DNA of 35,713 bases from a virus. A program made the position numbers and the translations under genes. Positions within the stretch are counted from its first letter, which is position 1, and each line of letters begins with the position of its first letter. The DNA lies in the IMG/VR virus record IMGVR_UViG_3300044808_000083, positions 1-35,713 of that record. The stretch is one strand, 5' to 3'. Under the pieces are notes generated by a model that saw only the letters and a list, made by a program, of their open reading frames with translations, did not search any database and was not told the origin of the DNA. Positions 1 through 35,713 of the stretch are shown here, in pieces.

Positions 1-360
1 TCACTCGCCGGAGCCGATGGCACCGAAGATCTGGTGCCAGCCGCGCTGGTAACGGATCCAGCGCTTCGTCATGACGCGGCCCTGGTTCCGGAGGGAAATG
101 CACCGGGCGAATTCTTCGTGCGTCACCTTCCGGAAGAGTTTGTAACCGGGCGAGCCAGGATAGGAGAAAAGCGTCGGCGGGACCGTGGTGTCGTTCTCGG
201 CCAGCACCCGCAGCTCGCGATCGGTAAAGCCTTTCTCCTCAAGCTGGCGCCGCGTCATCCAGCCGCCGTGCTCGGAGAGGACCTTCACCAGGTCAGCCAT
301 CCGGCCGATCGGCTGGGGCGGCGCCTTGCGCTCGTAATCGAGATCGAGTTGGGCAGTCAT
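1..360 (-). CDS. Small winged-helix-like phage protein
   Basis: A 119-residue protein. The ATG at 360 is chosen over an upstream in-frame ATG at 423, which would run into the opposite-strand gene at 380. Residues about 20-65 have the pattern of a small winged-helix domain: a GGW-TRR-L turn, a GFTDRELR recognition-like helix, then a wing containing SPGYKL. Short proteins of this type are common in phage early operons, where they probably bind DNA; the target is unknown. It is the last gene of the leftward operon in view. Its stop codon is the first three bases of the window, so nothing beyond it can be seen. Confidence 0.7.
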   Translation of the reverse strand: MTAQLDLDYERKAPPQPIGRMADLVKVLSEHGGWMTRRQLEEKGFTDRELRVLAENDTTVPPTLFSYPGSPGYKLFRKVTHEEFARCISLRNQGRVMTKRWIRYQRGWHQIFGAIGSGE

Positions 361-379
361 TTCATGCTGGCCTTTCGCA

Positions 380-661
380 ATGCCTCGCCCCGCCGTAAAT
401 ATCCCCGTGGACGAGTTGCCCATTTACGACCTTCTCGCTGATGCCGAAGGGTGGGAGCTGAGCGGTCCAGCGCTGGAGAACGAATTGCGCTACCCTCTGA
501 CCGAAGACGGGATCGAAAGCGCGAAACGAATGGTAGGCTTCCTCTCGCAAGTCACGGGAGCCGAGCTGCGCATTCATGGCGCCGGATCCGCAGGGATTAT
601 AGAGACGAAAACTTACCGCCGCGGCGTGCGTCCGACGAAGAACGACCTCGGCGACGTGTAA
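380..661 (+). CDS. DUF2188-like small protein, opposite to the early operon
   Basis: A 93-residue acidic protein whose codon use looks genuinely coding. The C-terminal half (residues about 45-90) resembles the DUF2188 pattern: a helix with spaced K/R, then a strand reading AELRIHG, a Gly-rich turn, and a closing strand with a TYRR signature. DUF2188 proteins have no established role. It is the only rightward gene inside the leftward early operon, and its start lies 19 bp from the divergent start at 360. No clear Shine-Dalgarno sequence precedes the ATG. The antisense frame is also open but its translation looks unnatural. Confidence 0.5.
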   Translation: MPRPAVNIPVDELPIYDLLADAEGWELSGPALENELRYPLTEDGIESAKRMVGFLSQVTGAELRIHGAGSAGIIETKTYRRGVRPTKNDLGDV

Positions 662-711
662 TCGCTCCCGTTTCGGCGCGGTCGGCGTGCTCGTTGGGCC
701 GAAATGAGCCG

Positions 712-1047
712 TCATACGAATTCGAACTCGATCCGGTTGACGATTTTCGATCGGCGCACGCGATGATGGCGACAAAACATGGCGATGAACTCGCTTTTCC
801 CCATCGAGACAAACCCTTCACGGCGGACGTCGGAGCGCTTCATCGCCGATAGCCTCTCTGGATTGGTCTTTAGGATCCGGATCGGGCAAATCCGCTGGAC
901 CTTCTCGCCCTTCTTCAGGCCCTGCGATTTCACAACCGCGCAGACCAGCTCACCGGGCTTTAGGAACCACCAGCCGAGGCGCCGCGTGACCGTTTTCGTT
1001 CGGCCATACATCTGCGGCGTCGTGAGAGAGAAGCTCATGTTCCTCAT
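712..1047 (-). CDS. ASCH-domain-like protein
   Basis: A 111-residue protein resembling phage ASCH (PUA-like) proteins: an N-terminal MSFSLTT strand, the RTKTVTRR segment, a GWWFLKPGEL strand, a lysine-rich LKKGEKV loop, and a C-terminal REGF---F---FCRHH segment ending in IEFEFV. ASCH folds are thought to bind RNA or nucleotides, with some members acting as amidohydrolases. The start at 1047 has a good Shine-Dalgarno sequence (GGAGG six bases upstream) and overlaps the stop of the upstream gene by 4 bp (ATGA). The family call rests on the motif pattern; the substrate is unknown. Confidence 0.7.
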   Translation of the reverse strand: MRNMSFSLTTPQMYGRTKTVTRRLGWWFLKPGELVCAVVKSQGLKKGEKVQRICPIRILKTNPERLSAMKRSDVRREGFVSMGKSEFIAMFCRHHRVRRSKIVNRIEFEFV

Positions 1048-1742
1048 AAATCCTCCGAGCTCGCCGCGAACCTCAGCGCGCCGATCTCGCGGAGCGCCGT
1101 CGTTATGTGATCGTCTTGTTTCGACCCGCGCTTGAGCGTGGAGAGGACCGTTCGCGCTTCCAGGAGCGCATCATTCGCCAACGTCAGCAGGCGCTTCAGC
1201 TCGTCGATTGGTTTGGCATCGAGCGAGGCCGTCCCGGCCATCGATTCAGGCTCTTGCTCCTGCTCGGCTCGCGGCGCCGATCGCACCAGATTTCGCTTCG
1301 GTTTCTTCTTCAGCAGATGGAGCTGCTCTTGGACAGTTCGAAGCCCGTCGTCATTAAAGACTCGCCGCGCCTCAGCTTCAGTCAGCTCGAAGACGCGCTT
1401 GAATTTCTGTTCCGTGATCCCTTTCGTGATCGTGACGACCGCGATCCGGCCTTCGTAGAGCCGCACCTGGTCACCATAAGGCAAACCGACGAGCCTTCGC
1501 GCGCCGGGTGAGCTGTCTACCACGAGATAAGGGTAGAGAAGCTTCCGTCCGATCCTCTCAAACGACTCCAGCGTCTCGCGCGTAAGATAAGGGTGATCGG
1601 CAAGGATTTTCCCAAGCACGGTGGCGTCATCATCCACCAGCTTGCAGAGAATCTTCCCCGCTCGTTTCCAGGACTCAATTCCAGCTTTAACGAGCTCACA
1701 GAACTCCGCGATCCGCGGGTCCGCTTTAACGGGAGCGTGCAT
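1044..1742 (-). CDS. Conserved-looking phage protein, unknown function
   Basis: A 232-residue protein. Residues 1-135 form a mixed helical and strand region with a strand-rich centre (about 70-110). After about 150 comes a charged, low-complexity linker with EQEQEPES, then a helical C-terminus (about 175-232) of possible coiled-coil character. I do not recognise the family. It is coupled by a 4-bp overlap to the ASCH gene and by a 17-bp overlap to the HNH-like gene upstream, so it is clearly part of the operon. No catalytic signature is visible. Confidence 0.65.
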   Translation of the reverse strand: MHAPVKADPRIAEFCELVKAGIESWKRAGKILCKLVDDDATVLGKILADHPYLTRETLESFERIGRKLLYPYLVVDSSPGARRLVGLPYGDQVRLYEGRIAVVTITKGITEQKFKRVFELTEAEARRVFNDDGLRTVQEQLHLLKKKPKRNLVRSAPRAEQEQEPESMAGTASLDAKPIDELKRLLTLANDALLEARTVLSTLKRGSKQDDHITTALREIGALRFAASSEDL

Positions 1743-2205
1743 TGATTGCCCCTCCTGCAGCCATCATCTGAAATACTTGGCGCGACCGCTTCCGATCCCG
1801 CTGCGCGTCGCGGCACGCGAGGCCTCGGAGGATGCAGTAAATTTCGCGCTCGCCAGCGCTCATTCGGGCCCAGAATCGCCGCGAACCTCGGACTCGAGCC
1901 CCGAATACACGATCGACTGGCCGCCCTCGCAGCCCCGCCTTCCACAGCGTCCAGACATTCGGCGGCACCTTTTTCACGCATCGCAGATTGTTGATGTCGC
2001 AGTTCCTGCGATCGCCGTCCTTGAACTCGATAACGACTGAGCGATCGATCGGTCCGTGGTGAAAAGCCCACACCGCGCGATGCAGCAGCGCCGCCCCGCC
2101 TTTCACGTGATCGCAGCGCCAGTAGCCCAGCCGATTCGGAGAATACCAGCGGCCATTGAAGTATCGGCGCGGCCGCGCATCACGTCGCACGATCGGGACC
2201 TTCAT
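1726..2205 (-). CDS. HNH-endonuclease-like protein with altered active site
   Basis: A 159-residue protein with an HNH_3-type core at residues about 40-75: an LLHRAVWAFHHGPI helix followed by a KDGDRRNCDINNL segment. In active HNH_3 enzymes the second segment usually reads His-x-Asp-Gly-(Asn/Asp). Here the His position is Phe (EFKDGD), while the Asp-Gly, the closing Asn-Asn-Leu and the first-segment His remain. That suggests loss of nicking activity or use of another residue. HNH proteins are common in phages, including next to packaging genes, but this one sits in the early operon. Its start overlaps the GemA-like stop (TAATG). Confidence 0.6.
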   Translation of the reverse strand: MKVPIVRRDARPRRYFNGRWYSPNRLGYWRCDHVKGGAALLHRAVWAFHHGPIDRSVVIEFKDGDRRNCDINNLRCVKKVPPNVWTLWKAGLRGRPVDRVFGARVRGSRRFWARMSAGEREIYCILRGLACRDAQRDRKRSRQVFQMMAAGGAINARSR

Positions 2206-2726
2206 TAAAACGGCAGCGCCTCCTGTTTCACATGCGGCCGGCCGCCGCGGCGGAGGAACCGCTTCAGCTCCCCCATAATTATGATGAGCTGCTGGTAGCT
2301 CATCTGGCCCAGCTCCGGCAGCGGCTGCGTGGGACTCAGCCTCAACATCCGCCGCGCCATCGAGCGCATGTAATCCTCGTCGACGTCGCTCTCCCGGCAG
2401 ATCTCACGCAGATTGAACGCTACCCGGCGCGCGTCATCCCCGTAGAGGCGCATATTCCAGTAGATCGATTCCCCCACGATCGTTTCGAAGTGGGCCATCG
2501 CCGCGGTGAAATCGCGTTTCCGGTCCAGGTCGAGCGTCGACCGTTTCCCGGTGGCCACTTCCAGCTCGTTCTCATACCAGACCCGCTTCGTCGCCGCCTT
2601 GTCGGCGCCCTGCAGCAGCGTTGCATCGAGCTGGCAGGCTCGTTTCCAGGCTGCCTCCACCATCGGGCGGTAATGGCCCTGCTGTTTCGTCGAGAAGCCG
2701 CGCTGAAGTTTGCTCGAGTAGGCCAT
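2205..2726 (-). CDS. GemA-like (DUF1018-like) early regulator
   Basis: A 173-residue, mostly helical protein. The C-terminal part (about 115-165) reads like the end of Mu gp16/GemA (DUF1018): DEDYMRSMARRM, then a loop and a helix YQQLIIIMGELKRFLRR. Its place at the far end of the early operon, beyond Gam, also fits GemA in Mu, which modulates host gene expression and supercoiling. The N-terminal half (KLQRGFSTKQQGH) is less like the family, so this is a tentative call. A generic phage helical protein is the alternative. Confidence 0.45.
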   Translation of the reverse strand: MAYSSKLQRGFSTKQQGHYRPMVEAAWKRACQLDATLLQGADKAATKRVWYENELEVATGKRSTLDLDRKRDFTAAMAHFETIVGESIYWNMRLYGDDARRVAFNLREICRESDVDEDYMRSMARRMLRLSPTQPLPELGQMSYQQLIIIMGELKRFLRRGGRPHVKQEALPF

Positions 2727-2727
2727 T

Positions 2728-2958
2728 TTAGTAACGGCAGGCCTTCTGTTGCTTCCGCGTGAGTGGGCGCCCCAGGACGATCGCCGCGCGGCGGTTCAGC
2801 TCGCGAAAATGCCCGTGCGATCTGCATCGCGTGAAGCTCTCGAGCAGATGCGCAGGCAACTTCGCAGCGCAGCCCGCGCAGAAGAAATCGCTCTCCGCCT
2901 TCGAGGCTCCGCAGCCGCAGGCCGTCCCTTTAGGTATCGCGGGAGGATGATCGTTCAT
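2728..2958 (-). CDS. Small zinc-ribbon protein
   Basis: A 76-residue protein. Residues 14-30 carry CGCG and CAGC knuckles, a likely four-cysteine zinc site, followed by an Arg/His-rich helical tail (RCRSHGHFRELNRR) suited to nucleic-acid contact. The start at 2958 is set by the 4-bp ATGA overlap with the upstream stop; a much longer frame upstream is antisense-like and rejected. The function is unknown. Similar small zinc proteins occur in many phage early operons. Confidence 0.6.
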   Translation of the reverse strand: MNDHPPAIPKGTACGCGASKAESDFFCAGCAAKLPAHLLESFTRCRSHGHFRELNRRAAIVLGRPLTRKQQKACRY

Positions 2959-3278
2959 ATTTGGACCGCGAGAACCTCCGAGTGATCTCCGCGCTTCGCT
3001 TCGTGCGCGAGTTCGCCGAGTCGAGCTATGTCGGTGAGCAGATCTCCAGAGCACTCCTCGCCCAGCGAATGCAGATTCTCGGTCAGCGCCTTTTCCGCGG
3101 CTTCGACCAGGTTGTCTTGTTCGCTGATGTCGTCGCTCAGCACCTCGAGCAGACCAGTCAGGAATTCGAAATGCGGTCGGAGCGGAGCATCGATCGGCAT
3201 CCGGCTGATCGCGACCTCCAGCTCCGTCACCCGGCGCCAGGCGTCCTCCCAAGTGTAAGTCCGTCCGTTAATTTCCAT
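2955..3278 (-). CDS. Small acidic helical protein, unknown function
   Basis: A 107-residue acidic protein. It starts MEINGRTYTWEDAW and continues as long amphipathic helices (residues about 15-100) with regular Leu spacing, so it may form a coiled coil or helical bundle. I do not recognise a family. It overlaps its upstream neighbour by 11 bp and its downstream neighbour by 4 bp. Confidence 0.6.
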   Translation of the reverse strand: MEINGRTYTWEDAWRRVTELEVAISRMPIDAPLRPHFEFLTGLLEVLSDDISEQDNLVEAAEKALTENLHSLGEECSGDLLTDIARLGELAHEAKRGDHSEVLAVQI

Positions 3279-3732
3279 GGTTTGATCCCTTCATTCGCTC
3301 GCGCCACTCCCGCAGCGGCCTCGAGATGTGGTGCGCCTCCGCTTCCGCGGCCGGATCCCGCTCCACTGCGATCGCAGCGCCGGTCGCATCGGTGCGCGAC
3401 GTCGTCTCGATCGCAGCCCGCGGCCGCACCGCCTTGCGCGAGATCAGCACCAGGTCCCGGAACGATTCCGGATCCCGCATGATCTTCGCGAACCGAAGCG
3501 ACCAATTCGAAGACTGCGTCTTGTTCTGCTGCCGCATCAGCGCCACGGCCGGCGCGATGTCTTTGGCCGTGAACGCGCCGCCCGTCGAATCTTTCAGCGG
3601 CTCCATCACGAAGAGGAAATCCCGCCAATTGTTCATCTCCATCATGCCTGGCGGGAAATAGTCCACGCGCAGCGCGGCGAGCAGCGCCCGGTGCAGCTCC
3701 ACGATCTCCTGGGGAACGAGCGCGTAGGTCAT
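3268..3732 (-). CDS. Hypothetical early protein
   Basis: A 154-residue protein. The first ~95 residues are helical (VPQEIVELHRALLAALR, later SNWSLRFAKIMRDPESF) and the tail is Arg/Ala/Glu-rich and probably disordered. No catalytic motif is visible. It overlaps the membrane-protein gene upstream by 4 bp. The family is not recognised. Confidence 0.6.
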   Translation of the reverse strand: MTYALVPQEIVELHRALLAALRVDYFPPGMMEMNNWRDFLFVMEPLKDSTGGAFTAKDIAPAVALMRQQNKTQSSNWSLRFAKIMRDPESFRDLVLISRKAVRPRAAIETTSRTDATGAAIAVERDPAAEAEAHHISRPLREWRERMKGSNHGN

Positions 3733-3923
3733 ATCCGCACAGTGTCCCGTTGCTTCTCATGTAACCGCTCCACCAGCCCCATCTCCGCGTCCCGCACGCC
3801 GCGGCGCCAGGCCGCCCACGCCACGCACCAGGCCAGCAACCCCTCAAACGCCACGAACGCCGCGATCAGGGCGAAGCCCTGCCAGGTCGGCAATTCGAGA
3901 AAGGCTTCGAGGAGATGTTTCAT
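3729..3923 (-). CDS. Small single-pass membrane protein
   Basis: A 64-residue protein with one hydrophobic helix (about residues 17-40, WQGFALIAAFVAFEGLLAW) followed by a basic segment (WRRGVRDAE) and a charged tail, so the C-terminus is probably cytoplasmic. The start at 3923 is supported by the TAATG overlap with the preceding stop; the upstream in-frame ATG at 3986 would overlap that gene. The role is unknown. Small membrane proteins in early operons can act in host takeover or superinfection exclusion. Confidence 0.6.
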   Translation of the reverse strand: MKHLLEAFLELPTWQGFALIAAFVAFEGLLAWCVAWAAWRRGVRDAEMGLVERLHEKQRDTVRI

Positions 3924-4102
3924 TATAGCTCCCGCACTTCCACCTTCACTGCGCGCACGCCGTATTTGCGCCGCCACCAGTGCCACTTTTGCGTTGGATC
4001 AGATCCGAGAAATTGAGCGATCGACTCGCGCCGTGTCCCTTGTATGTAGGTGAGCCAGCCACTCCTGCTCTTTATCCCCCACATCCATCGCCGCGCTTTC
4101 AC
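3923..4102 (-). CDS. Small basic protein, GTG start
   Basis: A 59-residue basic, Trp-rich protein ending in WHWWRRKYGVRAVKVEVREL. The GTG start at 4102 has a strong Shine-Dalgarno sequence (AGGAGG, five bases upstream) and overlaps the J-domain gene stop by 4 bp (GTGA). The stop overlaps the next start (TAATG). Coupling at both ends makes it very likely real despite its size. The family is unknown; the basic, aromatic C-terminus would suit nucleic-acid binding. Confidence 0.65.
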   Translation of the reverse strand: MKARRWMWGIKSRSGWLTYIQGTRRESIAQFLGSDPTQKWHWWRRKYGVRAVKVEVREL

Positions 4103-4680
4103 TGTCCCCTCCTGGTTGCGAGCGCGATGTCTTTCGCCTGCGTTACCTGGACGAATGCTTCGCTCGAGCCGCCGCTATCCGGATGCGTTGCGCGCGCCTT
4201 GCGCCGATAGGCATCGAGGATCTGTTGCTCAGTCGCATCCTGGCTTATCTCGAGGATTTCCCAGCAGCTCGGGCCGGTCCGTTCCTCGAGCGCCATGTAA
4301 CCGGCGAAAGCTTGCTCGATTGAGCCGACGCCCCAGCGTTCCTGGCCGCGCAGCGCTTCGATGTGTTTCGTGATCGCGCGGATGTTGTCCTGAACGTGGC
4401 GCCATTTATCGCAGGCCAGGACCACACGCTTTTTGCCGAGTGTGAAATAGACCGCCACGCCCGGATCCCGTGGCTGAGGCTGTCCTCCGTGTGGCAATCC
4501 ATCGCGCCGCAGCGCCAGGTTTGAGGAGATCACCGGATTGGTGGCGCTGAGCCGGCGCAGCTCGGCGAGCACGTCCGCAACGCAACGAGCGATGGAAAAG
4601 TCCCCAAAGTTTGAGACGCGTTGAAAGCTGTTCCGCTTCCAGCTAAGCGGCCATTGCAGAGGGAATGCGTGCTCGCTCAT
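4099..4680 (-). CDS. J-domain (DnaJ-like) phage protein
   Basis: A 193-residue protein with a C-terminal J domain (residues about 138-190). It has the SCWEILEISQDAT opening, helix II (QQILDAYRRKARATH) and the HPD motif at 166-168 needed to stimulate DnaK ATPase. The N-terminal ~130 residues match no chaperone domain; they include VAVYFTLGKKRVVLACDKW and look like a separate domain. Phages use J proteins to recruit host DnaK for replication-complex remodelling (as lambda DnaJ/DnaK do) or virion assembly. Here the early position points to replication or host takeover. It is coupled by 4-bp overlaps to its neighbours. Confidence 0.8.
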   Translation of the reverse strand: MSEHAFPLQWPLSWKRNSFQRVSNFGDFSIARCVADVLAELRRLSATNPVISSNLALRRDGLPHGGQPQPRDPGVAVYFTLGKKRVVLACDKWRHVQDNIRAITKHIEALRGQERWGVGSIEQAFAGYMALEERTGPSCWEILEISQDATEQQILDAYRRKARATHPDSGGSSEAFVQVTQAKDIALATRRGQ

Positions 4681-4994
4681 CAGAACAGCCTCGCCCCCGA
4701 AATGGGATTGAAGAACGCGTGGTGAAAACTATGCGGGCGCCGATAACCATCGAGCAACACGTCGACGCTGAAACTGTCCAGTCCCTTTACGATGCCGCCC
4801 TTCTCTGCACACTTGCGATGCGGAAATCCTAGCTGACGAGCCCGTCGGCTCCACTCAACGCGCTGGCCGAGTTTGAACCGCTGATCCGCTTGGATCAGCC
4901 ACATCATGTAGTCCTCGATCAGCGTGAGCTTTGCCTTTATGTCTTCGATTACCGCGGCTGTCCGCTGTTCGACGCTCTTCTCTGCCTTCTTCAT
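4680..4994 (-). CDS. Small early protein, unknown function
   Basis: A 104-residue protein. The N-terminal helix (residues 1-45, KAEKSVEQRTAAVIEDIK) is followed by a domain with FKLGQRVEWSRRARQ and a strand-rich end (GLDSFSVDVLLDGYRRPHSF), suggestive of a small SH3-like or KOW-like barrel. The ATG at 4994 has a good Shine-Dalgarno sequence (GGAGG) and overlaps the upstream stop. The long upstream extension of this frame is rejected because it translates to Arg-rich antisense-type sequence. Confidence 0.6.
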   Translation of the reverse strand: MKKAEKSVEQRTAAVIEDIKAKLTLIEDYMMWLIQADQRFKLGQRVEWSRRARQLGFPHRKCAEKGGIVKGLDSFSVDVLLDGYRRPHSFHHAFFNPISGARLF

Positions 4995-5251
4995 GATGTT
5001 TTTCCTCCTGCGGTGGCGGCCGCGTCGGCCGCGATCGTGACGACGTTGACGTGCCCGCAATCCCAGCACGCCGGCATGAAGTAGGCGGCTGCGGCGGGAT
5101 CTATCACCGCGCACTTGTCAGCCGCCTGGAGCTGGAAAATCGCGCCGCACTTCTCGCACGTGAATTTCACTCCCGCCCACGGCGGCGGCGGCGATGGATC
5201 TACGGCGATCGCGATCTTCTGCTGCGGTGCGCTCGTCTCGGTCGCGCTCAT
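4991..5251 (-). CDS. Small zinc-ribbon protein
   Basis: An 86-residue protein with two CxxC knuckles, CEKC (about residue 32) and CWDC (about 62), spaced as in a treble-clef or rubredoxin-like zinc ribbon. An Ala/Thr-rich tail follows. The start at 5251 is coupled to the upstream stop. It is the second zinc ribbon in this operon. The function is unknown, but such ribbons often bind nucleic acid or protein. Confidence 0.6.
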   Translation of the reverse strand: MSATETSAPQQKIAIAVDPSPPPPWAGVKFTCEKCGAIFQLQAADKCAVIDPAAAAYFMPACWDCGHVNVVTIAADAAATAGGKTS

Positions 5252-5478
5252 CGCCGACCTCCAAACACACGATCCCACTCCTCGCGATTGAGAGGTTCCG
5301 CCGAGATCAGCCGCCGAAATCCTTTCTTATAGGTGGCGGCCTGGACGGCCGAGGCGCGGTTCTTCGTCTTCGACGGGAATGTATGCCGCTCCGGCCCGCG
5401 AGCTCCGGCTCGCTCGATCGTCACGCGAAACCCATGCGGCTTCTGCGCCGCCGTTGTTGCCCAGGGCGCCAGACTCAT
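5248..5478 (-). CDS. Small basic early protein
   Basis: A 76-residue basic protein (MSLAPWATTAAQK...). The middle reads GFRVTIERAG and HTFPSKTKNRASAVQAATYKKGF, a short strand pair plus helix that resembles small phage proteins with an AP2- or integrase-N-like fold; that comparison is weak. The start at 5478 is set by the 4-bp overlap with the upstream stop. Confidence 0.5.
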   Translation of the reverse strand: MSLAPWATTAAQKPHGFRVTIERAGARGPERHTFPSKTKNRASAVQAATYKKGFRRLISAEPLNREEWDRVFGGRR

Positions 5479-5657
5479 TGGGCACCGCCTTCCGCCGGCT
5501 TCCAGGAGCATCCGTTGAGCAACGGTGAGCAATCCGGGATGCCGTGAACCGGGCACTTCGGCTTTGCGAGCGCGGTTTTGATCGTCCGCGCGGCCTCCGT
5601 CTTTTTGTGTCGCGCAATGTTCAGCGACCGCGCCAGTGCGTTACCCCGACGTCTCAC
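5475..5657 (-). CDS. Small Cys-containing early protein, GTG start
   Basis: A 60-residue protein with an Arg/Lys-rich first half and Cys residues in KCPVHGIPDC and NGC, possibly a metal site. The GTG start at 5657 overlaps the Gam stop by 4 bp (GTGA), so translational coupling is likely. The family is not recognised. Confidence 0.5.
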   Translation of the reverse strand: MRRRGNALARSLNIARHKKTEAARTIKTALAKPKCPVHGIPDCSPLLNGCSWKPAEGGAQ

Positions 5658-6220
5658 GCCGCCCTCCGATCTTCCACTGGCACCGCGAGCCGCTGCGGAT
5701 CCGCCGGATCCCGCTTCGGGTCGATGAAGAAGGTCTCATGCTGCTCGACACGCGTTCCGATCCCGGCCAACTCCTCCGGCGAGTAGGATTGTTTCAGCAC
5801 GTCCTTATCGACGGCCTCCTTCACCACGATCACGCGCGCGGCGTCTTTCGGCGCCCAATGCTCTTTGATCGCCTCGAGCACCTTCTTCCACGTCCAGGTG
5901 CGATTCAGGAGCACCAGCGTCGGATTGCCGGTGCGGAATCCGAAGAAGGCGAAGCTCGTCTCCGAGCTCTTCCGCTTTGCTGGCAGCAGCTCCTCGCGAT
6001 GCGTCGCGGCGTATTTTTCCGCGCGGAGGACGGCCGTTTCCATCTTCTCGCGCAGATCCGTTATGTCTGGGTCGAACTCATCGCGGATCGCCAGTAGCTT
6101 CGCGTCGCGCCGGCCTTCCAGTCGCTCCTTCGCCAGCTGCATCGTCACGATGCTTTCCACGATCCCGTCAAACTCCGCGCGAGAGCGGATCTCCGAGATT
6201 GCTTTGATTCTTTTCGTCAT
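5654..6220 (-). CDS. gam: Gam-like host-nuclease inhibitor
   Basis: A 188-residue protein of about the Mu Gam length (~175). The N-terminal two thirds is a long helical region (ERLEGRRDAKLLAIRDEFD). The C-terminal part has the Gam pattern: SFAFFGFRTGNPTLVLL, then a long insert, VKEAVDKDVLKQ, and the closing ETFFIDPKRD. Mu Gam is a Ku-like dimer that binds double-stranded DNA ends and blocks exonucleases after infection. Its presence downstream of transposase and MuB is the standard Mu arrangement and strongly supports a transposable phage. A CCTAACGA octamer sits just before its start. Confidence 0.8.
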   Translation of the reverse strand: MTKRIKAISEIRSRAEFDGIVESIVTMQLAKERLEGRRDAKLLAIRDEFDPDITDLREKMETAVLRAEKYAATHREELLPAKRKSSETSFAFFGFRTGNPTLVLLNRTWTWKKVLEAIKEHWAPKDAARVIVVKEAVDKDVLKQSYSPEELAGIGTRVEQHETFFIDPKRDPADPQRLAVPVEDRRAA

Positions 6221-6238
6221 GTCGTTAGGTCCTCTTTG

Positions 6239-6442
6239 TTATTTGTCGCTGATCGCCACCGTTGGGATGGCCATCCCCTTGTTCCGCAAATTGATTTCCG
6301 CGAGCTTCAGCGGCCACGCGCAGCAATCCCCGACGAACCCGCTCAGGTCGTCATCGCGGTGCGTTGTTTGGCATTCCTCCTTGCAGCAAATGCACCGGCC
6401 GGGCCCCGGAATCACTGGCTGGATCTGGAGCCGCACCTTCAT
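6239..6442 (-). CDS. Small Cys-rich protein
   Basis: A 67-residue protein with five Cys residues clustered as CICCKEEC and DCCAW, likely a metal-binding or disulphide site. I do not recognise a family. Its start overlaps the upstream stop by 4 bp, and an 18-bp gap separates it from the Gam start. Confidence 0.5.
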   Translation of the reverse strand: MKVRLQIQPVIPGPGRCICCKEECQTTHRDDDLSGFVGDCCAWPLKLAEINLRNKGMAIPTVAISDK

Positions 6443-6651
6443 CGTGAAGCCTCCTGGAATGCCGGCGGCGCCAGCTGCGCCCGCAGCCTGGTCATCGCAG
6501 CAATGTGCGCGTCGAGCACGGCGGCCATTAGCTGCTTCGCGTCGGGATCCGCGCAGCGCAGCGCGAATTGGTTCACCGCCTGGCGCGCGTCACTTAGCGC
6601 CTGCGACGTCGCTGCCAGCGCGACCTTTGTCTTCCGTTGCGCCGCCGTCAT
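6439..6651 (-). CDS. Small Ala-rich helical protein
   Basis: A 70-residue protein that is almost entirely helical and Ala/Gln/Leu-rich, likely a short coiled coil or helical hairpin. It has 4-bp ATGA overlaps on both sides. The function is unknown. Confidence 0.5.
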   Translation of the reverse strand: MTAAQRKTKVALAATSQALSDARQAVNQFALRCADPDAKQLMAAVLDAHIAAMTRLRAQLAPPAFQEASR

Positions 6652-6881
6652 CGCCGCGCCCTCCGGCTTTGTTTCGTTAAGGCCCGCTCGATCACGTCCG
6701 CGACCGGCCGCTCGCCCCAGCCCGATCCTTCGATGGAGCCGTTCTTTGTCTCAAAAACGAGCCGCGTCGCCCGGACGCCATCGCCACTTGTGAAAAGTTC
6801 TTTCGCGATTAGCCGGGCCAATCTGCGTTCGGCGTTGGGCGTTCGGCGTTGGACGTTGGACGTTTTCCCCGTCTTCCTCAT
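6648..6881 (-). CDS. Small early protein with repeat-encoded N-terminus
   Basis: A 77-residue protein. Residues about 6-19 (NVQRRTPNAER) are translated from the heptamer array at 6825-6866. The rest includes IAKELFTSGDGVRATRLVFE and a basic tail (TKQSRRARR). The start overlaps the MuB-like stop (ATGA). The ancestral start may have been further in, with the repeat later pulled into the frame. Confidence 0.5.
   Translation of the reverse strand: MRKTGKTSNVQRRTPNAERRLARLIAKELFTSGDGVRATRLVFETKNGSIEGSGWGERPVADVIERALTKQSRRARR
6825..6866. repeat. Heptamer array (gcgttcg/gcgttgg/acgttgg)
   Basis: Six consecutive 7-bp units of the form RcgttSg or similar, with no spacer. It lies inside the 5' end of the coding region at 6648-6881. 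Its unit differs from the other arrays but the period is the same. Confidence 0.9.
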
Positions 6882-7984
6882 GACTCGCCTCCCAGCTTCT
6901 TCACGATGTCGTGCGCCTGGACGAAGTGATCCCAGGTGAACCGCTCCTTCTTCCCGCGCGCCAGGTTCTGACCGCTTTCCAGGAAGAGCACGTAACGCTT
7001 GAATCCGTGATCCTTCGTTACCTCCTGCACGATCTCCGCCGCGAGGCCGCTCGGATCGTCCAGGTGGAAGTGCGCCGCGATCGCTTTCAGGTCCTTCTTC
7101 GGGAGGGCGCTCGGCAGCTGCACCTCGAGGATCCCGCGCTCTTTGAATTGCGCCAGCAAGTCAAGGTGCTGCCCCATCATCAGCTCCTCCTTCAGCTTTT
7201 GCGTGCCGAAGAGAACCATCCCGCAGCCGCGCCGGTCGTGGATCTCCCGGATCACCTCGAGACACTTGATCGCGCTGCCGCGCTGGTAGCTCAGGAACAC
7301 CTCGTGCAGCTCGTCCACCAGCAGTAGGTGCGTCTCGTCGATCGCGTTCAGCACATACTCGCGCAGGTTCTCGAAGCAGCTGTTCGGGTTTACGAAACAG
7401 GCGCGCGCAAATTCCTTCATCATCAGCTGCACGCCCGCGCTCGCCGGCAGCCGCACATACTTCGTCTTGCCGTGGTTGTTCACCGGCTGCGCCATGTAGG
7501 CCAGCTGCGCGTCGCTCTTGCCGATATGCGTCCGGCCGTAGACGAACGCCATCGTGCGCGTGCTCCTCGCGAAATCGCACGCCGCCCAGATCTTCTTGCT
7601 GATCGACGTCGGCACGAACAGCTTCCCGGTCCGCTGGCTTACGTCCTGGAACTTGTTCCGGTAAGCCGCGATCCGCGCCACGATGCTGTCCAGCTTCGCC
7701 GCGTAGGTGCCGCGAAAGACACGGAAGAGCGTGCTGTCATCGATGCCCGTCTCCGTCTCGAGCCGGGCGAGGGACCAATGCCGATGTTTCGCGAGCGAGA
7801 ACAGCCAGCGGATCGTTTCCCGCTGGTCCTCCGGCAGCTCCGCCGTCGCCTGGATAACTTCGTCGCCTCCCAGTCGGATCACTTGCGCCTCGTCGCCGTT
7901 GCGTGCGGGGACGATGGTGCGGCCGTGATTTTCGTCCGGCTCTTCGTTAGGCGAAGTCTTCTGCTCGGTAGGTGTTTTCGGCAT
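6878..7984 (-). CDS. MuB-like AAA+ ATPase (transposition target selector)
   Basis: A 368-residue protein. Residues about 55-120 form an HTH-like N-terminal domain (LARLETETGIDDSTLFRVF). The ATPase core has Walker A GRTHIGKS (150-157) and Walker B LLLVDELHE (D224, E225), with a FGT sensor-type strand further on. In Mu, MuB coats target DNA as ATP-dependent filaments and delivers it to MuA. The start at 7984 is preferred (AGGA upstream, modest overlap with the transposase). An in-frame start at 8041 would give 387 residues. It lies directly downstream of the transposase, as in Mu. Bacterial TniB/ExeA-type ATPases are relatives, but the context favours MuB. Confidence 0.85.
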   Translation of the reverse strand: MPKTPTEQKTSPNEEPDENHGRTIVPARNGDEAQVIRLGGDEVIQATAELPEDQRETIRWLFSLAKHRHWSLARLETETGIDDSTLFRVFRGTYAAKLDSIVARIAAYRNKFQDVSQRTGKLFVPTSISKKIWAACDFARSTRTMAFVYGRTHIGKSDAQLAYMAQPVNNHGKTKYVRLPASAGVQLMMKEFARACFVNPNSCFENLREYVLNAIDETHLLLVDELHEVFLSYQRGSAIKCLEVIREIHDRRGCGMVLFGTQKLKEELMMGQHLDLLAQFKERGILEVQLPSALPKKDLKAIAAHFHLDDPSGLAAEIVQEVTKDHGFKRYVLFLESGQNLARGKKERFTWDHFVQAHDIVKKLGGES

Positions 7985-9875
7985 GGTTTGGTCCTGTGCT
8001 GTAGAGAGCGGCGAGACCTTCTCCGTCGTCGTCCGCCTCATCTGGTGGCGATGCTTCCGCAGGGTCCAACTGCGGTGGTGGCATCAAGTCTTCGATGGAT
8101 CCGCGCTCAGCTCTGAGCCGGGTGCGATCGCGCGTGGAGATCGCTTTTTCTTCTGCTGTGAAAGGTTTCGTTAGGTCGATGGCTCGCGCATTGTTCAGGT
8201 GCATCGCGCGCTTCTTCTGCGCCTGGCCCATCGCCCGCCGGCGCAGGGGCGCCAGCATCTCCGCCTCGATTTTTGCCGCGCGGCCGCACGATTCATGCAG
8301 CGCCTGGACATTGCTTCTGCAAACGCTCTGCAGCCGGTCCAGCGTCGCCACATAGCGGCCCTTCGCGTCGAAGCAGGTCAGCCGGCGCGTGTCGAACGGA
8401 TTCAGCACCGTCAAATATTTCCCGCGCGGTGGCAGCTGATGCGCATCGAACCGGAGCGGATCGCCGCTGATCTCGCTGTTCTTCAGCTCGATCATTCCAT
8501 TCCGGATTTGCCGCTCTTTCCCGTTCGCGGTCCCAATGATCAGCGCCGCCGTCTCCGGGCTGATCGTCTGCAGGGCACGCCGGCCCTGGTTCCAAAATTC
8601 TGCCGGCGACATCCGCCGCATCCGGCCAGTCGCGCGATCCGGCACGTAACGTTCGTCCCAGCCCTCCAGGTCGTGCTCCGTCCGCGCGTTGATCCGCGCG
8701 TAGAGCTCCTGCAGCACCACCTTGAATTGCTGGAGCGAACAGAGCGGCCATTGGATCCACTCGATCCGCTCCGGAGGCAGCTGCGAAAGAGCCAGGAGAA
8801 GCGCGTCGTTATGCTTCCGCAGCCCGTGCTGTTCCTCGGGGCAATGCTGCCGGTCCTTCCCGGTTTGCCCTGGCAGATAGGCCAGCTCGTTGTGAATCAG
8901 GTTGCCGAGCGACTCGAGCGCCGCCTTGATCCGGAAATTCCCTTTGCTCCGGCCGGCGTATTGCCCCGCGTGCGCCGCGGCGCCTTGCATTCCGCCCAGC
9001 TCGAATTTGATCGCGCCATTCGTCGCGCGCGTGATCAGCCATTGCAGCTCCTCCGGGATTGTCGTCGTTCCGTGCTCGAGCACGATCGTCGTCCCGCGCG
9101 GATGATAGCCATCGGTGAAAAGCGAGCCCGCCAGCAGAAACCGGAAGTCCGCGGTCTTCAGCGATTCATGGACGCCGTCCACTTCGCGCCGCACGCGCAC
9201 GCCCCAGCAGTGTTTGTAACCCGACGCCAGATCCAGCCCGTGAAATTCCAGCGGCCGGCCGCGCTGCTGCGTCGCCAGCAGATTTACTTCGTGATCGTGC
9301 CAGATGTCGTCGTAGAGAAAATATTGGCCTACGTAGAGATCGCGCCGTGTCGTGTAAACCAGCGGCCGATGCCCCGCCGCGGCCGAGCGCCCTTCCCGCG
9401 CCGCCTTTAGTTCAAACTCGCTCGGCGCGTAGCGCGCCAGGTTGCGCTTGCTCCATCCGCGCGGATAACCGGTCTGCACATCGAGCGGCTTGTCCGTCTC
9501 CACCTCGCCCTTCTTCCAGGCCCGGCGCAGCGCATCGAGCGCCGCTTCGTTGTTGCGCTGGTAACGCTCGCAATACGTCTTCACCAGCTCCTGGTCCGCG
9601 TGCGAAAGCCCGATCCGTTCCTCCACGTTCCAGAACTCGGGGCCGGCCGCCCGCCGATCGATGAGGCCTGCGAATCCGCACTCGAGATAACGATAAAACT
9701 TTTTCGCGACCGTCTTGAACGGCACGTCATGCTTGTCCGCCAGCGCCTGCAGCGCCGCCACGCGTCCCTTCTTTTGGGCCTCGAGCGGGATGAACCGCTT
9801 CTCCCAATCCAGCGCGTCCTTCTGGATCGCCTCCGGAAGTGACGCGAGCAGCTCAGTGGAAATTTCGTGTGACAT
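7947..9875 (-). CDS. Mu-type DDE transposase (MuA-like, rve core)
   Basis: A 642-residue protein, close to MuA (663). Residues 1-75 look like an HTH region (KHDVPFKTVAKKFYRYLE). The integrase-like core spans about 180-345, with candidate acids D190 (FLYDDIWHD), E267 (VLEHGT) and E321 (ALESLGN). Spacings of 77 and 54 compare with 67 and 56 in MuA (D269, D336, E392). The middle acid appears to be Glu, not Asp. After the core come a beta-barrel-like region (about 400-520) and an acidic, disordered tail (DEADDDGEG) that could contact MuB. It would catalyse end cleavage and strand transfer for integration and replicative transposition. Upstream and downstream gene boundaries are tight. Confidence 0.9.
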   Translation of the reverse strand: MSHEISTELLASLPEAIQKDALDWEKRFIPLEAQKKGRVAALQALADKHDVPFKTVAKKFYRYLECGFAGLIDRRAAGPEFWNVEERIGLSHADQELVKTYCERYQRNNEAALDALRRAWKKGEVETDKPLDVQTGYPRGWSKRNLARYAPSEFELKAAREGRSAAAGHRPLVYTTRRDLYVGQYFLYDDIWHDHEVNLLATQQRGRPLEFHGLDLASGYKHCWGVRVRREVDGVHESLKTADFRFLLAGSLFTDGYHPRGTTIVLEHGTTTIPEELQWLITRATNGAIKFELGGMQGAAAHAGQYAGRSKGNFRIKAALESLGNLIHNELAYLPGQTGKDRQHCPEEQHGLRKHNDALLLALSQLPPERIEWIQWPLCSLQQFKVVLQELYARINARTEHDLEGWDERYVPDRATGRMRRMSPAEFWNQGRRALQTISPETAALIIGTANGKERQIRNGMIELKNSEISGDPLRFDAHQLPPRGKYLTVLNPFDTRRLTCFDAKGRYVATLDRLQSVCRSNVQALHESCGRAAKIEAEMLAPLRRRAMGQAQKKRAMHLNNARAIDLTKPFTAEEKAISTRDRTRLRAERGSIEDLMPPPQLDPAEASPPDEADDDGEGLAALYSTGPNHAENTYRAEDFA

Positions 9876-9878
9876 GCG

Positions 9879-10283
9879 TCAGAGAGGGATTTCGTCGGCA
9901 TCGGCGCTGAGGCGCATTTTCTGCGGGCAGCTTTTGCACTCGCAGTGGATGAAATCTTTTTCGTCGTCACCGATGGCGTCTTCCTCGGCTTCGTGATCGA
10001 CATACCACCAATGCCCGCCGTCGGAATCCGCGAGCGCTCGAGGACATGGTCCGAGCGCATCGTTCGCAGCCTGGCAAGATTCGAAGACATGATCGCTGCC
10101 AGGGCTAACGCTCCCGACTGACACGAGCTTTCTAGGTTTCTCTCCTTCGCGCAGCGTAGCGTTGAAGGCCTGTATGACCTGGGCAGCACGCTCCTCGGCA
10201 TCAGCTTGGCTCTTAACTTCCGGGTAATCGTATTCCTCCTGCCATTGCGCGGTGCCGTTCGTGACAGCGATTTTGAATTTCAT
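9879..10283 (-). CDS. Conserved phage hypothetical protein
   Basis: A 134-residue protein. The N-terminus (KFKIAVTNGTAQWQEEYDYP) and the helix ADAEERAAQVIQAFN match a pattern I associate with small phage-borne hypothetical proteins. The C-terminus carries CECKSC, a possible metal knuckle. Its stop is four bases from the transposase start. The role is unknown. Confidence 0.6.
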   Translation of the reverse strand: MKFKIAVTNGTAQWQEEYDYPEVKSQADAEERAAQVIQAFNATLREGEKPRKLVSVGSVSPGSDHVFESCQAANDALGPCPRALADSDGGHWWYVDHEAEEDAIGDDEKDFIHCECKSCPQKMRLSADADEIPL

Positions 10284-10286
10284 TCG

Positions 10287-11159
10287 TTAGGCCCCTTGCT
10301 TTTTCATCTGCTTCGCTAGCTCGGCACGCAGGATCTCGTCGCGATCGGTTTTTGACTTCCTTCTCCAGGCCCGCGCCTTCACCGCGACGGTGTCTGCTTC
10401 TTCGATCAGCAGATCCAGCTCGGCATCGTTGAGGCACCGGAACGATTCCGTCCGCGCGATGCCGCCCAGCTCCGTCGCCGTGTTGCAGACGTTCTTCCGC
10501 ATCAACGCCAGCAGCTCGCGCTGGCCCAGCCTGGTCCGTTTCCCTTTCGTTCCGTTCCGCTCGTATTGGTTACCGCCCGTCGTGCTCGGAAAATCCAGCA
10601 TCAGCTGATACGACCCGCGGCCGCCGACCCAGGCCGCGATCTTCGCCACGACCGGATGTTTCAGATCGAGCTGGAACTCCCGCAGCGCCGCCACCGATTC
10701 TGCCAGGTCGCGGGTAAGAGATTGAAAAGCGACAGTGCTGTCGCTTTTGCTAAAAGCCTTCGCCAGGCGCACGTAGCGCTCGGCCGTTTTGATGCTCTTC
10801 GGGAAGTTCTCTTTCAGCCATTTCCGGTAGGTCCCATGCTCGCCGTTCGCTTTGACCTGGAGAAGAACCAGCCCTTTCAGCGTCGCGCAGATCCCGCTTA
10901 GGTTTTCGTATTCGCCCTCCAGCCGATCCAACCCATTGTAAGCTTCCGCCAGCTGGGCCAGCGACATGTCCACCAGCGCCACCGGATGCGCTCCGTTCTG
11001 CGAGTTTGGAGCTTGGAGCTTCTCTGGAGCTTGGAGCTTGGAGCTTGGAGCTTGGACCGAAAGAGTTTCCCGATTCGCGATGGGTTGTTTGGGTTCTATC
11101 CGCGCGTGTCCCGGTTCATCGGGAGTCGTTAGGCGGTCGCGTTTCGGGAAAGTTTTCAT
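10287..11159 (-). CDS. DUF3102-like early protein
   Basis: A 290-residue protein. Residues about 75-150 fit the DUF3102 pattern: a long helix (LEGEYENLSGICATLKGLVLLQVKA), the HGTYRKWLKENF segment and KTAERYVRLAKAF. DUF3102 proteins are phage and plasmid proteins with predicted DNA-associated roles. The N-terminal region (about 35-55, VQAPSSKLQAPEKLQAP) is encoded by a heptamer array and is probably not conserved. The C-terminus is helical and basic. It sits upstream of the transposase, where Mu carries accessory early genes. Confidence 0.6.
   Translation of the reverse strand: MKTFPKRDRLTTPDEPGHARIEPKQPIANRETLSVQAPSSKLQAPEKLQAPNSQNGAHPVALVDMSLAQLAEAYNGLDRLEGEYENLSGICATLKGLVLLQVKANGEHGTYRKWLKENFPKSIKTAERYVRLAKAFSKSDSTVAFQSLTRDLAESVAALREFQLDLKHPVVAKIAAWVGGRGSYQLMLDFPSTTGGNQYERNGTKGKRTRLGQRELLALMRKNVCNTATELGGIARTESFRCLNDAELDLLIEEADTVAVKARAWRRKSKTDRDEILRAELAKQMKKQGA
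11002..11058. repeat. Heptamer array (gagcttg)
   Basis: About seven 7-bp units related to gagcttg, interrupted once by ctctg. It is read through in frame inside the DUF3102-like gene. A closely similar array occurs at 23160-23215. Confidence 0.9.
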
Positions 11160-11165
11160 CGCGCG

Positions 11166-11372
11166 TTAGTTCAGAACGTGGAAAGCGCGCTGGCCATTTG
11201 CCCAGCCGAAGATCAGGGCGCGCGTCCGGTAGATTGCGCCGGCGACGTTGAAGTAACGGACGTCCAGGAAGATCGTGATCGCCCCGCCGGTTCCAAAAGC
11301 TGAAACGCTAAAATTCTGAGACGCTGAAATTTCAGCCTTTTCCGATTTCAGATTTTCAGCGTTTTCACTCAT
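11166..11372 (-). CDS. Small early protein with repeat-encoded N-terminus
   Basis: A 68-residue protein. Residues 1-25 (rich in Ser/Glu/Ala, e.g. NLKSEKAEISAS) come from the repeat at 11297-11366. The remainder has a strand-rich core (GAITIFLDVRYFNVAG) followed by a helix. The start overlaps the upstream stop by 4 bp. The function is unknown. Confidence 0.45.
   Translation of the reverse strand: MSENAENLKSEKAEISASQNFSVSAFGTGGAITIFLDVRYFNVAGAIYRTRALIFGWANGQRAFHVLN
11297..11366. repeat. gctgaaa/ttcagc repeat cluster
   Basis: Interleaved gctgaaa-type and ttcagc-type units in both orientations, so the cluster could fold as a hairpin. It encodes the N-terminus of the gene ending at 11166. The same words recur at 22451-22515 and 28550-28581. 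Confidence 0.75.
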
Positions 11373-11746
11373 GAGATCTGATTTTTCTGCTTCGTCGCGA
11401 ACGCGATCAGCCGCTCGAGCGCCGGTGCCTTGAGCGTTTTCATGATCACTTCCAGCCGCATCACGATGTAGGCCGGGTCGTAGTCAGCGGTTTCCGCGAG
11501 GTAGAGCACCACGCTCCGGCGCGTGACGATGTTCGTGTTCCGGTTTCCGGTGGCGCTGTCCTGGTGCGATTCCAGCCGGCCGTCGTCGATCAGCGCGCGG
11601 ACGAAGTTCAAACTCCGGTGGATCGCCACCGCCACTTCGTCCGTCCGCATCAGCGGCTTCCGCGTCGGAATCAGAAAGTCGTATTCCCCGGCTTCAACCG
11701 CCGCGAGCTGCCTGGGATTGAGTTGCGGCGGCGCGTAGCTCTTCAT
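11369..11746 (-). CDS. Excisionase/MerR-type HTH protein
   Basis: A 125-residue protein. Residues about 33-85 fit a small MerR/excisionase HTH: MRTDEVAVAIHRSLNFVRALIDDGRLESH, then a wing and ITRRSVVLYL-like closing strand (NIVTRRSVVLYL). The C-terminus is helical. It probably binds DNA as a regulator or architectural factor of the early region. A role in transposition rather than site-specific excision is expected, since no integrase of the tyrosine or serine type is seen. Confidence 0.65.
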   Translation of the reverse strand: MKSYAPPQLNPRQLAAVEAGEYDFLIPTRKPLMRTDEVAVAIHRSLNFVRALIDDGRLESHQDSATGNRNTNIVTRRSVVLYLAETADYDPAYIVMRLEVIMKTLKAPALERLIAFATKQKNQIS

Positions 11747-11898
11747 GGCGCCTCCTCTGGCTTGCGAATATCCCCGACGAGCAACCGATCCAGGACCGGC
11801 AGATCTTCCGGCTCGAGCTGCGGCGCCGGCTCATAGCGCAGCCGAAACGCCAGGAGCGTTTCCTCGATGCCGATGGGAGTCAGGATTCGGTCCATCAT
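11743..11898 (-). CDS. Small early protein, coupled start and stop
   Basis: A 51-residue acidic protein (MMDRILTPIGIEETLLAF...) with tandem ATG codons at 11898 and 11895. The first overlaps the upstream stop (ATGA), and the stop at 11743 overlaps the HTH gene start (ATGA). A Shine-Dalgarno sequence for the HTH gene (AGAGGAGG) lies within its last codons. Coupling at both ends supports it as real. The function is unknown. Confidence 0.55.
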   Translation of the reverse strand: MMDRILTPIGIEETLLAFRLRYEPAPQLEPEDLPVLDRLLVGDIRKPEEAP

Positions 11899-12068
11899 GA
11901 CGAAGCCAGTGACGAGTGACGTGTGACAAGTGACGTGCGGGCCGCGTCGTAGAGCGCTTCCGCTCGCGCCACTGGCATCACAAACTCACGCGCGACCGTC
12001 GCGATCGATTTCCCGCGCCGGACCGCGCAGTAAATCGCGCGCGCTTTTAAAGGGAGCGGCGACGTCAT
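11895..12068 (-). CDS. Small HTH-like protein with repeat-encoded tail
   Basis: A 57-residue basic protein. Residues about 8-40 (KARAIYCAVRRGKSIATVAREFVM) resemble a single helix-turn-helix with a hydrophobic core. The last ~15 residues (SLVTRHSSLASS) are translated from the heptamer array at 11908-11935, so the original C-terminus was probably shorter or different. It is coupled on both sides by 4-bp overlaps. Confidence 0.5.
   Translation of the reverse strand: MTSPLPLKARAIYCAVRRGKSIATVAREFVMPVARAEALYDAARTSLVTRHSSLASS
11908..11935. repeat. Heptamer array (agtgacg)
   Basis: Four 7-bp units: agtgacg twice, tgtgaca, agtgacg. It forms the 3' coding end of the gene at 11895-12068. The reverse complement resembles the gtcact units at 14932-14959. 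Confidence 0.9.
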
Positions 12069-12289
12069 GATTTCAGCAGCTCCCGAAATTTCAGCTGATC
12101 CTTTGCGATCAGTTCCAGCTGCGCGTCGCACTCCGCGCGTGTCATGATCAGCTGACGGAGCCGCTCCGCCGCCGGATGCTCGCCCGCGAAAAACATCATC
12201 CCCTGCAGAAATTTCAGGCAATCGCGGTTCGGCAGCTCGAGCGCGGCCGCGACCGCGTTCTGAACAAAGAATTCCTCTTTCTCGTTCAT
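12065..12289 (-). CDS. Small acidic helical early protein
   Basis: A 74-residue helical, acidic protein (EEFFVQNAVAAALELPNRDCL...). It follows the Ner-like gene with a 4-bp overlap. No recognisable motif; it may be a partner of the neighbouring DNA-binding proteins. Confidence 0.55.
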   Translation of the reverse strand: MNEKEEFFVQNAVAAALELPNRDCLKFLQGMMFFAGEHPAAERLRQLIMTRAECDAQLELIAKDQLKFRELLKS

Positions 12290-12456
12290 GACTTGGGAAG
12301 CGCGCGGTAGCGCTTCATCAGCCGCCGGCTAATTCGCTGGCCGCGGAGCACTCGGGAGAGATGACCGGGGGAGACTTCCAGTAGCTCGGCTGCTTTGCGA
12401 ACGCCCGGTCGAGAGCATTTTTTCTTGCCCTTCGCAGTGTTGCGTGCAACAAACAT
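12286..12456 (-). CDS. Ner/Cro-like early regulator
   Basis: A 56-residue basic protein. Residues about 17-48 form an HTH (GVRKAAELLEVSPGHLSRVLRG) with a basic tail. It is the first gene of the leftward operon, divergent from the repressor, which is the position of Ner in Mu and Cro in lambda; such proteins switch off both promoters once early functions are made. The ATG at 12456 is favoured over 12492, which would overlap the repressor start. It has no Shine-Dalgarno sequence, and the predicted promoter would give a leaderless transcript. A palindrome lies within its codons 3-6. Confidence 0.65.
   Translation of the reverse strand: MFVARNTAKGKKKCSRPGVRKAAELLEVSPGHLSRVLRGQRISRRLMKRYRALPKS
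12439..12450. promoter_or_regulatory. Operator-like palindrome GTTGCGTGCAAC
   Basis: Two 5-bp arms (GTTGC and GCAAC) around a 2-bp centre. It sits just inside the Ner-like coding start, about 8-18 bases downstream of the predicted early transcription start. Its centre is about 30 bp (near three helical turns) from the centre of the palindrome at 12470-12479, as expected for paired repressor or Ner sites. Confidence 0.5.
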
Positions 12457-12463
12457 GGAGTGA

Positions 12464-12492
12464 CGAATATGCGAACGCAATGACCCCGTCAA
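12464..12492 (-). promoter_or_regulatory. Predicted early promoter (leftward)
   Basis: On the minus strand, TTGACG (12492-12487) and TATTCG (12469-12464) are separated by 17 bases. The -35 matches consensus at five of six positions and the -10 at three of six. Only seven bases separate the -10 from the Ner-like ATG, so transcription would begin at or one base before it and give a leaderless message, consistent with the missing ribosome binding site. Confidence 0.5.
12470..12479. promoter_or_regulatory. Operator-like palindrome TGCGAACGCA
   Basis: TGCG and CGCA arms around AA. It lies exactly within the 17-bp spacer of the predicted leftward early promoter and abuts the repressor ATG at 12480, so a bound protein would block the early promoter and could also control repressor expression. 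Confidence 0.5.
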
Positions 12493-12902
12493 CAGCTAAT
12501 TTGCATTCGCGCAGTTTTTCTGAGCGTTTGCAAAGTGTTCTCTCCCAGCGCGGCCTCACCCAGAAAGAGCTTTCCGAGCGGATTTTCATCAATCCCTCGA
12601 CGGTAACTCGATGGATTACGGGCGGCTCTACGCCTCAGCCGCGGACCGTTGAAGCCATTGCAAACGCAATCGGCGTTCGCAAAGAATGGTTACTGACCGG
12701 CGATGGTGAACGCGACGCGCCCGGAGGATCTTCTCGCTCCAGCATGGTGGTAAAGGAAGACGGCGTGGACTACGAAACCGTGAAGCACGTCATCTTTATC
12801 GAGGAAGCAGGAACACCCGAGCAGATCGCCGCCGCCCGAGCCTTTTTAAAGACCCTCCGCGACCAGATCGCTCATACTGCGGATCGATCTGGCGACAGAT
12901 AG
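12480..12902 (+). CDS. XRE-family lysogeny repressor
   Basis: A 140-residue protein from the ATG at 12480 (a GTG at 12444 is also in frame). Residues about 13-65 form an HTH_XRE domain: ERLQSVLSQRGLTQKELSERI, then PSTVTRWITGG as recognition helix and IGVRKEWLLTGDG as the usual domain end. The C-terminal ~70 residues are helical with no S24 peptidase, so RecA-dependent self-cleavage is not expected. It is divergent from the Ner-like gene with only 23 bp between starts and heads a rightward unit with two further genes. The 161 bp after it (12903-13063) hold no convincing gene. Confidence 0.8.
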   Translation: MTPSTANLHSRSFSERLQSVLSQRGLTQKELSERIFINPSTVTRWITGGSTPQPRTVEAIANAIGVRKEWLLTGDGERDAPGGSSRSSMVVKEDGVDYETVKHVIFIEEAGTPEQIAAARAFLKTLRDQIAHTADRSGDR

Positions 12903-13063
12903 CGATGAGCGCGCGATTCATTCTGGCCACTGTGTCTTTGCCGCCGTGCGCCCTGATCCAGGCGGCTTCTTTCTGGAGCGATGTCATACAATCCTAATAC
13001 TGGCGACCGATCCTCTTTTACCGCAACGCCCGGCTAGAGCCTTTAAGCCCGAAGTTATTCACA

Positions 13064-13378
13064 ATGGCGCGACTGAAACGCAGGGTCATTCGATACAGCA
13101 TCCCAGGCGAAGCCTCGGAGATCTTCGACAAATATCTGCACCGCCTTTCCCACTTCTACGCCAACGAGCGCGAGTTCACCGAAAGCGTCGTCGCCTACGC
13201 GCTCTGGTGTGAGCGCGAGCATCATCTCACCGGGCCCAGCTTCGCCACCCGAGAAGGTCGCCAGAAAATGTGGGACGAGATCATCGCCGATTTCGGCAAA
13301 CCAAAAAAGAGCGGCAGCTTCTTCGAGCATCGCCTCGAGGAGATCGCCGCCGAGAGAACGAAGAAAGCCGGATCATGA
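13064..13378 (+). CDS. Ribbon-helix-helix-like protein next to repressor
   Basis: A 104-residue protein. Residues about 1-55 resemble a ribbon-helix-helix or Arc-like start: a basic strand (RRVIRYSIPG), a helix (EIFDKYLHRLSHF) and a second helix (EFTESVVAYALWCEREHH). The rest is helical and charged. It overlaps the next gene by 4 bp (ATGA), so the two work together or are at least co-translated. It may be a regulator or one half of a protective module; no toxin signature is seen. The family call is tentative. Confidence 0.55.
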   Translation: MARLKRRVIRYSIPGEASEIFDKYLHRLSHFYANEREFTESVVAYALWCEREHHLTGPSFATREGRQKMWDEIIADFGKPKKSGSFFEHRLEEIAAERTKKAGS

Positions 13379-13881
13379 AAGACAATCCTGTTCCCCCTGC
13401 TGCAAAGAATTACTTCGTCCGAATCGGTGAGCAGGAGAGCGGTCCGTTTTCCGAAACTCAGTTGCGCCATATGTGGCTGGCTGGCGCACTCACCGGCGGT
13501 GATCGCTATGTCGAAGAAGGATCGCAAAATTGGCGGCCGCTTTCCGGCTTGCGCGAGAAGCTCGAGCACACCGCCAGGATCGAAGCGAGGAAAATTGAAA
13601 TGGCTGCCGAGCCCCTCACGCTCGGAAACATGATCGCCTTTGGCATCCTCGCCTTTTTTGTTCCGCTCGTCGGTTTCATCGCGGGCCCGATCTGGATGCG
13701 GCAACCAGGGAAGAAACGCGACCAGGGCATCAACCTCATCGCTGCCGCCGTCGTCGGCGCTTTTTGTTATTTCGGTTTCTCCATCTTCATCGACGTCGAT
13801 GAAGATCGGCGCCGGCAGGAAATGGAGTTGCGCAAAATGCACCTCGAGACCCAGCAGCTCATGAATCAGCTCCGCCCCTGA
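13375..13881 (+). CDS. GYF_2-domain membrane protein
   Basis: A 168-residue protein. Residues about 10-60 fit a GYF_2 (DUF4339-type) domain: NYFVRIGEQESGPFSETQLRHMWLAG, then VEEGSQNWRPL. Two hydrophobic helices follow (about 84-103, GNMIAFGILAFFVPLVGFI, and about 118-135, LIAAAVVGAFCYFGFSIFI), then a charged tail. GYF_2 proteins are membrane proteins common in Verrucomicrobiota, Planctomycetes and relatives and usually bind partner proteins. The start at 13375 is coupled to the previous stop. Its place downstream of the repressor suggests expression during lysogeny, perhaps for superinfection exclusion. Confidence 0.75.
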   Translation: MKDNPVPPAAKNYFVRIGEQESGPFSETQLRHMWLAGALTGGDRYVEEGSQNWRPLSGLREKLEHTARIEARKIEMAAEPLTLGNMIAFGILAFFVPLVGFIAGPIWMRQPGKKRDQGINLIAAAVVGAFCYFGFSIFIDVDEDRRRQEMELRKMHLETQQLMNQLRP

Positions 13882-13900
13882 CGTCCGACATCCGACCTCT
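13880..13900. repeat. Short heptamer array (gacNtcc)
   Basis: Three 7-bp units (gacgtcc, gacatcc, gacctct) directly after the stop of the GYF_2 gene. The next ~80 bp up to 13980 separate two convergent genes and hold only a weak 5-bp stem (13918-13934); no firm terminator is seen. Confidence 0.7.
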
Positions 13901-13979
13901 CGTCGTGGACCCTTCGTGCCCTTGGTGTGAGGGCAGATTCGAGTGGAGGAAGCAACGCGGACCGAGGCCTCGCTACCCT

Positions 13980-14738
13980 CTAATGAGAACGGCGAGCGGC
14001 ATCAGCGAGCGCCGCGATTGGATCCGGTGTTCCCTCTGGATACGGATTCGAAATAGCCTCACCGCCAAAAAAAATGAGGATTAGGTTCAGCATTTCCGGA
14101 TGCATTTGGCCGCAACTGGAGATTTTGTTAACGGCGGCACGTTGAAATGCCTTCAGCGCAATCTCGTAGCTGGGCTTCAGGTGCCCGGACGTGTCGATCA
14201 GGAAGGCAGCATCAGTCCGCTCCGCGAGCTGCAGGAAAATCTGGCGGGCACGAAGCAGTGACGGTTTCCCTTCAAAGAGGTTTGGCTGGTCGCCGCGCAT
14301 CCGGATGCGCTGGAGACCCGCATCGACGTCGACGTCCAGGAGGAGAATCAAATCGGGCTTCGGCGCGAAGGTCTCGTTTTGCGCGATGATCGCATTGTAA
14401 TCCATGCCGCGCCCGCCTTGATACGCAGCGCTCGACCAGTAGTAACGGTCCAGGATGACGATGTTGCCCTCCGCGAGGGACGGAGCGATCGAGCGGTTCA
14501 CGTGGTCCTGGCGATCGAGTATGAACAATTCCATCTCGCGCTCTATCGGCAATCGGCCTTGCTTTGCCGATTCGCGCAGCTCAGTGCCCCACTTCAATCC
14601 AGTCGGCTCTTTCGAGATTGTGCAGGCGAGGCCCCGCTCGCCACACCACTGCGCCAAAAGGGTTGCGATTGACGTTTTACCTGCGCCGTCGATACCCTCC
14701 ACGGCAACCAGTAGACCGTTCGGGATCGGGCGTTTCAT
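13980..14738 (-). CDS. tmk: Thymidylate kinase (dTMP kinase)
   Basis: A 252-residue protein. It has P-loop EGIDGAGKTS (residues 14-23), the KEPTG motif (43-47), the DR-Y motif (ILDRYYWSSAAYQG, DR at 97-98) and a lid-like RIRMRGDQPN segment. It would phosphorylate dTMP to dTDP for DNA replication. Typical enzymes have ~210 residues; here ~45 C-terminal residues are extra and have no known function. It is transcribed opposite to its neighbours, between lysogenic and lysis units, so it is a cargo gene (moron). A host gene seems less likely given its place between phage modules. Confidence 0.85.
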   Translation of the reverse strand: MKRPIPNGLLVAVEGIDGAGKTSIATLLAQWCGERGLACTISKEPTGLKWGTELRESAKQGRLPIEREMELFILDRQDHVNRSIAPSLAEGNIVILDRYYWSSAAYQGGRGMDYNAIIAQNETFAPKPDLILLLDVDVDAGLQRIRMRGDQPNLFEGKPSLLRARQIFLQLAERTDAAFLIDTSGHLKPSYEIALKAFQRAAVNKISSCGQMHPEMLNLILIFFGGEAISNPYPEGTPDPIAALADAARRSH

Positions 14739-14931
14739 GGCCGGTAGTTAAGCTCGAAAAACCGCACCAAGACAAACCGTTTGTTATTAATTCTTATTCG
14801 AGCGCTGTTCACATTCCGCAGAGCCCGCGGTCCGTCGAGAAAACGGCACTCCGCTTAACTTGTTCACAAATTGTCCGGCGTTATTCATCCCGAATTTTTG
14901 ATCGCTGACCGTTAGATCAGCTCCCCCAACT

Positions 14932-14959
14932 AGTCACTTGTCACAGGTCACTGGTCACT
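14932..14959. repeat. Heptamer array (ggtcact)
   Basis: Four 7-bp units: agtcact, tgtcaca, ggtcact, ggtcact. It lies upstream of the lysis genes and 27 bp before the element shared with 23238-23271. Confidence 0.9.
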
Positions 14960-14985
14960 TTCGCCAGAAAATTCCCTCATACAGC

Positions 14986-15010
14986 GCATAGAGCTTCCAG
15001 AGCATTAGCC
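14986..15010. repeat. Dispersed element, copy 1 (ttccagagcattagcc)
   Basis: gcatagagc followed directly by the 16-mer ttccagagcattagcc (14995-15010). The same two blocks occur at 23238-23271, where an extra 9-bp unit (gcatggaac) separates them. Both copies follow a heptamer array. Confidence 0.85.
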
Positions 15011-15041
15011 CGCGCGCGCCGCAATCGCGACGCTGCACACC

Positions 15042-15692
15042 ATGAACACAAAAGCATGGTGGCAGAGCAAAACTGTTTGGGGCAGCATCGTCGCTTTCAT
15101 CGCGATGGCTCTCAACGCGATCGGCATCGACATCTCCTCCGAGTCTCCCAAGCTCGTCGACGGCATTCTTAATCTCGTCTCCCTGGCCGCAACCATCTTC
15201 GCGATCGTGAGCCGGATCCGCGCTCGCAAAGTCATCGCCCCGGCCAGCACCCAGCCGATTGGTTTGCTCCTGCTTCTCAGCTCGGTCCTCTGTCTGGGCC
15301 TCTCCAGCTGCGCCAGCTGGTATGCGCCTGCCAAAACAGAAGCCGGCGCCGTCATCGCCGCGAAAGTCGCCGATAGCGTCATCGACAAAGGCCTCGCGGC
15401 CGCGGCCGATGCGATCGACAAGGGCAATCCCTATCTGCACTCGGTGGCCGAAGCGTTGCGCGCGAATTCCGGCTCGATCGTCAGCCCGGCCGATGTCCAG
15501 CGCATCGCCATCAACTACGGCGACCCGAACAACAAGGCGAAATTCAAAACCCTCGCCGGCGATCTCTGGACGCTCCTCAAGAACGCCACCGCCCAGCTCG
15601 GCAAAGTCGCCGGCACCGAGCTCGTCGCGCAGAGCTTGAACGGCACTCCACCTGAGAAGGCCGCCCAGGTCGCGATCGCCGTCGGCAAATAA
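15042..15692 (+). CDS. Holin-like domain fused to lipoprotein-like domain
   Basis: A 216-residue protein. Residues 1-60 look like a small phage membrane protein or holin (WWQSKTVWGSIVAFIAMAL, second hydrophobic segment about 42-57, then a basic RIRARK). A third hydrophobic stretch (74-89, IGLLLLLSSVLCLGL) ends in the lipobox LSSC with Cys90. Residues 91-216 are a soluble, Ala-rich domain (KTEAGAVIAAKVADSVIDKG). No internal ATG separates the two parts. It may combine holin and outer-membrane spanin-like functions. It is the first gene of the lysis cassette. Confidence 0.6.
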   Translation: MNTKAWWQSKTVWGSIVAFIAMALNAIGIDISSESPKLVDGILNLVSLAATIFAIVSRIRARKVIAPASTQPIGLLLLLSSVLCLGLSSCASWYAPAKTEAGAVIAAKVADSVIDKGLAAAADAIDKGNPYLHSVAEALRANSGSIVSPADVQRIAINYGDPNNKAKFKTLAGDLWTLLKNATAQLGKVAGTELVAQSLNGTPPEKAAQVAIAVGK

Positions 15693-15714
15693 CGCTCCCG
15701 CCTTTCCGAGTCTC

Positions 15715-15855
15715 ATGCCGCTGGCATTCACCGTCGTCGATTTCTGCATCGTGGAAATCTTCGTCGTCGTCATCGGCTTCGGGATCTTCGCCAGCCTTTG
15801 CGACTACTTCGATAAACGCGCCGCTCGCCGGCGCCCAACTTCCGATCACCCATGA
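15715..15855 (+). CDS. Small single-pass membrane protein of the lysis cassette
   Basis: A 46-residue protein: an N-terminal hydrophobic helix (about 5-27, VVDFCIVEIFVVVIGFGIF) followed by a basic tail (DKRAARRRP). Its stop overlaps the next start (ATGA). The position between the holin-like fusion and the endolysin candidate suggests a lysis accessory (small holin, antiholin or inner-membrane spanin-like), but the sequence does not decide which. Confidence 0.55.
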   Translation: MPLAFTVVDFCIVEIFVVVIGFGIFASLCDYFDKRAARRRPTSDHP

Positions 15856-16403
15856 AAATTGTTCCTCCATCTCGCCCGATGCAGACGCGCCAGGTTACGG
15901 ACCGTCTGCTTAGCGAAAACATCAAAGGCACCCTCCCTGCAGTCTGCCTGCTCGGCAGCCGTGGGTATTACCGCGACACGATGGGACGTCCCGGCGTCAA
16001 CGATCGTGGATACTATGACGACGCGATCATTCTCAGGACTGAATCCGCGCATGTCGCCTTCAACGCCAACACCGACCCGAGCGTCGCCCGCAAACATATC
16101 GCGGTCCTCAAAGCCGGCGTCTGGCAATACCGGGTCGGCATTCACGGGCTGAGCAAACCGAAGGCGCAGCAATACACCGCGCTCGTCCAGGCCGGCGCCG
16201 TCACCGTCATCCGCGACCAGGAAGGTCCGGAGACCGGCTGGTTCGGTATCAACATTCATCGCGGCGGTTACGGCACCACCAGCTCGTTGGGATGCCAGAC
16301 GATTTTCCCAGATCAATGGGCTGCCTTTATCGCCCTCGTCCAGAGCGAGCTGAAACGCGCCGCGCAGAAAACCATTCCCTACGTCCTCGTCGAAAACGCA
16401 TGA
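15852..16403 (+). CDS. Putative endolysin with L,D-transpeptidase-like motif
   Basis: A 183-residue protein. The C-terminal half contains GWFGINIHRGG---TSSLGCQTI, a His then Ser-x-Gly-Cys pattern like the catalytic HG...S-x-GC of YkuD-type L,D-transpeptidases, but with shorter His-to-Cys spacing (12 residues). Cys here would be the nucleophile for peptidoglycan cleavage or exchange. No signal peptide is seen, so export would rely on a holin. Its place in the lysis cassette, overlapping genes on both sides, supports an endolysin role. Known lysozyme or amidase motifs are absent. Confidence 0.55.
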   Translation: MKIVPPSRPMQTRQVTDRLLSENIKGTLPAVCLLGSRGYYRDTMGRPGVNDRGYYDDAIILRTESAHVAFNANTDPSVARKHIAVLKAGVWQYRVGIHGLSKPKAQQYTALVQAGAVTVIRDQEGPETGWFGINIHRGGYGTTSSLGCQTIFPDQWAAFIALVQSELKRAAQKTIPYVLVENA

Positions 16404-16915
16404 GCACTTTTCCCTTCTTCGATTCGGCGTTCGGCCTTTTCCTCGCCGACACCCTTGATCGCGTCACCCCCGGCATGATTGGCTGGGCCGTCATCGGCCT
16501 CATCTCGGCCCTCACCGTTGTCGCCCTCGTCCTCACCGTCCTTAACCAGGGCAAACGATTCTTCGGCCGTCAGCCCTCTTTGAATCAGGTCCTCGCCGGC
16601 CTCGTCTCCGTCGTCGCCTGGGACGATTACAAACAAGAGCAGCACCTCCGGCATCGCGGCCTCGAGGAACAGATCTCCAAAGTCCGCCACGATACCGACG
16701 AGCGCTTCAACGCTGATCTCGTCCGCGTCGAAAAGGTATTTGGCGAGATCTTCAAGCGCAGCGAAGAGCGCGATCGCGCCATCGATAATCTCGCTCACGT
16801 CGTGAGCCGTCTCCAGGAGCGCACCGAAACCCACGTCCGCAATTTCGATTCTCTCTTCACTAAGATCGACAACCTCCTCCGCGACGTCAATCTCGCCCGC
16901 CGCGCCGGAAAATGA
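16400..16915 (+). CDS. DUF2730-like membrane coiled-coil protein (Mu gp25-like)
   Basis: A 171-residue protein. It has one membrane helix (about 27-46, WAVIGLISALTVVALVLTV), then a long coiled coil (about 75-165; HLRHRGLEEQISKVRHDTDERF, then heptad-like repeats). This matches DUF2730 proteins such as Mu gp25, found just upstream of the terminase genes. The function is unknown. The start at 16400 overlaps the endolysin stop (ATGA). Confidence 0.65.
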   Translation: MSTFPFFDSAFGLFLADTLDRVTPGMIGWAVIGLISALTVVALVLTVLNQGKRFFGRQPSLNQVLAGLVSVVAWDDYKQEQHLRHRGLEEQISKVRHDTDERFNADLVRVEKVFGEIFKRSEERDRAIDNLAHVVSRLQERTETHVRNFDSLFTKIDNLLRDVNLARRAGK

Positions 16916-17184
16916 TGACCGCCGAAGACAAAGAGATGATGCAGGAAAAAATCCTGCAGCTCTGCAATGCGGCCGGGAAGTTCGGCATCCCCGACGACCG
17001 GATCCTGCGCACGCTCAACAAGGCCGGCTACGCGATCGACCAGGCCGAGCTCGATCGGCAGCTGCGGTATCTCAAGAGCAAAGGCTTCATCGCCGAAGCC
17101 GGCAAAGTCTTGCGTCCGGATCTCCGCCGCTGGGAAACCACCGCAGCCGGCGACGAATACCTCATGCAGCAGGGCCTGGTCTGA
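16912..17184 (+). CDS. Winged-helix protein (Mu gp26-like position)
   Basis: A 90-residue protein with a winged-helix pattern: helix 1 (EKILQLCNAAGKF), helices 2-3 (PDDRILRTLNKAGY, DQAELDRQLRYLKSKGFI) and a wing (RRWETTAAGDEYL). It starts 4 bp inside the previous gene. Mu gp26 occupies the same slot before the small terminase. The DNA target is not known. Confidence 0.6.
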   Translation: MMTAEDKEMMQEKILQLCNAAGKFGIPDDRILRTLNKAGYAIDQAELDRQLRYLKSKGFIAEAGKVLRPDLRRWETTAAGDEYLMQQGLV

Positions 17185-17376
17185 ATGAGCGCTTTCCCTG
17201 GCAGCGAAGACTACGAGCCCGAGAGCAGCCCCGTCCGTGAGCTGACCCTTCTCGAGCAGATCGAGTATTGGAAAGCGCGCGCCCGCCTCGCCGAGGAATG
17301 CGCCCACGCTAACCTCGAGCGCGTCGCCGACATCGAGGATGTAGACCCCGCTGACTTCTGGAAACGCGAATCATGA
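17185..17376 (+). CDS. Small acidic protein
   Basis: A 63-residue acidic protein with a helical centre (LLEQIEYWKARARLAEECAH). It starts immediately after the previous stop and overlaps the next start (ATGA). The family is not recognised. Confidence 0.6.
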   Translation: MSAFPGSEDYEPESSPVRELTLLEQIEYWKARARLAEECAHANLERVADIEDVDPADFWKRES

Positions 17377-17513
17377 AGCCATCCGTCGCCTTCGTCCTAT
17401 TGGTCGCATCGGCCGTTTCCGCGGCTGGAGACAGCTTTTTCGCTTCCCGCGCTATTCCTGGCCCATTTCCGGCCCGTTGCAGGCCAATTTTGAAGGCATC
17501 CCGACTCGTATGA
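17373..17513 (+). CDS. Small secreted-type peptide, coupled at both ends
   Basis: A 46-residue protein with a signal-peptide-like start (a Lys, then hydrophobic VAFVLLVASAVSA followed by AGDS) and a short basic remainder. The start at 17373 overlaps the previous stop (ATGA) and the stop at 17513 overlaps the small-terminase ATG (ATGA). This exact coupling supports it as real despite its size. The role is unknown. Confidence 0.5.
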   Translation: MKPSVAFVLLVASAVSAAGDSFFASRAIPGPFPARCRPILKASRLV

Positions 17514-18091
17514 GCTCCGACCGTAACAAGATCGCCCAGGAACTCACCGTCGAGCAGTTGTCGGATTTCGTCGGACAGCTCGCCGCGCTCCCTGGCAAAG
17601 ACCGCACCCTGTCCGCGATCAAAGAGCGCGCGGCCGCGCTCGGCATCGAGATCTCCCTCATGTCCGCGAAGGCCTTTCGCGACACCACCTTTGAAAGGCA
17701 CCTGCAGCGCATGCGCACCGCCCAGGAAGTCGCCCTGCAGGTTGAAGGAATAGAGCAGGGCGGCAACACCCTGGCCAGCGCTTCCGCCAAGCTTCTCAGC
17801 AAACGCATCTTCAATCAGCTGCTCGAGGCCGAGGAAAACGACGAAGCCGGCGTCGACGTCGACGCGCTCAGTCTTTCCATCTCCCGCCTCCGCTCCGGCG
17901 ACGTCGCCACCGCTACGCATCAGCTTAAGATCCAGGCGCTCGAGCTCGCGCAGTTCAACGCCGCCGAGCAGGCCCTGAAACACGCGCGCGAGCTCAAGAC
18001 CATCTCGGAAAACAAATCGCTCGATGAGAAAGAAAAGATCGAGCGCGTCCGGCTGAAACTTTTCGGACCAGCTCCGGAGGCTCCCAAATGA
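17510..18091 (+). CDS. Small terminase-like protein (DUF3486-like)
   Basis: A 193-residue helical protein. It has an N-terminal HTH-like region (about 10-60; TVEQLSDFVGQLAAL, IKERAAALGIEIS) and a long helical body, then a basic C-terminus. It corresponds to Mu gp27/DUF3486, the DNA-recognition subunit of the terminase. The start at 17510 is supported by the ATGA overlap with the small upstream gene; an in-frame ATG at 17477 is less likely. Confidence 0.7.
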   Translation: MSSDRNKIAQELTVEQLSDFVGQLAALPGKDRTLSAIKERAAALGIEISLMSAKAFRDTTFERHLQRMRTAQEVALQVEGIEQGGNTLASASAKLLSKRIFNQLLEAEENDEAGVDVDALSLSISRLRSGDVATATHQLKIQALELAQFNAAEQALKHARELKTISENKSLDEKEKIERVRLKLFGPAPEAPK

Positions 18092-18258
18092 GCGCAGCGA
18101 ATTTTCCTGCTCCTGCTCGTGATCGTGCTCCTGATCGATTGCTTAAGCAGTTAGGTCAGCTCACGCAATTTTACCGTTACATGCTCGTGTTCTATGCCGG
18201 CATGCTGTGCGGAACCCTGATTTTCGTGGCCTGCTATTTCTGGACCGGAGGGAAGTGA
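18088..18258 (+). CDS. Small membrane protein between terminase subunits
   Basis: A 56-residue protein. The N-terminus (residues 1-22) comes from an imperfect tandem run (gctcctgctcgtgatcg-type), and one membrane helix spans about 32-52 (MLVFYAGMLCGTLIFVACYF). The start overlaps the small-terminase stop (ATGA) and the stop overlaps the TerL GTG. The function is unknown. Confidence 0.55.
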   Translation: MSAANFPAPARDRAPDRLLKQLGQLTQFYRYMLVFYAGMLCGTLIFVACYFWTGGK

Positions 18259-19748
18259 ACGCGATCGTCGAAGACATTGCGGAGATCGCGCCGCCTGGCT
18301 CGGAGCCGCTCGTTCCGTTCCGGAATTATCAGCAGCCCGTCTTCTGGGATCACATCACCAAGACGCTCATCCTTCATTGGTCCCGCCAGATCGGAAAGAG
18401 CTACACGCTCGCCGGCTGGGCCGTCGATCGCTTGCTTCGTTATCCCGGCCGCCTGGTCACCGTTCTTTCCAATTCGCGCGATAACGGTGCCGAGTTCGTA
18501 ATCAAGTGCCAGGAGGTTTGCCAGAAACTCGGCCAGGCCATCGAGGTCGAGGATCTCTCGCGCGACATCTCCTACGATGAGATGCGCTTCGAGATCAAGA
18601 TCACCGTCGGCGATCGCACCGGCCGCATAAAAGTCCTGGCGGCGAATCCCCGCACAGCTCGCGGCTTTTCCGGCGATCTCATCCTGGATGAGTTCGCTTT
18701 CCACGAAAACAGCCGCGCCATCTGGGAAGCCGCCGAGCCGATCATCTCCGCGAACAAGGATTTCCTGTGCCGCATCGCCAGCACCGGCAACGGCCGCACC
18801 AACATGTTCTATCAGCTCATCAGCGAAGGCCGGATCCCGCTTAACCGGATGCGCCGCTCGGAAGCCTGGCGCATGGGCGAGCTGAAAATCTATTCCGCGA
18901 TCGACGGCCGCGAGATCACGCCGGATGAAGCGCGCGCCGAGTCGAGCGACAAACGTGCCTACGATCAGAACTACGAGTGCGCCTTCGAAGATGAGAACAT
19001 GCCGCTTCTCACCCAGGAGCTCATAAGCGCCGCCGAGCGTTCGCTCATTTCCATCGATCGCCAGCAGTGGAGCGAAGTTTCACTTGCGCGCATGCACCGC
19101 GCGGAAGGCGAGATCTTTCTCGGCCAGGATTTTGCGCGCACCCAGGATCTTTCAGTCCAGGCCGTTCTCGAGATCGTCGGCAATCTGAAGCGCACCGTCG
19201 GCCTTCTTGTCATGACGAACACGCGCACGCCGGCGCAGCTCGCCCAGCTCGCCTTCGTCGCGCAGCTGCCGAAGTTCCGCAAAGCCTCGCTCGACATGAC
19301 GGGTAATGGCCTCGGCCTTTTCGAATTCGCAGAGGACGCGGAGTGGGGCGGGCCCGATCGCATCGAAGGCGTCAACTTCTCTTCCACTGAGCCCGTGAGC
19401 GATCTCATCCGCACGCAGGGCCGCAAGGCGCCCACCGCGCGCGTCACCGAGATAATGGCCACTAACCTCGTCGCCGTCTTCGAAGATCGCGCCATCGAGA
19501 TCCCGGCCGATCCGGAATTGCGCGACGACTTGCGCAAGCCGGAGAAAATCGTTTCGCCTGGCGGCCGCGTCTCCATCGCCGCGGCTCGAGACGCCGCCGG
19601 CCATGCCGATTTCTTCTGGGCCTATGCGCTGGCAAATCGCGCCAGCGAAACAGTCGGCACCGTTGGCACCTTCTTTCCGTTCGGCGATCGGCAATCTTCC
19701 GGATCCTCTCGTTCGGAGCTCCGTCACTCGAGAAAACTATTGGGATGA
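18255..19748 (+). CDS. Terminase large subunit (Mu gp28-like)
   Basis: A 497-residue protein. The ATPase domain has Walker A SRQIGKSYT (about 43-51) and Walker B LILDE (D145, E146). The RNase H-like nuclease domain has candidate acids D292 (GQDFART), D347 (SLDMTGNG) and D452 (GHADFFWA). It would power DNA translocation and cut concatemeric or integrated DNA, as expected for Mu-like headful packaging. The GTG start at 18255 has a strong Shine-Dalgarno sequence (GGAGGG) and a 4-bp GTGA overlap; the upstream ATG at 18207 lies within the previous gene. Confidence 0.9.
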   Translation: MNAIVEDIAEIAPPGSEPLVPFRNYQQPVFWDHITKTLILHWSRQIGKSYTLAGWAVDRLLRYPGRLVTVLSNSRDNGAEFVIKCQEVCQKLGQAIEVEDLSRDISYDEMRFEIKITVGDRTGRIKVLAANPRTARGFSGDLILDEFAFHENSRAIWEAAEPIISANKDFLCRIASTGNGRTNMFYQLISEGRIPLNRMRRSEAWRMGELKIYSAIDGREITPDEARAESSDKRAYDQNYECAFEDENMPLLTQELISAAERSLISIDRQQWSEVSLARMHRAEGEIFLGQDFARTQDLSVQAVLEIVGNLKRTVGLLVMTNTRTPAQLAQLAFVAQLPKFRKASLDMTGNGLGLFEFAEDAEWGGPDRIEGVNFSSTEPVSDLIRTQGRKAPTARVTEIMATNLVAVFEDRAIEIPADPELRDDLRKPEKIVSPGGRVSIAAARDAAGHADFFWAYALANRASETVGTVGTFFPFGDRQSSGSSRSELRHSRKLLG

Positions 19749-20050
19749 GCACTTCTCTCTTAATCCCGGATCCTCCCACTCCGCCGAAGCGGCTCATCAA
19801 AGTCGTTGGTGGGATCGCGGCTTACGCACTCTGCGATGACGGAAAGATTCGTAAGGTCAGGCTTCAGCAAGGCCAGGCCCGCAAGCTCCATAATTTCGTG
19901 AAGCACAATCTCTGCGGCGGAGTGATGAAGCTCTCCTTCGAAAGTTGCCAGATCGTCGCCGACCAGCAGCCTCCCTGCCCTGGCTTCTGGTTCCGGCTCC
20001 GCCAAAAACTCTCCGGCTTCCGTTTCCCGAATCTGAAATCTGCAATCTGA
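19745..20050 (+). CDS. Small protein between terminase and portal
   Basis: A 101-residue protein that starts 4 bp inside the TerL gene. Residues about 17-65 are a compact mixed region (LIKVVGGIAAYALCDDGKIRK, KLHNFVKHNLC) with Cys residues; the C-terminal ~20 residues (FRFPNLKSAI) are largely encoded by the heptamer array. I do not recognise the family. Confidence 0.5.
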   Translation: MSTSLLIPDPPTPPKRLIKVVGGIAAYALCDDGKIRKVRLQQGQARKLHNFVKHNLCGGVMKLSFESCQIVADQQPPCPGFWFRLRQKLSGFRFPNLKSAI

Positions 20051-20058
20051 AATCTGCA
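20031..20058. repeat. Heptamer array (atctgMa) before portal
   Basis: Four units alternating atctgaa and atctgca. The last unit ends directly before the portal ATG at 20059, so the usual Shine-Dalgarno position is repeat sequence. Confidence 0.95.
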
Positions 20059-21582
20059 ATGCTCTCCTCCTTCCAACTCGACCAGATCAACCCCCTCCGC
20101 GGCCTTGACCAGGCTGGTCTCATCGCGCTGCAGGAAAACGCCATGCGCGGCTACTACGCCCGGCTCATGTGGACCTATTTCTTCTTCGAGAAAAAACATC
20201 CCATGGTCCGCGCCGTGAAACGCCGCCTCCTCTCTTCGTTAGGCTCGCTGAAGTGGGACATCAAACTCGCCGACGTCGGCGAAGACTCCGAGAAAAAGGC
20301 TATCGCTGAGCGCCAGGCCCAGACGTTGCGCGCTGCTTATGACGCGATCGCGAATCTGCGCGACGCACTGAACTTCCTGGCGCTCGGCGAGCTCCGCGGC
20401 TTTTCCCACCTCGAGAAAATCTACCGCCGCGGCGCTCCTCAATCTGCAATCGGCAATCTGAAATCTGCAATCGATCACGACCCCTGGGACGTGATCGAGC
20501 TCCGCCCAGTCGAGCAATGGTTCTGGTGTCGGCAAGGTTTCTACGGCGCCTGGCTCTACAACAAAGAGGCGCGCGAAGTGAACACCGGCGCCGCGATCGA
20601 TCCTGCTCACTTCGTCATTCACACGGTGCAAGATCCGGCCGATGAGATCTTCGCTGAATACGCCATCAAATCGAAAGTGAACGACGCCGATTGGGACGGC
20701 TTCCTCGAGGATTACGGCGTGCCGCCGCTCTTCTTCGGCATGCCGCCAAACGTCCCGGCGTCAAAGGAGGCTCTCTACCAGCAGCAGGCCGAGCTCACGG
20801 TCTCGCGGGCCCGCGGCGCCGTGCCGCATGGCACCACTCTCCTTTCTCCCAGCGCCACCGGATCCGGCGGCGCCGGCGTTTTCTCCGAGCGCCTCAAATA
20901 CATCGACGAGCAAATAGTTATCGCCGGCACATCCGGAAAGCTCACCGTCATTGCCGAATCCGGATCCGGCACTCTCGCCGGCGGCGCGCAGAAAGAAGCG
21001 TTCGACGAAATCGCCCAGGCTATCGCCGATGAAATTTCCGGCGTAATGCAAAAGCAATTCGATCTCCCTCTTCTCAAGCGCACGCATCCCGACGAGCCGG
21101 TCCTCGCTTACTTCGAGTTCGCGGCCGTCGACGAAGAAGAGAGCGGCAAAGTCCTGGAAGATGCCGGCAAAGCGAAGGACGCCGGCTTCATCATGGACGC
21201 TGCCGAGCTCAGCGAAAAGACCGGCTACAAGCTGACGCCTCTGCCGCCATCCGGAAGTCAGAAGTCAGAAGTCAGAGGTCAGCCCTCTTCTGCTTCGCCG
21301 ACCTCCGATCTCCGACCTCCGATCTCCAGCGCGCCGGCGCCGGATCCCGAACAAATCAACGCCCTCTTCAGTTCTGCCGTGCAGCAGCTCGCCGAAGCAG
21401 AGGCCGCCGATCTCGAACCGCTTCGCCGCGCCCTCGAGTCAGCTGTCGCCGATCCCACTCCCGAAAAACTGCAGGCCCTGCTCGATCAACTTGCCGAGAT
21501 CCAATCCCAGCTCGGCATTCGCGCGGCCGAAGTCCGCCAAAACATTCTCGGCACCGCGCTCGTCACCGGCCTCACGACATAG
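20059..21582 (+). CDS. Portal protein (DUF935, Mu gp29-like)
   Basis: A 507-residue protein. The portal pattern of Mu gp29/DUF935 is present: GYYARLMWTYFFFEKKHPMVRAVKRRLLSSL, the VGEDSEKKAIAERQAQTL helix, DPWDVIELRPVEQWFW, GFLEDYGVPPLFFGMP and a long tail. It would form the 12-fold DNA gate at the head vertex. The ATG at 20059 is chosen because everything upstream overlaps the previous gene. Residues about 128-139 and 399-423 (SEVRGQ, TSDLRPP) are encoded by repeat arrays inserted in frame, so these loops must be tolerated by the fold. Confidence 0.85.
   Translation: MLSSFQLDQINPLRGLDQAGLIALQENAMRGYYARLMWTYFFFEKKHPMVRAVKRRLLSSLGSLKWDIKLADVGEDSEKKAIAERQAQTLRAAYDAIANLRDALNFLALGELRGFSHLEKIYRRGAPQSAIGNLKSAIDHDPWDVIELRPVEQWFWCRQGFYGAWLYNKEAREVNTGAAIDPAHFVIHTVQDPADEIFAEYAIKSKVNDADWDGFLEDYGVPPLFFGMPPNVPASKEALYQQQAELTVSRARGAVPHGTTLLSPSATGSGGAGVFSERLKYIDEQIVIAGTSGKLTVIAESGSGTLAGGAQKEAFDEIAQAIADEISGVMQKQFDLPLLKRTHPDEPVLAYFEFAAVDEEESGKVLEDAGKAKDAGFIMDAAELSEKTGYKLTPLPPSGSQKSEVRGQPSSASPTSDLRPPISSAPAPDPEQINALFSSAVQQLAEAEAADLEPLRRALESAVADPTPEKLQALLDQLAEIQSQLGIRAAEVRQNILGTALVTGLTT
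20441..20475. repeat. Heptamer array inside portal gene (aatctgM)
   Basis: Five 7-bp units (aatctgc, aatcggc, aatctga, aatctgc, aatcgat), encoding residues about 128-139 of the portal. The reading frame is preserved. Confidence 0.9.
21254..21281. repeat. Heptamer array inside portal gene (gaagtca)
   Basis: Three gaagtca units and one gaggtca, in frame in the C-terminal part of the portal gene. Confidence 0.9.
21299..21326. repeat. Heptamer array inside portal gene (cgacctc/cgatctc)
   Basis: Four 7-bp units alternating cgacctc and cgatctc, 17 bp after the gaagtca array and still inside the portal frame. Confidence 0.9.
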
Positions 21583-21607
21583 GTCCTATCGGTCCTATAC
21601 CGTCCCA
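21581..21607. repeat. Nonamer array before MuF gene
   Basis: Three 9-bp units (aggtcctat, cggtcctat, accgtccca) spanning the portal stop and MuF start, with no Shine-Dalgarno sequence. The same family occurs at 31132 and 33497. Confidence 0.85.
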
Positions 21608-22458
21608 TGAAATTCAGTGAGCCCCTCGAGTTCTCCGAAGCGCTCGATCAGGCGCGCAATCGCGGTCTTCTCCCCACCACAGCAAACAGCGCGCAGATCG
21701 CCGAATGGGAAGATGAACTCAAGCGGCTCTCCGTCTTCTCCGCGCGCACCAATCACGCCGGCTATCTGCAGGACATCAAAGACAAAGTCCTCGGCCTGCT
21801 CGGCGGCGAGTATAACGAAGCCACTGCTCGCGCTGCTCTCCAGGATCTTCTCGACTCGTTAGGCTACACGCCCGAGCGCGGCTTCCCTCAATCTGAAATC
21901 GACAATCTGCAATCTGCAATCCCTCCCGCGGAACGCGGGAGCTTGCGCGATCTCTCGAGTAACAAACGTGCCCAGCTCGTTCTCCGCACCCAGATGCGCC
22001 AGATGGCGAATCGCGGTTATCGCGAGCAGGGCAACACGCCCGCTGCACTCTTCGCCTTTCCCGCCTGGGAGCTCGTCCGCATCTACCCGCGTGCCGTTCC
22101 TCGAGAGGATTGGCCCGAGCGCTGGATCGCGGCCGGCGGCAAACTTTACGAGGAAAGAATGATTGGCGCGAAGAACGATCCCGCCTGGATCATGCTCGGC
22201 AGCCGCGAACTTTTCGACGACGCCATCGGCACCGATTATCCTCCCTTCGCTTTCAATTCCGGAATGGGCTGGCGCCAGGTCTCCCGCGCCGTTTGCGAAA
22301 AGCTCGGCGTCAATGTGGGAGGGGCCTCAGCGCCGCGACCCGCTCCACCGCTCGATGACGTCCAGGTCGCCGCAAAGTTCGATCCCGAATTCCTGCGCGA
22401 GCTGCGCAAACAACTCGACATCGAGATCAGCGACGGCGTCGCGAAGTTAAAACGCTGA
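21607..22458 (+). CDS. Minor head protein (MuF-like)
   Basis: A 283-residue protein. It has the pattern of gpF-type head morphogenesis proteins: NKRAQLVLRTQMRQMANRG, ALFAFPAWELVRIYPR, REDWPERW and GTDYPPFAFNSGM. Such proteins lie on the portal or inner head surface and can help DNA ejection. Residues about 95-105 (FPQSEIDNLQSA) are repeat-encoded. The start is in repeat sequence, so translation may depend on coupling to the portal. The last ~30 residues (ELRKQLDIEIS) are helical. Confidence 0.8.
   Translation: MKFSEPLEFSEALDQARNRGLLPTTANSAQIAEWEDELKRLSVFSARTNHAGYLQDIKDKVLGLLGGEYNEATARAALQDLLDSLGYTPERGFPQSEIDNLQSAIPPAERGSLRDLSSNKRAQLVLRTQMRQMANRGYREQGNTPAALFAFPAWELVRIYPRAVPREDWPERWIAAGGKLYEERMIGAKNDPAWIMLGSRELFDDAIGTDYPPFAFNSGMGWRQVSRAVCEKLGVNVGGASAPRPAPPLDDVQVAAKFDPEFLRELRKQLDIEISDGVAKLKR
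21889..21923. repeat. Heptamer array inside MuF gene (caatctg)
   Basis: Five 7-bp units (caatctg, aaatcga, caatctg, caatctg, caatccc), in frame in the MuF-like gene. Confidence 0.9.
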
Positions 22459-22515
22459 AAAACGGAAACGCTAAAATGCTGAAATCAGACTCCCCATTTC
22501 AGCGTTTCAGCTTTT
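22451..22515. repeat. gctgaaa/ttcagc repeat cluster before gpG-like gene
   Basis: Units of the aacgctgaaa type and, after a short spacer, tttcagcg in the opposite orientation. The two halves can pair as a hairpin across the junction between MuF and the next gene. The word family matches 11297-11366 and 28550-28581. Confidence 0.75.
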
Positions 22516-22519
22516 TCCC

Positions 22520-23149
22520 ATGTCAGCTTTCCCGATGAGCATCTCGCTCCACATTGAAGTCCGCGGCGAACAGGTCCGCGCCTTGTTGGACCGCTTCACC
22601 TCCGGCATCGACGATCGCACTGCGCTCCACCAACACGTCGGCCTTCGCGGCCGCGAGCTCACGCGCAATCATCTCGTCGCCATTGCCCAGACGCGCCATG
22701 CCACCGCCTATCGCCTCGGAGCGACTCCTTCCGGCCATTGGGGCCAGGCCGCCGAGAAAACTTCCTTCCGCGCTGATAACGAATCGGCCACCATCTCCAT
22801 CAATCAGCCAGGCATTTCCCGCGTCGCGCACGACGTCACCATCCTCCCGCGCGCCGGAAAAAAGTATCTCACCATTCCCGCGATCGCGGCCGCCTATAAC
22901 CAGAGGGCCACCCGCATCGAAGGTCTCCGCATGATGGTCCGCTGGATCAATGGCTCCCGTCGCGCCGTCGCACTCGCCATGGTCGCCGGAGAAGGCAAAG
23001 CGAAAACCGAGACGGTCTGGTATTGGCTCGTAAGTCACGTCACCCAGCGCCAGGACCGCACGTTGCTCCCCGGTGACGAAGAGTATCGACTCGCCGCGTT
23101 GGCCGGCGTCCGCGACTACGTCGATCGATTGCTGGCCACCGCCGCGTAA
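22520..23149 (+). CDS. gpG-like virion morphogenesis protein
   Basis: A 209-residue protein. It has the pattern of phage virion morphogenesis (gpG-like) proteins: a start with SLHIEVRGEQVRALL, a helix ALHQHVGLRGRELTRNHL, and SATISINQPGISRVAHDVTILP. The C-terminal half (about 105-209) extends beyond the usual length with YNQRATRIEGLRMMVRW. Mu gpG acts in head-tail joining. Its place between MuF and the scaffold fits. Confidence 0.6.
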   Translation: MSAFPMSISLHIEVRGEQVRALLDRFTSGIDDRTALHQHVGLRGRELTRNHLVAIAQTRHATAYRLGATPSGHWGQAAEKTSFRADNESATISINQPGISRVAHDVTILPRAGKKYLTIPAIAAAYNQRATRIEGLRMMVRWINGSRRAVALAMVAGEGKAKTETVWYWLVSHVTQRQDRTLLPGDEEYRLAALAGVRDYVDRLLATAA

Positions 23150-23159
23150 AGAGCGCTCA

Positions 23160-23271
23160 GCTTTGGTGCTTGGTGTTTGGAGCTTCTCTGGAGCTTGGAG
23201 CCTTGGAGCTTTCGGCTGCTTCTCCGCATTTTTCCGTGCATAGAGCGCATGGAACTTCCAGAGCATTAGCC
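23160..23271. repeat. Composite repeat: gcttggag array plus element copy 2
   Basis: A gcttggag-type array (23160-23215) like that at 11002-11058, then ~20 bp, then gcatagagc, gcatggaac and the 16-mer ttccagagcattagcc (23256-23271), shared with 14986-15010. It fills the gap between the gpG-like gene and the scaffold. Confidence 0.85.
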
Positions 23272-23340
23272 TTGGCAAAACGCGGCCGCTACTTTCGCCG
23301 CATCTTGAGAGCGCATCTTCGAAACACTCGCCGCGGCTGG

Positions 23341-24033
23341 ATGATCTTCATGGAAGCCGACAAAGCTGCGGCAGCCGGCGCGACGGATTCCCCCGAAAAC
23401 AAATCTGCGGAATCTGCGAAATCTGTGGATGAATCGGCTGCTTCTCCCCTCGACTACAAAGCGCTTTTGCTCGCTCTTCTCTCTCTGCCGCCGGAAGCCA
23501 CCGACGAAGAGATCAAGGCAAAGGAGGTCGAAGTTCAGAACACCATCGGCGCCGTTCCGGATCTCCAGACCAAAGCCTCCACGGCCGAAGATCTCCAGCG
23601 CCAGCTCGACGAGATCAACGCGAAATACACCGAGCTGAACGAGCAACAGCAGGCGCTCTACAAACAGAAGATGGAAGCCGAGGCCGACGAGATCCTCGAG
23701 CAATTCGCCGATCGCATCACCGACGAAAAAGCGAAGGCCCGTCTCCGCTCCATTCTCCTCAGCGATCGCGAAGCCGGCGTCGAGATCCTCAACGGCCTCC
23801 CGAAACCTGCCGCGCCTGGTGACGCCGCCGAGAAGGAAACCGACGAGCCGCCCGCTCCGGTCCATGATCCCGGCAACACTCCGGCCGGGCCCAGCGATGA
23901 AGAGATCGCGAAGAAGGTCTCCGCGCGTGCCAAAGAATTGCGCTCCCAATTTCCGAAGAAATCGAACGCCGAACTCTTCGACCAGGCGGAGAAAGAAATC
24001 CGCGCAGAACTCTCCACGGCCGCGTCGGCCTAA
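23341..24033 (+). CDS. Scaffold protein, no protease domain seen
   Basis: A 230-residue protein from the ATG at 23341 (23350 or a TTG at 23273 are alternatives). Residues about 70-140 form a coiled coil (LQRQLDEINAKYTELNEQQQALY), and the C-terminus has a basic, charged helix (AKELRSQFPKKSNAELF). This resembles the scaffold (Z) part of Mu gpI, but the gpI protease half, with its Ser-type motifs, is missing. A 9-bp repeat (aatctgcgg type, about 23399-23430) encodes part of the N-terminus. Confidence 0.6.
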   Translation: MIFMEADKAAAAGATDSPENKSAESAKSVDESAASPLDYKALLLALLSLPPEATDEEIKAKEVEVQNTIGAVPDLQTKASTAEDLQRQLDEINAKYTELNEQQQALYKQKMEAEADEILEQFADRITDEKAKARLRSILLSDREAGVEILNGLPKPAAPGDAAEKETDEPPAPVHDPGNTPAGPSDEEIAKKVSARAKELRSQFPKKSNAELFDQAEKEIRAELSTAASA

Positions 24034-24054
24034 CGAGCAAACCAAACCCACGTT

Positions 24055-24630
24055 ATGTTAAACACCCAATCCAACACGCAGCAGGGCCCAAAGCCGTTTA
24101 ATTCCGGTGAAGCACTCACCGGCAAGGAAGGTTACCTCGCCGTCATGGTCGACGGCGGCTCCATCCCGGAGCTTCTCTTGCCGACTGGTATCGCAGATCT
24201 CGCGCTCTTCATTATCGATGAAGGCGGCGCCCTCGATGCCGATAGCACCGCAATTCCCCTGGTTGCCGGCGAACAGCGCCGCATCAAGGCGAACGGCACT
24301 GGCAGCGCCGGCGCCATCCTCGTCCTCGAGGATCCGGCGACGCCCGCGAACAAGGGCAAGGTTCGCACCGTTCCCGCTACCGAAGGCGTCTACTTTTCGC
24401 CCGGTGTCGCGGAAGAAGATTTTGTCGACGAGCAGCTCGTCCTGGTGCGCGTTCTTCCGCGCCTGGTCCACGTCGGCACCGCGTTCACTGTCGCCACTCC
24501 CGCCGCCACGGCCGCGACGAGCACCACGCCTTTCGGTTACACCGAAGCGCAGGCGAACGCGATCCTCACCAACCTGCGCGAACTGCGCGCCTGGGCCATC
24601 GCGAACGGATTCAAAGCCAACAACGCTTAG
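24055..24630 (+). CDS. Head decoration-type protein
   Basis: A 191-residue protein. A strand-rich body (about 25-140; VAGEQRRIKANGTGSAGAILVLEDP) is like small head decoration or stabilisation proteins found just before the major capsid gene. The C-terminal ~30 residues (TPFGYTEAQANAILTNLRELRAWA) form a helical tail. It is followed by a hairpin terminator. I cannot name the family. Confidence 0.55.
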   Translation: MLNTQSNTQQGPKPFNSGEALTGKEGYLAVMVDGGSIPELLLPTGIADLALFIIDEGGALDADSTAIPLVAGEQRRIKANGTGSAGAILVLEDPATPANKGKVRTVPATEGVYFSPGVAEEDFVDEQLVLVRVLPRLVHVGTAFTVATPAATAATSTTPFGYTEAQANAILTNLRELRAWAIANGFKANNA

Positions 24631-24664
24631 GCCACTCAGCGGCCCCAGCAGAGGGCATTACTTG

Positions 24665-24700
24665 AAACACCCGAGGGTCGCGCAAGCGCCCTCGGGTTTC
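24665..24700 (+). terminator. Hairpin terminator upstream of major capsid gene
   Basis: A perfect 9-bp stem (acccgaggg, 24669-24677, with ccctcgggt, 24689-24697) and an 11-base loop, followed by a short ttt tract. It lies 30 bp before the capsid start and could limit read-through or act as an RNA processing or stabilising hairpin. Confidence 0.6.
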
Positions 24701-24730
24701 AGGCTGAAAAGCAAAACCCGCCTACCAACT

Positions 24731-26206
24731 ATGAAATTCCAATATCGAATCCTTACTCTCTCGACCATCGCGGTCGCGGCCTTGTCGCTGGCCATGCCAG
24801 CACAAGCCGCTGAGCCTCCAGCGCCGCGCCAGGAACTCGCCATTACCAGCGTGGCCACCAATTCTGCGCCGGGCTCTCTGTCCATTACGAATCCGGCGCC
24901 GGCTGAATTCTCCGCCCAGCTAGCGCTCCTGGATCTCATTGGCTGGAGGGAGACAATGGTGTCGGCCGTGTTGCTCGCCTTCGCCGCCTGCGCCTTCCTC
25001 CCGAAATGCTATCGCAGCATCGGCGCCTTCATGCGTTACCTGGCGAAGCTCATGCGCGATCCGTTTGAGCGATTCTGTATGCGGTTGCGTTTCTTCCTCC
25101 GGTATCGCTTGGACAAGGAGCTCATCGTTAATCGAGCTCTTGCTATCGCGATCGTCGCCGCCTGCATCATGCTATTCGTCGCGCATCAACCGGTTGCGGC
25201 CCTGGTCGTATTGTTCGCCGCGCCTGCCTGCGCCGTCCTCGGCCGCCCGCAGCTCTGCGACACTGCCACAGGCAAACTCGCCGCCGTCACCTCTCAGCCG
25301 ATGGTTCGTGAATACGCCCAGGGCGCCGCGCAAGGCGCCATGGAGCAGCTCGCCGTCGCCAGCTTCCTCGCCCCGAATGTTCCCGTCGCCGGTATGATCG
25401 GCCGCTTCAAGCGTTACAATCAGAAGCATCGGTTCCGTCTCCCGAAAACGCGGCGCGTTCTCGGCGGCGCCGCAACCCAGATCGGTTTCACTGCCGATGA
25501 TGCTCTTTATCAGGCGAACGCCAACGCACTCGATTTCCCGATCGACAATCTTGAGAAGCTCGAGGGCGCGGAGTTGGTCAATGTCGTCAACGAAGCCTCC
25601 GACATGGTCTCGGAAGTCGCCGCGCTGGCGTGGGAAAGTGAAGTCGTCAATGCGGGACTTGCCGCACTCGGCAACGGCACGGATCTCACCTGGGATGCCG
25701 GGACCGATCCCGTTCGCGCGCTCGACAACATCATTCTCGCCACCCTCAAGGCCGCGAAGAGTGGCTCCATGATGGGAGTTCGCGTCCTCTTCGGCGCCAC
25801 CGCCTGGTTGATCTTCAAGAATCACCCGAAAGTCACCGGCAAATTCACCAACAATCCGAAGGGCGGCACCAATCCGCAGGTCACCAGGCCGATGGCCAGC
25901 TCGCTCTTGCTCACCGAGCCGGAAATCCAGACGACCTACTCGGTCTATGACACCGCCCCGGAAGGCGTCTCCGAGTCGATCTCGTTCCTGCTCGATTCGA
26001 AGATCATCGTTTTCGCCTGCAAGCCGAAGCCCACCCGACTCGATCCGAGCTTCATGAAGACCTTCGCGCCGCGCGGTCAGTTCATGGTGCCGGGCACCTA
26101 CCCGCTGCAGGATCAGCGCGGCGAGGTCGTGAAATTCGACTGGAACTGCGTCGCCGAGGTCACCAACGAAGACGCCGGCACGCTTCTCAACATCGCCGAA
26201 TCATAG
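24731..26206 (+). CDS. Major capsid protein with N-terminal signal and membrane domain
   Basis: A 491-residue protein. Residues about 190-491 match the major-capsid pattern of Mu-like/HK97-type phages (YNQKHRFRLPKTRRVLGG, DYPIDNLEKLEG-like segment, KAAKSGSMMGVRVLFG, a TYSVYDTAPEGVSESISF strand) and have the usual ~300-residue length. The first ~190 residues are unexpected: a Sec signal peptide (about 8-26, AxA at about 24-26), hydrophobic segments at about 77-91, 136-151 and 154-170, and a basic stretch (FERFCMRLRFFLRYRLDKE). The frame has no stop. An internal start at 25301 has no Shine-Dalgarno sequence. A late hairpin flanks each side. Confidence 0.8.
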   Translation: MKFQYRILTLSTIAVAALSLAMPAQAAEPPAPRQELAITSVATNSAPGSLSITNPAPAEFSAQLALLDLIGWRETMVSAVLLAFAACAFLPKCYRSIGAFMRYLAKLMRDPFERFCMRLRFFLRYRLDKELIVNRALAIAIVAACIMLFVAHQPVAALVVLFAAPACAVLGRPQLCDTATGKLAAVTSQPMVREYAQGAAQGAMEQLAVASFLAPNVPVAGMIGRFKRYNQKHRFRLPKTRRVLGGAATQIGFTADDALYQANANALDFPIDNLEKLEGAELVNVVNEASDMVSEVAALAWESEVVNAGLAALGNGTDLTWDAGTDPVRALDNIILATLKAAKSGSMMGVRVLFGATAWLIFKNHPKVTGKFTNNPKGGTNPQVTRPMASSLLLTEPEIQTTYSVYDTAPEGVSESISFLLDSKIIVFACKPKPTRLDPSFMKTFAPRGQFMVPGTYPLQDQRGEVVKFDWNCVAEVTNEDAGTLLNIAES

Positions 26207-26237
26207 GCCACGGCGCTTAACGTTCTTCATTAGCATG

Positions 26238-26298
26238 GAGAGGTCCTGGCCGCCTCGGTTCGACTCCCCGGAGAAGAGCCGGGCGGCCTTCCTCTTTT
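26238..26298 (+). terminator. Strong hairpin terminator after major capsid gene
   Basis: A stem of ggccgcc (26248-26254) with ggcggcc (26282-26288), extended inward by cgg/ccg and outward by agagg/cctct, followed by a T-rich tail (tcctcttttag). The loop contains ggttcgactcc, which resembles a tRNA T-arm, but no tRNA can be folded around it. Confidence 0.65.
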
Positions 26299-26310
26299 AG
26301 AAATCAAAAT

Positions 26311-27054
26311 ATGAAATCACAAAATCTCATCACAGCTGCTGTAGTGGCGGTCGCTTCGGCCGCTGTGTTCCTCCCATCGGTCCGCGCCGCCGATGATCTC
26401 ACTGACACGAACGTCTACCGAAAAGGGACGAACACGATCGCAGCGCTTCGTGCGATCGAGGTTTCACCTGGGGTCCACGCTCCCACCTTTGTCCTGGTGG
26501 ACGAGAACGGCGATCCCGTTGGCCTCACCGCGGCTCAGCCGGCCGGAGAAAATCACATCGGCGAGGTCGGCGGGAGAACCGCCGTCCCAAGCGCGAACTT
26601 TACGCGTCCGAGTGATACCACCGCTTATGCCTCCGGCGACCTGGTCGCCAACAGCACCACCGCCGGCTCCGTTGCGCCGCTCTCGTGGACCGCGGCGCGA
26701 GTAGCGGCCGGAAGCGGAATGATCCGGCGCGCCCGCATCAAAACGAGCAGCACGAACGTAACGAACGCCTCCTTCCGGCTGCATCTTTACAAGGCTTCGC
26801 CCACTCCTTCGAACGGCGACAACGGCGCCTGGCTTACGAATCAGTCGGCTAACTACCTTGGATCCCTCGACATCACGGTGGACCGGGCCTTCACCGATGG
26901 CGCCACCGGCAACGGCACACCGAACATCGGCACCGAAATTAACTTCGCGCTCTCGAGCGGCCAGACCATCTACGGACTCCTGGAGGCGCGCGGAGCTTAC
27001 ACACCCACCAGTGCCGGCACCTTCACGGTCGAACTCGAGATCTTGCAGAACTGA
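26311..27054 (+). CDS. Structural-type protein with signal peptide
   Basis: A 247-residue protein. A signal peptide (residues 1-26, hydrophobic ITAAVVAVASAAVFL, cleavage after VRA) precedes ADDLTDTNVY. From about 90 to the end the sequence (FTRPSDTTAYASGDLVANSTTAGS, then MIRRARIK and NASFRLHLYKASP) matches a domain I know from phage structural genes near the capsid. Usually that domain has no signal peptide. Its likely role is decoration or fibre attachment. The stop overlaps the next start by one base. Confidence 0.65.
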   Translation: MKSQNLITAAVVAVASAAVFLPSVRAADDLTDTNVYRKGTNTIAALRAIEVSPGVHAPTFVLVDENGDPVGLTAAQPAGENHIGEVGGRTAVPSANFTRPSDTTAYASGDLVANSTTAGSVAPLSWTAARVAAGSGMIRRARIKTSSTNVTNASFRLHLYKASPTPSNGDNGAWLTNQSANYLGSLDITVDRAFTDGATGNGTPNIGTEINFALSSGQTIYGLLEARGAYTPTSAGTFTVELEILQN

Positions 27055-28526
27055 TGCTGCGACTCATTTCCATCCTGGCTTGCGTAATCGCGCTGACTGC
27101 CTCCGCGCAGGTCACCACGCGCAGCGTCGCGGTCCGCTCCGGTAGTTCCACGGACCCGGATGCGCTCGCCTGGAAACGCAACATCAACGCCGCGGGCAGC
27201 ACGGTGTCGGCAACCACACTCGCGGCGGTCTCGACCTTCGTGAAGGGATGCAAGGCCGACAACATCTGGTCGAAGATGCTCGACGTCGGCGTGTTCGCCG
27301 GCGCGGACCTGACTGCCGCGCTCGTAAAGCTGAAAAGCCTGAGCGGAACAAGTTACACGAACAGCGGTCCTTTCGTGAGTGGCGACTACTCCGAAACGAC
27401 GGGACTGAAGGGGAACGGTTCGTCGAAGTATCTCCGCACCGGCGTTGTGCCATCCACGATGCTCACGCTGAATAGCACGCATCTCGCGATCTATGATCGC
27501 TTCGTTATGACTACCGCGGTCGGCGCGGGCGGGATCGGAGCGATCGGCGCGCGCAATCCCTCCGCTGACGTGCTCAGGCTATATCACCCCTACAGCGACC
27601 GGGTCTATTACTCCGACGCTTACAACGCCTCTACTGCCCGAGTGAGCAGCGCCGTCGCGGCTTTCGGGCCGATCGGATTCGTGCTCGCCAGCAGGAACGG
27701 CGCTGCCTCCAATAAGGTATACGTCAACGCCGGACAGATAGCTACAGGCACAACCGCGGCCGGTTCATTACCCACCGTAGAAATATACATCGGTGCCTAT
27801 AATAATCAGGGAAGTTTTGCCGAGCCAGGGTCCCGGCCTTTTAGCTTTGCCAGCATCGGCGAGGGGCTTTCAGCGGGCGAGGTAACAAGCCTCAACACCA
27901 GGGTCCACAATTTGCAGCGCGCGCTGAATCGCGCGCTGAAGCATGTCGTTTTCGAGGGTGACTCGCGCACTAACGGAAATGGCGCGGCGATCCCTTACCC
28001 CACGTTGGTGGGAACGGCCCTCGGGCAGCCACCGCTCTTTGTGCATAACTTCTCCGTCTCGAGCGCTACAATCTCGGGCGGCTCAACTCCCGCAAATTCG
28101 CTTACCTCCAGGGCGGCGACCGTCAATGCGACGTTCAGCACGTTGCTCTACAACGCCGATGTATTCATGGCGCTGGCCGGTCACAACGACCTGGACCAAG
28201 GAGACAGCGCGGCCACTGCCTTCGCGGAATACAAGGCGTATTACCAGGCGCTCCGGACGGCGGCGCCCTGGGTGAAGCTGATTGCTGCTACGGAGCCGCC
28301 GAGCACGAAAGCCGGAATCAACGCCAAGCGGAACGCCTTTAATACGCTGGTCCGCGATGATCCCTCCTTTTACGACGCCCTTTGTGACATCGGAGGGGAT
28401 CCCGTGATGGGGCCGGACGCCGCAGCTTCCGACACTAACCTCTACTACGACGGCACGCACCTCACGCAGACCGGCCAGAACAACATAGCCGTGCTGGTGC
28501 AGGCCGTTGTCCAGGGGCAGCTCTAG
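27054..28526 (+). CDS. Secreted SGNH/GDSL hydrolase with lectin-like N-terminus
   Basis: A 490-residue protein. A signal peptide (residues 1-18, LISILACVIALTASA, cleavage before Q) precedes a ~250-residue strand-rich region with a LamG/concanavalin-like feel (TLNSTHLAIYDRFVM, VYVNAGQIATG). The C-terminal SGNH domain has GDSR (Ser304), GHND (N378) and DGTH (D466, H469). Such enzymes deacetylate or de-esterify surface polysaccharides and are often on phage tail spikes. Here it lies between capsid and connector genes, which is unusual. Codon use is less GC-rich in parts, suggesting exchange. Confidence 0.75.
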   Translation: MLRLISILACVIALTASAQVTTRSVAVRSGSSTDPDALAWKRNINAAGSTVSATTLAAVSTFVKGCKADNIWSKMLDVGVFAGADLTAALVKLKSLSGTSYTNSGPFVSGDYSETTGLKGNGSSKYLRTGVVPSTMLTLNSTHLAIYDRFVMTTAVGAGGIGAIGARNPSADVLRLYHPYSDRVYYSDAYNASTARVSSAVAAFGPIGFVLASRNGAASNKVYVNAGQIATGTTAAGSLPTVEIYIGAYNNQGSFAEPGSRPFSFASIGEGLSAGEVTSLNTRVHNLQRALNRALKHVVFEGDSRTNGNGAAIPYPTLVGTALGQPPLFVHNFSVSSATISGGSTPANSLTSRAATVNATFSTLLYNADVFMALAGHNDLDQGDSAATAFAEYKAYYQALRTAAPWVKLIAATEPPSTKAGINAKRNAFNTLVRDDPSFYDALCDIGGDPVMGPDAAASDTNLYYDGTHLTQTGQNNIAVLVQAVVQGQL

Positions 28527-28549
28527 CGCTCTAAAATGGAAATCCGGAT

Positions 28550-28581
28550 TTCAGCTTTTCAGCCTTTCAGCCTTTCAGCTT
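28550..28581. repeat. Octamer array (ttcagcYt) before gp36-like gene
   Basis: Four 8-bp units (ttcagctt, ttcagcct twice, ttcagctt) ending eight bases before the next start; there is no Shine-Dalgarno sequence in between. Confidence 0.9.
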
Positions 28582-28588
28582 TTTAAAA

Positions 28589-29041
28589 ATGCCCCGCTGG
28601 ATCCCCATCACCGTCGACGATCTGAACGACTCCAAAGTCGCTGCGCTCGTCACCGCGCTCCGGACCGCCGCTCTCGCTGATGACCAGGACGATCCAACGC
28701 CGCGTCTCACCCAGGCCGTCGTCAACCGGATCCGGCGCAAGATCGCCAGTAACCCGCAGAACCAGCTCGACGAAGACGTCACCACCATCCCGGAAGGCCT
28801 CAAGCTCATGGCCGTCGATCTCATCATCGCCGAGCTCAAGGGCCGCCTCGAGGAAGGGCTGACGGATGACGAACGACGGAAGATTGATCGCCACGAGACC
28901 GACCTGAACCGCATCGCCGCCGGCACCGACACGATTGAGGATCCCGACACCGCGATCGACGCTCCCGTCCAGGACCAGAGCGGCACTCCCTCCATCACCA
29001 CCGATCGCCGCGGCGATCTCAATCGCGCGAGGGGACTATGA
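28589..29041 (+). CDS. Head-tail connector (gp36/DUF1320-like)
   Basis: A 150-residue protein. The helical first ~100 residues (LNDSKVAALVTALRTAAL, AVVNRIRRKIAS, LKLMAVDLIIAELKGR) match DUF1320/Mu gp36 and related adaptors, which join portal and tail. The tail is acidic and likely disordered. It is followed directly by a long repeat array. Confidence 0.7.
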   Translation: MPRWIPITVDDLNDSKVAALVTALRTAALADDQDDPTPRLTQAVVNRIRRKIASNPQNQLDEDVTTIPEGLKLMAVDLIIAELKGRLEEGLTDDERRKIDRHETDLNRIAAGTDTIEDPDTAIDAPVQDQSGTPSITTDRRGDLNRARGL

Positions 29042-29044
29042 GCG

Positions 29045-29147
29045 CAGAGGTCAGAAGTCAGAGGTCAGAAGTCAGCGCTCCTTCCGCGTTTTCTACTTTC
29101 TACTTCCTACTTTCTACTTCCGCCGACCGCCGACCTCAGACCTCCGG
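29045..29147. repeat. Multi-word heptamer array before gp37-like gene
   Basis: Units cagaggt/cagaagt (29045-29072), then tctactt/cctactt (29092-29119), then ccgccga, cctcaga and cctccgg (29120-29147). At its end, cctccggagg makes a palindrome that supplies the GGAGG Shine-Dalgarno for the next gene, eight bases before the ATG. Confidence 0.9.
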
Positions 29148-29158
29148 AGGAATTTTTC

Positions 29159-29839
29159 ATGAGCAATGAAAAATTCCTCAGCGACATCCGCTCAGCCCTC
29201 GCGGCCCTTACGGAAGCCGACCCATATTTCAGCGACATCCCCGTGATCACCGAGCGCTTGAAAGATATCCAGGGCCGCATCGATCGCATCGTCGGCACGG
29301 CCGGCGGCATCGCTCTCATCCTGGTCACGCCCATTGTTGGCGGTGTCTTGCCGAACGTGCGCGGCGCGAATTTCACCGGCATCAAGATCGTCGGTCGCGT
29401 CCTCGAGAACACCACCCGCAACACTACCGGCAAGGAAGCGCTCGACGTGGCCATCTACACGGCCGCGCTCTGGTCGCAGCTGAAGCCCGATTCTCTCGCC
29501 GCCTCCTTGAAACCCGACGAGCCCACCATCGTCCTCGGCAACGATCCGAAGTTCCTCAGCTACGACATTCTCTTCTCCACTGAAGGCGGCACCGCGATCG
29601 AGATCCCGAAACTCGCCGACGTCACGCTCGACGCCAGCGACCTCAACGCTATCGAGCTCGAGCACGCCACGCCAGGCGCCGCGATTTTCTTCACCACGAA
29701 CAACACTCTGGCAGCGCCCCGCAATCCCGCTGCATCCCTCTTTCAGGAACCATTCGGCGCAGATTCCGACACCGTTCTCCGCGCCCGCGCCTGGCTCCCC
29801 GGTTACCTCCCGTCCACCGAGCTCCGCGTCACCCTGTGA
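29159..29839 (+). CDS. gp37/tail-terminator-like protein with chitobiase-like C-terminus
   Basis: A 226-residue protein. Residues 1-155 fit the gp37 (DUF1834) type: an N-terminal helix, a long strand and helix core (GIALILVTPIVGG), GREVLENTTRN-like segment and VAIYTAALWSQL. From about 160 the sequence (ATPGAAIFFTTNNTLAAPR, then TVLRARAWLPGYLPS) resembles the C-terminal beta-sandwich of chitobiase (CHB_HEX_C / Fn3-like). It is probably the tail terminator, with the extra sandwich exposed. The start has a GGAGG eight bases upstream. Confidence 0.65.
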   Translation: MSNEKFLSDIRSALAALTEADPYFSDIPVITERLKDIQGRIDRIVGTAGGIALILVTPIVGGVLPNVRGANFTGIKIVGRVLENTTRNTTGKEALDVAIYTAALWSQLKPDSLAASLKPDEPTIVLGNDPKFLSYDILFSTEGGTAIEIPKLADVTLDASDLNAIELEHATPGAAIFFTTNNTLAAPRNPAASLFQEPFGADSDTVLRARAWLPGYLPSTELRVTL

Positions 29840-29855
29840 ACTTTTTCCCCTCCGA

Positions 29856-29904
29856 CAATCTGCAATCTGAAATCTGCAATCTGAAATCTGCAATCTGAAA
29901 TAAT
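29856..29904. repeat. Heptamer array (caatctg/aaatctg) before tail tube gene
   Basis: Seven 7-bp units; the longest run of one word in the window. It ends three bases before the tail tube start at 29908, with no ribosome binding site. Confidence 0.95.
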
Positions 29905-29907
29905 CCT

Positions 29908-31134
29908 ATGGCATCCATCATCGATCGTCTCGTCGTTTCCCGCGGTCCCGCAATGATCACTCATCGCGGCGGCTTCTTCTTCACCAAGGAAGATCTTGTC
30001 ATCGAGCTCAACAAGGAAACCAAAGCGATGCCCAGCGCCGCTTTCGGTCCGCTCACCGAAGTGAACCAGGGCGTCAAAGCCACCGCCAAATTCCGGCCGG
30101 TCGGCGAGTTCGAGCATCTCTCCGTCCTCTGGCCTTACGCTTCCACGCCGGTGGGGAGTTCCATCTTCGGCGATGACGATTATCCGCTCCTCATCCAGCC
30201 GATCGATGACACCCAGCAGCAGTGCCGTTTCAAGGCGGCAGCCGTTTCCAAAATGCCCGATCTCTTTTTCACCGCGACCGATACGCTGATCGGCGACGTC
30301 GAATTCCAGATGGTCGGCGCCAACAACGTCGCCGTCGACAATGCCGATCGTCTCTTCGTCTTCGAGGAAAACGCCATCGATCCGGAAGCGTTGCCTTACG
30401 ATCCGGACGCGCTCCTGGTCCAGGCCTATCAAAACCGCTGGCTCTCCGGCGGCACCTGGCTCCCATCTTATGACGGCAACGCCGCCACCGGAGGCGCCCT
30501 CGATTTCGATGATGACGCCGCCACCGTGCAGGCAAAGCTGCGCACCATCGCGTTCATCGACGACGTCGTCGTCACCGGCAATTACACGGACGGCTTCACC
30601 GTCACCGATCCCGACAACGATATCGACGCCGCGGATTTCGCCGCGGTCCTCACCGACATGCCTGGCGGAATGAGTCTTCGCGCCGATCAGGTCAGCGCTC
30701 GCGTCGTTCTCCTTCGCCTCTTCCCCTGGGCGAACTTTGTCGCGCGCGAAGGCATGAAAGCCTCCTTCACTCTCAAAGTCACCGAAGACGTCAGTGACGC
30801 GATCGGGCATTACGATTCCGCCTTCTCGGAGCTCGGCATCGTCGTTTCCGGAATGCCCCAGGGCATGAGCGAGGAAGCCGCCATGGCCGCTGCTCGAGTC
30901 CAGGGCGCTCTCTCCGTTCGCGGCACTCGTCTCAGCACCGGCGCCCATGATCTCGATATCTTTGGCGACGGTGTTTTCTTCCGGCTCTACGGCGCGAACA
31001 TTCGCAAAACCGGCCTCGTTTATTCGAGCACCAAACAGCGCGTCCCTTCTCTCGAGTGGGTTGCCAGCCGCACCGCCGCGTCTGGTGGCGGCGTTTCCCC
31101 TCTCTTCTACATCGGCACCGCCGCGCCAGCATAG
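29908..31134 (+). CDS. Tail tube protein
   Basis: A 408-residue strand-rich protein. The core (RGPAMITHRGGFFFTKEDLVIE, then GFTVTDPDNDID and FFRLYGANIRKTGLVYSSTKQRVPSLEW) fits a siphovirus tube protein. An inserted module (about 188-260, DFDDDAATVQAKLRTIAF, GNYTDGFTV) resembles domains found in phage tube extensions. It is followed by a small gene and the tape measure, which is the usual order. It is longer than many tube proteins because of the insert. Confidence 0.75.
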   Translation: MASIIDRLVVSRGPAMITHRGGFFFTKEDLVIELNKETKAMPSAAFGPLTEVNQGVKATAKFRPVGEFEHLSVLWPYASTPVGSSIFGDDDYPLLIQPIDDTQQQCRFKAAAVSKMPDLFFTATDTLIGDVEFQMVGANNVAVDNADRLFVFEENAIDPEALPYDPDALLVQAYQNRWLSGGTWLPSYDGNAATGGALDFDDDAATVQAKLRTIAFIDDVVVTGNYTDGFTVTDPDNDIDAADFAAVLTDMPGGMSLRADQVSARVVLLRLFPWANFVAREGMKASFTLKVTEDVSDAIGHYDSAFSELGIVVSGMPQGMSEEAAMAAARVQGALSVRGTRLSTGAHDLDIFGDGVFFRLYGANIRKTGLVYSSTKQRVPSLEWVASRTAASGGGVSPLFYIGTAAPA

Positions 31135-31200
31135 GTCCCGTATGTCCTATGAGTCCCATTCCGCTCGATGACCTCCTGCCTGCGAACTCCGACCTCTGGT
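31132..31200. repeat. Nonamer plus heptamer array (taggtccNN; ctccgacct)
   Basis: Nonamers taggtcccg, tatgtccta and tgagtccca overlap the tail tube stop; after a short spacer come heptamer-like units (actccga, cctctg) up to the next start. The same two-part structure occurs at 33497-33561. Confidence 0.85.
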
Positions 31201-31639
31201 GAAAATCACAGTTTCACCGATCGTCGCCGGCAGTCCCAACACTTGGGGCACCGCGATCGTTCTCGCTTCCGGCGCCGGCCAATATCCTGAGGGTCTTTCT
31301 CTCGACGGCAAACACGTCATCGACGTCGTTCAGCCGATCGGCGCTTCCTTCATCGATCTCTTCGATCGCGGTGGACGCTCCCACACCATCGCCTTCCGCG
31401 TCCCTTTCGAGCACGCCGACATCGAGACCTCCCAGGAGAAGCTGCTGAACCTCAGCGCCACGCTTCCAGGAAAGGGCCTTCTCCGTTTCTATTGCGACCC
31501 GGCAGCGCTCAGCACCATGAGCTATTGCGCGATCGCCGGTCTTCCCACTTTTCGTCTCGTCCAGGAGGGCGTTCGCACTCTCCTCCAGTTCTCCTTCATT
31601 TGCGGCGCGGTTCTTACCGAAGACCCCGCCGCTCCCTGA
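31199..31639 (+). CDS. Tail assembly-position protein, GTG start
   Basis: A 146-residue strand-rich protein (ITVSPIVAGSPNTWGTAIVLASG, later LLRFYCDPAALSTM). It sits between tube and tape measure, where tail-assembly chaperones are usually encoded, but no frameshift site is evident and the sequence looks structural. The GTG start at 31199 abuts a repeat with no Shine-Dalgarno sequence; the true start could be slightly further in. Confidence 0.55.
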   Translation: MKITVSPIVAGSPNTWGTAIVLASGAGQYPEGLSLDGKHVIDVVQPIGASFIDLFDRGGRSHTIAFRVPFEHADIETSQEKLLNLSATLPGKGLLRFYCDPAALSTMSYCAIAGLPTFRLVQEGVRTLLQFSFICGAVLTEDPAAP

Positions 31640-31642
31640 TCC

Positions 31643-33496
31643 ATGGCCGACAAAAACTTCGAGATCCGGATCACCACGCCGGCCGACACCACTGGCGTCG
31701 GCAAAACCAAGGCCGATCTCGCGTCTCTCGAGACTCAGGCCATCAAGACCGGCGCCGCCGTCAACCGCGCCACTGGATCCGGGATCCTTCCCGGCCGGGC
31801 CGAACCTTCCGCGGCCGAGCTCGAGCGTCGCTTCCGCGAAGGCCCCATCGGCGGTGGCGGTCCTTCCGCGCCGCCACCTGGGCCCGGTGGCGCGGGCTCC
31901 ATCGGCGGTTTCGCCGGCGCCGCCATCGCCGCGACGGCTCTCTATAACACTCTCTCCGAGATCTCCGCCGAGCACGAGCGCATCGAGAAAGAGATCCTTA
32001 AACAGAACGAAGGCCTCAACAAACAGATCGGGGCCTGGAAAGAAATCGCCCGCGAAGCTCGTGATGCCGGCGACGTCACGGGCCTTGCCGAGAAGATGCT
32101 TCCGCAGCTCGACGCTGCATCCGCAAAGCTGCGCGAGGTCCATGCCCAGGAGCTCACCTGGTTCCAGTCGATCAAGGAATCGCTTCTCACTGTCTCCACT
32201 TACGTAGGCTCCGGCGGCGTCGAAGCCTGGACGCCTTACACCGACAACCTCCAGGCTGCGATCACCGCCCAGGAGCAATTCAAACAGACCGTCGTCGCGT
32301 CGACTGGCGAAATGATCCAGGCCGCTCAATCCGCAGAGGCCGCCTGGGCCCGCGTCCAGATGCGGCCGCTCGCTGATGGCGTCGCCGAATACACCGCCAG
32401 GGTCGCTGCCCTGAAAAATATTCTGGCTGGTCTCGACAAGTCCACCGAGGAAGGCCAGCGCGCCTTTGTCGACTACGGCAAGATGCTCGACGACGCGACG
32501 GAGAAGCTAAAGCTCCTCACCACCGCCCAATCGAAGCTCACCGAGGAAAGCTCCAAACTCGAGGCTGAGCTCAACAAAATAAACTTCGAGAAGCTCGCGC
32601 CCGAGGATCAGGTCAAGGAGCTCACCAACGACATCTACAGCGCCAGTGAAAAGCTTCGCCAGCTGGGAATCGAGTCCGGCACCGTCAAAGATGCCTTTGA
32701 CGCCACCAAAGGGGTGACGAGTGCGTGGGCGGTCGAAGTGCGCGAAGTCGCCCTCGAGATGGCGCGCCTCCAGGGCAACGTCGACAAGACAAACAAATCC
32801 ATCTCCGACAACGCCGCGAAATCCGCTGAGACCTCAGCCAAAGAAAAGCAGCGTGCCGCAGAAGCTATTTCCGCAATCCAGCAGGCCACCGCGATCGAGA
32901 AAGCCCGTCTTTCCGGCAATGATGAACTCGCCGCGAAGCTCGAGCGCCAGCGCGATCTCCAGCAGGCCATCAACAACCTCATTGCCGCCGGCGTCTCCGC
33001 CGAGCAGGCCAAAGCCCTCGCCATCGAGCATCAAAACACGAAGCTTGCTCAGCAGGAAGCTCAGCAGGACGCCGCCGCTGCCAAAGCAGCAGCAGACGGC
33101 AAATCCAAACACTTCGACCTTTCCGGCCGCGACATCACCGAGGATCCATTCGATTCGGCCGGCAAACTTTCCCGCACTCATCACTCCGATCTCGACGAGC
33201 TCGAACGCGGCGATCGCGCCTTCCGCAAACGCTTCGAGCCCCCCGGCCAGCGTGATCGCGGCCCTCAGGACGCCGGCGGCAAAGGCGACGGCGAAGCGGC
33301 CGGCGCCCTGAAAGAAACAGGCGACAAAGTCGGCGGCGAAGCCCAGAAGATCGAAGCCGCAGTCAAAGATATGGAAGGCAAGATCGTCGGCGGCCTCGGC
33401 CAGGTTTCCAGCGCCATCCAGTCGGCCGGCGCCAACATCGAGGCCCGCTTCACCGCCATCGAAGGCGAGATCTCGAACCTCTGGGCCGCCATATGA
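31643..33496 (+). CDS. Tape measure protein
   Basis: A 617-residue protein. Its N-terminus (FEIRITTPADTTGVGKTKADLASLETQAI) is typical, followed by a Gly/Pro-rich segment and a hydrophobic stretch (about 90-108, IGGFAGAAIAATALYNTL), then long coiled coils (about 110-480) and an acidic, Ala-rich end. It would set tail length, about 90 nm by the usual 1.5 angstrom per residue rule, and it travels through the tail into the host membrane. No peptidoglycan hydrolase motif is seen. It starts four bases after the previous stop. Confidence 0.85.
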   Translation: MADKNFEIRITTPADTTGVGKTKADLASLETQAIKTGAAVNRATGSGILPGRAEPSAAELERRFREGPIGGGGPSAPPPGPGGAGSIGGFAGAAIAATALYNTLSEISAEHERIEKEILKQNEGLNKQIGAWKEIAREARDAGDVTGLAEKMLPQLDAASAKLREVHAQELTWFQSIKESLLTVSTYVGSGGVEAWTPYTDNLQAAITAQEQFKQTVVASTGEMIQAAQSAEAAWARVQMRPLADGVAEYTARVAALKNILAGLDKSTEEGQRAFVDYGKMLDDATEKLKLLTTAQSKLTEESSKLEAELNKINFEKLAPEDQVKELTNDIYSASEKLRQLGIESGTVKDAFDATKGVTSAWAVEVREVALEMARLQGNVDKTNKSISDNAAKSAETSAKEKQRAAEAISAIQQATAIEKARLSGNDELAAKLERQRDLQQAINNLIAAGVSAEQAKALAIEHQNTKLAQQEAQQDAAAAKAAADGKSKHFDLSGRDITEDPFDSAGKLSRTHHSDLDELERGDRAFRKRFEPPGQRDRGPQDAGGKGDGEAAGALKETGDKVGGEAQKIEAAVKDMEGKIVGGLGQVSSAIQSAGANIEARFTAIEGEISNLWAAI

Positions 33497-33561
33497 TAGG
33501 TCCCATCCGTCCCATTAGTCCTATTCCCTCTGACTTCCGACCTCCGATCTCCGACCTCTGA
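33497..33561. repeat. Nonamer plus heptamer array (taggtccca; cctccga)
   Basis: Nonamers taggtccca, tccgtccca, ttagtccta, then heptamers cttccga, cctccga, tctccga, cctctga that run directly into the next ATG. It is the twin of 31132-31200. Confidence 0.9.
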
Positions 33562-34895
33562 TGTCCGCTCCCTATTCCATCTACGCCGGTGCCTCGAACC
33601 TGGGCACGCTTGACGCCCTCCGCTGCAGCCGCGCGCTCGTCACCACTACCGCCCAGGGCAACGACCTCATGGAGCTCACCGTCTCGCGCGACATCGCGGC
33701 CGCCATGCCTTTCACGCCGCTCGCTCGCCATAAGCTCGTCGATAGCGAAGGCGATACGCGCTTCGTCGGATGGTTGCTCGAGCCGCCCCGCCGCGCCGCT
33801 GGTTCGCGCCACGAGCACATCTACCGCTTCAGCGGTCCCTGGGCCACGTTCCTCGATCGCACAATCTTCCGGCAGACCTCACAGTTTCCCGTTCACGAGG
33901 AGGGCGAAGAGCCGACGACGATGCCGCTCTCCCTCATCCTCTTGAACTACCGGATCGGCACCGGCGGCGTCGGCATCAAGGCCCAGATCGAGGAGGCGCT
34001 CGACTACGCGAAGGACGCTTGCGGCGATCTCTTCAATTACAACACCACCGCGCTCCCCACCGTCATCCCGCCCGCCGACGAGCAGGCCGATCGCACCGTC
34101 TCCGAGATCGTCCGCAGCCAAATGCGTTGGTGCCCCGGCGTCAGCTGCTATTGGAATTATCCCACCGATGGCGGCGTGCCGGTCCTCACCTTCGTCGCCG
34201 CGCCCACCACGAAGACCATCGACATCCAGGACACCAACGTCACCGGTTTCATCGGCCATCCGCGCTACGATCTTCTCATCCCCAAGGTGCGGCTCGAATA
34301 CCTCACCGAGATCTCCGAAGTCGCCGCGCCTACCGAAGAGGAACCCGATGCCACCGCGAAGATCTGGACCTTGATCGGCGTCGACGAATCCACCGAGGCG
34401 AATGGCGCGTTCGGCGCGGTCGAGCACACCGTCGTCCTCCTCAAATATAACGGCACCCTGCAGGACGCTCCCGTCGGCCTCGCCGCTCAGTTGCATGCTC
34501 CCTACAAAACCCTTTCCACCGAGCTCGCCTGGCAGCGGCACGGCGCCGAGGTCGATTGGGTCGATCATCCCGCGGCCGCTAAGTGGAACGTCACCGGCGC
34601 CGGCAGCGCGTTCACCGCCTCCGAGGGCGTTTGCCAGGCCATCGTCCGCGATCTGCACACCGGCACCGTCGCCTATAAGTGCGGCCCGCCCTCGCACCTC
34701 GGCCTGAACGACCTGCTCGCCTTGCTCCGCATCAATCGCAAACGCTCCAGCAACAATCAGAGCGACGGCTTCGAAGGTTCAAGCGAAGGCGAAGGTGAAG
34801 GCGACGGAGAGCTCGAGGAAGTCACCGGCGCCGTCAACGGCGTCCCCTCCACTCTCCAGGTAATGACCGACGGCAACGGCTGGACGGCGATCTAA
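33561..34895 (+). CDS. Tail-tip/baseplate hub-like protein
   Basis: A 444-residue protein. It follows the tape measure and has a strand-rich N-terminal half (RFVGWLLEPPRRAAGS, YRFSGPWATFLD) of the kind seen in distal tail and hub proteins. A low-complexity acidic segment (EGSSEGEGEGDGELEE) near the C-terminus precedes VTGAVNGVPSTLQVMTDGNGW. It may be the hub that opens the tail. Enzymatic motifs are not visible. Confidence 0.55.
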   Translation: MSAPYSIYAGASNLGTLDALRCSRALVTTTAQGNDLMELTVSRDIAAAMPFTPLARHKLVDSEGDTRFVGWLLEPPRRAAGSRHEHIYRFSGPWATFLDRTIFRQTSQFPVHEEGEEPTTMPLSLILLNYRIGTGGVGIKAQIEEALDYAKDACGDLFNYNTTALPTVIPPADEQADRTVSEIVRSQMRWCPGVSCYWNYPTDGGVPVLTFVAAPTTKTIDIQDTNVTGFIGHPRYDLLIPKVRLEYLTEISEVAAPTEEEPDATAKIWTLIGVDESTEANGAFGAVEHTVVLLKYNGTLQDAPVGLAAQLHAPYKTLSTELAWQRHGAEVDWVDHPAAAKWNVTGAGSAFTASEGVCQAIVRDLHTGTVAYKCGPPSHLGLNDLLALLRINRKRSSNNQSDGFEGSSEGEGEGDGELEEVTGAVNGVPSTLQVMTDGNGWTAI

Positions 34896-34897
34896 CG

Positions 34898-35713
34898 ATG
34901 GGCGATCGCGTAGCCATTATCGGCGGGAGCACCTCCGGCCGGGATCACTTCCCGCACCCGGTCATTAATGTGCCAGCTCCATACGCCACGGGACCGCGAA
35001 CGAACTTTGCGTGCACGCCCTCCATTGAGTCGATGTGCCGGCTGTTCTATTTGCCGAGGCGATGGTCTGTCACCATCAATTATGTGTTAGTGGCGGAGCC
35101 GAGTTTCAGCCGGGCGACAACGATCTCTTTTAACGCCTCTCCCCGTGCTTACACGGATTACGACGACCCAGGGACAGCTTTCGTTCCCTCTCGCGAAAGC
35201 GATCTTGTTCTCCCACGCTATGGGCTCGGATTCTCTTGGGAGGACGTAAATGGGGCTCCCGAGTGGAGCACCGATCCAGCGCAGGCGTCATTGACGGAAG
35301 TCACCGATTACGTGTCCGACAACGAAACAGTCGCGGATGAAGAATATCTTTATGATTTGTTTGTCTCATACCCCAACCCCAGGTGGGCAGATGGAGCCCT
35401 TAGTTTTGAGATTTCTCTGTTCGCTTCCATAGCTGGCGTGAGCCGTGCCGTAACCGCAGGCGGGGGCGGAGTTATTGATGAACCGGAGACAGACGGAGTT
35501 GAGATAGGGGCGCTGACGCTACCGGAAGGCATTGTAATTCCCATCTTCGGCACCGACGATGCTTTTAGGGTGGATGAGTTCAACATAGACATCACGCCCA
35601 TAGAATATTGGCCCTACGCCACCAAAGGAGATCCCGACGCCGATCCGCCAGTCCCGAGCGTCCCCGTTTACGACACCGCCACCGGCGCCCAGCTCGCGGA
35701 TCCGTTGTCATGA
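34898..35713 (+). CDS. Tail-tip or fibre protein
   Basis: A 271-residue protein, mainly strands and loops (SMCRLFYLPRRWSVTINYVLV, GALSFEISLFASIAGVS), ending in an acidic, Pro-rich segment (DPDADPPVPSVPVYD). It has less GC-rich codon use than its neighbours, as is usual for rapidly exchanged tail-tip or receptor-binding genes. The stop codon is the last three bases of the window. Genes beyond are not visible. Confidence 0.5.
   Translation: MGDRVAIIGGSTSGRDHFPHPVINVPAPYATGPRTNFACTPSIESMCRLFYLPRRWSVTINYVLVAEPSFSRATTISFNASPRAYTDYDDPGTAFVPSRESDLVLPRYGLGFSWEDVNGAPEWSTDPAQASLTEVTDYVSDNETVADEEYLYDLFVSYPNPRWADGALSFEISLFASIAGVSRAVTAGGGGVIDEPETDGVEIGALTLPEGIVIPIFGTDDAFRVDEFNIDITPIEYWPYATKGDPDADPPVPSVPVYDTATGAQLADPLS

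Follow-up and report, generated by a model that had tools for sequence, protein, structure and literature searches.

Heptanucleotide arrays read in frame in the portal and MuF-like genes of a Mu-like phage

Genes and heptad arrays of the window

The window, by which we mean the whole stretch of DNA analysed here, is a 35,713-bp IMG/VR record (IMGVR_UViG_3300044808_000083, G000) in which MuB-like and MuA-like genes lie on the minus strand (6881-9875; profile matches to PHROG 296, E=4e-26, and PHROG 310, E=3e-14, respectively), followed on the plus strand by terminase, portal and head genes; judging by these sequences, it is a Mu-like transposable phage. The portal gene (20059-21582, plus strand, 507 aa) matches PF06074 in a profile search (E=5.1e-31) and belongs to the Mu-like portal family by this match, by its AlphaFold2 model and by Foldseek, which returned the JBD30 and Mu portals as the best matches of that model. 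Lying 3′ of it is a MuF-like minor head gene (21607-22458, plus strand, 283 aa), recognized by this position, by the homologues L320, L327, L004 and L322, and by a weak match to PHROG 220 (E=0.042, against 2.7e-6 for the relative L320). A Pfam search returned no match for the window gene, whose putative name MuF is owed only to these relatives. Homologues from the same clade (L327 4686-5948 and L320 4298-5578) carry C-terminal ADP-ribosyltransferase (PF03496, E=5e-10) or PBECR3 nuclease-like domains, the latter assignment scoring under the Pfam cut-off, and the window protein is without a tail of either type.

An earlier note on this DNA had described four 7-bp arrays as coding sequence that leaves the frame unbroken, and Tandem Repeats Finder together with a codon read-out bears this out, with stops absent from the used frame in all four. 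Each lies on the plus strand, and three are inside the portal gene. A CAATCTG array of 4.7 copies (20440-20472) encodes residues 128-138 in loop 1 (QSAIGNLKSAI). A GAAGTCA array of 4.1 copies (21254-21282) and a CCGACCT/CCGATCT array of 4.3 copies (21298-21327), the second an imperfect reverse complement of the first, encode residues 399-408 (GSQKSEVRGQ) and 414-423 (PTSDLRPPIS) of the C-terminal linker. The fourth, again CAATCTG in 4.7 copies (21889-21921), encodes residues 95-105 (QSEIDNLQSAI) of the MuF-like protein, within a stretch of variable length in the alignment, and is read in the same register as the array of portal loop 1. These in-gene arrays span 29-33 bp and their copies are imperfect (76-95% matches). 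We considered and rejected the idea that the inverted linker pair acts as a hairpin or terminator: the two arrays do pair (-27.3 kcal/mol), with a z of -1.6 that falls within the shuffle range.

Only a minority of the window's arrays are inside genes. Tandem Repeats Finder located about ten more period-7 arrays beyond the four, mostly between genes, and the units of the window are CAATCTG/AAATCTG, GAAGTCA, CCGAYCT, GAGCTTG, GCGTTGG, AGTGACG and TTTCTAC. An intergenic sister of the CAATCTG arrays (20030-20060, plus strand) is closed by TGA in two of its three frames; it supplies the last residues and the TGA stop of ORF 19745-20050 and adjoins the portal ATG at 20059. Another intergenic sister array, AATCTGCAATCTGA (29856-29901, plus strand), has stops in all three frames, and an intergenic cluster of three arrays (CAGAAGT, TTTCTAC and CCGACC; 29045-29146, plus strand) shares two of its three words with the portal linker. 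Two further arrays touch predicted ORFs, a CCGACCT/CCGATCT array that overlaps the start codon of ORF 33561-34895 (33527-33567, plus strand) and a GAGCTTG array (11002-11056, minus strand) that is read in frame close to the N-terminus of the minus-strand ORF 10287-11159. The last residues (TSLVTRHSSLASS) of the short minus-strand ORF 11895-12221 are encoded by a GTGACGA-type array. A second repeat class, with a period of about 8 (TTTCAGCG / AAACGCTG), stands beside the 7-bp class at the intergenic positions 11300-11367, 22450-22515 and 28549-28583, the first two as inverted pairs.

Array sites in the portal fold and among related portals

The suggestion that the arrays might fall in loops of predicted structures holds for the portal, whose arrays lie in a loop and a linker of the AlphaFold2 model (mean pLDDT 80.8). 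Residues 123-144 form a coil between predicted strands 115-122 and 145-151, with a pLDDT of 55-66 in loop 1 against 94-97 in its flanks, and residues 400-425 have values below 50. The MuF-like model (pLDDT 47.5) is too poor for placing the array; in the alignment the array stretch differs widely in length among homologues. One might suppose that the array peptides were selected for a virion function, such as a portal-MuF or scaffold contact, and that QS(A/E)I(G/D)NL(K/Q)SAI is for this reason found in both proteins, in keeping with the common register and rare unit of the two in-gene AATCTG arrays. However, the model is of low confidence and structureless at the array residues, these sites are empty or hold unrelated peptides in other portals, and similar peptides arise in unrelated proteins wherever such arrays are read; we regard selection of this kind as very improbable.

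For comparison we assembled 123 distinct Mu-like portals, drawn from 45 of 289 Verrucomicrobiota genomes and from 80 loci of an IMG/VR scan; phage GenBank records yielded one distant portal only. The only near-identical genome of the window phage, L003 (IMGVR_UViG_3300049432_000142), matches the window over 6,951 bp with 0 mismatches, and its arrays are all identical. The sole difference over this length lies in the terminase gene (window 19231), where L003 is 9 bp shorter, in frame, at a CAGCTCGCC direct repeat. Identity of the arrays in L003 bears on phase variation, in which a change of array copy number would turn the head genes on or off as in the prophage gene neuO (PMC13001214), a known case, and for which any single-unit change of a coding 7-base array would indeed be a frameshift. 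Neither L003 nor the other near-identical comparisons, many of them redundant, contain a changed array; moreover, the arrays are short and imperfect, and their positions within these essential structural genes are internal or late, away from the 5′ end. Phase variation was rejected as highly unlikely, copy-number change not being seen in what are thin data.

The earlier note had also allowed that these could be ancestral loops, shared by homologues at matching positions. Arrays are absent from the window's array sites in the nearest portals, L004, L327 and L320, and L004 (63% amino acid identity in the portal protein) contains no array in its 9.3 kb. Loop 1 is 9 aa long in about half of the portals, 17 in L327 and L320, 24 in L004 and 26 in the window. 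The array-free loop of L004 therefore suggests that loop extension came before the array or in parallel with it, as would be the case if these were ancestral loops of the portal and MuF family, repetitive in looks only. The predominance of the 9-aa loop in the 123 portals, the unrelated words found at the same sites elsewhere, and the intergenic presence of exactly the same words in the window all stand against this, and on the 123-portal comparison we rejected ancestry as the source of the repeats, a reading with scarcely any probability. Because the L004 loop is just 2 aa shorter, the loop-1 array replaces as well as adds; on the alignment, it is an addition and a replacement within a loop of already varying length. 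As for the precise insertions that the earlier note proposed to look for, the segments add to or replace sequence within loops of variable length and are not precise inserts in conserved sequence. For this phage we found no pair of filled and empty sites with near-identical flanks, the nearest empty relative having 72% nucleotide identity.

Across the portal set, 14 lag-7 arrays occupy just three positions. Two are loops, one following the first strand (window residues 72-78) and the other being loop 1 (132-144); the third is the C-terminal tail, defined as the part after the last conserved column. By length variability, the junctions that hold the 4 internal arrays rank 1 or 3 out of 377; the other 10 arrays are C-terminal. 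This ranking was limited to the 101 array-free portals because arrays themselves create gap columns, which makes an occupancy permutation partly circular. The description of the arrays as lying in otherwise conserved head proteins is accordingly half right, since their positions fall in the non-conserved parts.

The words at these sites change between relatives. GGAGACC is the word of L346, whose 6.2 kb contain arrays of it at both window portal sites and in two more positions. At one loop, L068, L098 and L099 carry the words GGTGTCAG, GGTTCAG and GGTKAWC, these being three copies from one genome and perhaps not independent; the L098 and L099 portals are 89.9% identical in nucleotides yet have different words, and the same loop is empty in their relatives L066, L101 and L102. 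L067 is longer than L101 by 48 nt at 86.5% nucleotide identity, and the arrays of L067 and L098 are degenerate and under the detection threshold. Members of another phage gene family (L201, L203 and L242, 78-81% identical in amino acids) have two different words or none at one site. In all such cases turnover in place is indistinguishable from fresh insertion. A 2,713-aa ORF on another viral contig (L290 2662-10799) holds eight in-frame heptad arrays of several words.

Origin and persistence of the in-gene arrays

The words of the window are widely distributed. A 28-base CAATCTG/AAATCTG string recurs exactly in Acidobacteria, Verrucomicrobia, Planctomycetes, Armatimonadetes, cyanobacteria, Flavobacterium and others, and RRGTCAG arrays are present in 52 of 289 Verrucomicrobiota genomes (a reversed control being near zero in most) and in at least 120 viral stretches. 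The arrays also have preferred ends and lengths: MAATCTG arrays begin at M in 85 of 137 cases, AATCTG array lengths peak at 32-34 bp, and 143 of 232 RRGTCAG arrays end after RR or RRG. This phase bias and length peak point to discrete cassettes, in a manner that is suggestive only. In the bacterial genomes G003 and G004, AATCTG arrays often form pairs whose members face opposite ways and lie tens to about 200 bp from each other, which resembles a bounded element. The distinct heptad words have a weak TCAG-like core in common when set against letter-shuffled controls.

The excess is specific to period 7. A lag scan of the window found 13 arrays at lag 7 and 1 at lags 5, 8, 10, 11 and 13 together. 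The 123 portals (195 kb) hold 14 lag-7 arrays, in 11 portals, and 0, 0, 0, 1, 0, 0 and 1 arrays at lags 5, 6, 8, 9, 10, 11 and 13, and codon-shuffled portal genes contain 0 lag-7 arrays. Chance is ruled out because the excess is found at lag 7 and the other lags are without one; in window and portals alike, 7-bp units exceed other unit lengths, as in heptanucleotide long repeats. Slippage of heptanucleotides tied to polymerase contact length has been proposed (PMC4679880, PMC4692102), and short seeds might have expanded on the spot into arrays through replication slippage, frame-neutral expansions alone being kept; sites with different words could then reflect turnover of words in place. Inside genes, however, slippage should favour periods 6 and 9, both of which are almost absent, and it does not readily give the same words at several distant places of one phage and across phyla, nor the single start phase and clustered lengths of the AATCTG arrays. 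Growth in place is distinctly unlikely on this evidence. We infer that the arrays come pre-formed because the frame-friendly periods 6 and 9 are almost absent from the array-bearing genes.

After deduplication, 126 of 458 arrays of IMG/VR viral loci (27.5%) are in coding sequence and a random-insertion filter predicts 33.5%; for bacterial loci the figures are 27 of 169 (16.0%) against 37% expected. These expected shares assume random landing, a p(open) of 0.51 and one length in three keeping the frame. Genes were called with a home-made program, the loci had been chosen for their array words, and each array was taken to arrive in a single step with a random length; the expectation depends on all three. 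In the contigs of four Verrucomicrobiota genomes, 1 of 47 arrays is in coding sequence. The arrays are thus dispersed and mainly intergenic, as heptanucleotide repeats are, with about 72% of viral-contig and 84% of bacterial arrays outside coding sequence; the in-gene share needs no targeting to be explained, and bacteria show extra purging.

The unit tails of the AATCTG arrays point in the same direction. Of 239 units, 116 end in TGC, 111 in TGA and 12 otherwise, and GGC and GAC tails occur among them only in the window's portal and MuF-like arrays, at the very points where a TGA or TGC codon would otherwise be read. The missing TGA/TGC codon is, as far as sequence can tell, a direct trace of the stop filter. 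Since this rare unit and the register are common to both, one of the two arrays was probably copied from the other. The earlier note had left a choice between selection for in-frame copies and an insertion mechanism tolerant of coding DNA. Selection is favoured, solely as survivorship, because the in-gene share fits the filter prediction and the TGA/TGC codon is absent from both AATCTG arrays; there is no sign of a mechanism that recognises coding DNA or frame.

In sum, the best reading, and in our judgement a probable one, is that pre-formed heptad arrays are dispersed and then pass a survivorship filter in genes. Heptanucleotide arrays would be widespread in soil and sediment bacteria and their phages, with copies reaching genomes roughly at random and each genome having a few favoured words, scattered and mostly intergenic. 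Copies landing in genes would persist only if their net length keeps the frame, if the frame in which they are read is free of stops, and if they sit in a loop or linker of freely variable length. In the window phage, the copies that pass this filter would be those of portal loop 1, the C-terminal linker of the portal and the variable stretch of the MuF-like protein. The arrays look like tolerated newcomers rather than working parts, because related viruses have different words at the same spots, and no function in the head proteins is needed. A bolder version of the process, which we hold only tentatively and think rather unlikely, is that the arrays are discrete mobile cassettes, each about 4-5 heptads long and with ends set by phase, and that an undescribed process writes the genome-specific word into new sites, genes included, so that homologous sites are rewritten as lineages diverge. 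If true, such cassette rewriting would supply ready-made loop sequence to phage structural proteins.

Relation to known repeat systems

Prokaryotes have a recognised class of long simple sequence repeats with heptanucleotide units (work of Mrazek and co-workers, described in PMC4679880 and PMC4692102). The arrays analysed here resemble them in being tandem 7-bp units, many copies to a genome and mostly intergenic; in many genomes heptamers are the commonest of the long repeats. They differ in that each genome has many words, with alternating variants, and in that the arrays occur in phages, where loops of a single family of structural proteins contain them in frame again and again. The TAACTGA repeats of Beggiatoaceae (PMC4679880) and the GGGAATC and GGGGA(C/T)T repeats of Xanthomonas and Nostoc (PMC4692102) are likewise dispersed heptamers near gene ends or starts, some of them in ORFs in a stop-free orientation, and are found in distant phyla. 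They are single fixed words, whereas the words of the present arrays vary, and relatives can differ in the word that a given site holds; TAACTGA is not among the units that Tandem Repeats Finder reports for the window, and the main window words are without quadruplex-forming G runs. The TAACTGA repeats stand just upstream of start codons; in the window one array adjoins the portal ATG (20030-20060) and another overlaps that of ORF 33561-34895 (33527-33567), but the short intergenic gaps of phages would lead one to expect such positions in any case.

Two other systems place repetitive DNA inside genes. Rickettsia palindromic elements (work of Ogata and co-workers, reviewed in PMC10969869) are selfish repeats inserted in frame in unrelated protein genes where the fold tolerates them. 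The likeness lies in this in-frame repetitive DNA, yet those elements are about 150 bp long and encode a conserved peptide, whereas ours are tandem heptamers of 29-33 bp, of which only the pair at 21254 and 21298 is inverted, with a fold that is not significant. In prophage CUS-3, neuO has 3-53 AAGACTC units at its 5′ end and is phase variable (PMC13001214). There too a 7-base tandem repeat serves as coding sequence in a phage-borne gene; here, by contrast, 4-5 imperfect units stand in loops, and variation was not seen in the near-identical genomes compared.

Arrays of 7 bases cannot expand unit by unit inside genes, yet they outnumber codon-friendly periods in these portals, which therefore offer a clean test bed for the spread of heptanucleotide repeats, a process unexplained in the cited literature. 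They also illustrate a route from non-coding repeats to protein loops, and they carry a warning for metagenomic proteins, in which low-complexity heptapeptides like EVRGQRS or QSAIGNLKS come from reading through repeats and are not motifs. Set beside these known systems, what looks new is that the same portal loops are used in frame time and again, with changing words, in many phages.

Follow-up and report, generated by a model that had tools for sequence, protein, structure and literature searches.

A predicted lectin-SGNH esterase with a signal-peptide-like N-terminus beside the capsid gene of a Mu-like phage: a candidate virion protein

Phage proteins that join an esterase for surface glycans to binding parts have been described in several systems. 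Receptor-binding proteins with SGNH domains are frequent in Klebsiella prophages, two of them being confirmed esterases, and gp63.1 of coliphage G7C is cited as a deacetylase (both in the portions consulted of PMC13123978). The gp55 tail spike of Pectobacterium phage PP99 deacetylates O-polysaccharide (PMC6989608). The protein analyzed here resembles these three cases in that a predicted glycan esterase is coupled to binding parts. It differs from them in that the G7C, Klebsiella and PP99 enzymes are tail fibres or a tail spike, whereas its gene lies near the gene of the major capsid protein (MCP) and starts with a predicted signal peptide. Virion enzymes deacetylating surface glycans are already known, and the element added here is the recurrence of signal peptides on virion-type genes.

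Tailed phages normally complete their particles in the cytoplasm. Our literature search, with subscription papers and preprints outside its scope, returned no description of a tailed phage whose structural proteins have signal peptides, nor is there one in the portions consulted of PMC6199706, PMC8143477, PMC4642752, PMC5723332, PMC3426561 and PMC9319048. Within those portions, the target proteins of phage DGRs are without signal peptides (PMC6199706), two Bacteroides phages have two and one signal peptides, not tied to structural genes (PMC5723332), and the verrucomicrobial phage P8625 has none according to SignalP (PMC4642752).

The window, a virus record 35,713 bases long, appears from its gene content to derive from a Mu-like phage. 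On the minus strand it encodes a MuB/TniB-like AAA ATPase (6878..8041; PF13401, E 4e-11; PF05621, E 1.3e-4) and a presumed transposase (7947-9875), named for its position beside the MuB-like gene and giving no Pfam match at E 0.01. The early region also holds a gene for a DnaJ-domain protein (4099-4680, minus strand; PF00226, E 3.4e-9). On the plus strand follow the large terminase (18207..19748; PF03237, E 9.7e-12), a Mu-type portal protein (20059..21582 from its ATG start; PF06074, E 5.6e-31 on the ORF 19945-21582), the MCP (24731..26206; phrog_1005, E 3.7e-22), two genes with predicted signal peptides (26311..27054 and 27054..28526), a protein weakly matching head-tail adaptors (28589..29041; phrog_132, E 0.071) and a tape-measure-like protein (31643..33496; phrog_2335, E 2.4e-4). 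The record ends at 35713 exactly on a stop codon; it was therefore probably cut at a gene border, and tail-spike genes may lie beyond. A second viral contig of 10 kb (L002) carries the gene 27054-28526 at 100% identity.

The MCP shares 66% identity with that of viral contig L011 and with that of L024, a prophage in a Spartobacteria MAG that provides the closest capsid relative of known host. Since, in addition, the capsid model finds matches at E <= 0.001 in 33 of 387 genomes of Verrucomicrobiota, the host is probably a bacterium of this phylum. In contig L011, a small protein with a signal peptide is encoded just upstream of the capsid gene (9258-9806) and has a K1-lyase C-terminal domain (PF24146, E 4.8e-10).

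The gene under study (27054..28526, plus strand) encodes a 490-amino-acid protein recognized from its ORF, its motifs and Pfam and PHROG profiles. As the first-pass annotation had it, the gene is placed in the head cluster, between the MCP gene and the weakly adaptor-like gene. The same annotation called this location unusual, a view that we reject because the slot between MCP and head-tail adaptor holds hypothetical, accessory genes in Mu (gp35), B3 (ORF39), RcapMu (43-44) and D3112 (36-37), and because relatives of the preceding gene 26311 also follow the major head protein in three other contigs (L014, L016 and L019). The ATG overlaps the stop codon of gene 26311 (TGATG); the further in-frame start codons (codons 51, 63 and 75) fall within the lectin domain, and there is none earlier. 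The N-terminus reads MLRLISILACVIALTASA, then Q, which corresponds to a basic n-region, an apolar core and an AxA-type site, with a predicted cut after ASA (residues 1-18, 27054..27107). With this supported start and a score of 5.35, the signal peptide noticed at first pass is retained. The rule behind the score is a heuristic of our own, not SignalP; it asks for a basic n-region, an apolar core, an AxA-like site and a score of at least 3.5.

The SGNH hydrolase domain spans residues 302-475 (27957..28478; PF13472, E 3.5e-13; bit score 50.9, cut-off 32.9). The GDSR (302-305), GHND (376-379) and DGTH (466-469) motifs are all present as first described, with the block I catalytic Ser304 (27963-27965), the GxND Asn378 of block III (28185-28187) and the block V DxxH residues Asp466 (28449-28451) and His469 (28458-28460), all on the plus strand. 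In the region of the block II Gly (oxyanion hole), compared by eye, NFSVSS stands against NQGTPG in the relative L094, so that the Gly looks replaced by Ser, in a stretch where the pairwise alignment is loose. The tail-fiber family phrog_5240 is touched weakly (E 0.0068). When PDB sequences were searched, the SGNH part gave no match at E 10, and the lectin and SGNH part of the relative L134 only 1yzf (E 0.14); no useful family was obtained from NCBIfam. The domain match supports well a putative esterase acting on polysaccharide, an action on surface glycans being predicted because known SGNH receptor-binding proteins do so.

The lectin-like character that had been suspected for the N-terminal part is borne out by phrog_17104, which matches residues 27-295 at E 2.4e-19, and by the structure model, together with Foldseek and VIA matches: residues of about 31-295 (27144..27938) are modelled as a jelly-roll of the LamG/ConA kind. 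The AlphaFold2 prediction, which the first-pass annotation had proposed as a check, has a pTM of 0.69 and was informative for the lectin, with block-mean pLDDT of 84-97 for residues 31-130 and 47-91 for residues 151-290, and poor for the SGNH part (block means of 37-65). The 50 best structural matches listed have Z of 14.3-16.1. PDB entries among them are 5hon, a GH43 arabinanase domain (Z 14.7, rmsd 3.1 over 188 residues), and, at the top, clostridial neurotoxin binding domains (Z as high as 16.1, with an rmsd of 3.1 over 211 residues), a likeness that we take as a common jelly-roll lectin subdomain. Among the viral structural matches, LamG/ConA phage proteins are numerous.

The lectin module recurs at 46 loci in viral contigs, the window's own phage excluded, which form 33 clusters at 90% identity. 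At 45 of these the frame ends within about 265 residues of the module start (two being cut by the contig end), leaving no room for an SGNH domain. In the 43 lectin-only relatives whose 5' end is intact, no start codon ahead of the module gives a signal peptide; the two others of the 45 are cut at the 5' end. At six loci the match extends into the following frame, which encodes a second module copy, also without a signal peptide; five more contigs (L003-L007) have the module alone and without one, and in L095 it belongs to a 931-amino-acid protein, again without signal peptide. The sole locus of the 46 to combine module, SGNH domain (E 1.4e-17) and signal peptide is L134, with a protein of 805 amino acids whose signal-peptide start is an internal ATG at codon 50 of the open frame, overlapping the end of the preceding gene; a longer start would be without signal peptide.

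A similar protein, L094, was found in genome G102 of the presumed host phylum. It has 1011 amino acids, a signal peptide and an SGNH domain (E 1.2e-17) matching the tail-fiber family phrog_5240 at E 1.2e-8. We read its N-terminus as fibre-type and its gene as lying between portal-like and capsid-like genes. L094 and L134 share 33% identity over 579 columns, and the window protein shares 35% over 110 columns with L094 and 31% over 289 with L134. A signal peptide is thus found in all three lectin-SGNH proteins (window, L094 and L134), and in the latter two the homologous lectin-SGNH module is contained in longer proteins with fibre features. The whole window protein has matches in 11 of the 387 genomes of the phylum, all weak, the best being L094 (E 1.0e-9), and the L134 protein in seven of 387, again with L094 of G102 first (E 1.6e-53), indicating that the architecture is rare in that phylum. 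A scan of viral contigs with the SGNH part of L134 returned only its own contig.

The gene between those of the MCP and the SGNH protein (26311..27054, plus strand) has a predicted signal peptide as well. Its 247-amino-acid product comprises the signal peptide (1-26), a linker and a beta jelly-roll (about 87-247) of a weakly cement-like phage family, GTG codons 12 and 19 permitting a shorter start. None of 11 relatives of the C-terminal jelly-roll in viral contigs, the window's own phage excluded, has a signal-peptide start. These relatives lie two to five genes after the major head protein in L014 and L016 (both phrog_1328) and in L019 (phrog_283); the relative is followed in L014 by a virion structural protein (phrog_2941), and the gene after it in L019 matches the virion structural family phrog_10356 at E 2.4e-26. 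By our reading the gene order is similar in L022 and L023, and no head genes were recognized around the relatives in L013 and L017. Relatives also occur in Caulobacter and Rhizobium phages (28 records); the gene contexts given here are those of the viral contigs just named. The model of the 26311 product is confident only from about residue 87. It shows a weak likeness to 7eel_H of cyanophage Pam1 (Z 6.9, rmsd 3.7 over 110 residues), which we take to be the capsid cement protein of that phage, and to 7dou of Helicobacter phage KHP40 (Z 6.0, rmsd 4.5 over 112), values under Z 8 that may reflect merely the common jelly-roll; most entries in the list are unrelated virus coat proteins. The signal peptide sets the 26311 product apart from the Pam1 and KHP40 cement proteins. 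From these gene contexts and the weak cement likeness, the pair 26311 and 27054 looks like a cassette of head or neck accessory genes that has gained signal peptides.

The MCP itself has an N-terminal extension of 190 amino acids before its capsid domain (about 25313-26191). The start of this extension (24731-24808) passes the signal-peptide rule with a score of 5.15 and is followed by three further hydrophobic segments. The ATG at 24731 is our choice, the frame being open further upstream. Since its codon-position GC (0.62/0.49/0.74) is like that of neighbouring genes, the extension (24731-25300) is probably translated. In prophage L024 the hydrophobic extension of the MCP is shorter (score 3.5), and seven further MCP genes, all distinct, have their called start right before the capsid domain. 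When the long extension was searched for, the only match was the second contig of the window phage.

We surveyed signal peptides around related capsid genes at 30 loci, a subset of all matches consisting of 28 regions around MCP matches, L024 and the window. Among the eight genes that follow the capsid gene, 35 of 224 have a signal peptide, against two of 147 upstream, one of these being the L024 gene just before the MCP (one-sided Fisher p = 9e-7). In the control phages Mu, B3, RcapMu, D3112 and P8625, the figures are 0/40 for the same positions (p = 0.002), 0/83 for all downstream genes and 1/30 upstream. Loci of the same genome are not independent in these counts, a small number of the downstream genes may belong to the host, and the automatic gene calls are noisy. 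At least one signal-peptide gene occurs in 19 of the 30 loci (16 of 24 genomes or records); with 11 loci having none at these positions, the trait is not universal. As a wider baseline, nine of 552 distinct genes in 64 other phage contigs have a signal peptide, several of them resembling membrane or lysis proteins and two being fibre-like or secreted-like proteins (L113, 1288-2937; L023, 2416-3015).

These counts bear on whether the 27054 product is an ordinary cytoplasmic late protein with a falsely called signal peptide. The caller is home-made, which would favour such an error, yet shuffled N-termini of the downstream genes reach 3.5 in just 45 of 4480 cases (1.0%), so that a chance signal peptide was rejected, and the rule is passed as well by the adjacent gene, by the MCP extension and by the two other lectin-SGNH proteins. 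We regard a false call as very unlikely.

Some of the downstream genes have recognizable products: one signal-peptide gene of L090 encodes a tail collar fibre (phrog_523, E 1.6e-28), and one of L024, at 16778-17908, a virion structural protein (phrog_6002, E 2.7e-10); several others near capsid genes have no PHROG match. Of 12 small downstream genes compared by BLAST, eight form one family of 120 amino acids. Its signal peptide is present in L071, L073, L074, L075 and L076 and missing in the G082 prophages L067-L069, the two groups sharing 26-53% identity in the remaining part. L085 and L093 are mutually related and faintly similar to this family, L072 and L079 to none; a second neighbouring family is split in a like manner, judged by eye. 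Genome G082, whose family members are those without signal peptide, has four capsid-gene matches, of which three (L067, L068 and L069) were fetched.

In L071 (10257-19185, minus strand), L073 (623-10878, plus strand) and L076, from two genomes, clusters with portal and protease (by PHROG), MCP and a probable connector are followed by three genes with signal peptides and one for a small membrane protein. In L071 apparent host genes come after the signal-peptide genes, with no tail gene among eight proteins scanned, which raises the question whether such clusters are tailless or minimal-tail elements.

The occurrence of orthologous 120-amino-acid genes with and without a signal peptide indicates that the mature part does not need it. 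This agrees with a reading of the 27054 product as a virion adhesin-esterase whose N-terminus does not serve export, being either an uncleaved anchor or a recombination leftover from host secreted proteins; host-like signal-peptide and collar proteins could have donated the hydrophobic stretch. Against it, the n/h/c pattern and the AxA-type site are kept in diverged relatives, and the downstream rate is about ten times the upstream one, and likewise about ten times those of shuffled N-termini and of other phage contigs. An idle N-terminus therefore seems distinctly unlikely to us.

The first-pass annotation had also suggested that a secreted form could strip surface polysaccharide from the host or its neighbours. 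The part of this proposal concerning an esterase on polysaccharide stands, from the domain and the known SGNH receptor-binding proteins. A free secreted enzyme comes second, both because two longer proteins with fibre features contain the module and because signal peptides mark several virion-type genes of these phages, a tail collar fibre among them, the MCP itself bearing a membrane-type extension. Such a non-virion enzyme, exported by lysogenic conversion or late expression, would deacetylate the host's own surface polysaccharide and thereby destroy the receptor, which would prevent the adsorption of progeny or of rival phages. It would account for a signal peptide on an SGNH protein, and comparable cases could be found in the phylum, where a survey of phrog_523 tail-collar matches (43 genomes with a match) gave signal peptides in seven of the 30 loci examined. 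Some of these seven proteins we judged to be host secreted ones, which blurs that phylum-wide test. The start of the gene overlaps the upstream stop within a run of late genes, which argues against a separate transcription unit; with the fibre-like and virion-type contexts just given, this makes a non-virion enzyme rather unlikely, if by no means negligible.

We thus prefer, tentatively and with a little less than even confidence, to consider 27054-28526 as the gene of a virion adhesin-esterase routed through Sec, and its signal peptide seems to us more consistent with the routing of virion proteins than with a free enzyme. From the genes, domains, active-site residues and signal-peptide-like N-termini observed, and from the recurrence of the latter on virion-type genes of related phages, we infer the following course. 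The proteins of 27054 and of 26311, the latter a cement- or lectin-like jelly-roll, would form a two-gene cassette. Unlike the usual phage SGNH enzymes, both would carry Sec signal peptides when synthesized and, once exported through the inner membrane and cleaved, would remain in the periplasm. They would be added to the capsids at or after lysis, the capsids themselves being perhaps tethered to the inner membrane through the hydrophobic MCP extension. During adsorption, the jelly-roll domain of the 27054 product would bind host-surface polysaccharide and the SGNH domain would strip ester groups, probably acetyl, from it. Export itself counts against a place in the virion, since an exported protein is cut off from the capsids until lysis. 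Possible purposes of export are folding, keeping the lectin from nascent glycans and removal of the receptor from the producing cell.

A broader proposal, conceivable and on balance doubtful, is that one group of tailed phages infecting Verrucomicrobiota sends part of the virion through Sec and the inner membrane and finishes its particles outside the cytoplasm. If so, adhesins, cement-like jelly-rolls and tail fibres would bear cleavable signal peptides, and the capsid protein of the window phage and of L024 would be membrane-targeted. This would contradict the textbook view of tailed phages and would mean that one common group of soil and water bacteria hosts tailed phages with an unrecognized step of assembly or surface display. 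Virus annotation may take such signal-peptide genes for host secreted proteins and so cut prophages short.

Among described phages, RcapMu, likewise Mu-like, has a DUF303 tail protein (gp56), a family that we take to be SGNH-type acetylesterases. Unlike the window gene, gp56 lies at the tail end of the genome according to the annotation, and the genes downstream of the RcapMu MCP gave no signal-peptide call, in contrast to those of the window phage. The N-terminal module is held in common with stand-alone jelly-roll proteins of cyanophages S-CBS4 (gp056), S-SRP02 (p008) and Mwe-JY13, at 29-53% identity over matched pieces covering 13-44% of the query. In Mwe-JY13 it is encoded immediately behind the portal gene, and in S-CBS4 some genes beyond annotated tail-fiber genes. 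In the viral contigs with related modules the protein differs from ours in ending directly after the module, before any SGNH domain, and those with an intact 5' end are without signal peptide. A probable counterpart with both parts is A0A6J5QGC8 of an uncultured Caudovirales phage, annotated as SGNH_hydrolase domain containing. It differs in its length of 1172 amino acids and in a loose overall fit (rmsd 11.8), but Foldseek aligns 523 columns with the window protein, suggesting that the lectin and SGNH parts are probably both common to the two.
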